Shown here: piece after piece, positions 1 through 64,000 of the stretch
Layout of the letters: each line of letters opens with the position of its first letter
Position numbering within the stretch: the stretch's first letter is position 1
Source: Parabacteroides distasonis ATCC 8503
GTDB taxonomy: Bacteria; Bacteroidota; Bacteroidia; Bacteroidales; Tannerellaceae
NCBI RefSeq assembly: GCF_000012845.1
Contig: NC_009615.1
Coordinates: forward strand, 3,474,501-3,538,500
Reading direction: 5' to 3'
Length of the DNA stretch: 64,000 nt
Position numbers and translations under genes: made by a program
The notes under the pieces: model-generated
The model's database searches: none
Told to the model about the DNA's origin: nothing
The model's input: only the letters and a program-made list of their open reading frames with translations

Positions 1-1218
1 ATCAAGGAAGCACAGATCTTTAGTTTCCAAACTAGTATGATCCCGGGTTACGGCATGGGTAACTCCATTGAGTTGAACATGCAGGACAAGACCGGAGGCG
101 ATAAGACGATTTTCTATAACTCAGTATTACAATTCCTCGGAGCCTTGAACCAACGCCCGGAAATAGCGATGGCCTATAGCTCTTACGCCATGAACTTCCC
201 GCAGATCTCTGTAGATGTAGATGCCGCCAAATGTAAACGAGCCGGTATCTCGCCCGCTTCCGTATTGGATGTTCTCGGTAGCTATTGCGGTGGTGCCTAT
301 ATTTCCAACTATAACCAATTCGGTAAAGTGTATCGCGTGATGTTGCAAGCCTCTCCTGAATATCGTCTCGATGAGCAAGCATTAGACAATATGTTCGTAC
401 GCAACGGGACGGAGATGGCTCCTATCAGTCAGTTCGTCACTCTTAAGAGGATTATGGGATCAGAAGTGGAGAACCGCTTCAACCTATTCAGTGCCATTAC
501 CGTAAACGTGAACCCAGCTCCGGGTTACTCAACGGGAGAGGTGCAGCAAGTAATCAAAGAAGTAGCCAACCAGAGCCTACCTGCCGGTTATGGCTACGAA
601 TATGGAGGTATATCGCGTGAAGAGGCAGCATCCGGAGGTACACAGACTATATTCATCTATGCGATCTGTATCCTGTTGATTTTCTTGATTCTCGCATGCC
701 TATACGAAAGTTTCCTAATCCCGTTCGCTGTCATCTTTTCCGTACCTTTCGGATTGATGGGGTCATTCCTCTTCGCTAAGTTATTCGGATTGGAAAACAA
801 TATCTATCTACAAACCGGTGTAATTATGTTAATCGGCCTATTGGCAAAAACCGCCATTTTGATTACGGAATATGCCATCGAACGCCGTCGGAAGGGCATG
901 GGTATTATCGAATCAGCCTACTCCGCCGCCCAAGTACGTCTGCGTCCTATCTTGATGACCGTATTGACGATGATCTTCGGTATGCTTCCGTTGATGTTTG
1001 CGAGTGGAGCCGGCGCCAACGGTAACTCCTCGTTGGGTACTGGTGTAGTCGGCGGTATGGCTATCGGTACATTGGCCTTGCTTTTCGTTGTACCAGTATT
1101 CTACATCGCTTTCGAGTTCTTACAAGAGAAGATCCGCAAGCCGATGGAAGTAGAGGCAGACCTACAGGTATTGCAAGAGCAAGAAAAGAGCGCAAACGAA
1201 CGCGAGAATCATAAATAA
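1..1218 (+). CDS. RND (HAE1-type) efflux pump inner-membrane subunit, 3' part
   Basis: The reading frame is open from base 1, so the gene starts upstream; 405 codons are visible of a family that is usually about 1,040 residues. The visible part holds the second porter region, then a run of hydrophobic helices including GLLAKTAILITEYAIE and the RLRPILMT...FGMLPL stretch typical of AcrB/MexB proteins. These are proton-driven inner-membrane pumps that work with a periplasmic adaptor and an outer-membrane channel. The outer-membrane gene follows after 38 nt; the adaptor should lie upstream of the window. The substrate cannot be told from the sequence. Confidence 0.95.
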   Translation: MKEAQIFSFQTSMIPGYGMGNSIELNMQDKTGGDKTIFYNSVLQFLGALNQRPEIAMAYSSYAMNFPQISVDVDAAKCKRAGISPASVLDVLGSYCGGAYISNYNQFGKVYRVMLQASPEYRLDEQALDNMFVRNGTEMAPISQFVTLKRIMGSEVENRFNLFSAITVNVNPAPGYSTGEVQQVIKEVANQSLPAGYGYEYGGISREEAASGGTQTIFIYAICILLIFLILACLYESFLIPFAVIFSVPFGLMGSFLFAKLFGLENNIYLQTGVIMLIGLLAKTAILITEYAIERRRKGMGIIESAYSAAQVRLRPILMTVLTMIFGMLPLMFASGAGANGNSSLGTGVVGGMAIGTLALLFVVPVFYIAFEFLQEKIRKPMEVEADLQVLQEQEKSANERENHK

Positions 1219-1256
1219 ATCGGGAGAATCCCATTAATTACAATTATAGAAAAAGA

Positions 1257-2624
1257 ATGAAACGACATATCATCACACTAGCTGTATCATGCGTTATGTT
1301 AAACAGCTGTGGTATATATACAAAATACAAACCGGCTTCTGAGGTTTCCGCAGATCTGTACGGCTCAGAGGCCACCGCTCAAACGGATACTGTATCCTTG
1401 GGAGACATGAGCTGGCGGGAGGTCTTCACCGACCCGCAGCTCCAAACACTCATTGAGCATGGCCTAGCAAACAACACAGACTATCGTTCCGCACAACTCC
1501 GTGTAGAGGAGGCTGAAGCAGCTTTACTGTCAGCCAAGCTAGCTTTCCTGCCTGCCTTCGCTTTCGCTCCTCAAGGAGCGGTGAGCAGTTTCGACTCCCA
1601 TAAGGCTACACAGACTTATTCGATTCCGATAACAGCCAGTTGGGAACTGGATATATTTGGTAAAATGCGCAATGCCAAAAAGCAGGCGCAAGCTCTTTAC
1701 GCACAAAGTCAAGATTATCGGCAAGCGGTACGTACACAGCTAATCGCCGGAATAGCTAATACTTATTATTCCCTGCTTATGCTGGATGCTCAGTTGAAGA
1801 TCTCAGAGCAAACCGCTTCCTCCTGGAAAGAGACGGTCAATTCCACCCGTGCCTTAATGAATGCAGGCATAGTAAACGAAACAGCTGTTTCCCAAATGGA
1901 AGCTACGTACTACAGCATCTGTACATCCATCCTCGACCTGAAAGAACAAATCAATCAGGTAGAGAACAGCCTTGTATTGTTACTGGCTGATACACCTCAT
2001 ACCATACAAAGAGGTGAATTGGAAAACCAGCAACTGCCGAAACATTTCTCAGTAGGCATACCCGTCTATTTATTATCAAACCGCCCTGATGTAAGGGCAG
2101 CGGAACATGCTCTGGAAAGTGCATTTTACGCCACTAATCAAGCCCGTTCCGCTTTTTATCCCTCTATTACCCTAAGTGGTTCGGCCGGCTGGACTAACTC
2201 GGCAGGTGCAGTCATCACCAATCCGGGTAAGTTTCTGGCCTCGGCAGTAGGCTCACTCACCCAGCCACTTTTTGCCAGAGGACAACTTCTAGGACAACTG
2301 AAAATCACCAAAGCGCAACAAGAAGAGGCCCGGTTGAGTTTTGAGCAAGCTTTACTGAACGCAGGAACCGAGGTTAACGATGCTTTGGTGCAATATCATA
2401 CAGCACGTGACAAGGCTGTGTACTTTGAAAAACAGATAGAGTCTCTCGAAAGAGCCTATAAAAGTACCTCCCTACTTATGCAGCACGGAACGACAACCTA
2501 TCTAGAAGTACTCACAGCACAACAAGGATTATTAAATGCCCAACTAACCCAAGTGGCTAATCGTTTCACGGAAATCCAAGGGGTTATTAACCTCTATCAA
2601 GCCTTAGGCGGAGGACGTGAATAG
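1257..2624 (+). CDS. TolC/OprM-like outer-membrane efflux lipoprotein (NodT family)
   Basis: The 455-residue protein starts with a lipoprotein signal (lipobox LNSC, Cys near residue 18) and has the two-fold repeated helical architecture of outer membrane efflux proteins: ELDIFGKMRNAKKQA in the first half, and SITLSGSAGW and LTQPLFARGQL in the second. It should be the outer-membrane exit duct of the tripartite pump whose inner-membrane subunit lies 38 nt upstream, and the two are probably one operon. A terminator hairpin follows at 2660-2700. Confidence 0.95.
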   Translation: MKRHIITLAVSCVMLNSCGIYTKYKPASEVSADLYGSEATAQTDTVSLGDMSWREVFTDPQLQTLIEHGLANNTDYRSAQLRVEEAEAALLSAKLAFLPAFAFAPQGAVSSFDSHKATQTYSIPITASWELDIFGKMRNAKKQAQALYAQSQDYRQAVRTQLIAGIANTYYSLLMLDAQLKISEQTASSWKETVNSTRALMNAGIVNETAVSQMEATYYSICTSILDLKEQINQVENSLVLLLADTPHTIQRGELENQQLPKHFSVGIPVYLLSNRPDVRAAEHALESAFYATNQARSAFYPSITLSGSAGWTNSAGAVITNPGKFLASAVGSLTQPLFARGQLLGQLKITKAQQEEARLSFEQALLNAGTEVNDALVQYHTARDKAVYFEKQIESLERAYKSTSLLMQHGTTTYLEVLTAQQGLLNAQLTQVANRFTEIQGVINLYQALGGGRE

Positions 2625-2659
2625 GCCATTCGTTTTATTCATATTTGAAATAACCTATA

Positions 2660-2700
2660 GGATTGCCCAGAAAGTGATTTTAGGGCAATCCGCCTTTCTT
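2660..2700 (+). terminator. Intrinsic terminator after the efflux operon
   Basis: A perfect 9-bp stem (GGATTGCCC at 2660-2668 with GGGCAATCC at 2683-2691) closes a 14-nt loop and is followed by a pyrimidine-rich stretch. It lies 35 nt after the efflux lipoprotein stop and well before the next gene. Confidence 0.65.
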
Positions 2701-2871
2701 AGCACGCTCTCACTTTCACCTAATATATAATTTCATGACTTTAGTAGACTTGTTCCGTCTTATACCATGCTTATAGTCGTATCGTATTCAAGAATTAACA
2801 AATAAATCGTATATTTACGGTCATAAAAATCTTCTCGGACAATTGATACAAACATTTAAAATACAAGAAAG

Positions 2872-4482
2872 ATGAAAAAACTTTTTACCTATGTAATCAT
2901 GCTTTACGCCAGCCTATCCGTTTCCGTGGCGCAACAGATCCAGTATCCGGAGCCGGTGTTAAACCCGGAGAGTTGTACGAGTATCATGGTCGGGAAAAAA
3001 GCCTCGGCGGATGGTTCCGTGATGACCAGCCACACCTGCGATAGCAATTACCGCACTTGGATGGATATCGTACCTTCCGCCTCGTACGATCACGATACGA
3101 CAACCACGGTCTATACCGGACGTATGCATACCGAATACGCCGAGGGAACCCGGGGGATGATCGCAAAAGGAACGCTGCCCGAAGCGCGGTCTACGTATCA
3201 ATTCCTCAACACCGCCTATCCCTGCCTCAACGAGAAGCAGTTGGGTATCGGCGAGACAACGATCACCGGCCGGAAAGCCCTTGTCAACAAGAAAGGTATG
3301 TTCATGATCGAGGAACTTCAGCGAATCGCCTTGCAACGTTGCACGACCGCCCGTGACGCGATCCGCTTAATGGGCGAGTTGATCGAGAAATACGGATATG
3401 GCGACTGGGGCGAGTGCCTTACGATAGCGGATCCGAAAGAGGTATGGCATTTCGAGGTCTTCGGCGAGGGTCCGGATAAGATCGGTGGCGTATGGGCGGC
3501 GATCCGCATCCCCGACGATCATGTGGGCGTATCGGCCAATATCCCCCGTATCTCCAAGGTAGATCCGAGCGACAAGGAGAATTGCATGGCTTCCGCCAAC
3601 GTATTCGAGGTAGCCAAGCGCATGGGCTTCTGGGACGGGAAGAAACCGTTCCGCTTCTGGGAGGCCTATGGCGGCGGGAACTATTCGGGAGAATTGAAAT
3701 CCTTCAGCATCCGCGAGTTTTTCATTTTGAATAAGCTGGCGCCATCCTTGCATCTTTCTTATGATGCCGAGGAACTTCCGATCAGCGTAAAACCGGAAAA
3801 ACCGGTTGACGTGACCGACGTGATGGCCCTTCTCTCCGAGACGTATGAGGGGACGGAATATGATATGACGAAGAACCTGAAAGTCGCCGTCAAGAAAAAA
3901 GATAGTAACGAGACAGATACCATTATCAGCCCGGTAGCGAATCCGTGGATGACTACGGATATGGTAAACATGTTAAACGGACTCAGACCGGATGCCGTGA
4001 AACGCTACCGCCTTGTAGCCGTGCCGCAATGCTCCTACTCTACCGTGATCCAATTGCGTGACTGGCTGCCCGACGCGGTAGGCGGCGTGGTTTGGATGGC
4101 CTATGATAATCCCGGACAAAGCCCCCGCATCCCCATCTTCTGTGGGACGAAAGATCTCCCGGCTTGCTTCAAGGTTTGCGGACAGCACCGTTACCGGGAA
4201 GATGCCGCCGTATGGGCTTTCCGTCGTGCCAACAAACTCGCCACCGTACGTTGGGGAGCGACTAAAGATCGTATGAAAGCATCTATCGCCCATTTTACGG
4301 AGAAAGGGCAGACAGAACTTCCTTTCGTAGAGAGCCGTTACAAAGAGATTCTTACCCAACAAGGTGAGGAGGCCGCAAAAGAATACCTAACCGGATATAC
4401 CGCCGATTTCGCCGGAGCCACGATGCTACGCTGGAGAGAAATGGGAGACTCATTCTGGACCCAATTCGAAAGAGGCTTCTAA
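2872..4482 (+). CDS. C69 family dipeptidase (PepD-like), secreted
   Basis: The 536-residue protein has a signal peptide (residues 1-20, ...SVSVAQ). Cys35, in the stretch ESCTSIMVGKKASADGS, matches the N-terminal nucleophile Cys of family C69 dipeptidases, which are Ntn hydrolases activated by removal of preceding residues. The later ADPKEVWHFE and WAAIRIPDDHVGVSAN stretches are also typical of the family. It probably hydrolyses dipeptides in the periplasm. It is followed 73 nt later by a secreted C1 peptidase on the same strand, so this looks like a small peptide-degradation block, although the small palindrome between them may separate or stabilise the transcripts. Confidence 0.92.
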   Translation: MKKLFTYVIMLYASLSVSVAQQIQYPEPVLNPESCTSIMVGKKASADGSVMTSHTCDSNYRTWMDIVPSASYDHDTTTTVYTGRMHTEYAEGTRGMIAKGTLPEARSTYQFLNTAYPCLNEKQLGIGETTITGRKALVNKKGMFMIEELQRIALQRCTTARDAIRLMGELIEKYGYGDWGECLTIADPKEVWHFEVFGEGPDKIGGVWAAIRIPDDHVGVSANIPRISKVDPSDKENCMASANVFEVAKRMGFWDGKKPFRFWEAYGGGNYSGELKSFSIREFFILNKLAPSLHLSYDAEELPISVKPEKPVDVTDVMALLSETYEGTEYDMTKNLKVAVKKKDSNETDTIISPVANPWMTTDMVNMLNGLRPDAVKRYRLVAVPQCSYSTVIQLRDWLPDAVGGVVWMAYDNPGQSPRIPIFCGTKDLPACFKVCGQHRYREDAAVWAFRRANKLATVRWGATKDRMKASIAHFTEKGQTELPFVESRYKEILTQQGEEAAKEYLTGYTADFAGATMLRWREMGDSFWTQFERGF

Positions 4483-4497
4483 TCACCACATCCGATA

Positions 4498-4525
4498 GTA
4501 AAGACGAGGCACGCCCCGTCTCTAC
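4498..4525. repeat. Short palindromic intergenic repeat
   Basis: An imperfect palindrome with 12-nt arms (AGACGAGG pairing with CCCCGTCT, extended by GTA/TAC) and loop CACG, with two mismatches, lies between the two peptidase genes. It has the look of a dispersed REP-like element. It lacks a T-tract, so it is not an obvious terminator. Confidence 0.5.
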
Positions 4526-4555
4526 AATAATAATATAAACTTAAATTCATATACA

Positions 4556-5725
4556 ATGAGAACATTCATTCTATCATGCGCCTTAGCGTTAGGTTCCTTG
4601 AGCACATTCGCCCAAGGCTACCAATTTACGGATGTAGTAAAGGTACCCGCCACGCCAGTCAAGAATCAAGCATCCACGGGAACCTGCTGGTGTTTCGCCA
4701 CGACCTCTTTCATGGAGTCCGAATTACTCCGTATGGGAAAAGGGACGTACGATCTCTCCGAGATGTTTATCGTCCGCCAGAAATACATGAACCAGTTGCA
4801 GGATAATTATGTCCGCCAAGGTAGAGGTAATATCGGTCAAGGAAGTCTCTCCCACACCTTCATGAACGCTTTCAACCAAGTAGGTATCGTTCCTGAAGAG
4901 GTGTACTCGGGTATCAACTACGATTCCGACCGGCACAATCATGCCGAGATGGTAAAATACATCAAGGCAATCGCAACGACCGCCGTGGATATGAAAAAAC
5001 GGAGCCCGGAATATTACAAACTAATCGATAACCTATTCGATACCTACCTAGGCAAGCTTCCGGAGAAATTCACCTATCAAGGCAAGGAATATACCCCGAA
5101 GACATTCGCCGCCTCCCTAGGGTTGAATATGGACGATTATATCGAGCTGACAAGCTTCACGCATCATCCGTATTACCAGAAATTCGAGGTAGAGGTTCCC
5201 GATAACTGGGAGCATGCGCAAATGTATAACCTACCATTGAATGAAATGATGGAAGTAGCGGATTATGCGTTGAATAACGGTTACACGGTATGCTGGGATG
5301 GCGACGTGAGCGAGAAAGGCTTCTCTTTCAAGAATGGCGTGGCGATCAACCCGGAGGTAAAGAAGGTGGAAGATTACTCGACTACCGACCGTGCCCGCTT
5401 CGAGAAAATGGACGAGAAGGAACGTCTGGAGGAAGTCTACAAATTCGAGAAACCTTTCCCGGAAGTAAACGTCACCCCGCAGGTCCGTCAAGAAGGCTTC
5501 GAGGCGTTCGTCACGACCGATGACCATTTGATGCACCTTACCGGCATCGCCAAGGATCAAAACGGCACGAAATATTATATCACGAAGAACTCTTGGGGAA
5601 CCGAACGTAATACATTCGGCGGTTACCTCAACATGTCAGATAGCTTTGTCCGTGCCAAGACGATTTACATCATGGTGCATAAGGACGCAATACCGAAAGC
5701 AATCAAGTCTAAATTAGGCATTTAG
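4556..5725 (+). CDS. C1 family aminopeptidase (bleomycin hydrolase/PepC-like), secreted
   Basis: The 389-residue protein has a signal peptide (residues 1-19, ending STFA). Papain-fold catalytic residues are visible: the oxyanion Gln38 and nucleophile Cys44 in NQASTGTCWCF, the His in DDHLMHLTGIA, and the Asn in TKNSWGTE. The long insertion between the Cys and His parts fits the bleomycin hydrolase/aminopeptidase C branch. A signal peptide is common in Bacteroidota members but unlike the cytoplasmic PepC of Firmicutes. It likely trims peptides in the periplasm alongside the C69 dipeptidase upstream. Confidence 0.92.
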   Translation: MRTFILSCALALGSLSTFAQGYQFTDVVKVPATPVKNQASTGTCWCFATTSFMESELLRMGKGTYDLSEMFIVRQKYMNQLQDNYVRQGRGNIGQGSLSHTFMNAFNQVGIVPEEVYSGINYDSDRHNHAEMVKYIKAIATTAVDMKKRSPEYYKLIDNLFDTYLGKLPEKFTYQGKEYTPKTFAASLGLNMDDYIELTSFTHHPYYQKFEVEVPDNWEHAQMYNLPLNEMMEVADYALNNGYTVCWDGDVSEKGFSFKNGVAINPEVKKVEDYSTTDRARFEKMDEKERLEEVYKFEKPFPEVNVTPQVRQEGFEAFVTTDDHLMHLTGIAKDQNGTKYYITKNSWGTERNTFGGYLNMSDSFVRAKTIYIMVHKDAIPKAIKSKLGI

Positions 5726-5728
5726 TAC

Positions 5729-5784
5729 AATGCCCATCGTAAGGCGCTTACAATAGGCATTCAAAGCACCTTACGATGGGCATT
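5729..5784. terminator. Long inverted repeat between convergent genes
   Basis: A perfect 16-bp stem is formed by arms 5729-5744 (AATGCCCATCGTAAGG) and 5769-5784, with a 24-nt loop. It lies directly after the C1 peptidase stop. It probably acts with the next hairpin to end transcription from both sides, since the gene beyond is convergent. Confidence 0.55.
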
Positions 5785-5799
5785 ATAAGCTCCTTAGAA

Positions 5800-5840
5800 T
5801 GGGCATCCGCGGAAATCACGGATGCCCATCTCTTTTTTCT
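5800..5840 (+). terminator. Intrinsic terminator between convergent peptidase genes
   Basis: A 10-bp perfect stem (TGGGCATCCG, 5800-5809, with CGGATGCCCA, 5819-5828) with a 9-nt loop is followed by TCTCTTTTTT. It ends one base before the stop codon of the convergent S46 peptidase gene. Confidence 0.8.
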
Positions 5841-5841
5841 C

Positions 5842-7983
5842 TCATCGAACCAGTTTCAACTCCTCAATCAACCTCGGGCATTTACCCCATTTATCGATCA
5901 TGAAAAGGACATAGCGGATATCTACGCCGATGCAACGTTGCAAATCCGGTTCAAAAGCGATATCACCACTCATCGCCTCCCAGTTACCGTCGAAAGCAAG
6001 TCCAATCAAACGGGCGTTCTTATCGAATACCGGGCTACCGGAATTACCACCCGTGATATCATTGTTCGAGAGGAAGCACAGCTGCAATTCCCCTTTTTCA
6101 TTCGCGTAAGGTCCGAAATCACGGCTACGAACCAGATCCAGTATCTCCGGTTGTACCCAGAACTCATCGCTCGTCGGGTCCTCTTTCTCTAGGATACCTT
6201 TATCCGTTGAGTAATAATTGTACCATGCGGCATCATAAGGACGATACCCTCCGATAGAACCATAGCTCAAACGCATCGTGAAATTAGCGTCGGAAGACAA
6301 GGCTTTCTCCGGATACATCTCCTTCAAGCCCGCGAAATACAAACGTTCTCCCTTAGCGATATCATACTCCGCATCACCCATCAACTGCTGTAACTGGAAG
6401 ATAGACACCAATACGGACAAGCTCAGTTCCGCCGCCGGATCTTTTCTCAATTTCTCATATTGCTTCGGATTTCTCAACATCTCGGCGATCTTGTCGTACG
6501 ACAATAAGGAAGTCTTCTTAAATACATCCGCCGCATATTTCTCATAATTTCCTTTATACTTCTTATCAACGCTCGTATAAATATCCGGCAAGAACTCCGG
6601 AGATACACGTTCTTTCGCGATCTTCATCATCGCGGCCAGTACCTTCTGATCCAAAGACGGCTCGTAATCCTTGAAGAACGGTTGGATACGATCCTCTAAA
6701 AAGACAGTAATCTCTTCCGGGGTAGCTCCTTCAATATCCACCGATTGCACCATACGGGCCAAACGAATAATCTCCGCTCCACTAGAAAACGCCTCATTCA
6801 AATAGGTCAAAGCCTCTCTATATTTATTGGTCGAGGTATATCCTTTTTCCAGCAAATTCAAGACCTCGCCATATTTAGCGCCCCGGGCCTGATCTTTCGC
6901 TACCCAATCAGCGAAGGCCGTCTCCTCCGCACGTTTACGTTCGATCACGTTTAGATTCGCCAATCCTTTATTCATACCGATCGAGTTCTTCCAATAATTG
7001 GAGCTTCCCGCATACTTAGAGGCATATTTGATACGTACGGCGTCGCTAGCCAACATCGCCTCTTTCCAGATGCCCTGCTTGATGCCACGCACCTCGATAC
7101 GGGGCTTATTACTATTCTCGATACGCTGTTGCACGCCCCAAGAGCACAAATAACGATCCGTGCTTCCCGGAAAACCGATTGTCATGGCATAATCTTTATC
7201 TTGATAGCCTTGCATAGACACCTCCGCTACATATCTCGGGGTATAAGGCTTATTATCCGCATTGTATTCCGCCGGTTTATTATCCGCGTTGGCGTACACA
7301 CGGAATACGGAAAAATCACCGGTATGCCGAGGCCACATCCAGTTATCCGTATCGCCACCGAACTTACCGATAGAGCTAGGCGGAGCGAAAACCATACGCA
7401 CGTCACGATAAACATCGTACACTACCAAGAAATATTTATTATTGCTATAGAAAGGGACAACATCAGCCGCTAGGAACTCATTATTTCCCACGGAATCACA
7501 AATCACACGACCGATAGAATCAGCCGCCGACAAACGCTGGAACTCATCCTCGATACCGGAGATCTGGCTGTTGATACGATCGCTCACGTCTACGGTCTCT
7601 TTCAGGTAACGTACTGTCAAGCCTGGAACCGGAAGTTCTTCCTGTTTACTTTGAGAGACAAAACCATCTTTCAGATAGTCGTGCTCCACACTACTCAACT
7701 GCTGGATGGCTCCGAAACCACAATGGTGATTCGTGAAGATCAATCCCTCGTTAGAGACCGTAATACCAGTACATCCCCCACCGAAGATTACCACGGCGTT
7801 CGCCACGCAAGGATCCGTCTCACTATACAACTGATCATAGGATGGGGTAAAACCCAACTCGGCCATTCTCGCCAAATTCTGCTTATTTAATTCCTTCAGC
7901 ACCCACATGCCCTCATCGGCATATAACTGGCCGGAAGCGGCTAAAAGCAACAAAGCCGCCCACACTCTTTTCATCAACTTCAT
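5842..7983 (-). CDS. Family S46 dipeptidyl peptidase (DPP7/DPP11-like)
   Basis: The 713-residue protein has a signal peptide (ending LYA at residue 22) and the chymotrypsin-fold S46 motifs: TNHHCGFG with the catalytic His near residue 87, and GGNSGSP with the catalytic Ser near the C terminus. S46 enzymes remove dipeptides from peptide N termini in the periplasm, and feed amino-acid metabolism in asaccharolytic or peptide-using Bacteroidota. In Porphyromonas, the residue 18 after the catalytic Ser sets specificity: Arg for acidic P1 (DPP11) and Gly for hydrophobic P1 (DPP7). Here that position reads Gly (AFDGNWE), which suggests DPP7-like specificity. That last step is inference from remembered numbering. 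Confidence 0.93.
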   Translation of the reverse strand: MKLMKRVWAALLLLAASGQLYADEGMWVLKELNKQNLARMAELGFTPSYDQLYSETDPCVANAVVIFGGGCTGITVSNEGLIFTNHHCGFGAIQQLSSVEHDYLKDGFVSQSKQEELPVPGLTVRYLKETVDVSDRINSQISGIEDEFQRLSAADSIGRVICDSVGNNEFLAADVVPFYSNNKYFLVVYDVYRDVRMVFAPPSSIGKFGGDTDNWMWPRHTGDFSVFRVYANADNKPAEYNADNKPYTPRYVAEVSMQGYQDKDYAMTIGFPGSTDRYLCSWGVQQRIENSNKPRIEVRGIKQGIWKEAMLASDAVRIKYASKYAGSSNYWKNSIGMNKGLANLNVIERKRAEETAFADWVAKDQARGAKYGEVLNLLEKGYTSTNKYREALTYLNEAFSSGAEIIRLARMVQSVDIEGATPEEITVFLEDRIQPFFKDYEPSLDQKVLAAMMKIAKERVSPEFLPDIYTSVDKKYKGNYEKYAADVFKKTSLLSYDKIAEMLRNPKQYEKLRKDPAAELSLSVLVSIFQLQQLMGDAEYDIAKGERLYFAGLKEMYPEKALSSDANFTMRLSYGSIGGYRPYDAAWYNYYSTDKGILEKEDPTSDEFWVQPEILDLVRSRDFGPYANEKGELQLCFLSNNDITGGNSGSPVFDKNARLIGLAFDGNWEAMSGDIAFEPDLQRCIGVDIRYVLFMIDKWGKCPRLIEELKLVR

Positions 7984-8003
7984 TCTACTCTGATTAGTCT
8001 AAA

Positions 8004-9362
8004 TTATTCGATTAGTAATTTAATATTTTTCATTTCCACACGAGCCGACAGCCATTCCTTGATCTTCTTACGTTCCGCATCTTTAATGATCGTCTTACTT
8101 TTCAGATAAACCAGCATAACCGTATCCGGCTTCGCCGTCTCCGTATTCACGATATACGTATTCGAGCAAGAAGCCTCGACTACATAGGGGAAAAGAACCT
8201 TCATCTCCGGGATCAACTCGGATGTCAAACGCCTATAACTCTGATATTTGTCAACCTGTCGTTTTAACGAATCTATCTGGATGGTCTGCGCACGTAGCAC
8301 CTCCTCGCTATTCTTATATAAATCCTGCATCAAGAGGCTTTTCAACTCATTGATATCCGTGGCCTCTTGTCCGAAGCCTTGTTGCACGACTAAATGCACA
8401 TCTTTCAATCCATACTTAGGCAATTTAGCCCGGGCGTTAGCGATCATCTCATCCGGTACCGTCTGGCCGATCAAGACTACTTTCACCTCCTTTTTCTCGC
8501 TCGTATCCGTAACGACCTTATTCAAGATTTGCGTATTCGGGAAAGTCAACTCCTCCGATACGAAGTTACGTACCCGATCATTGAAATAACTACTCCGGAT
8601 CAAGTTATAACTCAAGAAAAGGCTCGGCACGATCGTGAAAAAAACAATGATACCCACGTAACGAGTCACGATCTTTTCCCGTTGTTTATCCAAGAAAACT
8701 TTCTTCGGATATTTCAACAAACGAACGACAACAAACGTAGCCAAACTGATAAAAACCGTATTGATAAAATACAGATAAAAAGCACCGAAAAAGTAATACA
8801 AATTGCCACTCGCCAACCCGAATCCAGCCGTACAAAGCGGAGGCATCAAAGCCGTAGCGATAGCTACACCCGGAATCACGTTACCCTTACTCTTTGTCGA
8901 GCTCGCCACGATTCCGGCCAGACCGCCGAAGAAAGCGATCAATACATCGTATACCGTAGGTTGCGTACGGGCAAGCAACTCGCTTTGCGCCTCGCTGATC
9001 GGTGAGATCAAGAAATATAAGGTGGAGGTAATCACGCTAAAAATAGTAGCGGTAGCGAAATTACGGAACGAACGCTTGATCAACTCGAAATCGGAGATTC
9101 CCAATCCCAAGCCGAATCCCATGATCGGTCCCATCAACGGCGAGATCAGCATGGCGCCGATAATCACGGCCGTAGAGTTCGTATTCAATCCGAGAGAGGC
9201 CACAAATGTAGCGAAAATAAGTACCCATAAATTTGTCCCCTTAAATTCGACTCCCTTCTTAATAGATTCTATCGTGTCCAGTTCATCCTCTTTGTCCTGC
9301 CTGACGTCGAAATTACGGACAAAAAAATCCATAATCTGTTTATGTAGCAATCCTTTTTCCAT
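8004..9362 (-). CDS. DUF389/TIGR00341 family membrane protein
   Basis: The 452-residue protein has a short cytoplasmic N terminus, then about six hydrophobic helices containing NSTAVIIGAMLISPLMGPIMGFGLGLG, GLAGIVASSTKSKGNVIPGVAIATALMPPLCTAGFGLA and similar glycine-rich stretches that define DUF389. A soluble C-terminal part follows, with a possible coiled coil (LRAQTIQIDSLKRQVDKYQ). The family's function is not established; a transport role is often guessed. It is transcribed in the same direction as the S46 peptidase with 20 nt between them, so co-transcription is plausible. Confidence 0.9.
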   Translation of the reverse strand: MEKGLLHKQIMDFFVRNFDVRQDKEDELDTIESIKKGVEFKGTNLWVLIFATFVASLGLNTNSTAVIIGAMLISPLMGPIMGFGLGLGISDFELIKRSFRNFATATIFSVITSTLYFLISPISEAQSELLARTQPTVYDVLIAFFGGLAGIVASSTKSKGNVIPGVAIATALMPPLCTAGFGLASGNLYYFFGAFYLYFINTVFISLATFVVVRLLKYPKKVFLDKQREKIVTRYVGIIVFFTIVPSLFLSYNLIRSSYFNDRVRNFVSEELTFPNTQILNKVVTDTSEKKEVKVVLIGQTVPDEMIANARAKLPKYGLKDVHLVVQQGFGQEATDINELKSLLMQDLYKNSEEVLRAQTIQIDSLKRQVDKYQSYRRLTSELIPEMKVLFPYVVEASCSNTYIVNTETAKPDTVMLVYLKSKTIIKDAERKKIKEWLSARVEMKNIKLLIE

Positions 9363-9452
9363 GCGGTATTAATCTTGTCCCATATTTATGCAAAGATATT
9401 TCAATTGTTTGTTTTTCTAACTATTTAATAGCTTTTTTATGGTGAGATTACG

Positions 9453-9460
9453 TATATTTG
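9453..9460 (+). promoter_or_regulatory. Bacteroidetes -7 promoter box for the histidine kinase
   Basis: TATATTTG matches TAnnTTTG and sits 40 nt before the kinase start codon. No clear -33 TTTG lies at the usual distance. Confidence 0.5.
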
Positions 9461-9500
9461 CATTTGTAATACAATAAACACAACAAGAGATTCTATTTGT

Positions 9501-11588
9501 ATGAAACGATATCTAATACATTTATGCTTATTATTTATGTCCTTTGTCGTTTCATCTCAAACGACTACACCAGACTCGCTTAAAAGCGCCTTGCAAAAAA
9601 CGACCTCCGAGCGCACAAGGCTGGAAATCCTCGCCAACTTGATGGATATCTCACGAAACGATGACATATTAGTAAACGCTAAACAACTCTATCAGGAAGC
9701 CTTAAAAGCGAATGACAATTACTATAAGGAAGCGGCATTGACCGAGATTCTCCGGCATTATATCAACACGGACCAAACCGATAGCGCAAATGTCTATATC
9801 GCCAAAGCCGAGCAGGAGCTAAAAGGAGAAGCCAGAACCAGCCTCGTATCGTTCATGAAAATGATCCAAGATACGCGCGTCATATTCTACACATCCGGTG
9901 AACCAAGAAGGAAAGTCCTCATGAATTGCCTATTCAAGCTGGAGGAACCCGACAAATTGTCTCCCTATGAGAAAATAGCCTGCAATTATGTACTTGGTAT
10001 GGCTGTCAGCAACAGCGTCATGGAGGAGAACATGCTTAAGGAGGACTTCAAGCAAGGGAAAGAATATTTCGACAACGTCTTGACCGAGGCTGAAAAACTG
10101 CCCCTACGATACGCATACAATTTCTTGCCTAACACCTATTTCATGCTATGCGCCTACGCTGCCGACCCTTGGGAGAGAGGGAAATACGCAACCCGCTATC
10201 TCAATACGATCTTAGGATACTCCAATATCCCGGAGATGAGCAAACGTCCTTACGCGACTAACAAGCGCCACTTGCTAAGCGCCTACTCCAACCTCGCCAT
10301 CAGCGCCGAGGCTATCGGGAAGGATTTGGCCACTTCTTATTTCCATGAGTTCCAAAAGTTATTGAAGGCTTATCCGGAGGCGGCTAGCACCACCCCGGAA
10401 TACGAGCTATACTATACTTCCGCCAATTATTACCTAAACATCAAGGACTACATGAAATTCATTGAGTTCAGCGACTCCTTGATCAATTTCTCCAAACAAA
10501 TACCGCTTTACAAGGAGCATGTAATCGCCTATGTATCCGCAAAAGCCGCCGCCTACGACAGCCTCCGGATGTACAAGGAGGCCTATGAGACATCCAAAGA
10601 GTATGCGGTATTGCTAGATACCTTGCGTATGCAAGAACTCCGGAAGAAAATGGAAAATCTCGAGATCGAGAAAGGGGCGAACGAGTTGGTGATCGAAAAG
10701 AGATCATTGGAATTGGAATTGCAGAAAAGCAAGAAGGAGAATTACCTATATATATCCCTATTGCTTCTAGCCTTATGCGCCGTGTTCTATATCTTTTTCC
10801 GGCTAGGCAAAATGAGATCCCTCTATCGGGCATTGCAGAAGTCTAACGAGCTGGTCTTGATAGCGAACCAGAAAGCACAAGAGAGCGAGGAGATGAAGAC
10901 CGCCTTCATCCGGAATATGTCGCATGAGATACGGACTCCCTTAAACGCGATCAACGGTTTCTCGGAACTCATCACCAACGACGATATCTCCATGGACGAG
11001 AAACAGGCTTTCAGCCGTATTATCTATGAAAACTGTTACCATTTGACTTCCATGCTGAACAATCTCCTTGAGATCGCCCAGCTCGATAGCGGCAATGATT
11101 CCCTTCCTCTTGTTCCCACACGTATCCATGAGCTTTGTATACATGAGATGCAACAGGTAAAGAAATATCAAGAGAAGCCGGAGATCAACTATGTGGTGGA
11201 AGGCGATAAGGAGAATGATATGGTCTTGACCAACCGTGCTTATTTCAGTTTGATCATCTCGCATCTGCTGGCAAACGCGAATAAATTCACGGAGAAAGGA
11301 AGCATCACGCTTTCATACCATCTGGATAGCGGAGCCAATTTAGTGACCCTGTCGGTAACAGATACGGGTTGCGGCATCCCTCAAGACAAGCAGGAATGGA
11401 TATTCGAGCGTTTCACGAAGACCAATGATTTCATTCCCGGCTCTGGCCTGGGGCTTTACCTATGTCGCTTGATCGTTAACCGGCTAAACGGTAAGATAAA
11501 GACAGATCCGTCTTATACGAAAGGCTCACGCTTCGTTATCACGATGCCAATCGCCACGCCGTCCAAGCCCTCCGAACCTACCGATTAA
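9501..11588 (+). CDS. TPR-containing sensor histidine kinase
   Basis: The 695-residue protein has a signal sequence and a periplasmic alpha-helical region of TPR character (about residues 20-400). A transmembrane helix follows (YLYISLLLLALCAVFYIFF), then a coiled stretch. The HisKA box is IRNMSHEIRTPLNAINGF, with the phosphorylated His in SHE. The HATPase boxes are NANKF (N), DTGCGIP (G1) and GSGLGLYL (G2). There is no receiver domain, so it is a classical kinase rather than a one-piece hybrid system, and no response regulator gene is adjacent, so it is an orphan here. Its last four bases overlap the end of the convergent flippase gene. The signal sensed is unknown. Confidence 0.93.
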   Translation: MKRYLIHLCLLFMSFVVSSQTTTPDSLKSALQKTTSERTRLEILANLMDISRNDDILVNAKQLYQEALKANDNYYKEAALTEILRHYINTDQTDSANVYIAKAEQELKGEARTSLVSFMKMIQDTRVIFYTSGEPRRKVLMNCLFKLEEPDKLSPYEKIACNYVLGMAVSNSVMEENMLKEDFKQGKEYFDNVLTEAEKLPLRYAYNFLPNTYFMLCAYAADPWERGKYATRYLNTILGYSNIPEMSKRPYATNKRHLLSAYSNLAISAEAIGKDLATSYFHEFQKLLKAYPEAASTTPEYELYYTSANYYLNIKDYMKFIEFSDSLINFSKQIPLYKEHVIAYVSAKAAAYDSLRMYKEAYETSKEYAVLLDTLRMQELRKKMENLEIEKGANELVIEKRSLELELQKSKKENYLYISLLLLALCAVFYIFFRLGKMRSLYRALQKSNELVLIANQKAQESEEMKTAFIRNMSHEIRTPLNAINGFSELITNDDISMDEKQAFSRIIYENCYHLTSMLNNLLEIAQLDSGNDSLPLVPTRIHELCIHEMQQVKKYQEKPEINYVVEGDKENDMVLTNRAYFSLIISHLLANANKFTEKGSITLSYHLDSGANLVTLSVTDTGCGIPQDKQEWIFERFTKTNDFIPGSGLGLYLCRLIVNRLNGKIKTDPSYTKGSRFVITMPIATPSKPSEPTD

Positions 11589-13099
11589 CGAAAGAAACGT
11601 CCTACGTACGGGAGTTCTCGTAAAGGTAAATCCCTTTTAACCATAAACGCGATGAATACGCCTAATAAGATTGTACGGTATCCCAACCGGAGCCATTCAG
11701 ACTGTATCGGGAGTGCCATGCCTGCCACGTATAACACCGTCGCCACTCCGAAATAAAGAAACGCGGATTTCAAGTCGTACTCGATCGGGAATTTCTTTTG
11801 TCCTACAAAATAGGATAAAAGCATCATCAATAAATTACAAAAGAACGATGCCCACGCACAAGCCATATAACCGTACGAGGGACCGAACAGCAAGATGATA
11901 GAGACCGTGGCCACACATCCGATCGTGGAGAAATAGGCGCCCCATCGTGTCTGGTCGATCAGCTTATACCATAAGGAGAGGTTGAAATAAATACCGAAGA
12001 ACAACTCGCCCAACATCACGATCGGCACCACCCGTAATCCGGGATAATAGGCCGGCCCGACAAAGTACTTCAAGATATCGATATAGAACATTACCCCGAG
12101 GAAGATAAACAAGGCGAATATGATGAAATATTTCATCGCTTCCGAGTAGGCTTTCTTATTATCATCGCTCTTGTTTTTAGCGAAAATAAACGGCTCATAG
12201 GCATACCGGAAAGCCTGCGTGAACATCACCATCACCACGGCGATCTTGAAGCATGCGCCGTATATACCCAATTGCTCATTCGCATACTCCTTATCATCAA
12301 ACAAGAATGGAAACAGGATCTTATCTGCCGTCTGGTTAAAGATACCGGCAATACCTAGAATAAGGATCGGGAAGGAATAACGCAAGATTTGTTTCAATAC
12401 CGTTCCGTCTACTTTCGCCCGTATGCCCGGCAAGATATCCGGGATCAAAAGCAATAAGGTTATCAGTGTCGTAAACACGTTCGCCACGAATACATAGCCT
12501 ACCCCATAATCCGGACGATAGAACCAGCTTATCGCCTCCGGATAGTGCGTATGCAACCACGGACAAGTGATCAAGAAGAATATATTCAAGATAATATTCA
12601 AGAAAATACTCAGCAACTTAATCCCGGCGAAACGCCATGCTTTCCCCTTATACCGAAGATAAGCGAACGGAATGCAACAAAAAGCGTCTACCGCCACGAT
12701 ACCCGCCATCATCCCGATATACTCCGGATGGTCGCCATATCCCAAGCCGGCGCTAATAGATGGCAATAAGGCGAAAACCGCTACGCTAAACAGCGCCGAA
12801 CTTCCCAGCAAGCAATACAGCACGGAAGCATACACCCGCATCGGCTCTTGCTCCTCTTTCTTATTGATGAAACGGAAGAACCCCGTCTCCATGCCATAAG
12901 TAAGCAAGACCAGCAACAGGGCTGTCCAACCATATAAATTCGTCACGATCCCATAATCCCCTGTTCCGGCCAACACACGTGTGTACATCGGTACCAACAT
13001 CCAATTCAGGAAACGCCCCACTATACTACTCAATCCATAAACGGCTGTCTCTTTAGCGAGCCGCTTCATTCCTCCTGCCATATCTATCTGTCTAATCAA
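11585..13099 (-). CDS. Polysaccharide flippase (Wzx/MOP superfamily)
   Basis: The 504-residue protein is hydrophobic throughout, with 12-14 membrane helices. The N-terminal [32 protein letters not shown] is typical of oligosaccharide flippases that move lipid-linked glycans across the inner membrane. It starts inside the end of ruvB (8-nt overlap), so the two are translationally coupled and in one transcript. It is isolated from any glycan gene cluster. The partner glycan is unknown. Confidence 0.9.
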
Positions 13100-14129
13100 A
13101 TAAAAAACCTTGTTCCCCCACCCGGCTACGTCCCAGATGGGTATAAGCTAAATCGGTGACCTCACGGCCACGGGGCGTGCGTTTGATAAAGCCCTCTTTG
13201 ATCAAGAAAGGCTCGTACACTTCTTCTAGCGTTCCGGGGTCCTCGCCCAAAGCCGTGGCGATCGTCGTTAATCCGACCGGGCCTCCCTTGAATTTATCAA
13301 TGATCGTCGTCAGCAACTTATTATCGATCTGATCCAAGCCATACCGATCTATATTCAACGCCTCCAAAGAGAAGCAAGCGATCGCCTTATCGATATCTCC
13401 GTTCCCCTTCACTTGAGCGAAATCACGCACACGGCGCAATAAAGCGTTGGCGATACGAGGCGTACCCCGGCTACGGGAAGCGATCTCCCTAGCGGCGTTC
13501 AACTCACATTTTACATTCAAAATATTAGCACTACGGAGCACGATCTTCGTCAGCGTCTCCATATCATAATACTCCAAGTGCATATTGATACCGAAACGGG
13601 CACGCAGCGGACTAGTCAGCAAGCCGCTACGGGTCGTAGCGCCAATCAATGTAAACGGAGCCAAATCGATCTGTATCGAGCGAGCGCTTGGTCCTTTATC
13701 GATCACGATATCGATCCGGTAATCCTCCATAGCGGAATACAGGTATTCCTCCACGATCGGGCTCAACCGGTGAATCTCATCGATAAAAAGCACGTCGTTC
13801 TTCTCCAGCGAGGTCAATACCCCGGCCAGATCTCCCGGCTTATCCAGCACCGGCCCCGACGTGACCTTGAAACCAACCCCCAACTCGTTCGCTATAATAT
13901 TCGACAACGTCGTCTTTCCCAACCCGGGAGGCCCATGCAAAAGCACATGATCCAGCGCCTCCTTACGCATGCGGGCAGCCATGACGAACACCTTCAGGTT
14001 CTCCACCACCTTCGCCTGCCCGCTGAAGTCACGGAGCGAAAGCGGCCGAAGCACGTTCTCGTACTCTCGCTCGTTTTCCGGCATCCGGGCATCCCTTATA
14101 TCAAAATCATCTTCCATATTCACGTTCAT
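13092..14129 (-). CDS. ruvB: Holliday junction branch migration DNA helicase RuvB
   Basis: The 345-residue protein matches RuvB length and motifs: the N-terminal [12 protein letters not shown], Walker [10 protein letters not shown], Walker B FIDEIHRL, sensor [18 protein letters not shown], and the C-terminal winged helix ending [17 protein letters not shown]. RuvB is the hexameric ATPase that drives branch migration with RuvA. The downstream flippase overlaps by 8 nt; the ruvB-flippase pairing is frequent in Bacteroidales. Confidence 0.98.
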
Positions 14130-14208
14130 TGACTTGCAAAGATAATGTTAAACAACACATTCACGAAAATAAGATGTATAAAATATTTTTCTGACAGTGA
14201 GAAAAGCA

Positions 14209-14216
14209 TATGTTTG
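14209..14216 (+). promoter_or_regulatory. -7 promoter box of the first beta-propeller gene
   Basis: TATGTTTG fits TAnnTTTG and lies 30 nt before the start codon. T-rich sequence about 20 nt upstream could serve as a weak -33 element. Confidence 0.45.
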
Positions 14217-14246
14217 CTAAAAGAACACCTTTAAAAACATACTACC

Positions 14247-15422
14247 ATGAAACTTATACTCACAATCTCTGCGATGATCCTGTTCCTGATAACGGGATGC
14301 GAAAGTGGCAAGCAACCGGCTAACGACTTTTTAACCGTGGATATCACGGCAAATTATCCGAAGAAGGAACTGATTCTTCAAGACTTTTTGGATGTGGAAT
14401 ACATCCCATTAGAAACGAATGAGGAATTCATAACCTCAGCCAGCATGCAAGCCATCGGCAAAAATCTCATAATCCTTAGAAACAAGAACGGACAAGACGG
14501 AGATATATTTATCTTCGACCGGACCGGAAAAGGCCAGAGAAAAATCAACCGCAGCGGCCAAGGTAGCCAAGAATACACGAATATCGGGTCTATTGCCCTC
14601 GATGAGGAGAAAGGTGAGCTGTTTATCAACAACTACTACTCGAGCCAGTTTATCGTATACGACCTGTCCGGAAACTTTAAGCGAACTTTAAAGTACGATA
14701 AAGATTTTAATTTCAATAGCGGGAAGACATACAATTTCGATCAAGACAACTTAATCTGCTACGATGAGATTGGCAATTATATAAATCTGAGAAAAAGCGC
14801 ATTTTGGCTCCTGTCCAAACAAGACGGGAGCATTGTCAAGGAAATCGAACTCCCTTATGAGCATAAGATATCACCGTTTTTATCGAAAGGAGGTTGGGCC
14901 GCGGGACCTCGTAATACCGAATTAATTTCCCAAAATGGAAGTTGGGTTTTAGTAGAGCCATCTACAGATACGATTTATAGTTATTCGCAAGATCACTCTA
15001 TCAAACCCTTTATCGTAAGGACTCCACCTATCCGCTCTATGGCCCCGGAAGTATTTCTTTATCCAAGTATTCTTACCGACCGGTATTATTTCATGCAAAC
15101 AACAAAGAAACAATGGGATTTTGAGAAAGAAACCGGATTCCCCAGAACCGACTTGGTATATGATAAACAAGAGGACGCTATCTTTGAGTGTGTCGTATAT
15201 AATAACGATTTCGTAGATCAGACACCCGTTAATATGTGGTACGAACACGGAATACTAAAGATCATCAATAACGATGGGATCGCTTTCATAAAGAAACTAG
15301 AAGCCAATGAGTTGGTGGAAGCCTACGAGAAAGGTAAGCTGAAAGGCCGATTGAATGAGATCGCAGCGGGATTGAATGAGGAATCCAACCCCGTGATTAT
15401 GGTGGCTAAGTATAAGGAGTAA
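14247..15422 (+). CDS. 6-bladed beta-propeller lipoprotein (copy 1 of 5)
   Basis: The 391-residue lipoprotein (lipobox ITGC) belongs to the 6-bladed beta-propeller group widespread in Bacteroidota (PF17170-like). Shared landmarks with the other four copies are an N-terminal YPKKELILQDFLDVEYIPLE block, a GDIFIFDR blade strand, a TDRYYFMQT strand and the C-terminal GRLNEIAAGLNEESNPVIM block. No acidic run follows the lipid Cys, so a periplasm-facing location is more likely than the cell surface. This copy stands alone at the border of the RiPP island, after the oppositely oriented ruvB. The function of the family is not known. Confidence 0.85.
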   Translation: MKLILTISAMILFLITGCESGKQPANDFLTVDITANYPKKELILQDFLDVEYIPLETNEEFITSASMQAIGKNLIILRNKNGQDGDIFIFDRTGKGQRKINRSGQGSQEYTNIGSIALDEEKGELFINNYYSSQFIVYDLSGNFKRTLKYDKDFNFNSGKTYNFDQDNLICYDEIGNYINLRKSAFWLLSKQDGSIVKEIELPYEHKISPFLSKGGWAAGPRNTELISQNGSWVLVEPSTDTIYSYSQDHSIKPFIVRTPPIRSMAPEVFLYPSILTDRYYFMQTTKKQWDFEKETGFPRTDLVYDKQEDAIFECVVYNNDFVDQTPVNMWYEHGILKIINNDGIAFIKKLEANELVEAYEKGKLKGRLNEIAAGLNEESNPVIMVAKYKE

Positions 15423-15468
15423 AAAACTTCTTACTTATTGTCTATTTTTCCAGACTTGTTTTTTATTC

Positions 15469-15550
15469 GTACATGTTTTTCGGAAAACACGTACGTGAAT
15501 TCCCAAAAACACGTACGTGAATCCGTGAAAACATGTACGTGTTTTTACGG
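15469..15550. repeat. Cluster of CACGTACGTG-type palindromic repeats
   Basis: Four near-copies of a palindromic unit built on CACGTACGTG or CGTACATG, each followed by A/T runs, lie between the propeller gene and the ATPase gene. The same unit occurs three times at 58322-58384. The 283-nt gap they sit in holds no other gene. Confidence 0.7.
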
Positions 15551-15655
15551 AAATCCGACAAGCATATTTATCTATCTTATTATCAGCGAATTACAAATCG
15601 ACTTCATAGTAAGATATTATTGTTGAAAATTTACTTCTAAAGATACGGTTCCTCT

Positions 15656-15700
15656 CCTATATTTTATGTAACTTTGCTTATAAGTCGCATAAAATATAGG
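15656..15700 (+). promoter_or_regulatory. Promoter enclosed by a 13-bp inverted repeat
   Basis: CCTATATTTTATG (15656-15668) and its exact complement CATAAAATATAGG (15688-15700) flank a -7 box TAACTTTG (15669-15676). The second arm ends 5 nt before the ATPase start codon. A dimeric repressor, or a hairpin at the very 5' end of the mRNA, would fit. The arrangement is seen directly; the role is inferred. Confidence 0.55.
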
Positions 15701-15705
15701 ACGAT

Positions 15706-17274
15706 ATGAACCAGACAATTTATCCCATCGGCATACAGAACTTCGAGAAAATTCGCAAGGACGGCTATCTCTATATTGACAAGACAGCCTTGGTCTATCA
15801 ATTGGTTACTACCGGACAGTATTACTTCCTCAGCCGCCCCCGGCGCTTCGGGAAAAGCCTGTTGCTGTCCACGCTGGAGGCCTACTTCCAAGGGAAAAAG
15901 GAGTTGTTCGAAGGACTGGCCATGGAGAAACTGGAAAAGGACTGGAAAGAATACCCGATCCTCCATTTTGACCTGAATATCTCCCAATACGACTCTCCGG
16001 ATAGCTTATACAAGATATTAAACGACATCCTGTCCCGGTACGAAGACGAATATGGGACACGTCCCTCGGAAGTGACCCTGCCCCTCCGTTTCGCCGGAAT
16101 CATCGACCGGGCCTACCGCAAAACCGGACAAAGGGCCGTGATCCTGATAGACGAGTACGACAAGCCCTTGCTACAGAACTTGCACGACGAGGAGATGCAA
16201 AACCGGCTCCGGAACATGCTCAAACCCTTCTACGGCGTATTGAAGACCATGGATAGGGCCATCCGTTTCGCCCTGCTCACAGGTGTGACCAAGTTCGGCA
16301 AGATAAGCGTGTTCAGCGACCTCAACAACCTCATGGACCTGTCGATGGATAATCGGTACGTCGAGATATGCGGCATCACAGAGAAAGAGATACATGCCTA
16401 TCTGGAAGACGAAGTGAAGGAACTGGCTGATACCCAAATGACGACCTACGAGGAAACCTGCCTAAAACTCAAGCAACGCTATGACGGATACCATTTCACC
16501 GCCAAGTCCGAGGGTATATACAATCCATTCAGCCTATTGAATACCTTCGCTAAGATGGAATTCGGAGACTACTGGTTCGAGACCGGAACACCCTCCTACC
16601 TCGTGGAGCTGCTCAAGCACACCCATTACGACCTCTACGAGATGGCCAACACGGAAACCGACGCCGACGTGCTCAACAGCATCGACTCCGCCTCGAACAA
16701 TCCCATACCCGTCATCTACCAAAGCGGGTATCTTACCATCAAGGGCTATGATCCTGAGTTTGGCATTTATCGACTGGGTTTCCCGAACAAGGAGGTGGAA
16801 GAAGGTTTCGTCAAATACCTACTTCCTTTCTATACGAGCATACAAGCCTCTAAGACCCCCTTCGAGATCGGACAGTTCGTTCGGGAGATACGGTCTGGCA
16901 ATTACGACGCCTTCTTCCACCGCCTCCAAAGCTTCTTCGCCGACACACCCTACGAGGTGATCGCCGGGCAAAAGCCGGAACGAGACACGGAGCTGCATTA
17001 CCGGAACGTCCTCTTCATCGTCTTCAAGCTGGTCGGCCTGTACACGCAAGTGGAGTACCATACCTCGAACGGGCGTATAGACCTCGTCTTGCAAACCGAT
17101 CGCTATGTATATATCATGGAGTTCAAGCTCAACGGAACCGCCAAGGAGGCCCTGCGGCAGATCGAGGAGAAAGGCTACGCCCTACCCTTCGCCGGAGACG
17201 ACCGGGAAGTCTTCAAGATCGGCGTGAACTTCTCTTCCGAGACCCGCAATATCGAGAAGTGGCTGGTTGGGTGA
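15706..17274 (+). CDS. AAA-ATPase-like / PD-(D/E)XK nuclease protein (DUF1703 type)
   Basis: The 522-residue protein has an N-terminal ATPase-like domain (PF09820 type). FEKIRKDGYLYIDKT is followed by RPRRFGKSLLLSTL as the P-loop region and by AVILIDEYDKPL as the Walker B. A C-terminal PD-(D/E)XK nuclease-like domain (PF08011 type) carries RIDLVLQ and MEFKL, which supply the D...ExK residues. These proteins occur in many divergent copies in Bacteroidota and anaerobes and are thought to be mobile or selfish-type genes, but their activity is unproven. GC content is visibly higher than that of the following regulator, and repeats lie on both sides, which fits independent acquisition. Confidence 0.85.
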   Translation: MNQTIYPIGIQNFEKIRKDGYLYIDKTALVYQLVTTGQYYFLSRPRRFGKSLLLSTLEAYFQGKKELFEGLAMEKLEKDWKEYPILHFDLNISQYDSPDSLYKILNDILSRYEDEYGTRPSEVTLPLRFAGIIDRAYRKTGQRAVILIDEYDKPLLQNLHDEEMQNRLRNMLKPFYGVLKTMDRAIRFALLTGVTKFGKISVFSDLNNLMDLSMDNRYVEICGITEKEIHAYLEDEVKELADTQMTTYEETCLKLKQRYDGYHFTAKSEGIYNPFSLLNTFAKMEFGDYWFETGTPSYLVELLKHTHYDLYEMANTETDADVLNSIDSASNNPIPVIYQSGYLTIKGYDPEFGIYRLGFPNKEVEEGFVKYLLPFYTSIQASKTPFEIGQFVREIRSGNYDAFFHRLQSFFADTPYEVIAGQKPERDTELHYRNVLFIVFKLVGLYTQVEYHTSNGRIDLVLQTDRYVYIMEFKLNGTAKEALRQIEEKGYALPFAGDDREVFKIGVNFSSETRNIEKWLVG

Positions 17275-17334
17275 AAAAGTCATGTTTTTATCCAGATATA
17301 CTTACTTTGCCGATACAGTATATATCCTATGCCC

Positions 17335-17486
17335 GGAGAAGATATACTTCAAGTGGCATCGAAGTATATTTCTCCCCCAAAAGGCTCCTCAAGTGAATAA
17401 CTAATCATTTCCCAACTCGTAAGCTTACGGCTACCCCTACTCGTAAGTTATTCACTTGACAAACCGTAAGTTATTCATTTGACAAG
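17335..17486. repeat. Nested inverted and direct repeats downstream of the ATPase/nuclease gene
   Basis: This 360-nt gene-free gap holds a hairpin (GGAGAAGATATACTTC, 17335-17350, with 17361-17375; one bulge). It also holds a 14-bp perfect inverted repeat (TCAAGTGAATAACT, 17389-17402, with 17446-17459). Two 21-bp direct repeats starting CGTAAGTTATTCA (17442-17462 and 17465-17485) differ at one base. They may be protein-binding sites or remnants of a mobile element. Confidence 0.6.
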
Positions 17487-17634
17487 CCATAAACAGACAG
17501 TTTACACCTAGCGTAACAATCTGTTATTCAATGCATTTACAACATAAATAAAAACCGTTCAAAAAAGTCGGACTTTCCAGCCGGAATATCCTCGCCTTTT
17601 TGTATTATCTTTATCGCCAACAAATAATACGCAG

Positions 17635-19401
17635 ATGAAGAAAAACATTGTTTTCCTGTTAATTCTAATACCTATTATATGGATCTCTTGCGACGGAATG
17701 GGCCATCAAACCATAGACTTCCGAAAAATAGAGAACCTTATGCCCCAACATCCGGATAGCGCCTTAATGCTCCTTGAGCAAATAGAGAACAAAGAAAACC
17801 TATCCCGAAAAGATAAGGCACATTATTATTTATTGCTGACGGAAGCGCAAGACAAAACTTTTGTTAAGCATGAAACCGACTCGCTGATCACGATCGCAAC
17901 GGATTATTATGAGGAAACAGACGATCTGGAACGAAAAGCGAAAGCTTGGTATTATAGGGGAAGAATCAGCCAAGATCAGAACCATCCACTAAAGGCCCAA
18001 GAGTGTTATCTAAAAGCCTTACGGGATGAAGAATCGATAAAAGATCACGCTTTACTGGGAAGAGTAAATAACTATATTGGAATACTCTACACTTTTCAAG
18101 ATGTCTACGAAAAAGCGTTATCTTTCCAGAAAAAAGCTGTCTCAAATTTTCGTGCGATTAACGATTCTATCGGTCAAGCTTACGCTTCACGTGATCTAGG
18201 CCGTGTTTATCAAATGCTAGCACTTCCTGATAGCGCAATCGCTTGCTACTTAGACGCAATTGCCCTAATACGATCTTTCGATGAATGGTCTATTTATTCG
18301 GAGTTAGGAAATTTATATATAGAAAAGAAAGATTATTCGCTAGCGAATCAGTATTTAATGAAAATGAAATCATTTTTGGATAGAATGCAAGCGAATAATT
18401 TTTCTGACAATATCGATTTTTCCTTTCATGCGACATTAGGAGACTATTACAATCAAGTAAATAAATTAGATTCCGCTTTATTCTATTTGAATATTTGCAA
18501 AGAACAAACGACAAGGCTAGACACACGTATTTCCGCATATGCCACCCTCAAAAAAATAGCCTATAAGCAAAATGACTGGAAGCAATACGTCCTGTTAGAT
18601 CAGAAATATACAAGTATGCATGATTCTCTTCATGCACAAGGAGAAATGGAATCTATCCGGAAATATCAAGCACTTTATGATCATCAAGAGACAGAACTAA
18701 AACTAACAAAAGAACAAGCCAAGAATGCGGTATCTAATTTGAGGATCATAATCGTTATGATAGTCTGTTTTTTAGTAATTTCGCTATCAACTTATGCTTA
18801 TTTTAAACACAAACAAGAAAAAAGTCAGCTAATTCTTCGACAACAAGAAAAAGATATCCAAAACAAAGAACGATTGTCCATCTATGAAAACCAGATTCAC
18901 GACTATGAAGAACAAATAGCCTTGAATGAGCAAACTTTACATTCTTTGAAAGAACATTTACAAGATCAAAACTTGAAAATAGAGAGTTTGAATACTATGC
19001 GCACGCACTTGGAGAATGAGATACAATCACTCAAACATAAAAAGCATATTCAAGAAAACCGTGCGGAAGAGATAGCTTTTAAAAATTCATCATTATATGC
19101 ACAATTCCATGATAAGAAAAATTGGACACCGGCCCCGGAAGACTGGCAAGCTCTTCTCGATAAAATCGATCTCATTTATCCTACGCTTGCTTCTACATTA
19201 AGTAAAACATTACCCGGATCAACCATCTCAGAGAAACGTTTATGTTATCTACTAAAGATACAAGTAAAGCCAACAGTTATTGCTCGATTGTTATGTTGTA
19301 GCGATACAAATATTACGATGCTACGAAAGCGATTATATAAAAAAGCATTCAACAAAGATGTTCCGGCTAAGGAGTTTGATAGATATATACTTGATATATA
19401 A
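17635..19401 (+). CDS. Membrane-tethered TPR protein with C-terminal helix-turn-helix-like domain
   Basis: The 588-residue protein opens with a lipoprotein-like or signal-anchor segment (IIWISCDG). TPR repeats follow (about residues 40-350), then one transmembrane helix (LRIIIVMIVCFLVISLSTYAYF), a long coiled coil (about 400-490), and a C-terminal domain in which ISEKRLCYLLKIQVKPTVIARLLCCSDTNITMLRKRL looks like a winged or LuxR-like helix-turn-helix. This layout, sensing outside and DNA binding inside, is common in Bacteroidota regulators near peptide or polysaccharide loci. It precedes the RiPP island and may control it, or only the DUF3244 gene that follows. Confidence 0.75.
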   Translation: MKKNIVFLLILIPIIWISCDGMGHQTIDFRKIENLMPQHPDSALMLLEQIENKENLSRKDKAHYYLLLTEAQDKTFVKHETDSLITIATDYYEETDDLERKAKAWYYRGRISQDQNHPLKAQECYLKALRDEESIKDHALLGRVNNYIGILYTFQDVYEKALSFQKKAVSNFRAINDSIGQAYASRDLGRVYQMLALPDSAIACYLDAIALIRSFDEWSIYSELGNLYIEKKDYSLANQYLMKMKSFLDRMQANNFSDNIDFSFHATLGDYYNQVNKLDSALFYLNICKEQTTRLDTRISAYATLKKIAYKQNDWKQYVLLDQKYTSMHDSLHAQGEMESIRKYQALYDHQETELKLTKEQAKNAVSNLRIIIVMIVCFLVISLSTYAYFKHKQEKSQLILRQQEKDIQNKERLSIYENQIHDYEEQIALNEQTLHSLKEHLQDQNLKIESLNTMRTHLENEIQSLKHKKHIQENRAEEIAFKNSSLYAQFHDKKNWTPAPEDWQALLDKIDLIYPTLASTLSKTLPGSTISEKRLCYLLKIQVKPTVIARLLCCSDTNITMLRKRLYKKAFNKDVPAKEFDRYILDI

Positions 19402-19424
19402 CACTTTCACATTTATTTTTTTAC

Positions 19425-19462
19425 AAAACTGCACAAATTTTTATTACAAAATGTGCAGTTTT
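19425..19462. terminator. Hairpin after the TPR regulator gene
   Basis: An 11-bp perfect stem, AAAACTGCACA (19425-19435) with TGTGCAGTTTT (19452-19462), encloses a 16-nt AT-rich loop 23 nt after the stop. A/T runs lie on both sides, so it can work as a terminator in either direction. Confidence 0.6.
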
Positions 19463-19489
19463 ATAAAAACAAGTTCATCCTTAAAGTCT

Positions 19490-19497
19490 TACATTTG
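19490..19497 (+). promoter_or_regulatory. -7 promoter box of the DUF3244 gene
   Basis: TACATTTG matches TAnnTTTG exactly and lies 21 nt before the ATG at 19519. It makes the in-frame ATG at 19453 an unlikely start. Confidence 0.5.
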
Positions 19498-19518
19498 CCT
19501 ACAAGAAAATTTAATACC

Positions 19519-19884
19519 ATGAGAAAAAGATTTGCTATTTTATTAGGGCTTATAGCTCTTCTTTCTGTGCAGTTGGTCTATGGAGATCCGGTTGAGACAC
19601 GAGGGAAATGGGGGGATAAATATTATCGCTCAATTAATCCTCTTCCACCTTCATTATCCATACAAGGGAACATTTTGAGTGTGGATTTTATGAATGCGCT
19701 TGAAAACCTAACCATCACTATAACCGACGAACAAGGTACTGTAATAATGGAAGACAACATCTCTGGTGAAACAGGAGAATGTATAACTATCATTTTAAAC
19801 AATGAGAGTACAGGACGATTTTACGTAAAGTTAGAGCATCAGTTAGGTTGGCTTATGGGAGAATTCATCATACAAAATAATTAG
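19519..19884 (+). CDS. Small secreted DUF3244-like protein
   Basis: The start at 19519 (MRKRFAILLG) gives a proper signal peptide ending near VYG and lies after the -7 box; the in-frame ATG 66 nt upstream would precede the promoter. The mature 100-residue chain is beta-rich (LSIQGNILSVDFMNALENLTITITDEQGTVI...GRFYVKLEHQLGWLMGEFII), like the DUF3244 immunoglobulin-like secreted proteins found beside TPR regulators in Bacteroides. It is probably co-regulated with the regulator upstream. The function is unknown. Confidence 0.75.
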   Translation: MRKRFAILLGLIALLSVQLVYGDPVETRGKWGDKYYRSINPLPPSLSIQGNILSVDFMNALENLTITITDEQGTVIMEDNISGETGECITIILNNESTGRFYVKLEHQLGWLMGEFIIQNN

Positions 19885-19902
19885 GTATTATTCTTTATCA
19901 TA

Positions 19903-20003
19903 TGCAAGCTTCAGGATTAAACAGTATTATATAGTTGATCCATCACTATTGTGATAATCACTGTACAGTGCCCCCAATGATACGTTTTTCCTGAATGCTT
20001 GCA
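19903..20003. repeat. Distant inverted repeat in the gap before the GT32-type gene
   Basis: TGCAAGCTTCAGGA (19903-19916) is complementary to TCCTGAATGCTTGCA (19989-20003) apart from one extra base, with 72 nt between them. This could be a long hairpin or the ends of a very small mobile element; no target-site duplication is evident. Confidence 0.35.
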
Positions 20004-20049
20004 TTGAACTATGTTATTAGGAATTCTAAGCGTAACCTAACAAAAATAC

Positions 20050-20057
20050 TAAGTTTG
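20050..20057 (+). promoter_or_regulatory. -7 promoter box of the two-domain glycosyltransferase gene
   Basis: TAAGTTTG matches TAnnTTTG and sits 26 nt before the ATG at 20084. Confidence 0.45.
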
Positions 20058-20083
20058 TCATTAATCAAGAACTAATACATATT

Positions 20084-21718
20084 ATGATAATCTACGACCC
20101 CAAAATAGCGATTCTCCTTATAGCTTTTAATCGATCAAATATAAAGCAAGTATTTGATCGCATCAAAGTGGTGAAACCGAGAAGACTATATATCGCAGTA
20201 GATGGATCAACTAATGACACACAGCGTAAAATAAGTAAGGAAACAACGTTCATTGTTTCCCACATTGACTGGGAATGCCAAGTATTTAAACTATATCAGG
20301 AAAAAAATCAAGGATACGACAAACACTGTTTTGATTCGATTTCTTGGTTCTTCGAGCAAGAGCCAGAAGGAGTCATTCTAGAAGATGATTGTGTACCTTC
20401 CATTTCATTCTTTGGTTTTTGTACGACATTGCTGGAAAAGTTCAGACACGATGAACGCATCGGACACATATCCGGAAGCAATTACCAATTCGGGAAAAAC
20501 AGGGGAGACGGTACTTTCTATTATTCAAACCTAACCCACGTATCCGGATGGGCTGGTTGGAGAAGAGTTTGGCAAGAGCACTGCCTTCACGAAAACAAGT
20601 ACGACCTTTTTAAACAATTAGATTACTTATCAAATTTACCCTCTCACGCTCCATTCCAATATCGTTGGAACAGACTCTTCAATATGGCGAATCATGACAA
20701 TGAAGGTTTTTGGGAGGCCAAATATGCTTACACAAACCTTATCAATAATAGATTATCGATCATTCCAAACAAAAATTTAATAACAAAGATCGCATATAAT
20801 GACAAAACGCCCCATGCCATAAAGAATCATCCTTTTACAAACATCAAAAACGAGGAAATCGACCATATTGTTCATCCATCTTTCATCTGTCCGGACATAG
20901 AAGCCGATTTATATTCACAAACCAAAGAATATAATACATCTTTCGAGGAACTGTATATGCCTAAAGAATACTTTTACTTAAAAGAGCACTTTGTCACCGC
21001 AATCCGAAATAATCATATACATCCTAAAATTCCACAGATCATTCATCAGATCTATGAGGATTTAGCGGGACCACCTCCTTCTTTAGTCGAGATTTCCCAA
21101 TCATGGAAAGAGCTAAATCCCGATTGGGAGTATCGGTTTTGGAATAAAAATGATATAGAGACATTTTTGAAAACCTATTATCCGGAATTTATTCCGGCCT
21201 ATAATGCTTTTCCACATAATGTACAACGTTGGGACGCAATCCGGTATTTAATACTTTATAAGTTTGGTGGTCTATATGTAGACATGGATTATGAATGTAC
21301 GGAAAATATCACTCCTATATTATGTAATACAGAATGTGCCATGGGATTGGAACCGGAAGCTCACGCTTTCCGTATCCATGTGCCTTACATTGTTGGAAAT
21401 GCTTTTATGGCGACAGTTCCGGAGCATCCTTATTTCAAAGAGCTGATCGATACTGTATTTTGTACTGAGAAAAATAGCAACATGTACTCTGATCTTTGCG
21501 AGTTGATTCTTAATACAACAGGCCCCTGCATGACCACTCAAGTATACAAAAACAGCAATTATCAAAAGCGTGTGACATTAATTCCAGCAGAACTAATAGC
21601 ACCTCTAACCTATACAGATATAAAAACAATCATAAACAATGAAACAACCAAGAATGTAGAGAGTAAGATAGAGAAGTCATTTGCCATACATTACTTTTTC
21701 GGCAGCTGGCTAAACTAA
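20084..21718 (+). CDS. Two-domain glycosyltransferase (GT-A type plus GT32-like)
   Basis: The 544-residue protein has no signal peptide. Residues 1-300 look like a GT-A nucleotide-sugar transferase (AILLIAFNRSN, AVDGSTND, and the acidic GVILEDDC metal-binding motif). Residues 320-544 look like a DXD sugar-binding glycosyltransferase of the GT32/PF04488 group (IPQIIHQIYED, NPDWEYRFWN, DAIRYLILYKFGGLYVDMDYE with DXD). Both active-site motifs are present, so the protein may add two sugars in succession. It is followed after 29 nt by the LuxR-type regulator and then by the RiPP genes. The acceptor may be a peptide, but surface glycan cannot be excluded. Confidence 0.85.
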   Translation: MIIYDPKIAILLIAFNRSNIKQVFDRIKVVKPRRLYIAVDGSTNDTQRKISKETTFIVSHIDWECQVFKLYQEKNQGYDKHCFDSISWFFEQEPEGVILEDDCVPSISFFGFCTTLLEKFRHDERIGHISGSNYQFGKNRGDGTFYYSNLTHVSGWAGWRRVWQEHCLHENKYDLFKQLDYLSNLPSHAPFQYRWNRLFNMANHDNEGFWEAKYAYTNLINNRLSIIPNKNLITKIAYNDKTPHAIKNHPFTNIKNEEIDHIVHPSFICPDIEADLYSQTKEYNTSFEELYMPKEYFYLKEHFVTAIRNNHIHPKIPQIIHQIYEDLAGPPPSLVEISQSWKELNPDWEYRFWNKNDIETFLKTYYPEFIPAYNAFPHNVQRWDAIRYLILYKFGGLYVDMDYECTENITPILCNTECAMGLEPEAHAFRIHVPYIVGNAFMATVPEHPYFKELIDTVFCTEKNSNMYSDLCELILNTTGPCMTTQVYKNSNYQKRVTLIPAELIAPLTYTDIKTIINNETTKNVESKIEKSFAIHYFFGSWLN

Positions 21719-21747
21719 TAGAAAATAACTGATAAATAGATGTTGTT

Positions 21748-22701
21748 ATGAACCCCATTGAAGAGTCGATCTACCAATATATAAATAATATAATTGAAAT
21801 TTCAGAAGAACAAGAACCTCTTCTGATTCAATATTGTAGAATGTTTTCTGCGGTTATTACTGGTAGTTTTTACGTACTAGATATATCAAAAAAACGTTTC
21901 ATCTATATCAAACCGGATGATTTATTACTATGTGGTTATTCTGTAAAGGAAGCTATGAAACTTAACTTTGATTTATTTCCTCTGATTATCCATCCTGAAG
22001 ATCTATCTTTATGGAACAACTTTTTAGAAATTATCCCTCAACACCTACAAGCATTACATGAAAAGCGAAATGAGATAGATCATATTTCATGTACAGTCCG
22101 CTTGATTCGTAAGAACTCTTATACTAAAGATCCACTATCACAAGTGCTCTACCAAAGAATGATTCCTGTTTGGAAGAATGAAAAAATAAGCTATTTAATC
22201 TGTTCTGTAGAAAGTGTAGCATATAAAAAAAACGGCTTCTACTTACATTACAAAAACTCGCTAACTTATGAAAAATATGAACCTGCAGTCGGTTCTTGGA
22301 GCACACATACAATGAGTCTCCTAAACGAGCGGGAACGAATTTTATTAAATCTTTCCCGGCAAGGACTAAATTCAAATGAGATTTCAGAAACCTTATGTCG
22401 TAGTAAACATACGATACAAAATCAAATCAAGGCCCTATTCGTTAAATTGAATGTTCATTCTATACAAGAAGCCATCGAAAGAGCAAACCATTGTAACCTC
22501 CTACACCCATACAAAGAAAAAAAGATCGATTTTCCAAATGAAACAATACATAGCTCCCCCAAAAAAATCAATAAAAAGTTGATGTGTGAAATACAAATAT
22601 TATTAGATAAAGGTAAAAGCATCCGCTCAATTGCTTCCATGGTCGATATCGCAGAAAGTACAATTCGCAGTTGGATCATAAAGAAACTACTAAGAAGGTG
22701 A
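21748..22701 (+). CDS. LuxR-type transcriptional regulator with a second C-terminal HTH
   Basis: The 317-residue protein has an N-terminal PAS-like region (about 30-170: FYVLDISKKRFIYI, FPLIIHPEDLSLW). A LuxR-type helix-turn-helix follows (LLNERERILLNLSRQGLNSNEISETLCRSKHTIQNQIKALFVKLNV, about 190-240). A distinct C-terminal segment, KSIRSIASMVDIAESTIRSWIIKKLL, resembles a resolvase/Hin-type HTH. It lies directly before the RiPP precursor and its promoter, so control of that gene is the natural guess. Confidence 0.8.
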   Translation: MNPIEESIYQYINNIIEISEEQEPLLIQYCRMFSAVITGSFYVLDISKKRFIYIKPDDLLLCGYSVKEAMKLNFDLFPLIIHPEDLSLWNNFLEIIPQHLQALHEKRNEIDHISCTVRLIRKNSYTKDPLSQVLYQRMIPVWKNEKISYLICSVESVAYKKNGFYLHYKNSLTYEKYEPAVGSWSTHTMSLLNERERILLNLSRQGLNSNEISETLCRSKHTIQNQIKALFVKLNVHSIQEAIERANHCNLLHPYKEKKIDFPNETIHSSPKKINKKLMCEIQILLDKGKSIRSIASMVDIAESTIRSWIIKKLLRR

Positions 22702-22741
22702 ATTTCTGCGCAAAAAAAACAAAAAAAGCCCAAATAGACTA

Positions 22742-22772
22742 TTGTTTTTGCGCATTAAATACTATACATTTG
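22742..22772 (+). promoter_or_regulatory. Promoter of the first RiPP precursor gene
   Basis: A -33-like TTG (22742-22744) is followed after 20 nt by the -7 box TACATTTG (22765-22772), a good match to the Bacteroidetes consensus. It lies about 53 nt before the precursor start and after the regulator stop. Confidence 0.6.
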
Positions 22773-22824
22773 TAATATTACTTCTGTAAAGAACAAATTA
22801 TTAACAATCTAATAACGAATAGTT

Positions 22825-22992
22825 ATGGAAAAAGACAAAAAGCAAATCCTTGGAAAATTAAAGCTGAATAAGCTTAGTGAGAATGAGTTGGAGAAACGTG
22901 AAATGAGAATCCTAAAAGGTGGATCTGATTGTCCTGATGGCTGCTCTCCAAATACCAGCATATCGAATGCAACTGTTGATAAGTATTCATAA
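22825..22992 (+). CDS. RiPP precursor peptide, GG-Bacteroidales type
   Basis: The 55-residue peptide has a charged leader rich in Lys and Glu (KLKLNKLSENELEKREMRIL) ending in KGG at residues 31-33. A 22-residue core follows, starting SDCPDGCSPNTSISN, with two Cys and several Ser/Thr. This matches the natural-product precursor family that occurs next to a radical SAM maturase and a pseudo-radical-SAM protein in Bacteroidales (TIGR04149-type). The GG site would be cut by the C39 peptidase of the exporter at 34723. It is preceded by a good promoter and followed by a terminator hairpin, so its mRNA should exceed that of the maturation genes. Cys residues could be sites for thioether bonds; Ser/Thr could be glycosylated (inference). 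Confidence 0.85.
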   Translation: MEKDKKQILGKLKLNKLSENELEKREMRILKGGSDCPDGCSPNTSISNATVDKYS

Positions 22993-23050
22993 TCTACTGC
23001 TATCAACATCTACGACTAGTATTATCTTATTACAAAGACTCCAAGTTGTC

Positions 23051-23086
23051 ATATTCAAGGTCTTTACCGACCTTGAATATTTTTTG
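23051..23086 (+). terminator. Intrinsic terminator/attenuator between precursor and maturase
   Basis: A 12-bp perfect stem (ATATTCAAGGTC, 23051-23062, with GACCTTGAATAT, 23069-23080) with a 6-nt loop is followed by TTTTTG. It lies 58 nt after the precursor stop and 45 nt before the radical SAM gene. Partial read-through would give high precursor and low enzyme expression. Confidence 0.8.
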
Positions 23087-23131
23087 AATGTAATGCATAG
23101 AATGAACTTTTTGTTTAATTAATCTACTATA

Positions 23132-24568
23132 ATGAAATCAATAATACATTCCACTGAAAATAACAACTTCTATTTGTATGATACCCAACGCATACTATCT
23201 ATGTTAATACATCCCGAATTAAAAAAAATTCATGAAAAGTCGACAGATATAAATATAGATGCTTATTATTTGAAAAAATACTCTTATCTTGTAAATCATG
23301 GTTTTTTTGGAGAAGCAAAACCTTTTGAATTTAAAGCTAATATTAGCGAAAATAGCATAAAGGAAAATATCACTCAAACGAAAGTTATTGTATTTGAAAT
23401 AACAGATTATTGTAATTTAAAATGCAAATATTGTTCACTAGGTGATTTATACAACTTCTCAAAAAAAGAATCCAAAAATATAAATATAAAATACGCTTTA
23501 AATTTCCTAAGATACATTTTCAATGTAAAACATAAAAAGACCAAATTAACAATTAGCTTTTTTGGGGGAGAACCACTTGTCAATTTTCCTGCTATACAAC
23601 AAATAATAGAAGAAGCGAAACTTTTAAACAAAAACAAAAAATTGGACTTAATGTTCAATATGACAACAAATGCCACCTTAATACACAAATATATCGACTT
23701 TATAGTTGAAAATAATATAGAGTTATTAATCAGTTTTGATGGAAACGAAAAAGCTCATAGTTATCGTACCTATGCAAGCAACAACAAAAATTCATTTCAT
23801 GATGTTTTAATGAATACCGATATGATAAAACTAAAACATCCTAGTTATTTCGATAAATATGTGAATTTTAATGCAGTACTAAATAATCGCAATTCCATAA
23901 AAGGAATTTACGAGTTCATTTATAATAGATATGGTAAAATTCCAAGAATATCACAATTAAGCTCAGATCATATAAATCTTAATAAAAAAAATATTTTTGA
24001 TGATATTTTTCATTCCAGAAAAATAAGCGAGAAGGAATTCCAAAAGGAAGGATCTGACGTATTACCCATAGTAAGTAATCGATTGATCCCATTTAATGAA
24101 TCAAAAAAGTTTTTGAAACATTATTCTCTCAATTTGTATCTTTCAAACACACTCTACTTATTGTATGATTTGATAGATTCCTTCCCAACGGGAACTTGTT
24201 TGCCCTTTCAAACAAGAATATTCTTAAACACGCACAATAACTTGTTACCTTGTGAAAAAGTTAGCTACAAAAACTTTTTAGGCAAAGTAAATGATCATGT
24301 ATTTATTAACATTCCTGAAATTGTACAAAGGTACAATTCTTATTATGTACACTGCAAAAAAGTTTGTCAATATTGCTACGGAGGAAGAGCTTGCTCCACT
24401 TGCTTATTAAGTTTGGATAATCTGGATCAACTAGGTGTAGAGGAATTTGTTTGTCCAGACTTTCAGAATCAAAAAACATTTGAAGATAAACTAAATCGCA
24501 TTTTTTCATATTTGGAAAAATGTCCTAGTGAATTCTTTCAAATAATTAATCATTTAATAACAGAGTAA
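23132..24568 (+). CDS. Radical SAM/SPASM peptide maturase, GG-Bacteroidales type
   Basis: The 478-residue protein carries the radical SAM cluster motif CNLKCKYC (Cys94, Cys98, Cys101), the FFGGEPL SAM-binding motif, and a C-terminal SPASM-type Cys region (CLPFQTRIF, LLPCEKV, then CKKVCQYCYGGRACSTC and CPDF) for auxiliary Fe-S clusters. The N-terminal 80 residues could hold a precursor-recognition domain. Such enzymes form thioether or carbon-carbon crosslinks in precursor peptides; the exact product is not predictable here. The next gene starts inside its stop codon. The coding sequence is strikingly AT-rich. Confidence 0.9.
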   Translation: MKSIIHSTENNNFYLYDTQRILSMLIHPELKKIHEKSTDINIDAYYLKKYSYLVNHGFFGEAKPFEFKANISENSIKENITQTKVIVFEITDYCNLKCKYCSLGDLYNFSKKESKNINIKYALNFLRYIFNVKHKKTKLTISFFGGEPLVNFPAIQQIIEEAKLLNKNKKLDLMFNMTTNATLIHKYIDFIVENNIELLISFDGNEKAHSYRTYASNNKNSFHDVLMNTDMIKLKHPSYFDKYVNFNAVLNNRNSIKGIYEFIYNRYGKIPRISQLSSDHINLNKKNIFDDIFHSRKISEKEFQKEGSDVLPIVSNRLIPFNESKKFLKHYSLNLYLSNTLYLLYDLIDSFPTGTCLPFQTRIFLNTHNNLLPCEKVSYKNFLGKVNDHVFINIPEIVQRYNSYYVHCKKVCQYCYGGRACSTCLLSLDNLDQLGVEEFVCPDFQNQKTFEDKLNRIFSYLEKCPSEFFQIINHLITE

Positions 24569-25737
24569 TGGAAAGAACAAGTGACTATTGGTTTATGATT
24601 GAGCCTTATGTGCATATAAACATTGCAAATGGCTATATGTTATTGTATAACACATTAGACAAAGAAACCATAATCTCTAATAATGAAAAAGTAATTAATC
24701 TATTAGAAGAATTACTTCAAGATGAAAATTGCGGTGTTACCATATTGAAAAATGAGCAATATAGACAAAATGATATACATTCTTTTATTACAAATTTAAG
24801 AGAAAAATACATGGGAGATATTATAGATATATCTTTATCTAAAGGGAAACCTATACAAATATTACCACATACTAATTTCTGCAATAAACGTAACGAAAAG
24901 TATAATTTTATAAAAAATGCCAACTTATTGCATTTTTTAAACGAAATAATCATTCATCTTGATCATATCTTAGATCAAGATAAGCTAATTGATTATTTGC
25001 AGTCAATGCCAGATAATATAACATATAGCATCAGTGGGGATTTAAAACACATTGCTAAATTTGACAAGCTTGTTGATTTTTTGAATCAATATAATTCGTC
25101 AAAAAAAATAATATGCAATTATATTAATTTTGCAATTCCAGCATCAGTATGCAAAAATATTTTTTTATACAAAATACATATTCATTTTCCTATAGATATA
25201 AAACAATTAATCATAACTACACAATCGTTAAAAGATCAGAATAATCTATTTGAACTTATTTTTGATATAGCATCTTTAGATGATTATCTAAAAGCTTGGG
25301 AAATTATCGAAGAATATCAAATTGACAAATATCAATTTAATCCAATATACACAGGGTATAATATCGATTTTTTCAAAGAAAATGTTTTTCTAAAAAAGAG
25401 CGATATATTATCTACATCAATGTCCATTAAAGACTTTTTTATCAAACAAATGATAAATAATAATGACTTTGGGAAAATCAACATAATGCCAAATGGAGAT
25501 GTGCATTCGAATATAAATTATCCAGCATTAGGCAACATATGTACTCATAGTATTTTTGAGTTAATACAGAAAGAAATAGAAGAAGGAAAATCTTGGCTGC
25601 GAGTACGCAATCAAGAGCCTTGCAATGCATGTATTTATCAATGGCTATGTCCGTCTCCTTCTGATTATGAAATAATGATTGGGCAAACTAACCTTTGTCA
25701 TGTAAATATTCATAATCCAAATTGTGAGAATCTTTAA
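24568..25737 (+). CDS. Pseudo-radical-SAM protein, GG-Bacteroidales type
   Basis: The start overlaps the maturase stop by one base, so the two are translationally coupled. The 389-residue protein keeps radical SAM/SPASM-like layout but has no CxxxCxxC motif; the corresponding region reads ILPHTNFCNKRNEKYNF. The C-terminal region still has SPASM-like spacing: NIMPNGDVHSNINYPALGNIC, then CNACIYQWLCPS and CHVN. This is the known pattern of the pseudo-rSAM partner (TIGR04150-type) of GG-Bacteroidales systems. It may bind the peptide or act as a scaffold in a heterodimer with the active enzyme (inference). Confidence 0.85.
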   Translation: MERTSDYWFMIEPYVHINIANGYMLLYNTLDKETIISNNEKVINLLEELLQDENCGVTILKNEQYRQNDIHSFITNLREKYMGDIIDISLSKGKPIQILPHTNFCNKRNEKYNFIKNANLLHFLNEIIIHLDHILDQDKLIDYLQSMPDNITYSISGDLKHIAKFDKLVDFLNQYNSSKKIICNYINFAIPASVCKNIFLYKIHIHFPIDIKQLIITTQSLKDQNNLFELIFDIASLDDYLKAWEIIEEYQIDKYQFNPIYTGYNIDFFKENVFLKKSDILSTSMSIKDFFIKQMINNNDFGKINIMPNGDVHSNINYPALGNICTHSIFELIQKEIEEGKSWLRVRNQEPCNACIYQWLCPSPSDYEIMIGQTNLCHVNIHNPNCENL

Positions 25738-25756
25738 TTCTAAAATATAAAAAGTA

Positions 25757-26932
25757 ATGAAAAATAAAATTATAGCATTATCTGTCCTCCTTTCTATTTT
25801 GAGTGGAGGCTGTGTAAATATGCAACAAAGTAAAGATTTGCTCACAATAGATGTCACAAAAGATTACCCTCAAAAAGAATTTGCTCTCCAAGATATATTT
25901 GATATAGATTATATCCCGCTAGACACCAGTCGTACGTTTACGACTATGGGGTATATGCAAGATATCAGTAAGGATATGATTATTGTCAGAAATCTGAAAT
26001 TATCTTCAGATGGTGATATATTCATTTTTGACCGAAAAGGGAAAGGTATTAGAAAAATAAATAGGCAAGGTTCTGGTTCCGAAGAATATAGCTTTCTTTT
26101 GCGAGTTACCCTAGATGAAGAACATGAAGAATTATTTGTAGTTGATAATCGATCTAAAAAAGTATATATATATGATCTACAAGGTAATTTTAAACGAAGT
26201 TTTAAAAATATAGAAGGGGCATCCTATGATCGGGTTTTCAATTTAGGAAGTGACTATTTAATCTGTAATGATGGAGACAATTTATTTACCGATGAAATCA
26301 AAAACATATTTTATATTATCTCAAAACAGGACGGAAGACTTATCAAAGAAATTCATATTCCATATGACAAGAAAAAAACCAGTTTAATTATTAATAAGGA
26401 ACAGACTAAATCTGCAAGACCTCGAAATGAAGAATTTGTTCCATTTCATGATTCATGGATTTTAATGGATCACTCATCAGATACGATATATCGGGTTTTT
26501 ACTGATAAAAGAGTTGTCCCTTTTATAGCAAGAACTCCTTCCATACAATCAATGGGAACCGAGATATTTCTATATCCATCAGTTCTTACTGATCGCTACT
26601 ATTTTATGCAGACAGTAAAAAAAGTATATGATTTTTCAAGTCGGGTAGGACTTCCAAGAACAGATTTAATGTATGATATGAAAGAAAATATTATCTATGA
26701 ATACTCTCTTTATAATGCTGATTATGTGCATAAAGAATTTGTAAGTTTGGGTTATGGAGGAATAGCCTTTATAAATAAAGAAATAGCCTTTGTTAAAACA
26801 TTAGAAGCACCTGATCTAGTTGATGCCTATAAAAATGGGAATTTAAAAGGCAAATTAAAAGAGATTGCAGCCAGCTTAGATGAGGAATCCAATCCAGTTC
26901 TTATGATTGCAAAATATAAACAAAAGAAGTAA
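25757..26932 (+). CDS. 6-bladed beta-propeller lipoprotein (copy 2 of 5)
   Basis: The 391-residue lipoprotein (lipobox SGGC) has the same blocks as copy 1: YPQKEFALQDIFDIDYIPLD, GDIFIFDRKGKG, LTDRYYFMQT and GKLKEIAASLDEESNPVLM. It lies 19 nt after the pseudo-rSAM gene and 18 nt before the LanC-like gene, inside the putative RiPP operon, which links the propeller family to the peptide system. Base composition is AT-rich like its neighbours, unlike copy 1. The role could be binding or delivery of peptide in the periplasm, but nothing in the sequence proves this. Confidence 0.85.
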   Translation: MKNKIIALSVLLSILSGGCVNMQQSKDLLTIDVTKDYPQKEFALQDIFDIDYIPLDTSRTFTTMGYMQDISKDMIIVRNLKLSSDGDIFIFDRKGKGIRKINRQGSGSEEYSFLLRVTLDEEHEELFVVDNRSKKVYIYDLQGNFKRSFKNIEGASYDRVFNLGSDYLICNDGDNLFTDEIKNIFYIISKQDGRLIKEIHIPYDKKKTSLIINKEQTKSARPRNEEFVPFHDSWILMDHSSDTIYRVFTDKRVVPFIARTPSIQSMGTEIFLYPSVLTDRYYFMQTVKKVYDFSSRVGLPRTDLMYDMKENIIYEYSLYNADYVHKEFVSLGYGGIAFINKEIAFVKTLEAPDLVDAYKNGNLKGKLKEIAASLDEESNPVLMIAKYKQKK

Positions 26933-26950
26933 CTGCCTAGAGTAATTATT

Positions 26951-27610
26951 ATGGAACTAACAAAAATTGCAGATTGGCTTCTTTTAAATGGGACATTAAC
27001 AAAATGCCCAGGATTACTACATGGCAAGTTAGGAATAGCTATTTTCTTCTTCCATTATGCTCGTTATACAGGAAAAACATTATTCGAAGAATATGCATGG
27101 GATTTGATCATGGCAATCCAAGAACAGCTCCATGTAAATTATCGTCCAGATTATGAGAAAGGCATAGCTGGTATTGGGGTAGGGATCAACTATTTATCCT
27201 ACAATAATCTTATTGAGATTGAGGAAGATTTATTTGAGGATTTCGATAAGCGGATGTACCGAGCCGTCATTCACGACCCTTTCCCTAATTACAGTCGTGA
27301 TGAAGGATTGATTGGATATGGATGGTATTGGCTTCATCGTGCCAAAAGCCAAATGAGCAACGAATGTTTATCTTTTATCACAGAGAGTATCAAAAATAAT
27401 AGAAATGATCTATCAGCAAATGAACAACAAGACATATATCTTTTTTTGCGTGCACACACTAGAGAATTAGAGTCGAACAGAATATTTCCGAAGCTTAAAC
27501 CTAGTTTAACATTGGAGAATATGGGGTTATCTGGTGGTTATGCAGGTGAGGGCATGTATAGATTGACTGCCCTTGGAGCAATTGAGACTTCGTGGCAACA
27601 GCTTTTATAA
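26951..27610 (+). CDS. LanC-like alpha/alpha-barrel protein, short and without zinc ligands
   Basis: The 219-residue protein has LanC-like stretches: LLHGKLGIAIFFFHYARYTGK, KGIAGIGVGINYLSYNN, DEGLIGYGWYWLH and a C-terminal MGLSGGYAGEGMYRL. It is about half the usual LanC length, and has only two Cys (residue 19 and one near 139). The Cys...Cys-His-Gly zinc site of lanthionine cyclases is absent. So it probably is not a lanthipeptide cyclase; a glycan- or peptide-binding or other barrel role is possible. It ends 38 nt before the first glycosyltransferase of the RiPP operon. Confidence 0.65.
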   Translation: MELTKIADWLLLNGTLTKCPGLLHGKLGIAIFFFHYARYTGKTLFEEYAWDLIMAIQEQLHVNYRPDYEKGIAGIGVGINYLSYNNLIEIEEDLFEDFDKRMYRAVIHDPFPNYSRDEGLIGYGWYWLHRAKSQMSNECLSFITESIKNNRNDLSANEQQDIYLFLRAHTRELESNRIFPKLKPSLTLENMGLSGGYAGEGMYRLTALGAIETSWQQLL

Positions 27611-27648
27611 TATAAGTTGTAAGTATATTCTATCAACATACCATAAAA

Positions 27649-28896
27649 ATGATTAATCTATATATTTTCTCGAACAAAAGTCGAGGTGGCTTATACGGAG
27701 TAGGTACCTATATTCGTGAATTGATTACCGCCTTGCGAAGTAAAAGTAATAGTATCCACATCCATGTAGTTCACATATTATGTGACCAACTTCAAATCGA
27801 AAAAAAAGAAGTGAAAGATGTTTCATACTGGTATTTCCCAGAGCCGATCTCAAAAGAATGGAATCTTCTAGATCAAGAACAACGAAAAGTTTACTCTCGG
27901 AATATTGTCTATCTACTCAGAAATTATATTCAAGACCAAAAAAATCTAGTTTTTCATTTAAATTCATACAGAGATAAATCACTTGCATTAGAACTAAAAA
28001 TTGCATTTGATTGCAAAGTGATTACTGTCACTCATTTTTCTGAATGGAGTTCAGTTATTCATGATAACTTAGAAAAACTTCGAATTATCTTACGAAAAAA
28101 AGAAACAAATGAATTGGAAGATTTAATCCAAAAATCATTCGAGGAGGAAAGGACATGTTATGAAAGAATGGATCAAGTGATCAGCCTGTCAAACTATATG
28201 CAAGAATTATTGTATCACGATTATGGAGTAGATATAAATCGTATAATAATTATTCCAAACGGAATGAGCGACAAGATAAAAGAAGAAGTTGACCAGAAGA
28301 GATTACGAAAAAAATGGCACTTGTACCCAGAAGAACAAATGATTATTTTTGTCGGACGGTTAGAAGAGATCAAGGGAACTCATTTCTTGATTCGAGCCTT
28401 TCAATTAATTTTACAAGAAAGCCCCAATTGCCGTTTATGGATAGTTGGTGATGGCGATTATCAAAATTCTTTCTCCGAAGCCAATCCTATCTTCTCCAAA
28501 ATAACTTTCACTGGTTTCGTTGATCAAACCTCGCTTTTTGAGTTATACCGTTTAGCTGATGTCGGTGTCGTACCTTCCCTATTCGAGCCTTTTGGTTATG
28601 TACCTGTCGAAATGATGATGCATGAATTACCCATCGTCGCAACCGCCACATCCGGGTTGAACGAGGTCGTAGACGAATCTTGCGGATTGAAAGTACCATT
28701 AATAGTATCTCCTGATAGTGTAGAGATCGACACCTCCCTGTTAGCGCAGAAGATCGTCTACCTATTACAGAACCCGAAAGAAGCGAAACGACTCGGGAAG
28801 AACGGTCGCAAACGGTATTTGGAGAAATATTCCTCGGAAGTATTCGGGAAAAACATGATCGCATTTTATAAATCCTTATTCCAAGAATGTAAATAA
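27649..28896 (+). CDS. GT4-type glycosyltransferase (TIGR04157-like)
   Basis: The 415-residue protein has GT-B fold features: the N-terminal SKSRGGLYGVGTYIRELITAL acceptor region, and the C-terminal FVGRLEEIKGTHFLIRAFQL and VVPSLFEPFGYVPVEMMMHELPIVATATSGLNEVV donor-sugar binding region. From memory, glycosyltransferases of the TIGR04157 family occur with GG-Bacteroidales radical SAM peptide genes, so it may glycosylate the modified peptide. A truncated second copy lies at 31648-31804. The last third is less AT-rich than the first two thirds. Confidence 0.88.
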   Translation: MINLYIFSNKSRGGLYGVGTYIRELITALRSKSNSIHIHVVHILCDQLQIEKKEVKDVSYWYFPEPISKEWNLLDQEQRKVYSRNIVYLLRNYIQDQKNLVFHLNSYRDKSLALELKIAFDCKVITVTHFSEWSSVIHDNLEKLRIILRKKETNELEDLIQKSFEEERTCYERMDQVISLSNYMQELLYHDYGVDINRIIIIPNGMSDKIKEEVDQKRLRKKWHLYPEEQMIIFVGRLEEIKGTHFLIRAFQLILQESPNCRLWIVGDGDYQNSFSEANPIFSKITFTGFVDQTSLFELYRLADVGVVPSLFEPFGYVPVEMMMHELPIVATATSGLNEVVDESCGLKVPLIVSPDSVEIDTSLLAQKIVYLLQNPKEAKRLGKNGRKRYLEKYSSEVFGKNMIAFYKSLFQECK

Positions 28897-28918
28897 TAAT
28901 CAACGAACCTGATACTAT

Positions 28919-30298
28919 ATGGATACGCTCAATCAAATCGACATATCGATCATTATCCCGATATATAACGTGGAGAAATATTTGACGGTTTGTATCGACT
29001 CGTTGAAGAACCAAGGTGGCCTTCGTATGGAGATTATATTGGTTAATGATGGCTCGACTGATTTGTCAGGGGAAATTGCTGATGAATACGCTAAAAAAGA
29101 GGAGCGTATCAAAGTGATTCATCAAGAGAACGGGGGAGCATCCGCAGCCCGCAACGTTGGTTTGGATATTGCCACGGAAGAGTACATCGCTTTTTTAGAT
29201 AGTGATGACTGGATTAAAGATGAATCATTATCTCTTTTATATGATGAGGCGGTGAAACATCATGCCGATGTCGTGATGGGAAATATGTGGCTATGTCATC
29301 AAGACGGAAGTATGGATAAACCTTTTAAATGTATTTCCAACGGATCTATAAAAGAATTGCTTTCCGGTAAAGAAAGTTTCATAGAATTAGTCAAAACTTG
29401 TTTCTATTTGCCCATGCCCTTCAAATACATATACAATAGGAAATATCTGCATAAAATACAGGCTCGTTTTGAGGAAGGCATCATGCATGAGGATGAGTTA
29501 TGGTGTCCCATCGTCCTTTGCCAAGCGGAGAGGATGGTTATCACCAACATTGAGTTTTATTATTACCGCCAGAACGAAGAATCGGTCATGCATACGACAA
29601 GCCTAGCCCGAAGGCTGAAATCATTATTTCAAGTTACTGAGGGATTGATTAAATTCTCTGATCAATTTGTTTCCTCTAAGACGAGCGTTGACTTGAGAAG
29701 CTGGTGGTATGTAAACATCCTCAGGCTTTATTCTAAGGCATTCACACTACTTCCCAACATAAAAGATTCCTCATACATAGTACACAAACATTATCTGGAT
29801 CGATTTTGGAGGGATTGCGGGCAAATGATTCCGGAATCTATACAAAGATGCAGAAATTATTACTACAAGGCAGAAGCCGGGCTGAAAGAATATACGGATT
29901 GGCGTGTGTCTGATTGGGTAGCAGGCGTAGATTGCCAAATAAAGGCTGGTAAAAAAGTGATGCTCGTATTCAACACGATAAATGGGGAAGATCTACAGTT
30001 GAAAATAGAGGATGTACCCGTTGATTGGGTGATAACCACCGACAGGAAATATTTCCAACAGGCGACTATAGTCGTTTTCCACCTTCCCACATTGCATTAT
30101 GAGCTAGAGAATGATCAGGATAAGCTGGAAGGACAAACATGGGTCAGCTGGCATCTGGAGTCCGAAAAGGATGATCCGGGAATCAACGATCCGGAAATAA
30201 GCGAACTATTCGACCTTTTGATAAGTGACCCACAAGATAGCGAGGGTGAACAACATCCATTGCTAAGACTGTGCCGAAATTATGTAAATAATGGATAG
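28919..30298 (+). CDS. GT2-type glycosyltransferase
   Basis: The 459-residue protein starts with a classical GT-A domain: ISIIIPIYNVEKYL, EIILVNDGSTD, GGASAARNVGLDIA and FLDSDDWI (DXD). A C-terminal region of about 200 residues without a clear match follows, ending in an acidic stretch (LINDPEISELFDLL-like). It lies 22 nt after the GT4 gene, and together they form a two-gene glycosylation unit that was duplicated as a pair. The acceptor is not identifiable from sequence; the RiPP context suggests a peptide or its lipid carrier. Confidence 0.9.
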   Translation: MDTLNQIDISIIIPIYNVEKYLTVCIDSLKNQGGLRMEIILVNDGSTDLSGEIADEYAKKEERIKVIHQENGGASAARNVGLDIATEEYIAFLDSDDWIKDESLSLLYDEAVKHHADVVMGNMWLCHQDGSMDKPFKCISNGSIKELLSGKESFIELVKTCFYLPMPFKYIYNRKYLHKIQARFEEGIMHEDELWCPIVLCQAERMVITNIEFYYYRQNEESVMHTTSLARRLKSLFQVTEGLIKFSDQFVSSKTSVDLRSWWYVNILRLYSKAFTLLPNIKDSSYIVHKHYLDRFWRDCGQMIPESIQRCRNYYYKAEAGLKEYTDWRVSDWVAGVDCQIKAGKKVMLVFNTINGEDLQLKIEDVPVDWVITTDRKYFQQATIVVFHLPTLHYELENDQDKLEGQTWVSWHLESEKDDPGINDPEISELFDLLISDPQDSEGEQHPLLRLCRNYVNNG

Positions 30299-30426
30299 AA
30301 TTCCATTCACCGCTATAAGTTTTGAGCAAAAAGAAGAGATCACGAGAAAAAATAACCTAGTTTTGTAACTAGGCATGATTGAGCGAACGTATCGCTCCAA
30401 GTGTTTAACCTTAAATCGGAAGAATA
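30299..30426 (+). repeat. Duplicated 128-bp spacer with two hairpins, copy A
   Basis: This spacer between the GT2 gene and propeller copy 3 recurs at 32219-32346 with 8 mismatches over 126 compared bases and identical length. It holds two perfect small hairpins: CCTAGTT/AACTAGG (30356-30373, loop TTGT) and GAGCGA/TCGCTC (30381-30397). It may be a 5' regulatory leader of the propeller gene. Confidence 0.8.
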
Positions 30427-31596
30427 ATGAAATGGATAATCACAATACCAGCGATCCTCCTCTTTGCGTTAGCGGGATGTGGAAAAGATAAGCAATCGAC
30501 AAATGAGCTTATCACTGTTGATGTTACGGTAAGTTACCCTAAAAAAGAACTAATTCTTCAAGATTTTATGGATGTCGAATATATTCCTTTGGAAACAAAG
30601 GACGATTTTATTTGCCAAGGTCTTGTCCTAGCAATCGGAAAGGATATTATTCTTGCCAGAAACCGAATCAGAGATGGAGATATCTTTATCTATGACAGAA
30701 AAACGGGAAAAGGATTAAAAAAAATAAATAGAGAAGGGCAAGGTGGAGAAGAATATACGTTCATCCAAAGAATTGTGCTTGATGAAAAACAAAATGAAAT
30801 ATTTGTACTCGATCATTTTTCAAGGAAAATATCAGTATATGATTTAGATGGGAATTTTAAAAGAAGCCTTAAACGAGGTGATGAACTCTATTTCTTTCAT
30901 TTATACAATTTCAACCAAACAAGTTTAATAACTAATAATTATTGGGTAACAGACAAGCCTGCTTTTACTATTATATCTAAACAGGATGGAACAACCAAAC
31001 AAATCCAGATTCCATTTAAAGAAAAAATATCAATGGCTGTAAACTATTCTGATAAAGCAAAGGATATATATTACAACGTGATCCCTGATAACTATAATCC
31101 TATAATTCCCTATTTTGATTGTTGGGTACTTGTAGAACAATCATCCGATACAGTATATAAGTACCAATCAGACCATAAAATGATACCGATTATAGCAAGG
31201 ACCCCATCCGTACAATCCATGAATCCGGAAGTATTCCTCTTCCTAGGGATTCTTACTAACCGCTATTATTTTATGGAAACGGTTAAAAAAGAATATAACT
31301 TCGAGACACATGAGGGATTTCCCACTACAGACTTATTATATGACAAACAAGAAAAGGCTATTTTTGAATATATTGTATATAACAACGATTATTCTGAGAA
31401 AAGAGCGGTGAATATGAAATCACTTCCTGTAGACGATAAAATCGCATCTTGGCAAAGTATCGAGGCTTCCCAGCTCATTGAGGATTATGAAAAAGGGAAG
31501 TTGAAGGGACGATTAAAAGAAATTGCCGCAAGTTTAGATGAAGAATCCAATCCGGTAATCATGTTAATAAAACACAAAAAACAAACCAATCCCTAA
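30427..31596 (+). CDS. 6-bladed beta-propeller lipoprotein (copy 3 of 5)
   Basis: The 389-residue lipoprotein (lipobox LAGC, followed by GKDKQ) has the family blocks YPKKELILQDFMDVEYIPLE, GDIFIYDRKTGKG, LTNRYYFMET and GRLKEIAASLDEESNPVIM. Its signal-peptide region is nearly identical at DNA level to copy 4 (32347), while the propeller itself has diverged, so the pair came from the tandem duplication that also copied the upstream glycosyltransferases and spacer. Confidence 0.85.
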   Translation: MKWIITIPAILLFALAGCGKDKQSTNELITVDVTVSYPKKELILQDFMDVEYIPLETKDDFICQGLVLAIGKDIILARNRIRDGDIFIYDRKTGKGLKKINREGQGGEEYTFIQRIVLDEKQNEIFVLDHFSRKISVYDLDGNFKRSLKRGDELYFFHLYNFNQTSLITNNYWVTDKPAFTIISKQDGTTKQIQIPFKEKISMAVNYSDKAKDIYYNVIPDNYNPIIPYFDCWVLVEQSSDTVYKYQSDHKMIPIIARTPSVQSMNPEVFLFLGILTNRYYFMETVKKEYNFETHEGFPTTDLLYDKQEKAIFEYIVYNNDYSEKRAVNMKSLPVDDKIASWQSIEASQLIEDYEKGKLKGRLKEIAASLDEESNPVIMLIKHKKQTNP

Positions 31597-31647
31597 TGGT
31601 TATGAATCCAATGGAGGCTGTCTCTTATAATACAAAAATTGAGAAAC

Positions 31648-31804
31648 AATTATTTTTTTTGCCGATCGGATTGACGAAATAAAGGGTGTGAGTTCTTTGA
31701 TCAAAGCGTTCCATATGGTCTTAGAAGCTCATCCTAATAGTCGTTTGCTGATAGCCGGTAACGGTGATTATACAAGGGCCTTCCAAGAAGCAAAAAATAT
31801 TTGA
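31648..31804 (+). pseudogene. Remnant of a GT4 glycosyltransferase (second copy)
   Basis: One frame reads RIDEIKGVSSLIKAFHM, then PNSRLLIAGNGDYTRAFQEA. This matches EEIKGTHFLIRAFQL and PNCRLWIVGDGDYQNSFSEA of the intact GT4 gene. It has no start region, has a T-run frameshift near its left end, and stops at a TGA (31802-31804) created where it fuses to GT2 sequence. About 50 codons of the 415 survive. Confidence 0.85.
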
Positions 31805-32218
31805 CCACATGCATAGATTCCTTGATGTACCAAGGCGATCTGCACTTGGAGATTGTCTTGGTGGATGATGGCTCGACCGACTTATCCAGAAAGATCGCTG
31901 ACGAATACGCTAAGAAAGAGGATCGTATCAAGGTGATTCATCAAGAGAACGAGGGAGCGTCCGCTGCCCGTAACCCAGGTTTGGAGATTGCCCAAGGTGA
32001 GTATATCGCTTTTTTAGATAGCGAAGACTGGATAAGTTGGAAGGACAAACATGGGTCAGCTGGCATCTGGAGTCCGAAAAGGATGATCTGGGAATCAACG
32101 ACCCGGAAATAAACGAACTATTCGACCTTTTGATAAGTGACCCACAAGATAGCAAGATAGCGAGAGGAAACAACATCCATTGCTAAGCCTTTGCCTAAAT
32201 TATGTAAATAACGGATAG
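31799..32218 (+). pseudogene. Remnant of a GT2 glycosyltransferase (second copy, internal deletion)
   Basis: The left part encodes EIVLVDDGSTDLSRKIADEY...FLDSEDWI, matching GT2 residues about 20-97. It then jumps out of frame to the last 180 bp of the gene (GQTWVSWHLESEKDD-like and NELFDLLISDPQD in another frame), with a short duplicated CAAGATAG. The intact gene spans 1,380 bp; here about 420 bp remain. Short shared sequence at both junctions (ATTTGAC and GGAT) points to microhomology deletions. The 105-codon open frame starting inside it at 31801 is not a functional gene. Confidence 0.85.
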
Positions 32219-32346
32219 AATTCCATTCACCGCTATAAGTTTTGAGCAAAAAGAAGAGATATCGAGAAAAAATAACCTATTTTTGTAATTAGGCATGATT
32301 GAGCGAATGTATCGCCCTAAGTGTTTAACCTTAAATCGTAAGAATA
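32219..32346 (+). repeat. Duplicated 128-bp spacer, copy B
   Basis: This is the counterpart of 30299-30426 at an exact offset of 1,920 bases. Both hairpins are weakened by mismatches here (CCTATTT/AATTAGG and GAGCGA/TCGCCC). Confidence 0.8.
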
Positions 32347-33540
32347 ATGAAATGGATAATCACAATTTCAGCGATCCTTCTCTTTGCGTTAGCGGGATGT
32401 GGAAAAGATAAACAATCAACAAATGAACTCATCACAGTTGATGTTACAAAGAATTATCCTGAAAAGGAATTGACACTACAGGATTTCATGGATGTGGAAT
32501 ACATCCCGTTGGAAACAAATGATGAGTTTGTTACCCAAGGCAAAGTAATGGCCATTGGTGCAGAAGTTATATTAATAACCAACTGGGCCAACGACGGGAA
32601 TTTGTTTGTTTTTGACAGAAAAACCGGCAAAGCCTTGAAGAAGATAAACAGGAAAGGGCAAGGTGGCGAGGAATATGTAGGTATTACGGAGGTTGTTCTG
32701 GATGAGGCAAACAAGGAAATATTTGTTATAGCCTATACCGGAAGTAAAATCTCTGTATATGATCTATACGGAAATTTTAAAAGGAGTTTCAAAGCCGAAG
32801 GTACGGAATCTCATATAAATACATTTAATTACGACCGGGATAATTTGATCTCTTATGTACCAGATAATAGTCTGGAAAACCCGTCAAACGCCATACCTCC
32901 ATATTATTTAATCTTTTCCAAGCAGGATGGAAGTATCACCCGGAAAATATCAATTCCTTTTGATGAAGTTAAAAGCCCGGTCGCAAGAGATGGGGAAAAC
33001 TGGGAGAACTGGGCCGCTCCAGTACCAACCGCCATGTATCAAATAGTTCCAGATCATACCAATTGGGTACTTATGGAGACATCATCCGATACCATATACC
33101 ACTATTTGCCGGATGCTAATACGACAATCCCCCTTATCGTAAGAACCCCCTCCATACACTCCATGGATCCTCCTGAAGTATTTCTTATACCAACCGTTTT
33201 TACCGACCGTTATTATTTCATGAGCCTGTTGAAAGCGGAATTTAATTTTGAAACAGGGAGAGGGTTTCCAATTTCCGGATTGATGTACGATAGACTGGAA
33301 AATTCTTTATTCATACCTAAAATATACAATGGTGATTATACCAGCAAAAGAGAAGTGGATATGACGTCGAGACCTTTAGATCCGGAATTCGTAATCGGAC
33401 AGTCATTGCAAGCCCACGAACTTGCCGAGGCTTACGGGAAAGGACGATTGAAAGGCAAACTGAAAGAGATCGCAACTACATTGGATGAAGAGTCTAATCC
33501 GGTGATTATGCTGATAAAACATAAGAAAAATAAATACTAG
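32347..33540 (+). CDS. 6-bladed beta-propeller lipoprotein (copy 4 of 5)
   Basis: The 397-residue lipoprotein has the lipobox LAGC with GKDKQ following. Family blocks are YPEKELTLQDFMDVEYIPLE, GNLFVFDRKTGKA, FTDRYYFMS and GKLKEIATTLDEESNPVIM. It has a small insertion around residues 205-235 (ENWENWAAPVPTAMYQ) relative to copy 3. The next copy starts 1 nt after its stop, so the two were meant to be translated from one mRNA. Confidence 0.85.
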   Translation: MKWIITISAILLFALAGCGKDKQSTNELITVDVTKNYPEKELTLQDFMDVEYIPLETNDEFVTQGKVMAIGAEVILITNWANDGNLFVFDRKTGKALKKINRKGQGGEEYVGITEVVLDEANKEIFVIAYTGSKISVYDLYGNFKRSFKAEGTESHINTFNYDRDNLISYVPDNSLENPSNAIPPYYLIFSKQDGSITRKISIPFDEVKSPVARDGENWENWAAPVPTAMYQIVPDHTNWVLMETSSDTIYHYLPDANTTIPLIVRTPSIHSMDPPEVFLIPTVFTDRYYFMSLLKAEFNFETGRGFPISGLMYDRLENSLFIPKIYNGDYTSKREVDMTSRPLDPEFVIGQSLQAHELAEAYGKGRLKGKLKEIATTLDEESNPVIMLIKHKKNKY

Positions 33541-33541
33541 C

Positions 33542-34686
33542 ATGAAAGTAAATTTAATTTCAGTAGTCCTCCTCTTTGCCTTAGCGGGATGTGGAAAAGA
33601 TAAGCAATCGACAGACGAGCTTGTCACGATCAATGTTAGCAAAGATTACCCAGAAAAGGAGCTAATCCTTCAGGATATTATGGATGTGGAATATATTGCG
33701 CTGGAAACGACTGACGAATTTATCACACATGGTAATGTCATGGATGTCGACGAAAAATTTATAATAGTAAAAAACAACACAAACGACGGGAACATATTCA
33801 TTTTTGACCGGAAAACGGGAAAAGCTATACGGAAAATAAACCGTTTAGGACAAGGTGTCGAGGAATATCCGGGGATTGCAGGAATTACACTAGATGAGGA
33901 AAACAATGAGCTATTTGTTACACATACAGGGAAAATATCAGTATATGATTTAGACGGGGACTTTAAAAGAAGCTTTAATTTCCTAGACCCCGAAAGTGAC
34001 TACCTTAAGGTTTTTAATTATGACAAGGATAATCTGATCACTTATGATAACAAAGGCTATGGAATGGTGGCAGACCAACAGCCTTATCATTTGATTATCT
34101 CAAAGTATGACGGAAGTATTATCCAGAAAATTACAATTCCTTCTAAAGAACAGAAAACACTGGTTATATTCGGAGATAATGATCAAAAAGTAATTCCTAC
34201 TTTTTTTGCTACAACCGCCACTTCCGATAATTGGATACTTATGAATCTCTCATCCGATACCCTATATTCCTATTCGCCAAATGGTCATATTAAACCTTTT
34301 ATCGTGAGGACACCCTCTATATATTCCATGGATACAGAAATATTTCTTTTTGTAGAGGAGGTGACAAGCCGTTATTATTTTATGAGAACCGTAGAAAAAA
34401 ACTCGATATTAAAACGAGAAAAATACCGGTGAGTAGGTTGGTATACGACAAACAGGAAGATTCTATATTCAAATATCAAATATATAATACTGATTTTTTA
34501 TATCAAAGACCGATCTATTGGATTTCATCTATTAATCAAGATATCGCGAACTGGTATCCCTTTGATGCGCCTGAACTGATTGAGGCTTATAAAGAAGGGA
34601 AGCTCAAAGGTAGGCTAAACGAAATCGCGACGAAATTGAATGAGGATTCCAATCCCGTCATAATGCTGATCAAGTATAAGAAATAA
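33542..34686 (+). pseudogene. 6-bladed beta-propeller lipoprotein (copy 5), frameshifted
   Basis: The first frame (33542-34432) gives a lipoprotein start (lipobox LAGC) and most of the propeller up to YYFMRTVEKN. The matching end, SRLVYDKQEDSIFKYQ to GRLNEIATKLNEDSNPVIM, is in the next frame (34429-34686). The shift lies at or just after a run of seven A (34395-34401). Joined, the protein would be about 380 residues, as in the other copies. It is either a recent inactivation, a sequencing slip, or A-run slippage that still yields some full-length product. Confidence 0.8.
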
Positions 34687-34722
34687 GAACTAAATCATGT
34701 CTATATCCTAATGTTTTAATTT

Positions 34723-36918
34723 ATGCTAAGATCGTTTCCACATTATCAGCAATTGGATTCTATGGACTGTGGTCCTAGCTGCCTCCGTATGATCGCCAAG
34801 TTCTATGGTCGTGTGTACTCGATCCAGAACTTACGGGAGAAAGCCTTCATCACACGGGAAGGAGTCTCCATGCTGGGTATCAGCGAGGCGGCGGAAGCGA
34901 TCGGGTTCCGAACACAGGGCGTGCGGATCACGGTGGAGGAATTGGAAAAGGAATGTCCCCTACCCTGCATACTGCACTGGAACCAATGGCATTTCGTGGT
35001 TTGCTACAAGATAAGGAAAGGGAAGTTCTACATAGCGGACCCGGCGGCGGGACTCATCACCTATACGAGGGAGGAGTTCAAGCGGTGCTGGGTCAGTACC
35101 AAGGTGGACGGGCAGGATACCGGGACGGCGCTCTTGCTGGAACCGGGGCCGGAGTTCTACGGGATGGAGGACGAGGAGAGAGACAGGAAACGTAACCTCG
35201 GATTCTTTTTCCGATATATATCGCCCTACAGGCGGGAGATGGCACAGCTCGTGCTGGGCATGGTGACAGCCAGCGTACTGCAACTCATCCTGCCTTTCCT
35301 CACGCAGAGCTTGGTAGATACCGGTATACGGGACAACAACCTAGGTTTCATAACCTTGATCCTTATATCGCAATTGGTGATCTTTATCGCCAAGCTATCC
35401 GTGGACTTCATACGGAGCTGGATATTGCTGCACGTAAACACGAGGATCAATATCGCCTTGATCTCCGATTTCCTCGCCAAGCTGATGCGCCTGCCCCTGC
35501 ATTTCTTCGATACCAAGATGGTGGGCGATATCATGCAGCGCATCGGAGACCATGACCGCGTCGAGGCTTTCATGACCGGGACATCCATCAATACGCTCTT
35601 CTCTTTTGTCAACTTCATCGTGTTCGGGTTCGTGCTCGCCTACTATGACTGGACCATACTGGGACTCTTCTTGGCGGGTAACGGCTTATACGTGGCGTGG
35701 GTACTCGCCTTCATGAGATGGAGGAGGGAGCTGGACGTAAAGCGTTTCTCGCAAGCGGCCGGGGAGCAAAGCAACCTATTCCAGCTCATCACCGGAATGC
35801 AGGAGATCAAGCTCAATAATTGCGAGACCAAGATGCGATGGAAATGGGAACGGATACAGGTAAAACTTTTCAAGATAGGGATCAAGGGGTTGGCGTTACA
35901 ACAATATCAGCAACTCGGGGCGGTCTTTTTCAACCAGACCACGAACATACTCATCTCCTTCATCGCGGCGCGGGCCGTCGTGCAAGGGGATATGACGCTG
36001 GGTATGATGATGTCGGTGACCTACATCGTGGGGCAGCTCTCTTCGCCTATCGAGCAATTGATCGATTTCTCACGATCCCTACAGGACGCGAAGATCAGTC
36101 TGGAGCGGCTCGGCGAGATACACGGGAAGGAGGACGAGGAACAGGCAGGCGGGATAAGGCTGAATGTTCTTCCCGATGACAGGACGCTACGGCTGGAAAA
36201 CCTCAGCTTCAGCTATGACGGCGCGGACCGGGATTACGTGCTGGAGGATATCAACCTGACGATACCCCATAACAGGGTGACCGCCATCGTGGGGGCCAGC
36301 GGGAGCGGAAAAACGACGATCGTGAAACTCCTGCTCGGTTTTTACAACCCCAACAAGGGGGATGTGAGGATCGGCGATACCTCCCTCAAGAACTTGAATC
36401 CTCACGTATGGCGTAGCAAGACCGGTTCGGTTATGCAGGATGGTTTTATCTTCTCGGATACGATCGCCAACAACATCGCCCCCGGCGAAGAGGTGGTGGA
36501 CAAGGAACGCCTGCTGCATGCCGTGACGGTGGCGAATATCCGGGATTTCATCGATTCTCTCCCGTTGGGCTATAATACGAAGATCGGCATGGAGGGAAAC
36601 GGAGTGAGCCAAGGGCAGAGACAGCGTATCCTGATCGCCCGGGCGGTGTACAAGAATCCCGACTTCATCTTCCTTGACGAGGCCACGAACGCTTTGGACG
36701 CCAACAACGAGCGGGAGATCATGGAGCAGTTGCACGCCTTCTACAAAGGACGGACGGTGGTGGTCGTGGCGCATCGGCTAAGCACGGTACGTGACGCGGA
36801 CAAGATCGTGGTGCTGGACAAGGGACGCGTCGTGGAGGAAGGGACGCATCAGGAGCTCACGGCCTTGCGGGGGACTTATTATAAGTTGGTGAAGAACCAG
36901 TTGGAGTTGGGGAATTAA
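34723..36918 (+). CDS. Peptidase-containing ABC exporter (C39 domain, SunT/LagD-like)
   Basis: The 731-residue protein has an N-terminal C39 peptidase (residues 1-150) with catalytic Cys16 in DSMDCGPSC, the His in WNQWHFVV and the Asp in IADPAAG. A six-helix transmembrane domain follows (about 165-450), then an ATPase with Walker A GASGSGKTT, signature GVSQGQRQR and Walker B FIFLDEATNALD. Such exporters cut leader peptides after GG and export the core; two GG-type precursors lie nearby (22825 and 38314). With the HlyD-like adaptor at 39804 it forms a type I-like export pair. Its base composition is clearly more GC-rich than the gene that follows. Confidence 0.95.
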   Translation: MLRSFPHYQQLDSMDCGPSCLRMIAKFYGRVYSIQNLREKAFITREGVSMLGISEAAEAIGFRTQGVRITVEELEKECPLPCILHWNQWHFVVCYKIRKGKFYIADPAAGLITYTREEFKRCWVSTKVDGQDTGTALLLEPGPEFYGMEDEERDRKRNLGFFFRYISPYRREMAQLVLGMVTASVLQLILPFLTQSLVDTGIRDNNLGFITLILISQLVIFIAKLSVDFIRSWILLHVNTRINIALISDFLAKLMRLPLHFFDTKMVGDIMQRIGDHDRVEAFMTGTSINTLFSFVNFIVFGFVLAYYDWTILGLFLAGNGLYVAWVLAFMRWRRELDVKRFSQAAGEQSNLFQLITGMQEIKLNNCETKMRWKWERIQVKLFKIGIKGLALQQYQQLGAVFFNQTTNILISFIAARAVVQGDMTLGMMMSVTYIVGQLSSPIEQLIDFSRSLQDAKISLERLGEIHGKEDEEQAGGIRLNVLPDDRTLRLENLSFSYDGADRDYVLEDINLTIPHNRVTAIVGASGSGKTTIVKLLLGFYNPNKGDVRIGDTSLKNLNPHVWRSKTGSVMQDGFIFSDTIANNIAPGEEVVDKERLLHAVTVANIRDFIDSLPLGYNTKIGMEGNGVSQGQRQRILIARAVYKNPDFIFLDEATNALDANNEREIMEQLHAFYKGRTVVVVAHRLSTVRDADKIVVLDKGRVVEEGTHQELTALRGTYYKLVKNQLELGN

Positions 36919-36947
36919 TCACTTAACAATCTAAATATGCAAATACC

Positions 36948-38261
36948 ATGAAAATATCAATGTACACATTCCTATTTGAGATAGACAGTAAATTTTATGC
37001 ATATAATACATTGTCTAATGCCTTGATCGAAATAGCAGAGGATACATATAAGATTTTATTAGTCAACAAGAATAGACATACACCTTTACAAGAGAAAGAC
37101 TTGGGATGTGATGAACTTTATCAAACTTTGAAAGAAAACCATATGATCACTGAAAATGATCGGGATGAGTTCTTACTGTATAAAAGTATTATCCTAGCAG
37201 GACGCTCCATCAATATCTTAAATCTAACGATAGCTCCAACCATGGATTGCAATTACTCGTGTTCTTACTGTTTTGAAAATTGCAAACGTAATATTTATAT
37301 GACAGAAAAGGTCATAAGCTCAATTATTAAATTCATAGAACAATATGAAAACATTAAAAATATTCACGTAGTTTGGTTTGGAGGAGAACCTCTTCTAGGC
37401 ATTAAGCAAATAGAATCACTTTATCGTAAGATGATTCTGATTCCCGATAAAAATTATTCTTTCTCAATAATCTCTAATGGGTTCTTGATATCACCGGATA
37501 TTATAAAACTCTTTAAGGAGATGAAGTTACAACACATACAAATTACGCTAGATGGATTAAAAGAGACTCACAACAAGATAAAATTCACAAAAAATGAAAA
37601 CGATACTTTTTCTAGAACTATAAAGAATATAGACTTGCTAGCATCTTCTGCCCCAGAAATACGAATTAGTATACGAGTAAATATGAATAAAGAGAATTCT
37701 TCTGAATTTATAACTTTATATTCTTTCATATTACAACGATATAAGAGCAACCCATTGATTGGAATTTATCCTGCTTTTATAACATCTACTTCTTCTAAAT
37801 CAAGTTCTTCTTGTTCTTTACTTTTCAATAGACAAGAGAAATCTGAGTTTATACAACAGCTCTACTATGACAGAGGTATCGTAACCAATTTATGTGGATA
37901 TCCAGATTCCTCTTTTACAGAATGTTCTATTCGAAATAAACACACATTTACAATAGATCCAGAAGGATACTTATATAAATGTTGGGAAATTATAGGCGAT
38001 CAAAAATATGCCATAGCAAAATTGGATTCAGAAGGAACTATTCAATCCATAGATCAGAAAATTCTTAACCGATACCTCTATGCCGCAGATCCACTGGAAG
38101 ATAAAACATGTTCTAAATGTCCTTATCTTCCTATTTGTTTTGGAGGTTGCCCCCATAAACGGATAGAAAATATATTTAAAGATAAACATTATGATACATG
38201 TACATACCTTAAGGGTTCTCTCAAAGAATTTATAAAAATTCATTTGTCACAAAATAGCTGA
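36948..38261 (+). CDS. Second radical SAM/SPASM peptide maturase
   Basis: The 437-residue protein has an N-terminal region of about 85 residues that may be a PqqD-like recognition domain, and the radical SAM motif CNYSCSYC (Cys101, Cys105, Cys108). FGGEPL follows, and a C-terminal SPASM region with CGYPDSSFTEC, YLYKCWE and CSKCPYLPICFGGCPHKR...CTYLKG. It lies 29 nt after the exporter and 52 nt before the Cys-rich precursor, its likely substrate. It differs from the first maturase and has no pseudo-rSAM partner here. AT-rich base composition contrasts with the exporter. Confidence 0.9.
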   Translation: MKISMYTFLFEIDSKFYAYNTLSNALIEIAEDTYKILLVNKNRHTPLQEKDLGCDELYQTLKENHMITENDRDEFLLYKSIILAGRSINILNLTIAPTMDCNYSCSYCFENCKRNIYMTEKVISSIIKFIEQYENIKNIHVVWFGGEPLLGIKQIESLYRKMILIPDKNYSFSIISNGFLISPDIIKLFKEMKLQHIQITLDGLKETHNKIKFTKNENDTFSRTIKNIDLLASSAPEIRISIRVNMNKENSSEFITLYSFILQRYKSNPLIGIYPAFITSTSSKSSSSCSLLFNRQEKSEFIQQLYYDRGIVTNLCGYPDSSFTECSIRNKHTFTIDPEGYLYKCWEIIGDQKYAIAKLDSEGTIQSIDQKILNRYLYAADPLEDKTCSKCPYLPICFGGCPHKRIENIFKDKHYDTCTYLKGSLKEFIKIHLSQNS

Positions 38262-38313
38262 ATAAGATTATAATAAAAAGGCTATTTATTTAAAAACTTA
38301 ATATCATTGCGTT

Positions 38314-38577
38314 ATGAAAAATTTTAAAGTGATTGAAAAAAGCCGTCTAAATGAATTTACAATGGCTAAACTTATAGGAGGACGGCCTTGTAACGAGCGT
38401 AATACAAATTGTGGAGCAACAGGATACTCATGTAATGCGGCTTTTGGCATTTCTGATCCATGTGGAAATTTTCGAGATGGTACTAATTGCCCTAGAAACT
38501 ATGGAACTTGTTCTCCCAACATAGAAGTGTGCCCTGAACGTCGCTTACCTGATTTGCCGGTACTAATGAATATATAA
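38314..38577 (+). CDS. Cys-rich RiPP precursor peptide with GG leader
   Basis: The 87-residue peptide has a short leader (MKNFKVIEKSRLNEFTMAKL) ending in IGG at residues 21-23. A 64-residue core carries seven Cys (RPC, NTNC, GYSC, DPC, TNC, GTC and VC) and many Asn, Gly and Arg. The leader end (EFTMAKLIGG) resembles that of the first precursor (KREMRILKGG), so both may use the same C39 exporter. The spacing of the Cys with Asn, Gly or Thr before them suggests several crosslink sites for the radical SAM enzyme directly upstream. I recognise no known bacteriocin. Confidence 0.75.
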   Translation: MKNFKVIEKSRLNEFTMAKLIGGRPCNERNTNCGATGYSCNAAFGISDPCGNFRDGTNCPRNYGTCSPNIEVCPERRLPDLPVLMNI

Positions 38578-38581
38578 ATTT

Positions 38582-39814
38582 ATGAAATCTATTATCATTA
38601 GTATTATCCAAATTCTTTTTTTGGTATCTCCCGTTTCTGCATCGGAACGGGAGACCGACTATATTGTTACGTTTTATCCTGAAAGTGGATCTATTCTTCA
38701 AAATATCTCATGTAAAATAGTTTTTACAGCGGAAGGAATTGACAAGAAAAAGATATCCATCACTGGAGTAATTATAAATGAGAGAGGGGATACGGTTCAA
38801 TCCGTGAAAACGCTATTGCCCGGAATAGGCTACTTTCATATTTATGCAAATCCAGGAGAAAGATATATCTTAAAATGCGAAAATCGAGATAGAATCCGTA
38901 AGAATTTTTATTTGCCAATGATGAGTGAAAATGGCTTTGGTCTTAAAATAATTGAAAATAAAGAACAATGGCTCTTATCCGTTATCAACTCTTCGAGGGA
39001 AGTGCCAATGAAATTATTATATTTAGTGGCCCAATCGGAAGATTCTATTTTTTTCCAAAAAGTCTGGAATCCTAAAGATTCTTATTTAGTTTTTGACAAA
39101 AAACATTTTCCAAAAGGGATATCCTCGTTCGCTTTAGTAGATTCTATGAAGAATCTATTGTGTGGCCGTGTCGTACTAAACATACAAGAACAGACTGATT
39201 TCCAGTCATTGCCTCCAGACTTCCGAATGGGATTGCTTCCACTTAAGAACCAAATAGATTCAGATCCCTCACGATTGAGTTTGGCCTGGGATTTAATAGC
39301 TATGACATTAGAGGTTACTCCCATTAAAAACTTATCACAACCAAATCCGGATATATGGAAAACCGTAAATCTCGATGAAGTTTCTATTATCGCAAGCATG
39401 AGAAGAAAACAAAAATATAATGGATTGTATTCTGGATCTTTGCCATCCAGTCGTGTAATCTATCGACAAAACATAGAACAATGGCATATACAGGATATGA
39501 GGTCCTTACTTTATCTATTGGGGAGTGTTAACATTTCGTGGTATGTAGTAGATCATGTGTATAAGGAATGTGTGTTTATTCAAGATTATGGAGCCATTTC
39601 ATTCCAAACGGATCCTGTAAAAAATTATGAGCCACCTTTATTTGTCGTTGATGACGTTCCATATCAAAATTATGATATACTTTCGTTTCCTGTGACCGAA
39701 ATAGAAGAAATTTTTATCCTAAAAGGTGTTGATGCTGCTATATACGGTCCAAAAGGGAAAAGAGGGATTATCGTAGTTACCACCAAACGAAATAAACCAC
39801 CTTATGAAAAATAA
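38582..39814 (+). CDS. Secreted protein with TonB-receptor plug-like domain but no barrel
   Basis: The 410-residue protein has a signal peptide (ending SVSA). A beta-rich middle part follows (about 30-230, possibly MG2-like: KISITGVIINERGDTVQSVKT). The C-terminal 80 residues (PPLFVVDDVPYQNYDILSFPVTEIEEIFILKGVDAAIYGPKGKRGIIVVTTK) match the end of a SusC/TonB receptor plug. No barrel follows. It starts 4 nt after the precursor stop and ends overlapping the HlyD gene by 11 nt, so it is part of the export unit. It might dock on an outer-membrane receptor or guide the peptide. Confidence 0.75.
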   Translation: MKSIIISIIQILFLVSPVSASERETDYIVTFYPESGSILQNISCKIVFTAEGIDKKKISITGVIINERGDTVQSVKTLLPGIGYFHIYANPGERYILKCENRDRIRKNFYLPMMSENGFGLKIIENKEQWLLSVINSSREVPMKLLYLVAQSEDSIFFQKVWNPKDSYLVFDKKHFPKGISSFALVDSMKNLLCGRVVLNIQEQTDFQSLPPDFRMGLLPLKNQIDSDPSRLSLAWDLIAMTLEVTPIKNLSQPNPDIWKTVNLDEVSIIASMRRKQKYNGLYSGSLPSSRVIYRQNIEQWHIQDMRSLLYLLGSVNISWYVVDHVYKECVFIQDYGAISFQTDPVKNYEPPLFVVDDVPYQNYDILSFPVTEIEEIFILKGVDAAIYGPKGKRGIIVVTTKRNKPPYEK

Positions 39815-41096
39815 TAAAGATATAGAGTTACGTAGCGAGGAGGTACAGGAGGTGATGGGGCAAGTGCCGGCCTGGATCGTACGGTGGGGGATAACGCTGT
39901 TATTCCTCGTGGTCGTAGCGTTGCTGGTGGGGAGCTGTTTCTTCAAGTATCCTGACGTGATCACGGCTGACATGACATTGACGGGGCAACATCCCGCAAC
40001 GGCGGTGGTGACACGGGCGGCGGGGAAGATACAGGAGCTGCTCGTCAGGGATAATCGTCCGGTAAGGCAGGGGGATTGGCTGGCGGTCATAGAGAATCAC
40101 GCCGACACGGACGATGCCATCTATCTGGATAAGGCGTTGGAACGATCCGGAAGCGACGTGGATAGCCTGGACAAGGCATTATCAAAGTACAAGGAGCTAT
40201 CGCTGGGTGATATGCAAGCGGCTTACTCGGGACTACTGTCGGCGCTCCATGCCTGCGTCAATTACAGGGAGATCGATTATTATCCGCAAAAAATGGCCTC
40301 CATCCGCAAACAGATAGCGTTGTATAAGGCTTACTATAACGAGACCGAACGGCAGCGGAAGACCCTCTCGGAGCAATTCGCCTTGACAAGGCGGCAATAC
40401 GCCCGGGATTCATTATTGTATAGCCGGTCCGTGATTTCTTCCTACGAGCATGAGACCGCACGGGCTTCCCTGCTGCAAAGCCGTTATTCGCTGGAAGGGG
40501 CGTCAGCCTCGGCCGAGAATCTCCGGATACAGATCGGGGAGCAAGAGCAATCCTTGCTGGATCTGACGCTGGAGCGGAGCGAGAAAGAATTTACGCTACG
40601 GCAGGAATTACAGACCGCCCGGGAACAATTGCTGAACAGCATGAACGAGTGGAGGTTGCGTTATTGCCTCATCGCCCCGGTAGGGGGTGTCGTGACTTTC
40701 ACCAAGTACTGGAATGAGAACCAATATATCCCATCCGGAGAGGTGGCTTTCACCGTCGTGCCGCAAGGCGAGGGCCGGCTGGTGGGGAAGGTGCGCATAC
40801 CGATAGCACGCTCGGGAAAAGTCCAGAGAGGCCAGCGGGCGATCGTCCGTTTCTCCAATTTCCCGGATCAGGAGTTTGGAGTGGTAAACGGCGTGGTATC
40901 GAATATCTCATTGGTCCCCACCGACGAGTACTATACGGCGGATATCGATTTTCCAGAGGGGCTGAGAACCAATTACGGTATCGACCTGCCCGTCTCGCCC
41001 GAGACGCAAGCCTCCGCGGAGATCGTAACGGAAGAATTACGCCTGATCGAACGATTCTTCCTCCCGATCAAACGGATCGTGAAAGAAGGATTTTAG
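39804..41096 (+). CDS. HlyD-like periplasmic adaptor of the peptide exporter
   Basis: The 430-residue protein has a short cytoplasmic N terminus and one transmembrane helix (WGITLLFLVVVALLVGSCFF). Lipoyl halves follow (TAVVTRAAGKIQELLVRDNRPVRQGDWLAVI and YCLIAPVGGVVTF), flanking a long coiled-coil hairpin (about 120-280), then a C-terminal beta domain (VGKVRIPIARSGKVQRGQRAIVRF). It should connect the C39 ABC exporter to an outer-membrane channel; no channel gene is next to it. Base composition is GC-rich like the exporter gene, not like the three AT-rich genes between them. Confidence 0.92.
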   Translation: MKNNKDIELRSEEVQEVMGQVPAWIVRWGITLLFLVVVALLVGSCFFKYPDVITADMTLTGQHPATAVVTRAAGKIQELLVRDNRPVRQGDWLAVIENHADTDDAIYLDKALERSGSDVDSLDKALSKYKELSLGDMQAAYSGLLSALHACVNYREIDYYPQKMASIRKQIALYKAYYNETERQRKTLSEQFALTRRQYARDSLLYSRSVISSYEHETARASLLQSRYSLEGASASAENLRIQIGEQEQSLLDLTLERSEKEFTLRQELQTAREQLLNSMNEWRLRYCLIAPVGGVVTFTKYWNENQYIPSGEVAFTVVPQGEGRLVGKVRIPIARSGKVQRGQRAIVRFSNFPDQEFGVVNGVVSNISLVPTDEYYTADIDFPEGLRTNYGIDLPVSPETQASAEIVTEELRLIERFFLPIKRIVKEGF

Positions 41097-41261
41097 TGTA
41101 ATATTATCCTTTCTTTCCTATGCGTTTATCACAGATGTCACGAGTGACAGAGTCCGCCGCAGACTATGGTATTCAACTTCTATTACAAATTCTTACAATT
41201 AAGATAGCTCCTTATGAAAAAATTTTATTTTATTACGCTTAGTTTTTGAAAAAACTTATTG

Positions 41262-41269
41262 TACCTTTG
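41262..41269 (+). promoter_or_regulatory. -7 promoter box of the ROK regulator
   Basis: TACCTTTG matches TAnnTTTG, 27 nt before the start codon. The 200-nt gap before it also holds a small TGTCAC/GTGACA hairpin. Confidence 0.5.
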
Positions 41270-41296
41270 CCCTAATCACTCAATAAAGGTATAACC

Positions 41297-42505
41297 ATGA
41301 CAACTAAGTTCTTGCTCTCGTCCGATGACAATACTCGCAGTGGCCTTCTGAAAAAGAAGATCATACATTATTATATGGCCAATGGAGACGCTACTATAGC
41401 GGAGGTATGTAAAGAAATGAATCTCAGTATCCCCACCGTCACTAAGCTAATTAGCGAATTACAAGAGGACGGTTATATACTCGACTTTGGAAAACAAGAG
41501 ACTAGCGGAGGGCGTAAACCTAGTATTTACGGGCTCAATCCCATATCCGGCTATTTTGTGGGCGTAGATATACTGAAAGATCAACTGAATCTAGCCATAT
41601 TAGATTTTAAAGGAGATAAGATCCGCATTGAGCAGAATATCCCTTATACACTCGAAAACACACCAGCCGCTTTAGACCATCTTTGCGAATGCATCAATGA
41701 ATTTATAAACTCGTTGCCGATCCCAAGGGAAAAAATATTAAGCATTGGCATTAATATATCCGGACGGGTAAATCCTTTCGCCGGATATAGCTATAGCATT
41801 TTTTACTTTGAGGAGAAGCCCTTGTCTCAAATCCTTGAGGAAAAACTACATATAAAGATCTATATAGAGAATGACACCCGTTCCATGGCTTACGGCGAAT
41901 ATCTTCAAGGAGTCGTAAAAGGAGAGAAAAATATCCTATTCATCAATATATCTTGGGGATTAGGTATCGGTATCATCATAGACGGCAAGGTTTATTTCGG
42001 GAAATCAGGTTTCTCCGGAGAATTTGGGCACTTCAGCTTCTTCGAGAATGAGATTCTTTGCCATTGCGGTAAAAAAGGATGCCTCGAGACTGGAGCTTCC
42101 GGTTCTGCCCTATACCGTACCCTCCTTGAGCGGTATAAAGAGGGTAGCAACACCATATTGGCCAGTAAAATCGATGCCGGGGAATACATCGGGCTCTCTG
42201 ACTTGATCGACGCCATTCACAAAGAGGATATGCTATCCATTGAGATACTGGAGGAGATCGGTTTTAATCTAGGTAAAGGAATAGCCGGATTGATGAACAT
42301 TTTCAATCCGGAACTGGTCGTACTGGGCGGCCCCTTGTCGCAGACGGGAGAATATTTAAGCCTACCTATTAAAAGTGCCGTCAGGAAGTACTCTTTGAAC
42401 TTGGTAACCCGTGATACTCAGATCAAAGTATCCAAATTAGGTGAAAGAGCGGGTATATTAGGAGCCTGCCTGCTATCTCGATCTAAAATTCTAGGTATGA
42501 TTTAA
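41297..42505 (+). CDS. ROK family transcriptional regulator of sialic-acid genes
   Basis: The 402-residue protein has an N-terminal winged helix (KKIIHYYMANGDATIAEVCKEMNLSIPTVTKLISELQEDGYI). A ROK sugar-kinase-like domain follows, with the zinc motif CHCGKKGCLETGASG and the acidic IENDTRSMAYGE. It lacks nothing obvious for ligand binding, and may sense a hexosamine intermediate as NagC/NanR-type ROK proteins do. It lies 141 nt upstream of the lyase gene in the same direction and is the only regulator in the locus. Confidence 0.9.
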   Translation: MTTKFLLSSDDNTRSGLLKKKIIHYYMANGDATIAEVCKEMNLSIPTVTKLISELQEDGYILDFGKQETSGGRKPSIYGLNPISGYFVGVDILKDQLNLAILDFKGDKIRIEQNIPYTLENTPAALDHLCECINEFINSLPIPREKILSIGINISGRVNPFAGYSYSIFYFEEKPLSQILEEKLHIKIYIENDTRSMAYGEYLQGVVKGEKNILFINISWGLGIGIIIDGKVYFGKSGFSGEFGHFSFFENEILCHCGKKGCLETGASGSALYRTLLERYKEGSNTILASKIDAGEYIGLSDLIDAIHKEDMLSIEILEEIGFNLGKGIAGLMNIFNPELVVLGGPLSQTGEYLSLPIKSAVRKYSLNLVTRDTQIKVSKLGERAGILGACLLSRSKILGMI

Positions 42506-42535
42506 TATGTATTTCAAAGGAATTAAATAAAAAAT

Positions 42536-42547
42536 AAATAATTATTT
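42536..42547. promoter_or_regulatory. Candidate operator palindrome before the lyase gene
   Basis: AAATAATTATTT is a perfect 12-bp palindrome about 45 nt upstream of the -7 box. It could bind the ROK regulator, but in AT-rich DNA such palindromes arise by chance. Confidence 0.25.
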
Positions 42548-42591
42548 CATTTTCTCGATAAAACACCACTATATTATTAAAATATTTTATT

Positions 42592-42599
42592 TATATTTG
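42592..42599 (+). promoter_or_regulatory. -7 promoter box of the sialic-acid operon
   Basis: TATATTTG matches TAnnTTTG and lies 47 nt before the lyase start codon. Confidence 0.5.
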
Positions 42600-42646
42600 C
42601 AGCATAATTAAAATCAGAGGTTAAAACTCATAAAAATAACGCAGAT

Positions 42647-43564
42647 ATGGATAAAATTAAAGGATTGATCGATGCTCCCTTTACTCCGTTCTACGAGAAC
42701 GGGGAAGTTAATTACGAGCCCATTGAAGATTATGCGAAACTTCTTGTGAAAAACGGGCTGAAAGGCGTATTCATCAATGGTTCTTCCGGAGAAGGTTATA
42801 TGCTGACAGAGGAAGAACGCATGAAATTGGCCGAGAAATGGATGGAAGCAGCTCCGGAAGGCTTTAAGGTAATCGTGCACGTAGGTAGCACATGCGTTAA
42901 GTCTAGCCGTAATTTAGCGGAACATGCTCAAAAGATCGGCGCTTGGGGTATTGGCGCTATGGCTACCCCTTTCCCTCGTATCGGTCGAATTGAGGAATTG
43001 GTAAAGTACTGCGAGGAGATCGCTTGCGGCGCTCCTGCCTTACCGTTTTACTACTATCATATCCCTGCGTTTAACAACGCTTTCCTCCCTATGCTGGATT
43101 TCTTAAAAGCAGTAGACGGGCGTATCCCTAATTTCGCCGGTATCAAATATACATACGAGAGCTTATACGAATACAATCAATGTCGTTTATACAAGGATGG
43201 TAAATTCGACATGTTGCACGGACAGGATGAAACGATTCTTCCTTGCCTTGCGATGGGTGGAGCGCAAGGAGGTATCGGTGGTACCACAAACTATAACGGA
43301 AAAGAATTAACCGGTATCCTAGAGGCTTGGGCAGCCGGTGACTTAGAGACAGCTCGCGAGAGACAAAACTTCTCTCAGGAGGTTATTAACGTTATCTGCA
43401 ATTACCGTGGTAATATCGTCGGAGGAAAACGCATCATGAAATTGATCGGATTAGATCTCGGCAAGAACCGTACCCCGTTCCGGAATATGACGGACGAAGA
43501 AGAGGCCGCAATGAAAGCGGAATTAGAGGCTATCAATTTCTTTGAAAGATGTAATAAATTCTAA
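42647..43564 (+). CDS. nanA: N-acetylneuraminate lyase
   Basis: The 305-residue DapA-family aldolase has the Tyr in PFYYYHIPAFN and the Schiff-base Lys in FAGIKYTYES, plus the early NGSSGEGYMLTEEER motif typical of Neu5Ac lyases. It splits Neu5Ac into pyruvate and ManNAc in the cytoplasm. The epimerase gene follows after 3 nt. In Bacteroides fragilis the equivalent gene is called nanL. Confidence 0.93.
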   Translation: MDKIKGLIDAPFTPFYENGEVNYEPIEDYAKLLVKNGLKGVFINGSSGEGYMLTEEERMKLAEKWMEAAPEGFKVIVHVGSTCVKSSRNLAEHAQKIGAWGIGAMATPFPRIGRIEELVKYCEEIACGAPALPFYYYHIPAFNNAFLPMLDFLKAVDGRIPNFAGIKYTYESLYEYNQCRLYKDGKFDMLHGQDETILPCLAMGGAQGGIGGTTNYNGKELTGILEAWAAGDLETARERQNFSQEVINVICNYRGNIVGGKRIMKLIGLDLGKNRTPFRNMTDEEEAAMKAELEAINFFERCNKF

Positions 43565-43567
43565 GGT

Positions 43568-44770
43568 ATGGCAGCGTTTGACAATTTATCTAATCCATCG
43601 GAATATCTAGCTTATTGGGGCAAGACCTATCGGAATGAGCTTCTTTCCAATATTCTTCCTTTTTGGATGAAATACGGACTGGACAAAGAGAACGGCGGTT
43701 ACTTTACTTGCGTAGACCGGGATGGTACTCTGATGGACTCCACTAAATCCGTTTGGTTCCAAGGACGATTCGCCTTTATCTTGGCATATGCCTATAATCA
43801 CATTGAGAAGAACGAAGAATGGCTGAGAGCCTGTAAAAACGGTATCGATTTCATCGAGAAACATTGTTTTGATACGGACGGACGTATGTTCTTCGAGGTG
43901 ACAGCGACAGGCATCCCTGTACGTAAACGCCGTTACGTATTCTCCGAGACTTTCGCGGCGATCGCTATGGCTCACTATGCATTGGCATCAGGCGACAAAG
44001 GCTATGCTGAGAAGGCCGTGAACTTATTCAAGCAAGTATTACACTATAAGAATACCCCGGGATTATTGGAGCCTAAATTTCGTGAAGGTCTCGTGGCGAA
44101 AGGCCATTCTTTCTGCATGATACTGATCGATACGGCGGCACGCATCCGTGAGGCCATAAACGATCCCATACTTACACAACAAATCGATGATTCCATAGCC
44201 GAGCTACGCCGTGATTTCATGCATCCCGAATTCAAGGCTATCTTGGAGACAGTAGGACCCAACGGTGAGTTTATCGACTCTATCGCCGGGCGTACCATCA
44301 ATCCCGGCCACTCCATCGAGACCGCATGGTTTATCTTAGAAGAGGCCAAATACCGAGGATGGGACCCTCAACTGAAAGAGATGGGCTTACAAATCCTCAA
44401 CTGGTCTTGGGACTGGGGCTGGGATAAGACGTACGGCGGAATCAACTATTTCAAGGATTGCAAAAACTTCCCTCCCCAAGAGTATTGGCACGACATGAAG
44501 TTCTGGTGGCCACAATGCGAGGCGGTTATCGCTACGCTTTACGCCTACCAAGCGACTGGCGACGCCAAATATCTCGAAATGCACAAACTAATAAACGATT
44601 ACACATTTAATCATCTCCCCGACAAAGAATATGGGGAATGGTATGGCTACCTACACTTCGATGGTAGTCTCTCTCAATCTGCCAAAGGCAATCTATTCAA
44701 AGGTCCGTTCCACATTCCTAGAATGCTTCTCAAATGTAGTTTACTCTGCGACGAAATTCTTTCTAAATAA
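43568..44770 (+). CDS. nanE: N-acylglucosamine 2-epimerase (renin-binding-protein family)
   Basis: The 400-residue AGE-family alpha/alpha-barrel protein shows WFQGRFAFILAYAYN, ARKRRYVFSETF-like RKRRYVFSETFAAIA, NPGHSIETAWFILE with the His-Glu pair, and DWGWDKTYGGI and HDMKFWWPQCEA. It converts ManNAc to GlcNAc, the step after the lyase. It is the RenBP-like epimerase used by Bacteroides, not the NanE of E. coli (ManNAc-6-phosphate epimerase). It starts 3 nt after the lyase gene. Confidence 0.92.
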   Translation: MAAFDNLSNPSEYLAYWGKTYRNELLSNILPFWMKYGLDKENGGYFTCVDRDGTLMDSTKSVWFQGRFAFILAYAYNHIEKNEEWLRACKNGIDFIEKHCFDTDGRMFFEVTATGIPVRKRRYVFSETFAAIAMAHYALASGDKGYAEKAVNLFKQVLHYKNTPGLLEPKFREGLVAKGHSFCMILIDTAARIREAINDPILTQQIDDSIAELRRDFMHPEFKAILETVGPNGEFIDSIAGRTINPGHSIETAWFILEEAKYRGWDPQLKEMGLQILNWSWDWGWDKTYGGINYFKDCKNFPPQEYWHDMKFWWPQCEAVIATLYAYQATGDAKYLEMHKLINDYTFNHLPDKEYGEWYGYLHFDGSLSQSAKGNLFKGPFHIPRMLLKCSLLCDEILSK

Positions 44771-44802
44771 CTTTATCTAAAATACTGAAAATTGGTCAAT
44801 TG

Positions 44803-44834
44803 ACATCAGGGGTCACAACCGTGGCTCCTGATGT
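44803..44834 (+). terminator. Stable hairpin between nanE and nanT
   Basis: A 14-bp stem (ACATCAGGGGTCAC with GTGGCTCCTGATGT, two G-U pairs) with the tetraloop AACC is followed by a T-rich stretch (TTTGTTTTCC). It may act as a partial terminator, or as an RNA stability element that separates catabolic enzyme and transporter levels. Confidence 0.6.
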
Positions 44835-44873
44835 TTCTAAGGCTTTGTTTTCCTTTTTATTTTCCTCAATCAA

Positions 44874-46124
44874 ATGAAAAATAAGAAATTATATCCTTGG
44901 ATCGTAGTCGGTTTACTATGGGTTGTCGCCTTACTGAACTATATGGATCGCCAGATGCTATCAACCATGAAATCAGCTATGATGGTGGATATCGTGGAAC
45001 TAGAGTCTGCGGCGAACTTCGGACGTTTGATGGCGGTCTTCCTCTGGATCTACGGATTCATGAGCCCTGTAGCCGGTATGGTGGCAGACAGGGTAAACAG
45101 GAAGTGGCTAATCGTGGGTAGCTTATTTGTCTGGTCCTTCGTGACTTTGATGATGGGGTATTGCACGGATTTCAATCAGATCTATTACCTACGTGCCTTG
45201 ATGGGGGTCAGTGAGGCCCTGTATATTCCTGCCGGATTATCGCTTATCACAGATTATCACCAAGAGAAAACACGCTCATTAGCCGTAGGTATCCATATGA
45301 CAGGTCTATACGTAGGCCAAGCCTTGGGGGGATTCGGAGCTACGGTGGCCAGCGCTTATACGTGGGAAACGACTTTCCATTGGTTTGGTATCATCGGCAT
45401 CGCTTATAGCGTGGTCTTGATCATCTTCTTACACGATAAGAAAGATCATGTGGAACAAGCCGTAAAACTGGAAAATTATCCGAAAGAGAATCCGATTTCC
45501 GGTGCGTTTAAAGGATTAGGGATGTTATTCACGAACATCGCTTTTTGGATCATTCTTCTTTATTTCGCCACGCCGAGCTTACCGGGTTGGGCGACAAAGA
45601 ACTGGCTCCCTACCCTATTCGCTGAAAATCTCTCGTTGGATATGTCCGAGGCCGGTCCGTTATCTACATTCACGATCGCTATCTCTTCCTTTATAGGGGT
45701 AATCGCCGGAGGTATTTTATCCGATAAATGGATCCAGCGGAATGTCCGGGGACGTGTATACACAGGCGCCATCGGTTTGGCATTAACGATACCCTCTCTC
45801 CTATTACTAGGATTTGGGCACAACTTCCCGATGATTATCGGCGGTGGTCTTTGCTTCGGTATCGGTTATGGTATATTCGACGCCAATAATATGCCTATCC
45901 TTTGCCAATTCATCTCCCCCCGTTATCGGGCTACAGCCTATGGAATTATGAATATGACCGGTGTATTTGCCGGAGCCGCCATCACGGATATACTAGGAAA
46001 ATCTACCGACGCTGGTAATCTTGGCCATGACTTCGCCATGCTAGCCGGATTGGTACTCATCGCACTTTTAATCCAAGTGATCTTCTTACGTCCGAAAGTC
46101 GCTAATATGACCGACGAATGCTAA
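44874..46124 (+). CDS. nanT: MFS sialic-acid transporter (NanT type)
   Basis: The 416-residue protein has 12 hydrophobic helices and MFS motifs (LNYMDRQMLS at the N terminus, GMVADRVNRKWLIV as the loop 2-3 motif, GGILSDKWIQRNVRGR in the second half). By position between nanE and nanO it is the inner-membrane sialic-acid importer of the Bacteroides/Tannerella type, distinct from the 14-helix NanT of E. coli. Confidence 0.9.
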   Translation: MKNKKLYPWIVVGLLWVVALLNYMDRQMLSTMKSAMMVDIVELESAANFGRLMAVFLWIYGFMSPVAGMVADRVNRKWLIVGSLFVWSFVTLMMGYCTDFNQIYYLRALMGVSEALYIPAGLSLITDYHQEKTRSLAVGIHMTGLYVGQALGGFGATVASAYTWETTFHWFGIIGIAYSVVLIIFLHDKKDHVEQAVKLENYPKENPISGAFKGLGMLFTNIAFWIILLYFATPSLPGWATKNWLPTLFAENLSLDMSEAGPLSTFTIAISSFIGVIAGGILSDKWIQRNVRGRVYTGAIGLALTIPSLLLLGFGHNFPMIIGGGLCFGIGYGIFDANNMPILCQFISPRYRATAYGIMNMTGVFAGAAITDILGKSTDAGNLGHDFAMLAGLVLIALLIQVIFLRPKVANMTDEC

Positions 46125-46171
46125 TTAATCTCATCCAATAAACTAAATAAACAACAAAAAAGTAATTCATT

Positions 46172-49100
46172 ATGAAGAAGAATCTACTGCTCTTAATGCT
46201 TGCGCTCCTACTTCCGGCATTTATGTACGGACAAGAGCAGACAGTCTCCGGAACAGTGCTGGATACCTATAACATGGGTGTCCCCGGTGCGTCTATCGTT
46301 GAAAAAGGCACGACAAATGGAACGATTACCGATTTCGACGGTAATTACACTCTCACCGTATCCAACAAAAACGCCACATTAGTATTTTCTTTCATTGGGT
46401 ACAAGACACAAGAAATTCCAGTAGCTGGGAAAGCCAAAGTAGACGTGATCCTACAAGAAAACGCCGAACAGCTAGACGAAGTAGTGGTAACCGGTTACGG
46501 TGGCTCACAAAAGAGAGCGACCTTGACAACCTCTATCTCTAAATTGGATAACGCCGTACTGGAAAACGCAGCGATGTCTAACGCCGGACAATCCTTGCAA
46601 GGAACCGTATCTGGTTTGCGCGTCGTAAACACGACCGGTCAGCCGGGAGCAAACCCAAATATCGTACTTCGTGGCGGAGCTACCATAACAGGTAAGGATA
46701 ATGGCGCATTGGTCGTTGTAGATGGTATCGTGCGCAACTCATTGGCCGACATCAACCCCTCCGACATCGAGTCTATCCAAGTATTGAAAGACGCAGCCTC
46801 AACCGCTATCTACGGTGCCCGTGCCAATGGTGGCGTAATCTTGGTTACCACGAAACGTGGTAAAGAAGGATCCGCTTCCGTCTCTTACAAGTTCAAGGGA
46901 GGTGCCAACTTTGCTCGCACAGGTTATGATTACTTAAACGCTCACGATTATATTTACTACAATCGCTTAGGATACCAAAGAACAGGACGTTCAGGCATGG
47001 ATAACCAAATGGGATACGGTATCGGGAATGACCTATTTGATATCCGTTATTTGGATGACAGTACCAAAGGCCTCTTGGCAGAAGGTTGGCAACAAATGCA
47101 AGACCCAACCGATCCGAATAAACAAATCTTATTCAAGGATTACTCAGGGCAAATGAAAGACGCAGCCTTCCAAGACCCTTCTTTCACGCAAGATCATTAT
47201 ATCAATATCACAGGAGGTAACGACAAAGGTACATTCGCAGCCAGCTTAGGTTACTACAAAGAAGACGGTCTCATTAAGGGAACCAGCTACGAGCGTTTCT
47301 CCGGGACATTCAATGGATCCTATAAGATATTTCCGATCTTGACAGTCAACGCTGGAACGACTTATACATGGTCTCGCCAGCCGGGTCTTTGGATCGGATC
47401 ATATGAGTTCTTCTATCGCACAATGAGCCAACGCCCTACATGGAACCCATACATGGAAGACGGATCTCCCGCTTCAGGCTTCGGCACGGGTGATGGAAAC
47501 CCTCTTTACTACAAAGATAAATTAACGAATACGAATGGAACCCGCCGCTCTACCTATAATATCGGTTTTGATCTAGAGATCATCCCGAAGAAATTAATCT
47601 TGAAAGAGAATAGCGCCCTATACCACGTAGACGATCAAACAGATAAGTTCGAGAAATCTTACCAACAACAAAACGCCACTAACCCGAATCTTACCCGTAA
47701 GGCTGAGGCCAAATATATAAAGCAGAACCAACAGCAACATAGTGTTACTTTGACGTACACAGACACATTCAAAGAAAAACACAATCTGGAGGCAATGCTT
47801 GGTGGCGAGTATTTCAATTGGCATCAATATACGCTGAACGCAAGGACCGAAAATTCTCCGTCGGATGACATCCCTACTTTGAACGCTGGTAGTAATCGTA
47901 CCTATACCTATAGCTACAAGGAAGGCTATCGTATCCTTTCTGGCTTTGCCCGTGTAAACTATAACTACAATTACAAATACCTATTATCGGTCGTAGCTCG
48001 TTATGACGGAATCTCCAAGTTGAGCGATAACCGTTGGGGCTTCTTCCCGGGTATCTCCGCTGGTTGGAATATCATGGAAGAGGAGTTCTTTAAGGAATCG
48101 AAGTTGGTAGATGTGATCTCTAACCTGAAGCCTCGTATCAGCTACGGCGTGAACGGTAACGTAAACGGATTAGGATACTACGACGTATATGGCAGCTATG
48201 GGCAGAAAGACGCGAACGGATCGATCATAACAAACTATGATGGCTCTGTAGGTTTCTATAATGACAAATTGGTAAACGGTGGATTACGTTGGGAGCAAAG
48301 TAAATCTTTCGAAGTAGGTTTGGATATAGGATTCTTCAACAATCGCCTGAGCTTTATCCTAGACTATTATAATCGTACGACTTCCGATTTGTTGACAGAT
48401 TTGGATTTACCCAATTACACTGGTTTCAACAGCATCAAAACCAACTTGGGAACTTTACGTAACCAAGGTTTCGAGATGGAAGTAAAAGCGAATATCCTAA
48501 ACAACGTAAACGGATTCAGTTGGGATGTATCAGCAAACTTATCTACGGTAGCGAACAAGATTGTCAAGCTTCCGGCCAATGGGAACGAAAATAACCGCCA
48601 AGGAGGTTACCAAGTATACGACCCGCAAAAGGGTGAAGTCGTATGGGTTGGCGGAAAACAAGAAGGTGGTAAGCTGGGTGATTTATTTGCCTTCAAGCAA
48701 GATCATATCTTCAAGGATTGGGATGACGTGAAAGCGAATGCCAATAACCGCTACGACGCAATTGGAGAATTGTATGGCCCCGCCGCATGGGAAGCTTTAA
48801 AGGATAAGGCAGGTAAGCAACCGATCGAGCCGGGTGACGTTTGTTGGGCCGACTTGAACAATGATGGCGTAATCAACAATCTAGACCGCGTGAAAGTAGG
48901 TAATCTTTTCCCGACAGTAACCGGTGGTTTCTCCACGACATTAGGCTATAAAGATTTCTCTTTATACGCTCGTTTTGATTATGCGTTAGGGCATACGCTG
49001 TATAACGACTTAGCCGCACGTTCACTTGGACAATATCAAGGTTCGTTTAACATCATCGATATGGTGAAAGACAGTTGGTCGGAGACAAACCAGGATACGG

Positions 49101-49447
49101 ATATACCTAAGTTCTACTATGCCGATCAGTTGAGCAAGAAGAATATTACTCGCTCCAACAATGGTTTGACAGCAGTTGACAACAACAGCTCCCGCTTCTA
49201 CGAAAAGGGTGATTATCTAGCTTTACGTGAAATCACATTGACTTGGAACCTACCAAAGAAATGGATTAACAAAGCCTTGATGAGCAATGCCTCTGTTTAT
49301 GTAACCGGACAAAACTTGTTCTACATCACAGGATATACCGGTGTATCTCCGGAACCGGCGGTAGATACTACCTATGGTCAAGGTCTTGATAACGGTAGAT
49401 ACCCAACTCCTAAAACGGTTCTTCTTGGTTTATCCGTAACATTTTAG
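46172..49447 (+). CDS. nanO: SusC-like TonB-dependent receptor for sialic acid (NanO)
   Basis: The 1,091-residue protein has a signal peptide (ending MYG). An N-terminal carboxypeptidase-regulatory-like domain follows (VSGTVLDTYNMGVPGASI...DFDGNYTLTV), then the EQLDEVVVTGYG box. The plug (QSLQGTVSGLRV, VLRGGATI, IQVLKDAASTAIYGARANGGVILVTTK) precedes a C-terminal beta barrel ending in LLGLSVTF. With the SusD-like protein 28 nt downstream it forms an outer-membrane importer; the neighbours assign it to free sialic acid, as NanOU in Tannerella and Bacteroides. Confidence 0.95.
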   Translation: MKKNLLLLMLALLLPAFMYGQEQTVSGTVLDTYNMGVPGASIVEKGTTNGTITDFDGNYTLTVSNKNATLVFSFIGYKTQEIPVAGKAKVDVILQENAEQLDEVVVTGYGGSQKRATLTTSISKLDNAVLENAAMSNAGQSLQGTVSGLRVVNTTGQPGANPNIVLRGGATITGKDNGALVVVDGIVRNSLADINPSDIESIQVLKDAASTAIYGARANGGVILVTTKRGKEGSASVSYKFKGGANFARTGYDYLNAHDYIYYNRLGYQRTGRSGMDNQMGYGIGNDLFDIRYLDDSTKGLLAEGWQQMQDPTDPNKQILFKDYSGQMKDAAFQDPSFTQDHYINITGGNDKGTFAASLGYYKEDGLIKGTSYERFSGTFNGSYKIFPILTVNAGTTYTWSRQPGLWIGSYEFFYRTMSQRPTWNPYMEDGSPASGFGTGDGNPLYYKDKLTNTNGTRRSTYNIGFDLEIIPKKLILKENSALYHVDDQTDKFEKSYQQQNATNPNLTRKAEAKYIKQNQQQHSVTLTYTDTFKEKHNLEAMLGGEYFNWHQYTLNARTENSPSDDIPTLNAGSNRTYTYSYKEGYRILSGFARVNYNYNYKYLLSVVARYDGISKLSDNRWGFFPGISAGWNIMEEEFFKESKLVDVISNLKPRISYGVNGNVNGLGYYDVYGSYGQKDANGSIITNYDGSVGFYNDKLVNGGLRWEQSKSFEVGLDIGFFNNRLSFILDYYNRTTSDLLTDLDLPNYTGFNSIKTNLGTLRNQGFEMEVKANILNNVNGFSWDVSANLSTVANKIVKLPANGNENNRQGGYQVYDPQKGEVVWVGGKQEGGKLGDLFAFKQDHIFKDWDDVKANANNRYDAIGELYGPAAWEALKDKAGKQPIEPGDVCWADLNNDGVINNLDRVKVGNLFPTVTGGFSTTLGYKDFSLYARFDYALGHTLYNDLAARSLGQYQGSFNIIDMVKDSWSETNQDTDIPKFYYADQLSKKNITRSNNGLTAVDNNSSRFYEKGDYLALREITLTWNLPKKWINKALMSNASVYVTGQNLFYITGYTGVSPEPAVDTTYGQGLDNGRYPTPKTVLLGLSVTF

Positions 49448-49475
49448 TCAAACCCATTAAAAAAGACAGACATTT

Positions 49476-51047
49476 ATGAAAAAGATAATTATAGCCATGA
49501 TGGCAGCAGTCTCATTACTGAATTTCAGCGGATGCGACTCCTTGGACATGGAACCCGTAAGTAGTATTTCCGACGCAAACTATTGGAAATCCCCGGACCT
49601 GTTTAAGGCATTCAACATAGGTTTACACGGATTGCTCCGTTCACAATCCAGTTATAACATATTCGTATTGGGCGAACCTCGCTCGGACATCTACGGAGAT
49701 CAGCCGTTCGGAGGCGAGGCTACCCAAGGCGTAGAGCGTTTCTCATACAATACGATCAACGCAGAGTTTACAGGAATCAGCAACTTCGCTAATTTTTATA
49801 CGACACTGAACCAAATCAACTTGATGATCCGTAGAACGAACGAGACCGATTTATTAGGCGAGGCCGAAAAGAACTATTACTTAGGGCAGGCTTACGGTTT
49901 ACGCGCCTATATCTATTTCCATTTGTTACGCTCTTGGGGAGACGTTATCATTACTACGGAGCCAACCTTAGGTAGCGAATTGGACATCTCTCACCTTGAT
50001 AAGGCCGCTTCTCCAGCGAGTGAGGTGATGGATCTGATCAAGAAGGATATCGATGCCTCGGAAAAAGCTTTTGGCGGAGATTATTCTTATAAACAAGGAA
50101 AGTGTTATTGGTCTAAACCCGCTACCTTGATGCTGAAAGGTGAGGTTTATCTATGGAGCGGACGCCAGATGGGTGGCGGCACGGGCGATTATACCGTAGC
50201 CAAGACAGCCTTGCAAGATCTTCAACAAAACGGCAACTTAAAGCTGCAAGAGAAATTCACGGACGTTTTCTCTTTCAACAATAAGGAGAACAGCGAGATG
50301 ATCTTCGCACTCCATAGTGGTAAGGAGGATGATTTCATGATGTGGAGAGACTATAACTGGCGTAACAATATGGTACCTCAACGTGAGTACATGGCAGGCT
50401 ACTGTGACGAGACAGGAACTCCATTCCTTGAAATACCGGGATACAACCTACAAGGCTTAATGCGCTACCAAGTAAAGAAAGATCATTACCTAAAATCATT
50501 CCGCGAAGGTGATACCCGCTTGAAAGGTACCTTGAAGGCCGTTTATAAAAAGCACGAAGACGGCACCTTGGAGTATATCGCACCAATCCAATACAAGTTC
50601 CAAGGAACCACCTTGGAAGGTAGTAACGAGAGAAGTTGGTACGATGATTATCCTATCTATCGCTATGCGGATGCCTTGCTATTATTAGCCGAGGCTAAGG
50701 CCTTGCTCGGAGAAGATCCTTCTACAGAGATCAACGCCGTTCGCGAGCGTGCTTACGGTTCCGAATATTTTAACGCACATAAGAACGAGGTGGCTTATCC
50801 GAATGACAAAGGAAGTTTCTATAACGATAACCCGTTTGAGGCGGGCGACGAGAATGTGATGGAAGCTATCCTTAAAGAGAGACTTCGCGAGTTCTTCTTT
50901 GAGGGTAAACGTTGGTACGACTTGAGACGCTTCGGTAAGGATTATGTATTAAAATATACCACAGCACAAGAATCACGTTTATTATGGCCGATCAATGAAG
51001 GGGCATTGACAAACAATCCCGCATTGAAACAGACTCCCGGATACTAA
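49476..51047 (+). CDS. nanU: SusD-like sialic-acid-binding lipoprotein (NanU)
   Basis: The 523-residue lipoprotein (lipobox FSGC, then DSLD) has SusD features: LNQINLMIRRTNETD, the GQAYGLRAYIYFHLLRSWGDVII helix, the YPIYRYADALLLLAEA TPR and the C-terminal ERLREFFFEGKRWYDLRRFGKDY. Acidic residues after the lipid Cys agree with surface export. It should cap the NanO barrel and bind the released sugar. Confidence 0.95.
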   Translation: MKKIIIAMMAAVSLLNFSGCDSLDMEPVSSISDANYWKSPDLFKAFNIGLHGLLRSQSSYNIFVLGEPRSDIYGDQPFGGEATQGVERFSYNTINAEFTGISNFANFYTTLNQINLMIRRTNETDLLGEAEKNYYLGQAYGLRAYIYFHLLRSWGDVIITTEPTLGSELDISHLDKAASPASEVMDLIKKDIDASEKAFGGDYSYKQGKCYWSKPATLMLKGEVYLWSGRQMGGGTGDYTVAKTALQDLQQNGNLKLQEKFTDVFSFNNKENSEMIFALHSGKEDDFMMWRDYNWRNNMVPQREYMAGYCDETGTPFLEIPGYNLQGLMRYQVKKDHYLKSFREGDTRLKGTLKAVYKKHEDGTLEYIAPIQYKFQGTTLEGSNERSWYDDYPIYRYADALLLLAEAKALLGEDPSTEINAVRERAYGSEYFNAHKNEVAYPNDKGSFYNDNPFEAGDENVMEAILKERLREFFFEGKRWYDLRRFGKDYVLKYTTAQESRLLWPINEGALTNNPALKQTPGY

Positions 51048-51093
51048 TCGTACATAGGTTTAAGGCGATTGGATATAACTAGGTTTTTGGCAC

Positions 51094-51146
51094 GAATTCC
51101 AAAGGGGCTTTGTTCATATGAATGAATATCGCTACCTTTGGAATTC
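51094..51146 (+). promoter_or_regulatory. nanH promoter within a 12-bp inverted repeat
   Basis: A near-perfect Bacteroidetes promoter, TTTG (51109-51112), 20 nt, TACCTTTG (51133-51140), lies 45 nt before the sialidase start. It is embedded in an inverted repeat GAATTCCAAAGG (51094-51105) / CCTTTGGAATTC (51135-51146), the second arm overlapping the -7 box. This looks like a promoter with an operator that gives the sialidase and the genes after it their own control. Confidence 0.65.
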
Positions 51147-51184
51147 ACATATCTATTAATTTCAACCTACAAACAAAAAACATC

Positions 51185-52810
51185 ATGAAAAAAACTTTCC
51201 TGTATTTCTGCCTTCTTTTCATCGTACAAACGGCTTTTGCGGCAGACAGTATTTATGTGCGAGAGCAACAAATCCCCATCTTGATAGACCGGATCGACAA
51301 TGTACTTTACGAGATGCGGATACCGGCCCAAAAAGGGGATGTATTAAACGAGATCACGATACAGATCGGAGACAATGTCGACCTGTCGGACATCCAAGCG
51401 ATACGTCTATTTTATAGCGGAGTGGAAGCTCCTTCCCGCAAAGGGGAACATTTCAGTCCCGTTACGTACATATCCAGCCATATACCGGGAAATACCCGTA
51501 AGGCTCTTGAATCTTATTCCGTACGGCAAGATGAGGTTACCGCCCCCTTGTCGCGCACGGTAAAACTAACCTCTAAGCAACCGATGCTTAAAGGCATCAA
51601 CTATTTCTGGGTAAGTATCCAGATGAAGCCTGAGACTTCCTTATTGGCAAAAGTAGCGACCACGATGCCTAACGCCCAGATCAACAACAAACCGATCAAC
51701 ATCACTTGGAAAGGAAAGGTGGACGAACGCCATGTAGGTATCGGCGTACGCCAAGCCGGGGATGACGGATCGGCGGCCTTCCGCATCCCGGGATTAGTGA
51801 CGACGAATAACGGAACATTACTCGGAGTCTACGATATTCGCTATAATAGCAGCGTGGACCTGCAAGAGAAAATCGATATCGGAGTAAGCCGCAGTACCGA
51901 TAAGGGACAAACTTGGGAACCGATGCGAGTAGCCATGACTTTCAAACAAACGGATGGCCTGCCCCACGGACAAAACGGCGTGGGAGACCCATCGATCTTG
52001 GTAGACGAAAAGACCAATACGATCTGGGTAGTAGCCGCATGGACGCATGGTATGGGTAACGAACGGGCTTGGTGGAACTCCATGCCGGGAATGACACCGG
52101 ACGAGACCGCCCAACTTATGCTCGTGAAAAGTGAGGACGATGGTAAGACGTGGAGCGAACCGATCAACATCACGTCTCAAGTAAAAGACCCGTCTTGGTA
52201 TTTCTTATTGCAAGGCCCGGGACGAGGCATCACGATGCAAGACGGTACTTTGGTCTTCCCCATCCAGTTTATCGACGCTACCCGTGTGCCGAACGCCGGT
52301 ATCATGTATAGCAAAGACCGAGGGAAAACATGGCATCTACACAACTTGGCCCGCACGAATACCACCGAGGCGCAAGTTGCCGAGGTAGAACCGGGCGTAT
52401 TGATGCTAAATATGCGCGATAACCGAGGCGGTAGCCGTGCCGTAGCCACTACAAAGGATTTAGGCAAGACATGGACGGAGCATCCTTCCAGCCGTAGCGC
52501 CTTACAGGAATCCGTTTGTATGGCCAGCTTGATCAAGGTAAACGCCAAGGATAACATCACCGGCAAGGACCTTCTACTCTTCTCCAACCCGAACACGACG
52601 AAAGGGCGTAATCATATCACGATCAAGGCGAGTCTGGACGGTGGACTTACTTGGCCCACGGAGCATCAAGTCTTATTAGACGAGGCCGAGGGGTGGGGAT
52701 ATTCCTGTCTTTCGATGATCGATAAGGAAACGGTAGGAATCTTCTACGAGTCAAGCGTAGCGCATATGACCTTCCAAGCTGTCAAATTACAGGATCTCAT
52801 TCATCAATAA
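51185..52810 (+). CDS. nanH: Exo-alpha-sialidase
   Basis: The start at 51185 gives a clean signal peptide (MKKTFLYFCLLFIVQTAFA). The in-frame ATG 63 nt upstream precedes the -7 box of the promoter and is unlikely to be used. The protein (541 residues) has an N-terminal sialidase-associated beta domain (about 20-190) and a GH33 six-blade propeller. The FRIPGL arginine motif and five Asp boxes are visible: STDKGQTW, SEDDGKTW, SKDRGKTW, TKDLGKTW and SLDGGLTW. It cleaves terminal sialic acid from host glycans. It is the first gene of the enzyme half of the locus and is followed 9 nt later by the GH20 enzyme. Confidence 0.95.
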   Translation: MKKTFLYFCLLFIVQTAFAADSIYVREQQIPILIDRIDNVLYEMRIPAQKGDVLNEITIQIGDNVDLSDIQAIRLFYSGVEAPSRKGEHFSPVTYISSHIPGNTRKALESYSVRQDEVTAPLSRTVKLTSKQPMLKGINYFWVSIQMKPETSLLAKVATTMPNAQINNKPINITWKGKVDERHVGIGVRQAGDDGSAAFRIPGLVTTNNGTLLGVYDIRYNSSVDLQEKIDIGVSRSTDKGQTWEPMRVAMTFKQTDGLPHGQNGVGDPSILVDEKTNTIWVVAAWTHGMGNERAWWNSMPGMTPDETAQLMLVKSEDDGKTWSEPINITSQVKDPSWYFLLQGPGRGITMQDGTLVFPIQFIDATRVPNAGIMYSKDRGKTWHLHNLARTNTTEAQVAEVEPGVLMLNMRDNRGGSRAVATTKDLGKTWTEHPSSRSALQESVCMASLIKVNAKDNITGKDLLLFSNPNTTKGRNHITIKASLDGGLTWPTEHQVLLDEAEGWGYSCLSMIDKETVGIFYESSVAHMTFQAVKLQDLIHQ

Positions 52811-52819
52811 TCTAAGTAT

Positions 52820-54838
52820 ATGCGATATATACTGCATTTTGCAATTGTTTTAAGTTTCTTGTATTCCGGGCCTCTGATGGCCCGGAATCCTGTTTTATTG
52901 CCCTTGCCCCAAAAATACGTCCGGACAAACGCTTCGTTCCATCCGAAGGAAATCGCGGTTTCTTCCGAAGGGAAACTCCGTTCCATCCTAATGGAATTCT
53001 TGGAGGAGCTGCCGGTAAGCGTCCAACCGGACAGCCGATACAAGATAGAGGTTTCCTTGGTTGACAAATTGGACGGAATCCCCCTCAACTCCGAGGAGGC
53101 TTATCAACTAAGCGTCTCTTCCCGGGGGATAACCATCCGGGCGGTATCCGAGCAAGGAGCTTATTGGGCGATACAAACCTTGCGCCAACTGACCGAGCGG
53201 CAAGGGAAGCGATATTCCATCCAAGGCTGCGAGATCACCGACTGGCCCGCTTTCCGCATACGAGGATTCATGCAAGACGTGGGGCGGAGCTATATCTCCA
53301 TGGAAGAACTGAAACGGGAGATCGAGGTACTTTCCCGCTACAAGATGAACGTATTTCATTGGCATCTCACGGAGAACCAAGCTTGGCGTCTGGAGAGCAA
53401 GATCTTTCCGATGCTGAACGACAGCTGCAATATGAGCCGTATGCCCGGAAAATATTACACGATCGAGGACGCAAAGGAGCTGGTTCGCTTTTGCAAGGAG
53501 CATAACGTACTATTGATCCCGGAGATCGATATGCCGGGGCATAGCGACGCTTTCATCCGGGCGTTCCGTCATGATATGCAGAGCAAGGAGGGTATGGCGA
53601 TCTTAAAACTATTGATGGACGAGGTTTGCGAGGTATTCGAGGAGGTTCCTTACTTACATATCGGTACGGACGAGGTAAAGTTTACCAATCCAAAGTTCGT
53701 ACCCGAGATGGTCGCTTATATCCGTGCGAAAGGGAAACAAGTGATCTCTTGGAACCCGGGATGGAAGTACAAACCGGGTGAGATCGACATGGAGCAAATG
53801 TGGAGTTACCGGGGAAAAGCGCGACCGGGCATTCCCGCGATCGACTCCCGTTTCCATTATATCAACCATTTTGATACGTTCGCCGACTTAATCGCCTTGT
53901 ACACCAGCCGTATTTACAATGAACCGCAAGGAAGCCATGATTTGGCGGGTACGATCCTTGCCGTATGGCACGACCGGATCGTACAGCCGGAGGACAAATT
54001 GATCCGGGAGAATAATTTGTATCCGAATCTATTAGCGATCGCCGAACGTTCTTGGTTGGGCGGCGGCTATCAATATTTCGATAAGAACGGAACGATGCTG
54101 CCTATCGATCCCGATAACGAGGAGCATAAGGCATTTGTCGATTTTGAGCGGCGGATGTTATGGCATAAAGAACATCATTTCCAAGGATACCCGTTCGCCT
54201 ACGTCAAGCAAACCAACGTGAGATGGCGTATCACCGACCCTTTCCCGAATGATGGGGAACTGACCCGCTCTTTCCCTCCGGAAAAGGCGCTTCAGACACA
54301 ATATACCTATGAAGGGAAAAGCTACGGCACGCACGACGCCATCGGTGCCGGAATCTACCTGCGCCATGTCTGGGGACCGCTGGTTCCCGGTGTCTATAAG
54401 GACCCGCAGCCGAATCATACCGCTTACGCATGGACTTGGATCTATTCGCCCAAGACGCAAGACGTAGGGGCGTGGATCGAATTCCAGAATTACGGGCGCT
54501 CGGAGATGGATCTTCCTCCCTCACAAGGGAAATGGGATTATAAAGAGAGCCGTATCTGGGTAAATGATCAAGAGATAACGCCCCCCGTATGGACCGCTAC
54601 CCACCGGGAGAAGTCCAATGAGATCCCACTGGGGAACGAGAACTGCGTAAGCCGTAAACCAACCCCGGTCCATCTGGAAAAAGGCTGGAACAAGGTGTTC
54701 ATGAAGCTTCCGGTCGGTACGTTCAATACCCCCGAGGTCCGTCTGGTGAAATGGATGTTTACGTTCGTTTGCGTCACCCCGGATGGAGAGAAAGCGGTGG
54801 AAGGACTGGTTTACTCTCCGGATAAACAACTTAAATAA
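52820..54838 (+). CDS. GH20 beta-N-acetylhexosaminidase
   Basis: The 672-residue protein has a signal peptide (about 1-20, ...SGPLMA). An N-terminal GH20b domain is followed by the catalytic barrel (RGFMQDVGRSYIS, NVFHWHLTENQAWRLE, EIDMPGHSDAF) with the catalytic Asp-Glu in LHIGTDEV (about residues 278-285). It would remove GlcNAc or GalNAc exposed after the sialidase and a galactosidase act. The C-terminal 200 residues form an extra beta domain. Confidence 0.93.
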   Translation: MRYILHFAIVLSFLYSGPLMARNPVLLPLPQKYVRTNASFHPKEIAVSSEGKLRSILMEFLEELPVSVQPDSRYKIEVSLVDKLDGIPLNSEEAYQLSVSSRGITIRAVSEQGAYWAIQTLRQLTERQGKRYSIQGCEITDWPAFRIRGFMQDVGRSYISMEELKREIEVLSRYKMNVFHWHLTENQAWRLESKIFPMLNDSCNMSRMPGKYYTIEDAKELVRFCKEHNVLLIPEIDMPGHSDAFIRAFRHDMQSKEGMAILKLLMDEVCEVFEEVPYLHIGTDEVKFTNPKFVPEMVAYIRAKGKQVISWNPGWKYKPGEIDMEQMWSYRGKARPGIPAIDSRFHYINHFDTFADLIALYTSRIYNEPQGSHDLAGTILAVWHDRIVQPEDKLIRENNLYPNLLAIAERSWLGGGYQYFDKNGTMLPIDPDNEEHKAFVDFERRMLWHKEHHFQGYPFAYVKQTNVRWRITDPFPNDGELTRSFPPEKALQTQYTYEGKSYGTHDAIGAGIYLRHVWGPLVPGVYKDPQPNHTAYAWTWIYSPKTQDVGAWIEFQNYGRSEMDLPPSQGKWDYKESRIWVNDQEITPPVWTATHREKSNEIPLGNENCVSRKPTPVHLEKGWNKVFMKLPVGTFNTPEVRLVKWMFTFVCVTPDGEKAVEGLVYSPDKQLK

Positions 54839-54859
54839 CGTCTAATTCGGTTGAATGAA

Positions 54860-56935
54860 ATGAGAAAAATAATAGGAATCTTATCCATCTTCCTCGCTTT
54901 CGCTCTCATGGGGCAAGCGCAAAGAATCAAGGTGGCTTGCGTAGGTAATAGCGTGACCTACGGCTACGGAATCGAGAACAGGGAAACAAACTGCTACCCG
55001 GCCCAATTGCAACAGATGCTTGGAGATGCCTACGAAGTGGAGAACTTCGGGCATAGCGGGGCTACTTTATTAAACAAGGGATATCGTCCTTATACCCAAC
55101 AAGAGGCGTATCAAAAGGCACTGAGGTTTGCCGGGGATTACGTGATCATCCATCTGGGATTGAACGATACGGACCCTCGGGCATGGCCGAATTACCGGGA
55201 CGATTTCGTTCGGGATTATCTTTCCTTGATCGAATCTTTCCGGAAAGCCAATCCGAAATGCAAGGTATGGGTTTGCCGTATGACTCCGATATCTCACCGC
55301 CATCCTCGTTTTAAATCCGGTACAAGAGACTGGTACTGGATGGAGCAAGCGCTTATCGAAGAAATCGCCCGGATAGCCGGCGCGACCTTGGTCGATTTGC
55401 AGGAAGGATTATATGACCGTCCGGATCTATTGCCCGACGCATTGCATCCAAACGCTGAAGGTGCCGGTATCTTGGCCCGCACCGTTTATGGGGCGCTAAC
55501 CGGAGATTACGGAGGATTACAGCTTCCTGACATCTATTCGGACCGGATGGTCTTGCAACGGGATCAACCGCTTCCTATATCTGGCATCGCCAACCAAGGG
55601 GAGAAAGTAACCGTTACCCTCGCCGGACAAAGGAAGGAGACCGTAGCCGGTACGAACGGGAAATGGACTGTCACGCTCGACCCCTTGCGGGTAAGCGGGA
55701 AATCCTATACCTTAACGGTTTCTACCCCCAGCCGCACGCTGAACTATCGGGATGTAGTAGCCGGGGAAGTCTGGCTATGCTCCGGACAATCCAACATGGC
55801 GTTCCGGGTAAACGAGAGCGTAAAGGAAGAACAACAGCAACAATTGGATTACGCGAAACAACACTCGCAAATCCGTTTATTCGACCTAAAGCCCCGCTGG
55901 GAGACCTACGCCGTGGAATGGGACGCTTCCGTACTGGATTCATTGAACCGCCTGCAATATTACCACGACGCCCAATGGGAAGTATGCGACACGCGGAATA
56001 CCGCACGCTTCTCGGCCATAGGATTTGCCTTCGGGCGTATGCTGGCCGATAGCTTACAAGTACCCGTAGGATTGATATTGAACGCTGTTGGCGGCTCGCC
56101 TACGGAGGCATGGATCGACCGGAAAACACTGGAATTCGAGTTTCCGGATATCTTACAGGATTGGACGAAGAACGACTTTATCCAAGATTGGGTACGTGAA
56201 CGGGCGGCCTTAAACATCAAGCAAGCGTCCAACCCGCTCCAACGCCATCCGTATGAGCCTTGTTATCTGTTCGAGGCGGGTATCCAACCCCTTCATCGAT
56301 ATCCCATCAAAGGGATTATTTGGTACCAAGGAGAATCGAACGCCCATAATATGGAAGTACACGAACGATTATTCCCGCTATTGGTGAACAGCTGGCGCCA
56401 GAATTGGAACGCAGACCTGCCTTTCTACTATGTCCAACTATCCAGCATAGACCGCCCGAGTTGGACTTGGTTCAGGGACAGCCAACGCCGCCTGGCGCAA
56501 ACCGTATCGAATACGGGTATGGCCGTTAGTAGCGATCGCGGGGATTCTTTAAACGTTCACCCTACCCGAAAAAAAGAGATTGGCGAACGACTGGCACATT
56601 GGGCCTTGAACAAGACCTACGGACATAACGTAATCCCATCCGGCCCTTTGTTCCGCAGCGCAACGTTTACCGATAACGCCGCCTATATCACTTTCGATTA
56701 CGCAAAGGGCTTAACAACCTCCGATGGGGACCCCATCCGTACATTCGAGATCGCCGAGCAGGAAGGACTTTACTATCCGGCGCAAGCCGTGGTAGAGAAC
56801 GGGAAAGTAAAGGTGTGGAACGATCAAGTGACTCACCCGAAGCTGGTACGCTACGGCTGGCAACCCTTCACGAGAGCGAATCTTGTAAACGAGGCGGGTA
56901 TGCCGGCCTCTACGTTCCGGGCTATAAAAGAATAA
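54860..56935 (+). CDS. nanS: Fusion of SGNH esterase and sialate O-acetylesterase
   Basis: I choose ATG 54860 (MRKIIGILSIFLAFALMGQAQ, a signal peptide) over the in-frame TTG 9 nt upstream. The protein (691 residues) joins two esterase modules. An N-terminal SGNH domain (about 20-220) carries VACVGNSVTYG (Ser in block I), IIHLGLNDTD and PDALHPNAEGA (Asp-His). A sialate O-acetylesterase domain carries DRMVLQRDQPLPI, EVWLCSGQSNMAF (Ser) and IIWYQGESNAH. It removes O-acetyl groups from sialic acids so that the sialidase and lyase can use them. The gene lies 21 nt after the GH20 gene. Confidence 0.92.
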   Translation: MRKIIGILSIFLAFALMGQAQRIKVACVGNSVTYGYGIENRETNCYPAQLQQMLGDAYEVENFGHSGATLLNKGYRPYTQQEAYQKALRFAGDYVIIHLGLNDTDPRAWPNYRDDFVRDYLSLIESFRKANPKCKVWVCRMTPISHRHPRFKSGTRDWYWMEQALIEEIARIAGATLVDLQEGLYDRPDLLPDALHPNAEGAGILARTVYGALTGDYGGLQLPDIYSDRMVLQRDQPLPISGIANQGEKVTVTLAGQRKETVAGTNGKWTVTLDPLRVSGKSYTLTVSTPSRTLNYRDVVAGEVWLCSGQSNMAFRVNESVKEEQQQQLDYAKQHSQIRLFDLKPRWETYAVEWDASVLDSLNRLQYYHDAQWEVCDTRNTARFSAIGFAFGRMLADSLQVPVGLILNAVGGSPTEAWIDRKTLEFEFPDILQDWTKNDFIQDWVRERAALNIKQASNPLQRHPYEPCYLFEAGIQPLHRYPIKGIIWYQGESNAHNMEVHERLFPLLVNSWRQNWNADLPFYYVQLSSIDRPSWTWFRDSQRRLAQTVSNTGMAVSSDRGDSLNVHPTRKKEIGERLAHWALNKTYGHNVIPSGPLFRSATFTDNAAYITFDYAKGLTTSDGDPIRTFEIAEQEGLYYPAQAVVENGKVKVWNDQVTHPKLVRYGWQPFTRANLVNEAGMPASTFRAIKE

Positions 56936-56938
56936 GCT

Positions 56939-58129
56939 ATGCATAATAAACAACAAATCACCGGTTGGCTGTTCTTCCTGCTACTCTGCGTAGCGGGATG
57001 CGGCCAGCCTGTATCTAAAAAACAGAACACCATGATAAACTGGACAAAATTACCGGATCTACCGGGAGCAGCCGATACGGCTTCCCTTGGCGTTTCCGCC
57101 CCGTTCGCCGGCATCCATAACGGTGTATTGATCGTTGCCGGAGGTTGTAACTTTCCGGACAAACCCGTCACCGAGGGAGGAGCCAAGCGATATTATAGCG
57201 AGATATTCGTCCTTCTTCCCGAAGGCTGGAAAGAGATCGACCGACTGCCTCGTCCCGTCGCCTACGGCGCTACGGTTTCCACCCCGGAAGGTATCGTTTG
57301 CATCGGAGGAAACAACAGTGATTCTTCCTTGGTCGAGGTCTCCCACATCTCCTATAACCCCACGAAAGGAGAGGTAGCGGTTTGCGCCTTACCCTCCTTA
57401 CCGTCTCCAATGGATAATCTCTCGGCCGCTTTTACCGGACAGGAGATTTACGTAGCAGGTGGAAATGAGAACGGACAACCCTGCCATACCTTCTTACGCC
57501 TCAACCTAGCGAATATCGAAAAGGGATGGGAACAACTACCGGACTTCCCGGGAGCAGCCCGTGTACAACCGGTATTAGCGGCCGGAGAAAGTCCCAACGG
57601 CACACGTATCTATCTAGCCGGAGGCTTCCAGCCCATCCTAAACGAAGAGGAACCGATCGTCCCGACGGATGTATTGGTATTCGACCCGGCAACTTTTACC
57701 TGGCAACAAGAGACCGTTCTTCCCCCGTTTAAGGACGGAGCGAACCGTACCCTAACAGGAGGCTGTGCCGTGACTTTCCAAACGGATAAAATCTTATTTA
57801 TGGGAGGTGTGAACTACGATTGTTTCCTAGCCGCCATCGCCCGACCGATCCATTTAGCGAAAGCGGAGGCGGCGCGAGATTCAGCGGCCATTACCCGCCT
57901 AGAAGCGGAGGCCAAGGCCTATATGCACCATCCGGTAGAATGGTACCGATTCAATACCACCTTACTCCAATACGACCTATCCACGAAAGCATGGAGCGAT
58001 CTGGGCGAATATGAGCAGTTGGCCCGTGCCGGAGCGGGAGCGGTTATCCAAGATGGCCGATTAACCATCATCAACGGAGAATTGAAACCGGGTATCCGCA
58101 CGCCGCAAGTGAATCAAGCGAAATTATAA
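56939..58129 (+). CDS. nanM: N-acetylneuraminate mutarotase-like Kelch lipoprotein
   Basis: The 396-residue lipoprotein (lipobox VAGC) is a Kelch propeller of the cyclically permuted mutarotase type (TIGR03548-like): WTKLPDLPGAADTASLGVSAPFAGIHNGVLIVAGGCNFPD, YGATVSTPEGIVCIGGNN and GGCAVTFQTDKILFMGGVNYDCF. NanM speeds interconversion of alpha-Neu5Ac, released by the sialidase, to the beta form used by transporters. It starts 3 nt after the esterase gene, at the end of the operon. A terminator follows. Confidence 0.92.
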   Translation: MHNKQQITGWLFFLLLCVAGCGQPVSKKQNTMINWTKLPDLPGAADTASLGVSAPFAGIHNGVLIVAGGCNFPDKPVTEGGAKRYYSEIFVLLPEGWKEIDRLPRPVAYGATVSTPEGIVCIGGNNSDSSLVEVSHISYNPTKGEVAVCALPSLPSPMDNLSAAFTGQEIYVAGGNENGQPCHTFLRLNLANIEKGWEQLPDFPGAARVQPVLAAGESPNGTRIYLAGGFQPILNEEEPIVPTDVLVFDPATFTWQQETVLPPFKDGANRTLTGGCAVTFQTDKILFMGGVNYDCFLAAIARPIHLAKAEAARDSAAITRLEAEAKAYMHHPVEWYRFNTTLLQYDLSTKAWSDLGEYEQLARAGAGAVIQDGRLTIINGELKPGIRTPQVNQAKL

Positions 58130-58141
58130 TAGGGATTTAGT

Positions 58142-58180
58142 GGGATCGCTGGTAAGTTTGCCAACGATCCCTGTTTACTT
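58142..58180 (+). terminator. Intrinsic terminator of the sialic-acid operon
   Basis: An 11-nt stem with one mismatch (GGGATCGCTGG, 58142-58152, with CCAACGATCCC, 58161-58171) is followed by TGTTTACTTTT. It lies 12 nt after the nanM stop. Confidence 0.8.
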
Positions 58181-58321
58181 TTCCCACCCGATTTTCAGTA
58201 TCCGGAGTCTATTTAGAGCATACGTATCCCAAGGCAAATCCTAGACAATAAGCACGTAAATAATGTTCTTATATAAATCATTGAACATAAACATCTTAAA
58301 AAGACGATTATACTTTCCGCG

Positions 58322-58384
58322 AAACACGTACGTGTTTTTGGAAAAAGTCGTACATGTTTTTCGGGAAACACGTACATGTTTTTA
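58322..58384. repeat. Second cluster of CACGTACGTG-type palindromic repeats
   Basis: Three near-copies (CACGTACGTG, TCGTACATG and CACGTACATG), each followed by GTTTTT-type runs, lie in the 460-nt gene-free gap after the sialic-acid operon. They match the cluster at 15469-15550. Confidence 0.7.
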
Positions 58385-58515
58385 CTGAATCACACGACAG
58401 GAAACAAGAGCGTATATGGAAATATACAATAAGCCTACCTTATCATCAAATCTAAACAGTATTTCTTCCCAATCTCTATTTCATAGATATTTTGGTGCAG
58501 TTACCTTGAATAAAT

Positions 58516-58546
58516 CTTGATTATCCAACTTTTAATATTATCTTTG
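58516..58546 (+). promoter_or_regulatory. Promoter of the Crp-like regulator
   Basis: CTTG (58516-58519), a 19-nt spacer and TATCTTTG (58539-58546) form a good Bacteroidetes promoter 43 nt before the start codon. Confidence 0.55.
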
Positions 58547-58589
58547 TTCTTAGAGCGCATTAACATAACCATCTAAACATACTAAACAC

Positions 58590-59201
58590 ATGAAAACCAA
58601 CATCGCATTATTAATAGAGCAATCCGTTAACGTTATAGACTCCTTAAATAAAGGACTACGATTAACACCCGAAGAACAACAATTTTTTTGTGAACACTTC
58701 GAACGTGAAGAAATCAAGAAAAACGAGTTTACCATAAGAATCGGTGATTACGAAAAATATCTTTATTTCATAGAAAGTGGTATCCTACGTTATTGGACTG
58801 CACAAGAATATGGTGATCCGGACAAAGAAATCACCTTTTGGTTTTCTTTCCCGGGCGAATTCGCCAACTCGTACTTTTCCCTTAAAGAAAATCAGCCATC
58901 ACTCATACATATACAAGCATTGACAGACTGTGTAATCTGGAAATTATCGAAGCTAGACTTAGCTGATTTATATCAAACCTCCCTAAACATAAATAAGATT
59001 GCAAGAATTGTTCTCGAAGATGCTTTATGCCGGAAAATAACGAGAGAGACCTTGCTACTTGGTTCCTCCGCCGAAGCTATTTATGAGGATCTTATAACCA
59101 AAGAAAAAGAACTGATTAATAATATACCATTAAAGTATTTGGCATCTTACATAGGAGTCACCCCTCAAAGATTAAGTCAAATAAGGAGAAAAGTTCATTA
59201 A
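58590..59201 (+). CDS. Crp/Fnr-like transcriptional regulator
   Basis: The 203-residue protein has a cyclic-nucleotide-binding-like beta domain (KKNEFTIRIGDYEKYLYFIESGILRYW...EITFWFSFPGEFANSYFSLKENQPSLIHIQALTDCVIWKLSK). A C-terminal helix-turn-helix follows (PLKYLASYIGVTPQRLSQIRRKV). No Cys cluster for an Fe-S centre is visible, so it is not an Fnr-type oxygen sensor. Ligand and targets are unknown; the nearest target candidate is the oxoamine synthase-like gene 170 nt downstream. Confidence 0.85.
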   Translation: MKTNIALLIEQSVNVIDSLNKGLRLTPEEQQFFCEHFEREEIKKNEFTIRIGDYEKYLYFIESGILRYWTAQEYGDPDKEITFWFSFPGEFANSYFSLKENQPSLIHIQALTDCVIWKLSKLDLADLYQTSLNINKIARIVLEDALCRKITRETLLLGSSAEAIYEDLITKEKELINNIPLKYLASYIGVTPQRLSQIRRKVH

Positions 59202-59371
59202 TAAGACAACTTATTTTTCGTTCCACTTTTGCGTTAGAGAATTATAATGAAGAATCTGTTGTGTTAAATCTTCTTTATAAAGCAAGAAACCTAAGTAAAT
59301 AATTAAAATAGTTTCATTTCATAATATAATAACTGTCAATAATTTTGTCAAATTAAAAGAGAGGAGTTTAT

Positions 59372-60625
59372 ATGCAAAACGAATTTGACAACATGACATT
59401 AAAAGACTTCGAAAATAGAGGTCAAGACTTATTAACCAGAGCAAAACAGGTTGATGATTATATATCGTATAGACATAGAATCCAGCATTTACCTTATCGT
59501 GTCATCTCTTTGACCGGTTCTAGTGCCCACATGAGAGTGATCGATCCATATTCAAATAAAGAAAAAGAAATGATCAGTTTCGTTTCCAATGATTATCTGG
59601 GCTTATCACACCATCCAGAGGTTATAAAAGCAGGGATTGATGCGCTTGAACAATATGGAGCCGGAGCGGGGGCCAGCCCTTTGATTGGCGGGCACAACTT
59701 CTTGCATGAGCAGTTAGAGCAAGAGATCGCTCATTTCTTGAAAAATGAGTATGCAATAACCTATACATCCGGATACGCCGCAAATTGTAGCACATTACTA
59801 GCCATGATGGGTAAAGAAGATATCGCAATCATGGATATGTTTACTCATGCGAGTGTATTTGACGGTTGTTTATGTACCAATACAAAGAGGTTCCTTCACA
59901 ACGACATCGATTCCTTGGTGCATGTCCTAAACAACGCAAAGAGCTTCAAAAATCGCTTTGTAATTATTGATGGCGTTTACTCCCAAGATGGGGATATCGC
60001 CTTTCTTGATCAAATTTATACCGTATGTAAAGAGCATGACGCATTCCTCATTGTTGATGACGCTCATGGTATTGGTGTATTAGGCAAAACAGGCCGAGGA
60101 ATTATTGAGGATTATGATCTTCTCGACAAAGTAGATATAATTACCGGAACATTCAGCAAAGCTTTCGGATGCGTGGGAGGTTATGCCATAGCCAGAAAAG
60201 AGATCATAACTTTACTCAGATATTATTCAAGGCAAAATATATTTTCCGCTGCCGCTACACCCCAAACCGCCGCATCCGCAATAAAAGCCATCCAACTGAT
60301 TGACCAAGAACCCCAATGGAGAAACACACTAGCCGACAATATCGAATATTTTAAAACCGGACTTGAAACCTTAGGTCTTGATTATGGTAATACCGAATCA
60401 GCGATATTCCCCGTAATGGTACGTAATGAACACTATGTGAAAGAAGCAGCTCGCATATTATTTGAGCAAGGAATATATGTAAACCCAATCAGTTATCCAG
60501 CTGTACCGGAAAAATTATCCCGTCTTCGCTTCAGCTTAACAGCTATGCATACGAAGGAGGAGTTGGATAAGACATTTAGTATCCTTGAAAACATTAGGAA
60601 GAAATACAAACTAGCACAAATATAA
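59372..60625 (+). CDS. Alpha-oxoamine synthase-type PLP enzyme
   Basis: The 417-residue protein is a fold type I PLP enzyme of the group with 8-amino-7-oxononanoate synthase, 2-amino-3-ketobutyrate ligase and serine palmitoyltransferase. Motifs include ISFVSNDYLGLSHHPEV, GAGAGASPLIGGHNFLHEQLE, LIVDDAHGIGVLG and the PLP Lys in GTFSKAFGCVGGY. It condenses an amino acid with an acyl-CoA; the specific substrate cannot be told. No bio genes are nearby, so biotin synthesis is not indicated. An unusually good Shine-Dalgarno-like AGAGAGGAG lies 5 nt before the ATG. Confidence 0.85.
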   Translation: MQNEFDNMTLKDFENRGQDLLTRAKQVDDYISYRHRIQHLPYRVISLTGSSAHMRVIDPYSNKEKEMISFVSNDYLGLSHHPEVIKAGIDALEQYGAGAGASPLIGGHNFLHEQLEQEIAHFLKNEYAITYTSGYAANCSTLLAMMGKEDIAIMDMFTHASVFDGCLCTNTKRFLHNDIDSLVHVLNNAKSFKNRFVIIDGVYSQDGDIAFLDQIYTVCKEHDAFLIVDDAHGIGVLGKTGRGIIEDYDLLDKVDIITGTFSKAFGCVGGYAIARKEIITLLRYYSRQNIFSAAATPQTAASAIKAIQLIDQEPQWRNTLADNIEYFKTGLETLGLDYGNTESAIFPVMVRNEHYVKEAARILFEQGIYVNPISYPAVPEKLSRLRFSLTAMHTKEELDKTFSILENIRKKYKLAQI

Positions 60626-60844
60626 TCACATTTATAAATTATATAAAGATTAGCAGCTTTGTTATTTACAGCAAAAATCAATAATTTAGAAACCTTCACT
60701 TTTACAAAGAAAACAATCATGATAAAAATTATCATTTATTCATACGGCATCTCAAGTAGTTAATATATATTCATCACTATAAAATCAATAAATATCTACT
60801 TTAACAAAGTAAATATTTACACAAATATACATAAAATTCAATAT

Positions 60845-61615
60845 ATGAAAACTAGACATTTATTAAATATATTATTATTAGCACTTTATACAAGCAGCTG
60901 TAATAAAGAAGACACCCCTCTAATCAAAACAGAAACTGTCAAAATATTTCTTTTATCAGAAACAAATAGAATCCAAAATGAAGATATTGAAAATCATGAA
61001 TATATACTAGCAAAAGAAGAAAATCAAGTCGATTTTCAAGAAATAAATATTTCTGCGATCGAGGGTTTCCATTATGAAAAAGGGTATGAGTATGAATTAC
61101 TAGTTGAAAAAAAGACCCTCGTTAATACTAATTTTGACAATAATCAGACTAAATACAAATTAATTGAGTTAATCTCAAAAAACAAAGTAGATTTTAAATA
61201 TTTGATTATAACTAAAGAAAATCCCTTCATACTACATTCAGCCGGAGGCAGATTCGAAATGCCTCTGCAATGTATAAAAGAAAAATATATTAACAACAAA
61301 TTATCAGAAAAAGAGCACCATCCTTTAAAAGGATTAAAATATAAGATTGGAACTAATTATGGAGGTATTACTAATATAGTAAAAGAAGGGAAAGAAATCG
61401 GTTTTTACAAAATAATTATCGAGAGATATGGAGCATACAACATGAATGGAATTCCTGAATGGTTTTGTGCTTTTTACACTAAAAATGCAAATTTAAATTT
61501 TGACCTAAAACCATCTCCAATCTATGAGCAAATATTTGAGCAACCACAAACTAAAGGAGAGCAGTATCTTATCCTTCCGATCATAAATATTTCAATTGGA
61601 ACATTTGATATATAA
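60845..61615 (+). CDS. AT-rich lipoprotein with DUF4377-like region; possible immunity protein
   Basis: The 256-residue lipoprotein has Cys19 in YTSSC followed by NKED, an acidic pattern that fits surface export. Residues about 30-100 resemble DUF4377 (FQEINISAIEGFHYEKGYEYELLVEKK). The C-terminal 140 residues are not recognised. It lies 65 nt upstream of two cytolysin-like lipoproteins in the same direction. Secreted antibacterial pore-forming toxins need a cognate immunity factor and this is the best placed candidate, but it could also be a third structural partner. Base composition is very AT-rich, unlike the flanking core genes. Confidence 0.6.
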   Translation: MKTRHLLNILLLALYTSSCNKEDTPLIKTETVKIFLLSETNRIQNEDIENHEYILAKEENQVDFQEINISAIEGFHYEKGYEYELLVEKKTLVNTNFDNNQTKYKLIELISKNKVDFKYLIITKENPFILHSAGGRFEMPLQCIKEKYINNKLSEKEHHPLKGLKYKIGTNYGGITNIVKEGKEIGFYKIIIERYGAYNMNGIPEWFCAFYTKNANLNFDLKPSPIYEQIFEQPQTKGEQYLILPIINISIGTFDI

Positions 61616-61680
61616 AGATCCTATATTAAAATGCAACAAAATTAACACAGCAATTATTCACCTTATAAATATATATTATC

Positions 61681-62799
61681 ATGAAAAAAGAAATCTTTAT
61701 CTTACTAACTGCTTCACTTGTAGTTTCTTCATGCGTTGACAATGAAGATATATACAAAAATCCAGACAATAGTAAAAAGGATCAAGTCTTAACACTATCC
61801 AAATATCCTCAGAAAGTCATAGACATTGAAACTGGCAGTAAAGAACACTTAGCTCTTTTAAATGCAACCACACGATCTACCTTTCTCATTAAGGATAGTG
61901 TTTGGCCGGATAAAAAAGGTCATTCACTCATATATGAAACAAATGAACACGGTACAGCAGCCAATACAATGAGATACATCTATTTGGGATCATTACTGAA
62001 AGGTGGCTCGCTAGAAGAACAGCGTTTTCAACGCTTAACAAACGAATTAGACCCTCTTTATATATCCTACTCTTTTCCTGCTAAGATTGTAGGAGATATA
62101 ATAGAGAAGCCCAGCTTGCAGTCGCAAAGAACATCTTTAAGTAAAATAATGAATCAAGAAGGGATGACAGGCAAACAGATTGTTTCATTTATCTATGACA
62201 TGAATCAGTTCACCTATTATAATGAATTAAAATTAGCATTTAATTGCAATATAGACGTTGCAAGTGTTTTTAACATATCTACAAGTGTTGCGCAAGGAAA
62301 GATCAGGAAGAAATGTGGATTAGTAGCTAAATTTATACAAAAAAATTTCACAGTTGATTTAGATTTACCAGCAGATGGATGCCTTTTAAAAAACAATAAT
62401 GAATTATCAAATGTTGGTCCATACGATCCTGTTTATATAAGTTCAATAACCTATGGAAGAATGGGAGTAATGATGTTCGATTCTAGTTATGCATATGATT
62501 CATTAAGAGTAGCAGTAAAAGCAGCCTTTGATGCAAAAATAATAAATGGGAAATTAGAGCTAACAAGTGAACAAACGAAAATAATTAGTGAAGCAGACTT
62601 AAAAATTGCAATCATAAGTGGTGATGGTAGCTATTCTGTGAAAACAGTGGATGGAATTAACGGATTTAAGGAATTTATTATAGCTGGAGGAGAATTTAGT
62701 AAGGATGTTCCTGGAGATCCTATATTTTATTCAGCAAGCTACTTAAGTGATGATTCTCCATTCTACGCAAAATTCAGAGTAAACATACCTTATAAATAA
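61681..62799 (+). CDS. Short cholesterol-dependent-cytolysin-like (CDCL) lipoprotein
   Basis: The 372-residue lipoprotein (Cys18 in VSSC, then VDNED) carries stretches seen in thiol-activated cytolysins: YIYLGSLLKGG (99-109, cf. YPGALLKAN), KFIQKNFTVDLDLPADG (217-233), DPVYISSITYGR (249-260, cf. YISSVAYGR) and DPIFYSASYLSDDSP (346-360, cf. YTSVFLKDN). It ends about 12 residues after the point where domain 4, with the membrane-binding undecapeptide, would start. It therefore has domains 1-3 only, like the short member of two-component CDC-like systems of Bacteroidota. The long partner starts 7 nt downstream. Confidence 0.82.
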   Translation: MKKEIFILLTASLVVSSCVDNEDIYKNPDNSKKDQVLTLSKYPQKVIDIETGSKEHLALLNATTRSTFLIKDSVWPDKKGHSLIYETNEHGTAANTMRYIYLGSLLKGGSLEEQRFQRLTNELDPLYISYSFPAKIVGDIIEKPSLQSQRTSLSKIMNQEGMTGKQIVSFIYDMNQFTYYNELKLAFNCNIDVASVFNISTSVAQGKIRKKCGLVAKFIQKNFTVDLDLPADGCLLKNNNELSNVGPYDPVYISSITYGRMGVMMFDSSYAYDSLRVAVKAAFDAKIINGKLELTSEQTKIISEADLKIAIISGDGSYSVKTVDGINGFKEFIIAGGEFSKDVPGDPIFYSASYLSDDSPFYAKFRVNIPYK

Positions 62800-62806
62800 T
62801 TATACT

Positions 62807-64000
62807 ATGAGAATTACATCAATATTTTTATTTACAATCATCATATTTGGAGGATTATCATGTTCAAATGATGATAGCCTTATTCATAATAAGACTAAAG
62901 GAATCTTAGAGAAATATCCTGAACCCACTGTCACAATAACAGCTCATAATCATATACCTTTTCTTGCTAAAAATATTTTAGAAGAAAAAGCGATTACAAA
63001 AAGTGTAAATATTATCTCCGATATTGCATGGGCAAATGGATTTGGAAGAACAATTACAGCCCGATCGGATGAAATGGTAATACCAGACAATATGAATAGA
63101 TACATATACCCGGGATCAATATTGGAAGCATCTAGCATTGCAGAGACACGATTTACTCCAATACCTGTAAAAAACAATCCGGTCCATGTCTCTGTCTCTT
63201 TTCCTGCTAAAAAAGTAGGAGGAACTATAAAAGAGCCTTCTTTATTGAATATCAGACAATTTGTCATGGATCTAATGCAACAAAATAATATAGGAAAACA
63301 AAGTGCAACATTAAGTTTTGATGTTCAAAAATTTGTATCATATGATGAATTAAAAATGACTTTTGGCTCTAATGAAAATACAGGATTATTGTTTTGGGGA
63401 ACTTCTTCTGCGCAGTATCAAAATAAATATAGAATCATACGCAGCTCTGGACTTTGCATAAAATTTATTCAGAAATATTTCACATTAGACATGGATATTC
63501 CTAGTAATGGTCTAATTTCAGGAACTATACCAGGAGGATACTCACCTGTATACGTTAGCTCTATTGCCTATGGAAGAATAGGTATTCTCACACTAGAAAC
63601 AAATTACGATTATGAAAAAGCTAACAAATTAGTGAAAGAAACTTTTAATTCGCTATTTATTAACAAGAATAATACACTCACAAAGGAGCAAGAAGCCTTT
63701 TTCAATAGCGCAGAAATGAAAGTTTTCATAGCAGGAGGATCAGGGGTCACAGGAGTTAAAACTATAGGAGGTATTAAAGAATTCACAAATTATATTACAG
63801 AGGGAGGAGAGTTTTCAGCATCCTCACCAGGTAAACCAATTTTTTGTTCTTTTGCAAACTATAGTGACGATTCTCCATATCGCATTAATTTCAAAATAGA
63901 TATAGACAGTGATCCTGTTTATGCAAGACTTGAATATGATATAACCAAAGATGTATCAGGTGGAAATGTTAAATCATGGTATACTGATGCTAATGTTTAT
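62807..64000 (+). CDS. Long CDC-like cytolysin lipoprotein (3' end beyond window)
   Basis: The open frame from 62807 reaches the window end (398 codons) with no stop. It is a lipoprotein (Cys19 in GLSC, then SNDD). Cytolysin landmarks are clear: YIYPGSILEASS (99-110), NPVHVSVSFP (124-133), KFIQKYFTLDMDIPSNG (219-235), SPVYVSSIAYGRIGILTLET (246-265) and YSDDSP. The chain continues past the end of the short protein with DPVYARLEYDITKDVSGGNV, where CDC domain 4 or a replacement domain would begin. It is therefore the likely long partner of the short protein upstream. Confidence 0.85.
   Translation, partial: MRITSIFLFTIIIFGGLSCSNDDSLIHNKTKGILEKYPEPTVTITAHNHIPFLAKNILEEKAITKSVNIISDIAWANGFGRTITARSDEMVIPDNMNRYIYPGSILEASSIAETRFTPIPVKNNPVHVSVSFPAKKVGGTIKEPSLLNIRQFVMDLMQQNNIGKQSATLSFDVQKFVSYDELKMTFGSNENTGLLFWGTSSAQYQNKYRIIRSSGLCIKFIQKYFTLDMDIPSNGLISGTIPGGYSPVYVSSIAYGRIGILTLETNYDYEKANKLVKETFNSLFINKNNTLTKEQEAFFNSAEMKVFIAGGSGVTGVKTIGGIKEFTNYITEGGEFSASSPGKPIFCSFANYSDDSPYRINFKIDIDSDPVYARLEYDITKDVSGGNVKSWYTDANVY

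Follow-up and report, generated by a model that had tools for sequence, protein, structure and literature searches.

Clusters that combine a radical SAM (rSAM) enzyme, a LanC-like protein and a glycosyltransferase were previously mined in Bacteroidales (BGC3-5 and Table 1, PMC10352776), and the accessible part of that paper reports rSAM+LanC+GlyS for P. distasonis strains. Sactipeptide-like clusters in B. uniformis and B. fragilis were likewise described in the accessible part of PMC4573289, with a TIGR04149 precursor beside an rSAM pair and, in B. uniformis, an exporter and an HlyD-type protein. For the ranthipeptide and sactipeptide clusters studied in PMC9576775, that paper reports that no modified product was obtained. 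Peptide clusters of this rSAM family are present in several Bacteroidales families and in many gut bacteria. The literature that we searched for the product of the GG-Bacteroidales rSAM family yielded no characterised compound, in agreement with an earlier note on this DNA; the kind of cluster considered here is already catalogued (PMC10352776) and chemically uncharacterised.

The window analysed here, the whole stretch of 64,000 nucleotides from Parabacteroides distasonis ATCC 8503, contains a locus that by its sequence is a GG-leader rSAM RiPP cluster with TIGR04148, TIGR04149, TIGR04150 and TIGR04157 (Table 1). The seven genes listed by the earlier note (precursor, maturase, coupled pseudo-rSAM protein, beta-propeller lipoprotein, LanC-like protein, GT4 and GT2) were indeed found at their places, all on the + strand, and all four NCBIfam models scored above their curated cut-offs within one gene run, as in the GG-Bacteroidales system. 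Spacing from the maturase through the GT2 gene was –1 to 38 bp, with a gap of 139 bp between precursor and maturase. The end point proposed earlier (30298) proved too early, as the locus continues to 41096, and the exporter, the second rSAM module and the LanC-GT pairing had been overlooked. With the clusters in the accessible part of PMC10352776 the locus shares a pseudo-rSAM protein, a zinc-less LanC, a glycosyltransferase and a GG leader, whereas the exporter and the second rSAM precursor module are additions, and LanC-GT fusions among relatives tie LanC and glycosyltransferase together. It differs from the clusters of PMC4573289 in that no LanC or glycosyltransferase is named for the latter in the accessible text.

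Table 1. Position, strand and supporting evidence of the features in and around the locus.
Feature	Position in window	Strand	Evidence
TPR protein, likely regulator	17635..19401	+	BT3442 family 94.2 bits, far under cut-off 940
Small exported-type protein	19453..19884	+	no NCBIfam match; homologues adjoin TPR in L013, L014, L023, L029
DXD glycosyltransferase	20084..21718	+	PF04488 67.3 bits (cut-off 23)
LuxR-type HTH regulator	21748..22701	+	PF00196 39.5 bits (cut-off 23.5)
Promoter-like TTG-N20-TACATTTG	22742..22772	+	second element starts 60 bp before precursor ATG
Precursor peptide, 55 aa	22825..22992	+	TIGR04149 59.4 bits (cut-off 25)
Terminator-like hairpin	23051..23080	+	12-bp stem and T run, inside precursor-maturase gap
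Radical SAM/SPASM maturase	23132..24568	+	TIGR04148 416.4 bits (cut-off 300)
TIGR04150 partner	24568..25737	+	453.4 bits (cut-off 250); SPASM-type Cys kept
DUF5128 6-bladed beta-propeller lipoprotein	25757..26932	+	PF17170 94.0 bits (cut-off 22.9); lipobox-like LSGGC read from sequence
Half-size LanC-like protein, zinc triad absent	26951..27610	+	LANC_like PF05147 30.8 bits (cut-off 23.2)
GT4 glycosyltransferase	27649..28896	+	TIGR04157 535.7 bits (cut-off 400)
GT2 glycosyltransferase	28919..30298	+	Glycos_transf_2 PF00535 135.9 bits (cut-off 23.3)
DUF5128 lipoprotein paralogue	30427..31596	+	PF17170 120.9 bits
Remnants of GT4 + GT2 pair	31643..32183	+	broken matches: GT4 53 aa, GT2 114 and 54 aa
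DUF5128 lipoprotein paralogue	32347..33540	+	DUF5128 profile made in this analysis
Shortened DUF5128 copy	33542..34432	+	match shifts frame after 34294 (304- and 130-aa frames)
C39-type peptidase ABC exporter	34723..36918	+	TIGR01193 405.9 bits (cut-off 523.85), TIGR03796 462.2 bits (853.3), both under cut-off
Second radical SAM/SPASM maturase	36948..38261	+	TIGR04334 217.1 bits (cut-off 600); SPASM TIGR04085 60.1 bits (27)
Second precursor, 87 aa, GG leader	38314..38577	+	TIGR04149 14.5 bits, under 25
Protein with TonB-plug-like C-terminus	38582..39814	+	TIGR04056 41.2, TIGR04057 27.6 bits, both under cut-off
HlyD-type periplasmic adaptor	39804..41096	+	TIGR01843 99.5 bits, under 208.65

Upstream of the precursor, the TPR gene and its small neighbour (which we take to be DUF3244) recur in the four related loci named in Table 1, and homologues of the LuxR-type regulator precede the precursors of L015, L016, L096, L098, L123 and L127. 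The promoter-like pattern TTG-N20-TACATTTG, for which the consensus TAnnTTTG served as comparison, is one of 7 such matches on the + strand of the window.

The easily missed GG-leader precursor was predicted to comprise a 33-aa leader and a 22-aa core (22924-22989). Across 59 related genomes, TIGR04149 was found in 12/12 genomes with an over-cut-off TIGR04148 and in 4/47 without (one of these four matches being under the TIGR04149 cut-off), a co-occurrence that is not due to chance (Fisher p 1.6e-9, kinship ignored). These NCBIfam counts are not in-sample, and they are lower bounds because G046 was matched in one scan and not in another. The precursor was moreover conserved in 64/81 related loci, a partly in-sample count since our own profile drew on some of the very loci that were then counted; the sample comprised 80 of 499 confirmed loci among the matches listed, many of them on short contigs. 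The precursor-maturase gap (folding z –2.85) contains a hairpin that might keep precursor output above enzyme output. Scanning the window yielded 14 terminator-like sites, against 13.0 expected from shuffles. Stems of at least 12 bp with at most 1 mismatch and a T-rich tail were seen only in the window, L016, L091, L098 and L096 among 15 loci examined, so that the hairpin was rejected as a general feature.

The TIGR04148 maturase carries CxxxCxxC (residues 94-101), GGEP and SPASM-type cysteines (356/374/412/415/421/424/441), whereas its TIGR04150 partner lacks CxxxCxxC, in keeping with the maturase and pseudo-rSAM pair noticed earlier. This motif plus a fourth Cys was present in 27/55 aligned TIGR04150 proteins (that of the window plus 54 from a list of 68 partner ORFs). 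The partner was modelled as a radical-SAM/SPASM fold whose structural alignment to CteB and TigE (ranges given as first and last residue only) extends into the N-terminal domain, and room for an RRE-like N-domain was absent in 36/80 maturases whose same-locus TIGR04150 partner keeps that domain. Because of these two observations, we infer from the models that TIGR04150 may be a leader-binding subunit acting through an RRE-like N-domain. No PqqD/RRE family appeared among 25 of the 48 Pfam families listed for 55 TIGR04150 partners, and their Cys block showed no link with either glycosyltransferase presence or the maturase N-domain. The SCIFF thioether maturase CteB, similar in SPASM fold and the nearest solved sequence to our maturase, combines RRE and chemistry in one enzyme, whereas here both are possibly divided between two proteins.

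Compared with the wider GG-Bacteroidales family, the window core is short (22 aa), contains two Cys, has a Tyr as one of its last two residues, and lacks the CxCxC..DN..AN core that by eye is common across that family. Given a SPASM enzyme, two core cysteines and a thioether-former as nearest solved relative, the predicted crosslinking of this core is plausible. Each of the clade's 14 known cores (excluding L049, a near copy of L017) has at least 2 Cys near the start and a Tyr among the last 10 residues. The C-terminal Tyr was noticed first and tested afterwards, with 1/200,000 shuffles reaching it (kinship ignored). Three cores that came after this test end in AY (L126 and L127) and YWKA (L123); as L127 is without LanC and glycosyltransferase, the C-terminal Tyr is not strictly tied to the latter. 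Sixteen duplicate or overlapping loci were excluded from the counts of this Tyr test, as they were from those of TIGR04157 matches with LanC-like neighbours (below). The conserved Tyr (Tyr-Trp in a sister group) might indicate a C-C or ether crosslink at that residue instead of a thioether, or the maturase might epimerise, especially as radical-SAM chemistry is not readable from SPASM sequence alone and the maturase also matches the cyclophane-forming families YhhB (63.7 bits) and GrrM/OscB (51.0). These matches are nevertheless weaker than those to the families next after TIGR04148, which include CcpM (180.7 bits), PapB ranthipeptide (111.9), RumMC sactipeptide (83.3) and SCIFF thioether (74.4), and together with the shared N-terminal cysteines and the proximity to CteB they make a product other than a thioether rather unlikely.

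The LanC-like protein has an alpha/alpha toroid fold of half the size of a cyclase. Its Pfam match and fold could suggest that it closes lanthionine rings, but that match spans only profile positions 7-178 of 350, the zinc triad (Cys, Cys-His) is missing, and in an alignment of 26 proteins (the window's and 25 of 26 LanC-like ORFs) Cys exceeds 50% in no column and His is nowhere close to invariant. A second alignment of 29 proteins gave the same picture for both residues, one N-terminal His occurring in 15. Since no dehydratase was found either among the 20 window proteins (a subset of the ORFs) scanned against NCBIfam, we rejected the cyclase role as extremely improbable. Because the half-size fold is without zinc ligands, the protein probably serves glycosylation rather than ring closure.

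LanC-like and glycosyltransferase genes in fact tend to co-occur and are sometimes fused: 15 loci had both, 2 LanC only, 2 glycosyltransferase only and 11 neither (Fisher p 1.1e-4), with the LanC and glycosyltransferase counts being lower bounds because fused genes were given one label. Accounting for relatedness left 5 independent pairs (4.0 in the same and 0.2 in the opposite direction; median p 0.125, not significant), and the reversed comparison 6 pairs (3.8 same, 0 opposite, 2.2 without difference; median p 0.125). Any GT4/GT2 was present within 10 kb in 32/81 loci, and in 17 of the 30 loci flanked on either side by 8 kb or more. Exporter ABC genes showed no link with glycosyltransferase presence. 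TIGR04157 itself (E 1e-70 or better) lay within 5 kb of only 3/14 TIGR04148 matches in 148 genomes of the order, some of these matches being on short contigs. Because it was missing near the other 11, the glycosyltransferase cannot be essential to the maturase, and by these gene neighbourhoods it belongs to the accessory genes of certain branches, including the window's. The earlier interpretation was thus partly supported: it stood as to RiPP cluster type and precursor conservation, whereas the glycosyltransferases, absent from most loci with the maturase, are optional by the earlier note's own refuting criterion.

The 11 TIGR04148 matches without a nearby TIGR04157 would fit an alternative in which the LanC-like protein and the glycosyltransferases act on a glycan or lipid of the cell surface, or have a role in immunity, and only by position belong to the operon, whose product would be an unglycosylated crosslinked peptide. 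L131 and L132, where TIGR04157 matches have LanC-like neighbours and no TIGR04148 or TIGR04149 match nearby, point the same way, as does a resemblance of these LanC proteins to endoglucanases suggested in the accessible part of PMC10352776. We consider this alternative rather unlikely. Peptide glycosylation would in turn recall the glycocins, in which a SunS-type GT2 also stands beside a Cys-containing exported peptide, but the window GT2 scores only 22.0 bits on the SunS model (TIGR04195, cut-off 350). Its C-terminal part is weakly GT10 N-terminal-like (PF17039 27.5 bits, under the cut-off of 28.7).

A function in immunity or as receptors is likely for the DUF5128 lipoproteins. Core similarity correlated with that of the paired DUF5128 proteins (r 0.69, reached by 0/5000 shuffles), but the leaders did so as well (r 0.61, also 0/5000), so that shared ancestry may explain the former value; within L100, core and lipoprotein similarity did not track. 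Co-divergence was therefore rejected as evidence for immunity. The broken DUF5128 copy and the GT4/GT2 remnants could hint at a cluster in decay that no longer yields any product. This is improbable, however, as the frames of precursor, maturase, partner, lipoprotein, LanC, GT4, GT2, ABC and HlyD are open, catalytic motifs are present in maturase and exporter, and the exporter genes share 97.6% and 99.4% identity with counterparts at a second locus.

The ABC protein falls outside both exporter families in Table 1, and its assignment as a peptidase-type exporter is suggested by the C39 motif DSMDCGPSC. Between the two exporter genes sits a second rSAM module (34723-41096 in all). Its maturase falls outside the Clo7bot maturase family TIGR04334, and was matched at E 1e-65 only in G000 among 296 class genomes and at E 1e-40 also in G091 and G097 among 59 family genomes (best 35% identical). 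The second precursor has 7 core Cys, four of whose six spacings are 7 residues, and ranks second among 1755 small window ORFs (E 0.11); its relatives in the fetched loci were leader-level matches alone (best other E 0.0053).

The gene content, read as precursor, SPASM maturase, rSAM-like partner, LanC-like protein, two glycosyltransferases and peptidase-type exporter, would be compatible with the following route. TIGR04150 would hold the leader through its RRE-like N-domain and present the core to TIGR04148, which would form thioether links from the two cysteines of the core to residues close by. The LanC-like fold, having ceased to act as a zinc cyclase, would present the peptide to GT4 (and GT2) for addition of a sugar, after which the C39 exporter, common to the second precursor/maturase pair, would cleave after Gly-Gly and export a product of about 22 residues. 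We give roughly even chances to the locus making and secreting a ribosomal peptide by this whole split-maturase and glycosylation route. More tentatively, and with the balance against it, we propose that the maturase works only as a pair of proteins, with leader binding by a TIGR04150 that is either dead or of the four-Cys type and chemistry by TIGR04148, and that the zinc-less LanC fold serves a peptide glycosyltransferase as the half that presents the peptide, yielding a thioether-crosslinked glycopeptide. We know of no such division of these two jobs in other RiPPs.

Since the core is short and has two cysteines only, a single mass spectrum could reveal both crosslink and sugar. The window locus, from a culturable strain, makes both proposals testable. 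If true, TIGR04148/TIGR04150 would be a split radical-SAM maturase, and the LanC fold would have been reused for peptide glycosylation.

All seven genes that an earlier note had claimed proved real and correctly positioned, on the plus strand of the window and within a genome consisting of one contig of 4,811,379 bases; the locus itself is larger than was stated there, with more genes lying downstream. Four products exceeded the curated NCBIfam cut-offs (precursor TIGR04149, 59.4 bits against 25; maturase TIGR04148, 416.4 against 300; partner TIGR04150, 453.4 against 250; GT4 TIGR04157, 535.7 against 400), as did the remaining three their own (DUF5128, 94.0 against 22.9; LANC_like, 30.8 against 23.2; Glycos_transf_2, 135.9 against 23.3). 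The C-terminal region of the GT2 protein weakly resembles a GT10 fucosyltransferase N-terminal domain (27.5 bits, under the cut-off of 28.7). The precursor has a predicted 33-residue leader ending in GG and a 22-residue core, SDCPDGCSPNTSISNATVDKYS. A promoter-like element that fits the Bacteroidetes consensus ends about 50 bp upstream of its ATG, and a hairpin (12-bp stem plus T run) lies between the precursor and maturase genes.

The proposed conservation of the precursor was borne out: TIGR04149 was present in 12/12 genomes with over-cut-off TIGR04148 vs 4/47 without (59 related genomes), and in 9/12 genomes with a TIGR04148 match, one of them under its cut-off, vs 7/136 without (148 genomes of the order; minimum completeness of 90 requested). 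Among 81 loci (the window and 80 of 499 confirmed loci, many on short contigs), we found, within 10 kb, the precursor in 64 (a partly in-sample count, the profile having been built from part of the same loci), the partner in 79, DUF5128 in 38, LanC-like in 31 and GT4/GT2 in 32. For the 30 loci with at least 8 kb of flank on both sides, the corresponding counts were 25, 29, 17, 17 and 17. The expectation that glycosyltransferases accompany most loci with this maturase does not hold across the family at large: in the order set, only 3 of the 14 TIGR04148 matches have TIGR04157 (E 1e-70 or better) within 5 kb, a lower bound because some of the 14 are on short contigs. LanC-like/GT4 neighbours also occur at loci L131 and L132, with no TIGR04148 or TIGR04149 match nearby. 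An all-or-none block of CxxxCxxC plus a fourth Cys is seen in 27 of the 55 TIGR04150 "pseudo-rSAM" proteins of alignment A2 (window, L011 to L090).

In the maturase tree of the window's branch (17 ingroup sequences), a sister group (loci L015, L099, L096, L123, L017 and L049; support 81/91, not starred) has Tyr-Trp in its cores, and no glycosyltransferase was seen 3′ of partner or lipoprotein; L049 carries a GT4-like fragment upstream. The other rows, not united as one supported clade, have Tyr among the last two core residues in 9/9 known cores; where the flank is visible, both LanC and GT follow downstream in 9/10 (L016 is outside this count as its contig ends first; in L011 a single gene encodes the LanC and GT4 parts). 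At L127 the Tyr occurs without a GT. This pattern was spotted first and tested afterwards, with L123, L126 and L127 added later.

A DUF5128 gene follows within 293 bp for 29 of 92 precursors; conversely, 29 of the 74 DUF5128 genes of at least 300 aa come after a precursor and 13 after the partner. PMC10352776 describes, for its BGC5, precursors that each have a putative signalling protein next. Such gene-by-gene pairing fits an immunity or receptor role; precursor/DUF5128 sequence co-divergence gave no specific support for it. One TIGR04148 locus, L100, has four precursor genes, each with its own DUF5128 lipoprotein gene next.

Downstream of the seven genes lie further DUF5128 genes, GT4/GT2 remnants and a broken lipoprotein copy, as if entire units had been duplicated and then lost, followed by an ABC exporter of the C39 type, another radical-SAM/SPASM enzyme with its precursor, a TonB-plug-like protein and HlyD.

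Features of the window locus (window positions)
Feature	Position
GT2 protein	28919-30298
Second GT4/GT2 pair, decayed remnants	31643-32183
DUF5128 lipoprotein copy, broken	33542-34683
ABC exporter	34764-36916 (stretch matching L091)
Second radical-SAM/SPASM enzyme with own 87-aa GG-leader precursor	36948-38577
Second precursor, unlisted, 87 aa, GG leader, seven core Cys	38314-38577
Protein with SusC/RagA TonB-plug-like C-terminal segment, between second precursor and HlyD	38582-39814
HlyD	39813-41095 (stretch matching L091)

The closest relative of the second enzyme among 59 family genomes is 35% identical. The Cys residues of its precursor occupy core positions 3, 10, 17, 27, 36, 43 and 50, and a search for its relatives among the loci examined gave leader-level matches only. 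At locus L107 (2858-3166), a GG-leader ORF with Cys at about every fifth residue adjoins a relative of this enzyme.

The same genome holds a second TIGR04148 locus (L091, C1:3825493), whose ABC gene is 97.6% identical to that of the window over 2153 nt and whose HlyD is 99.4% identical over 1283 nt. Despite these near-identical exporter genes, the maturases are 32% identical (obtained via L001; the maturase on this contig, L067, and the L091 maturase are identical). HlyD directly follows ABC in L091, whereas the second module separates them in the window. Either this module may have inserted between ABC and HlyD of the window, or the exporter may have been recently copied or homogenised across the loci.

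The analysis establishes gene content, motifs, predicted folds and co-occurrence; chemistry, step order, sugar and lipoprotein function are inferred. In the best reading, two proteins would crosslink the two core Cys by radical-SAM chemistry, guided by the leader, the LanC-like/GT unit would then glycosylate the peptide, and the shared ABC/HlyD would carry out Gly-Gly cleavage and export. No product of such clusters was found in print in the open-access literature searched. This kind of cluster is already known, and the window locus is a member of it that offers useful features.
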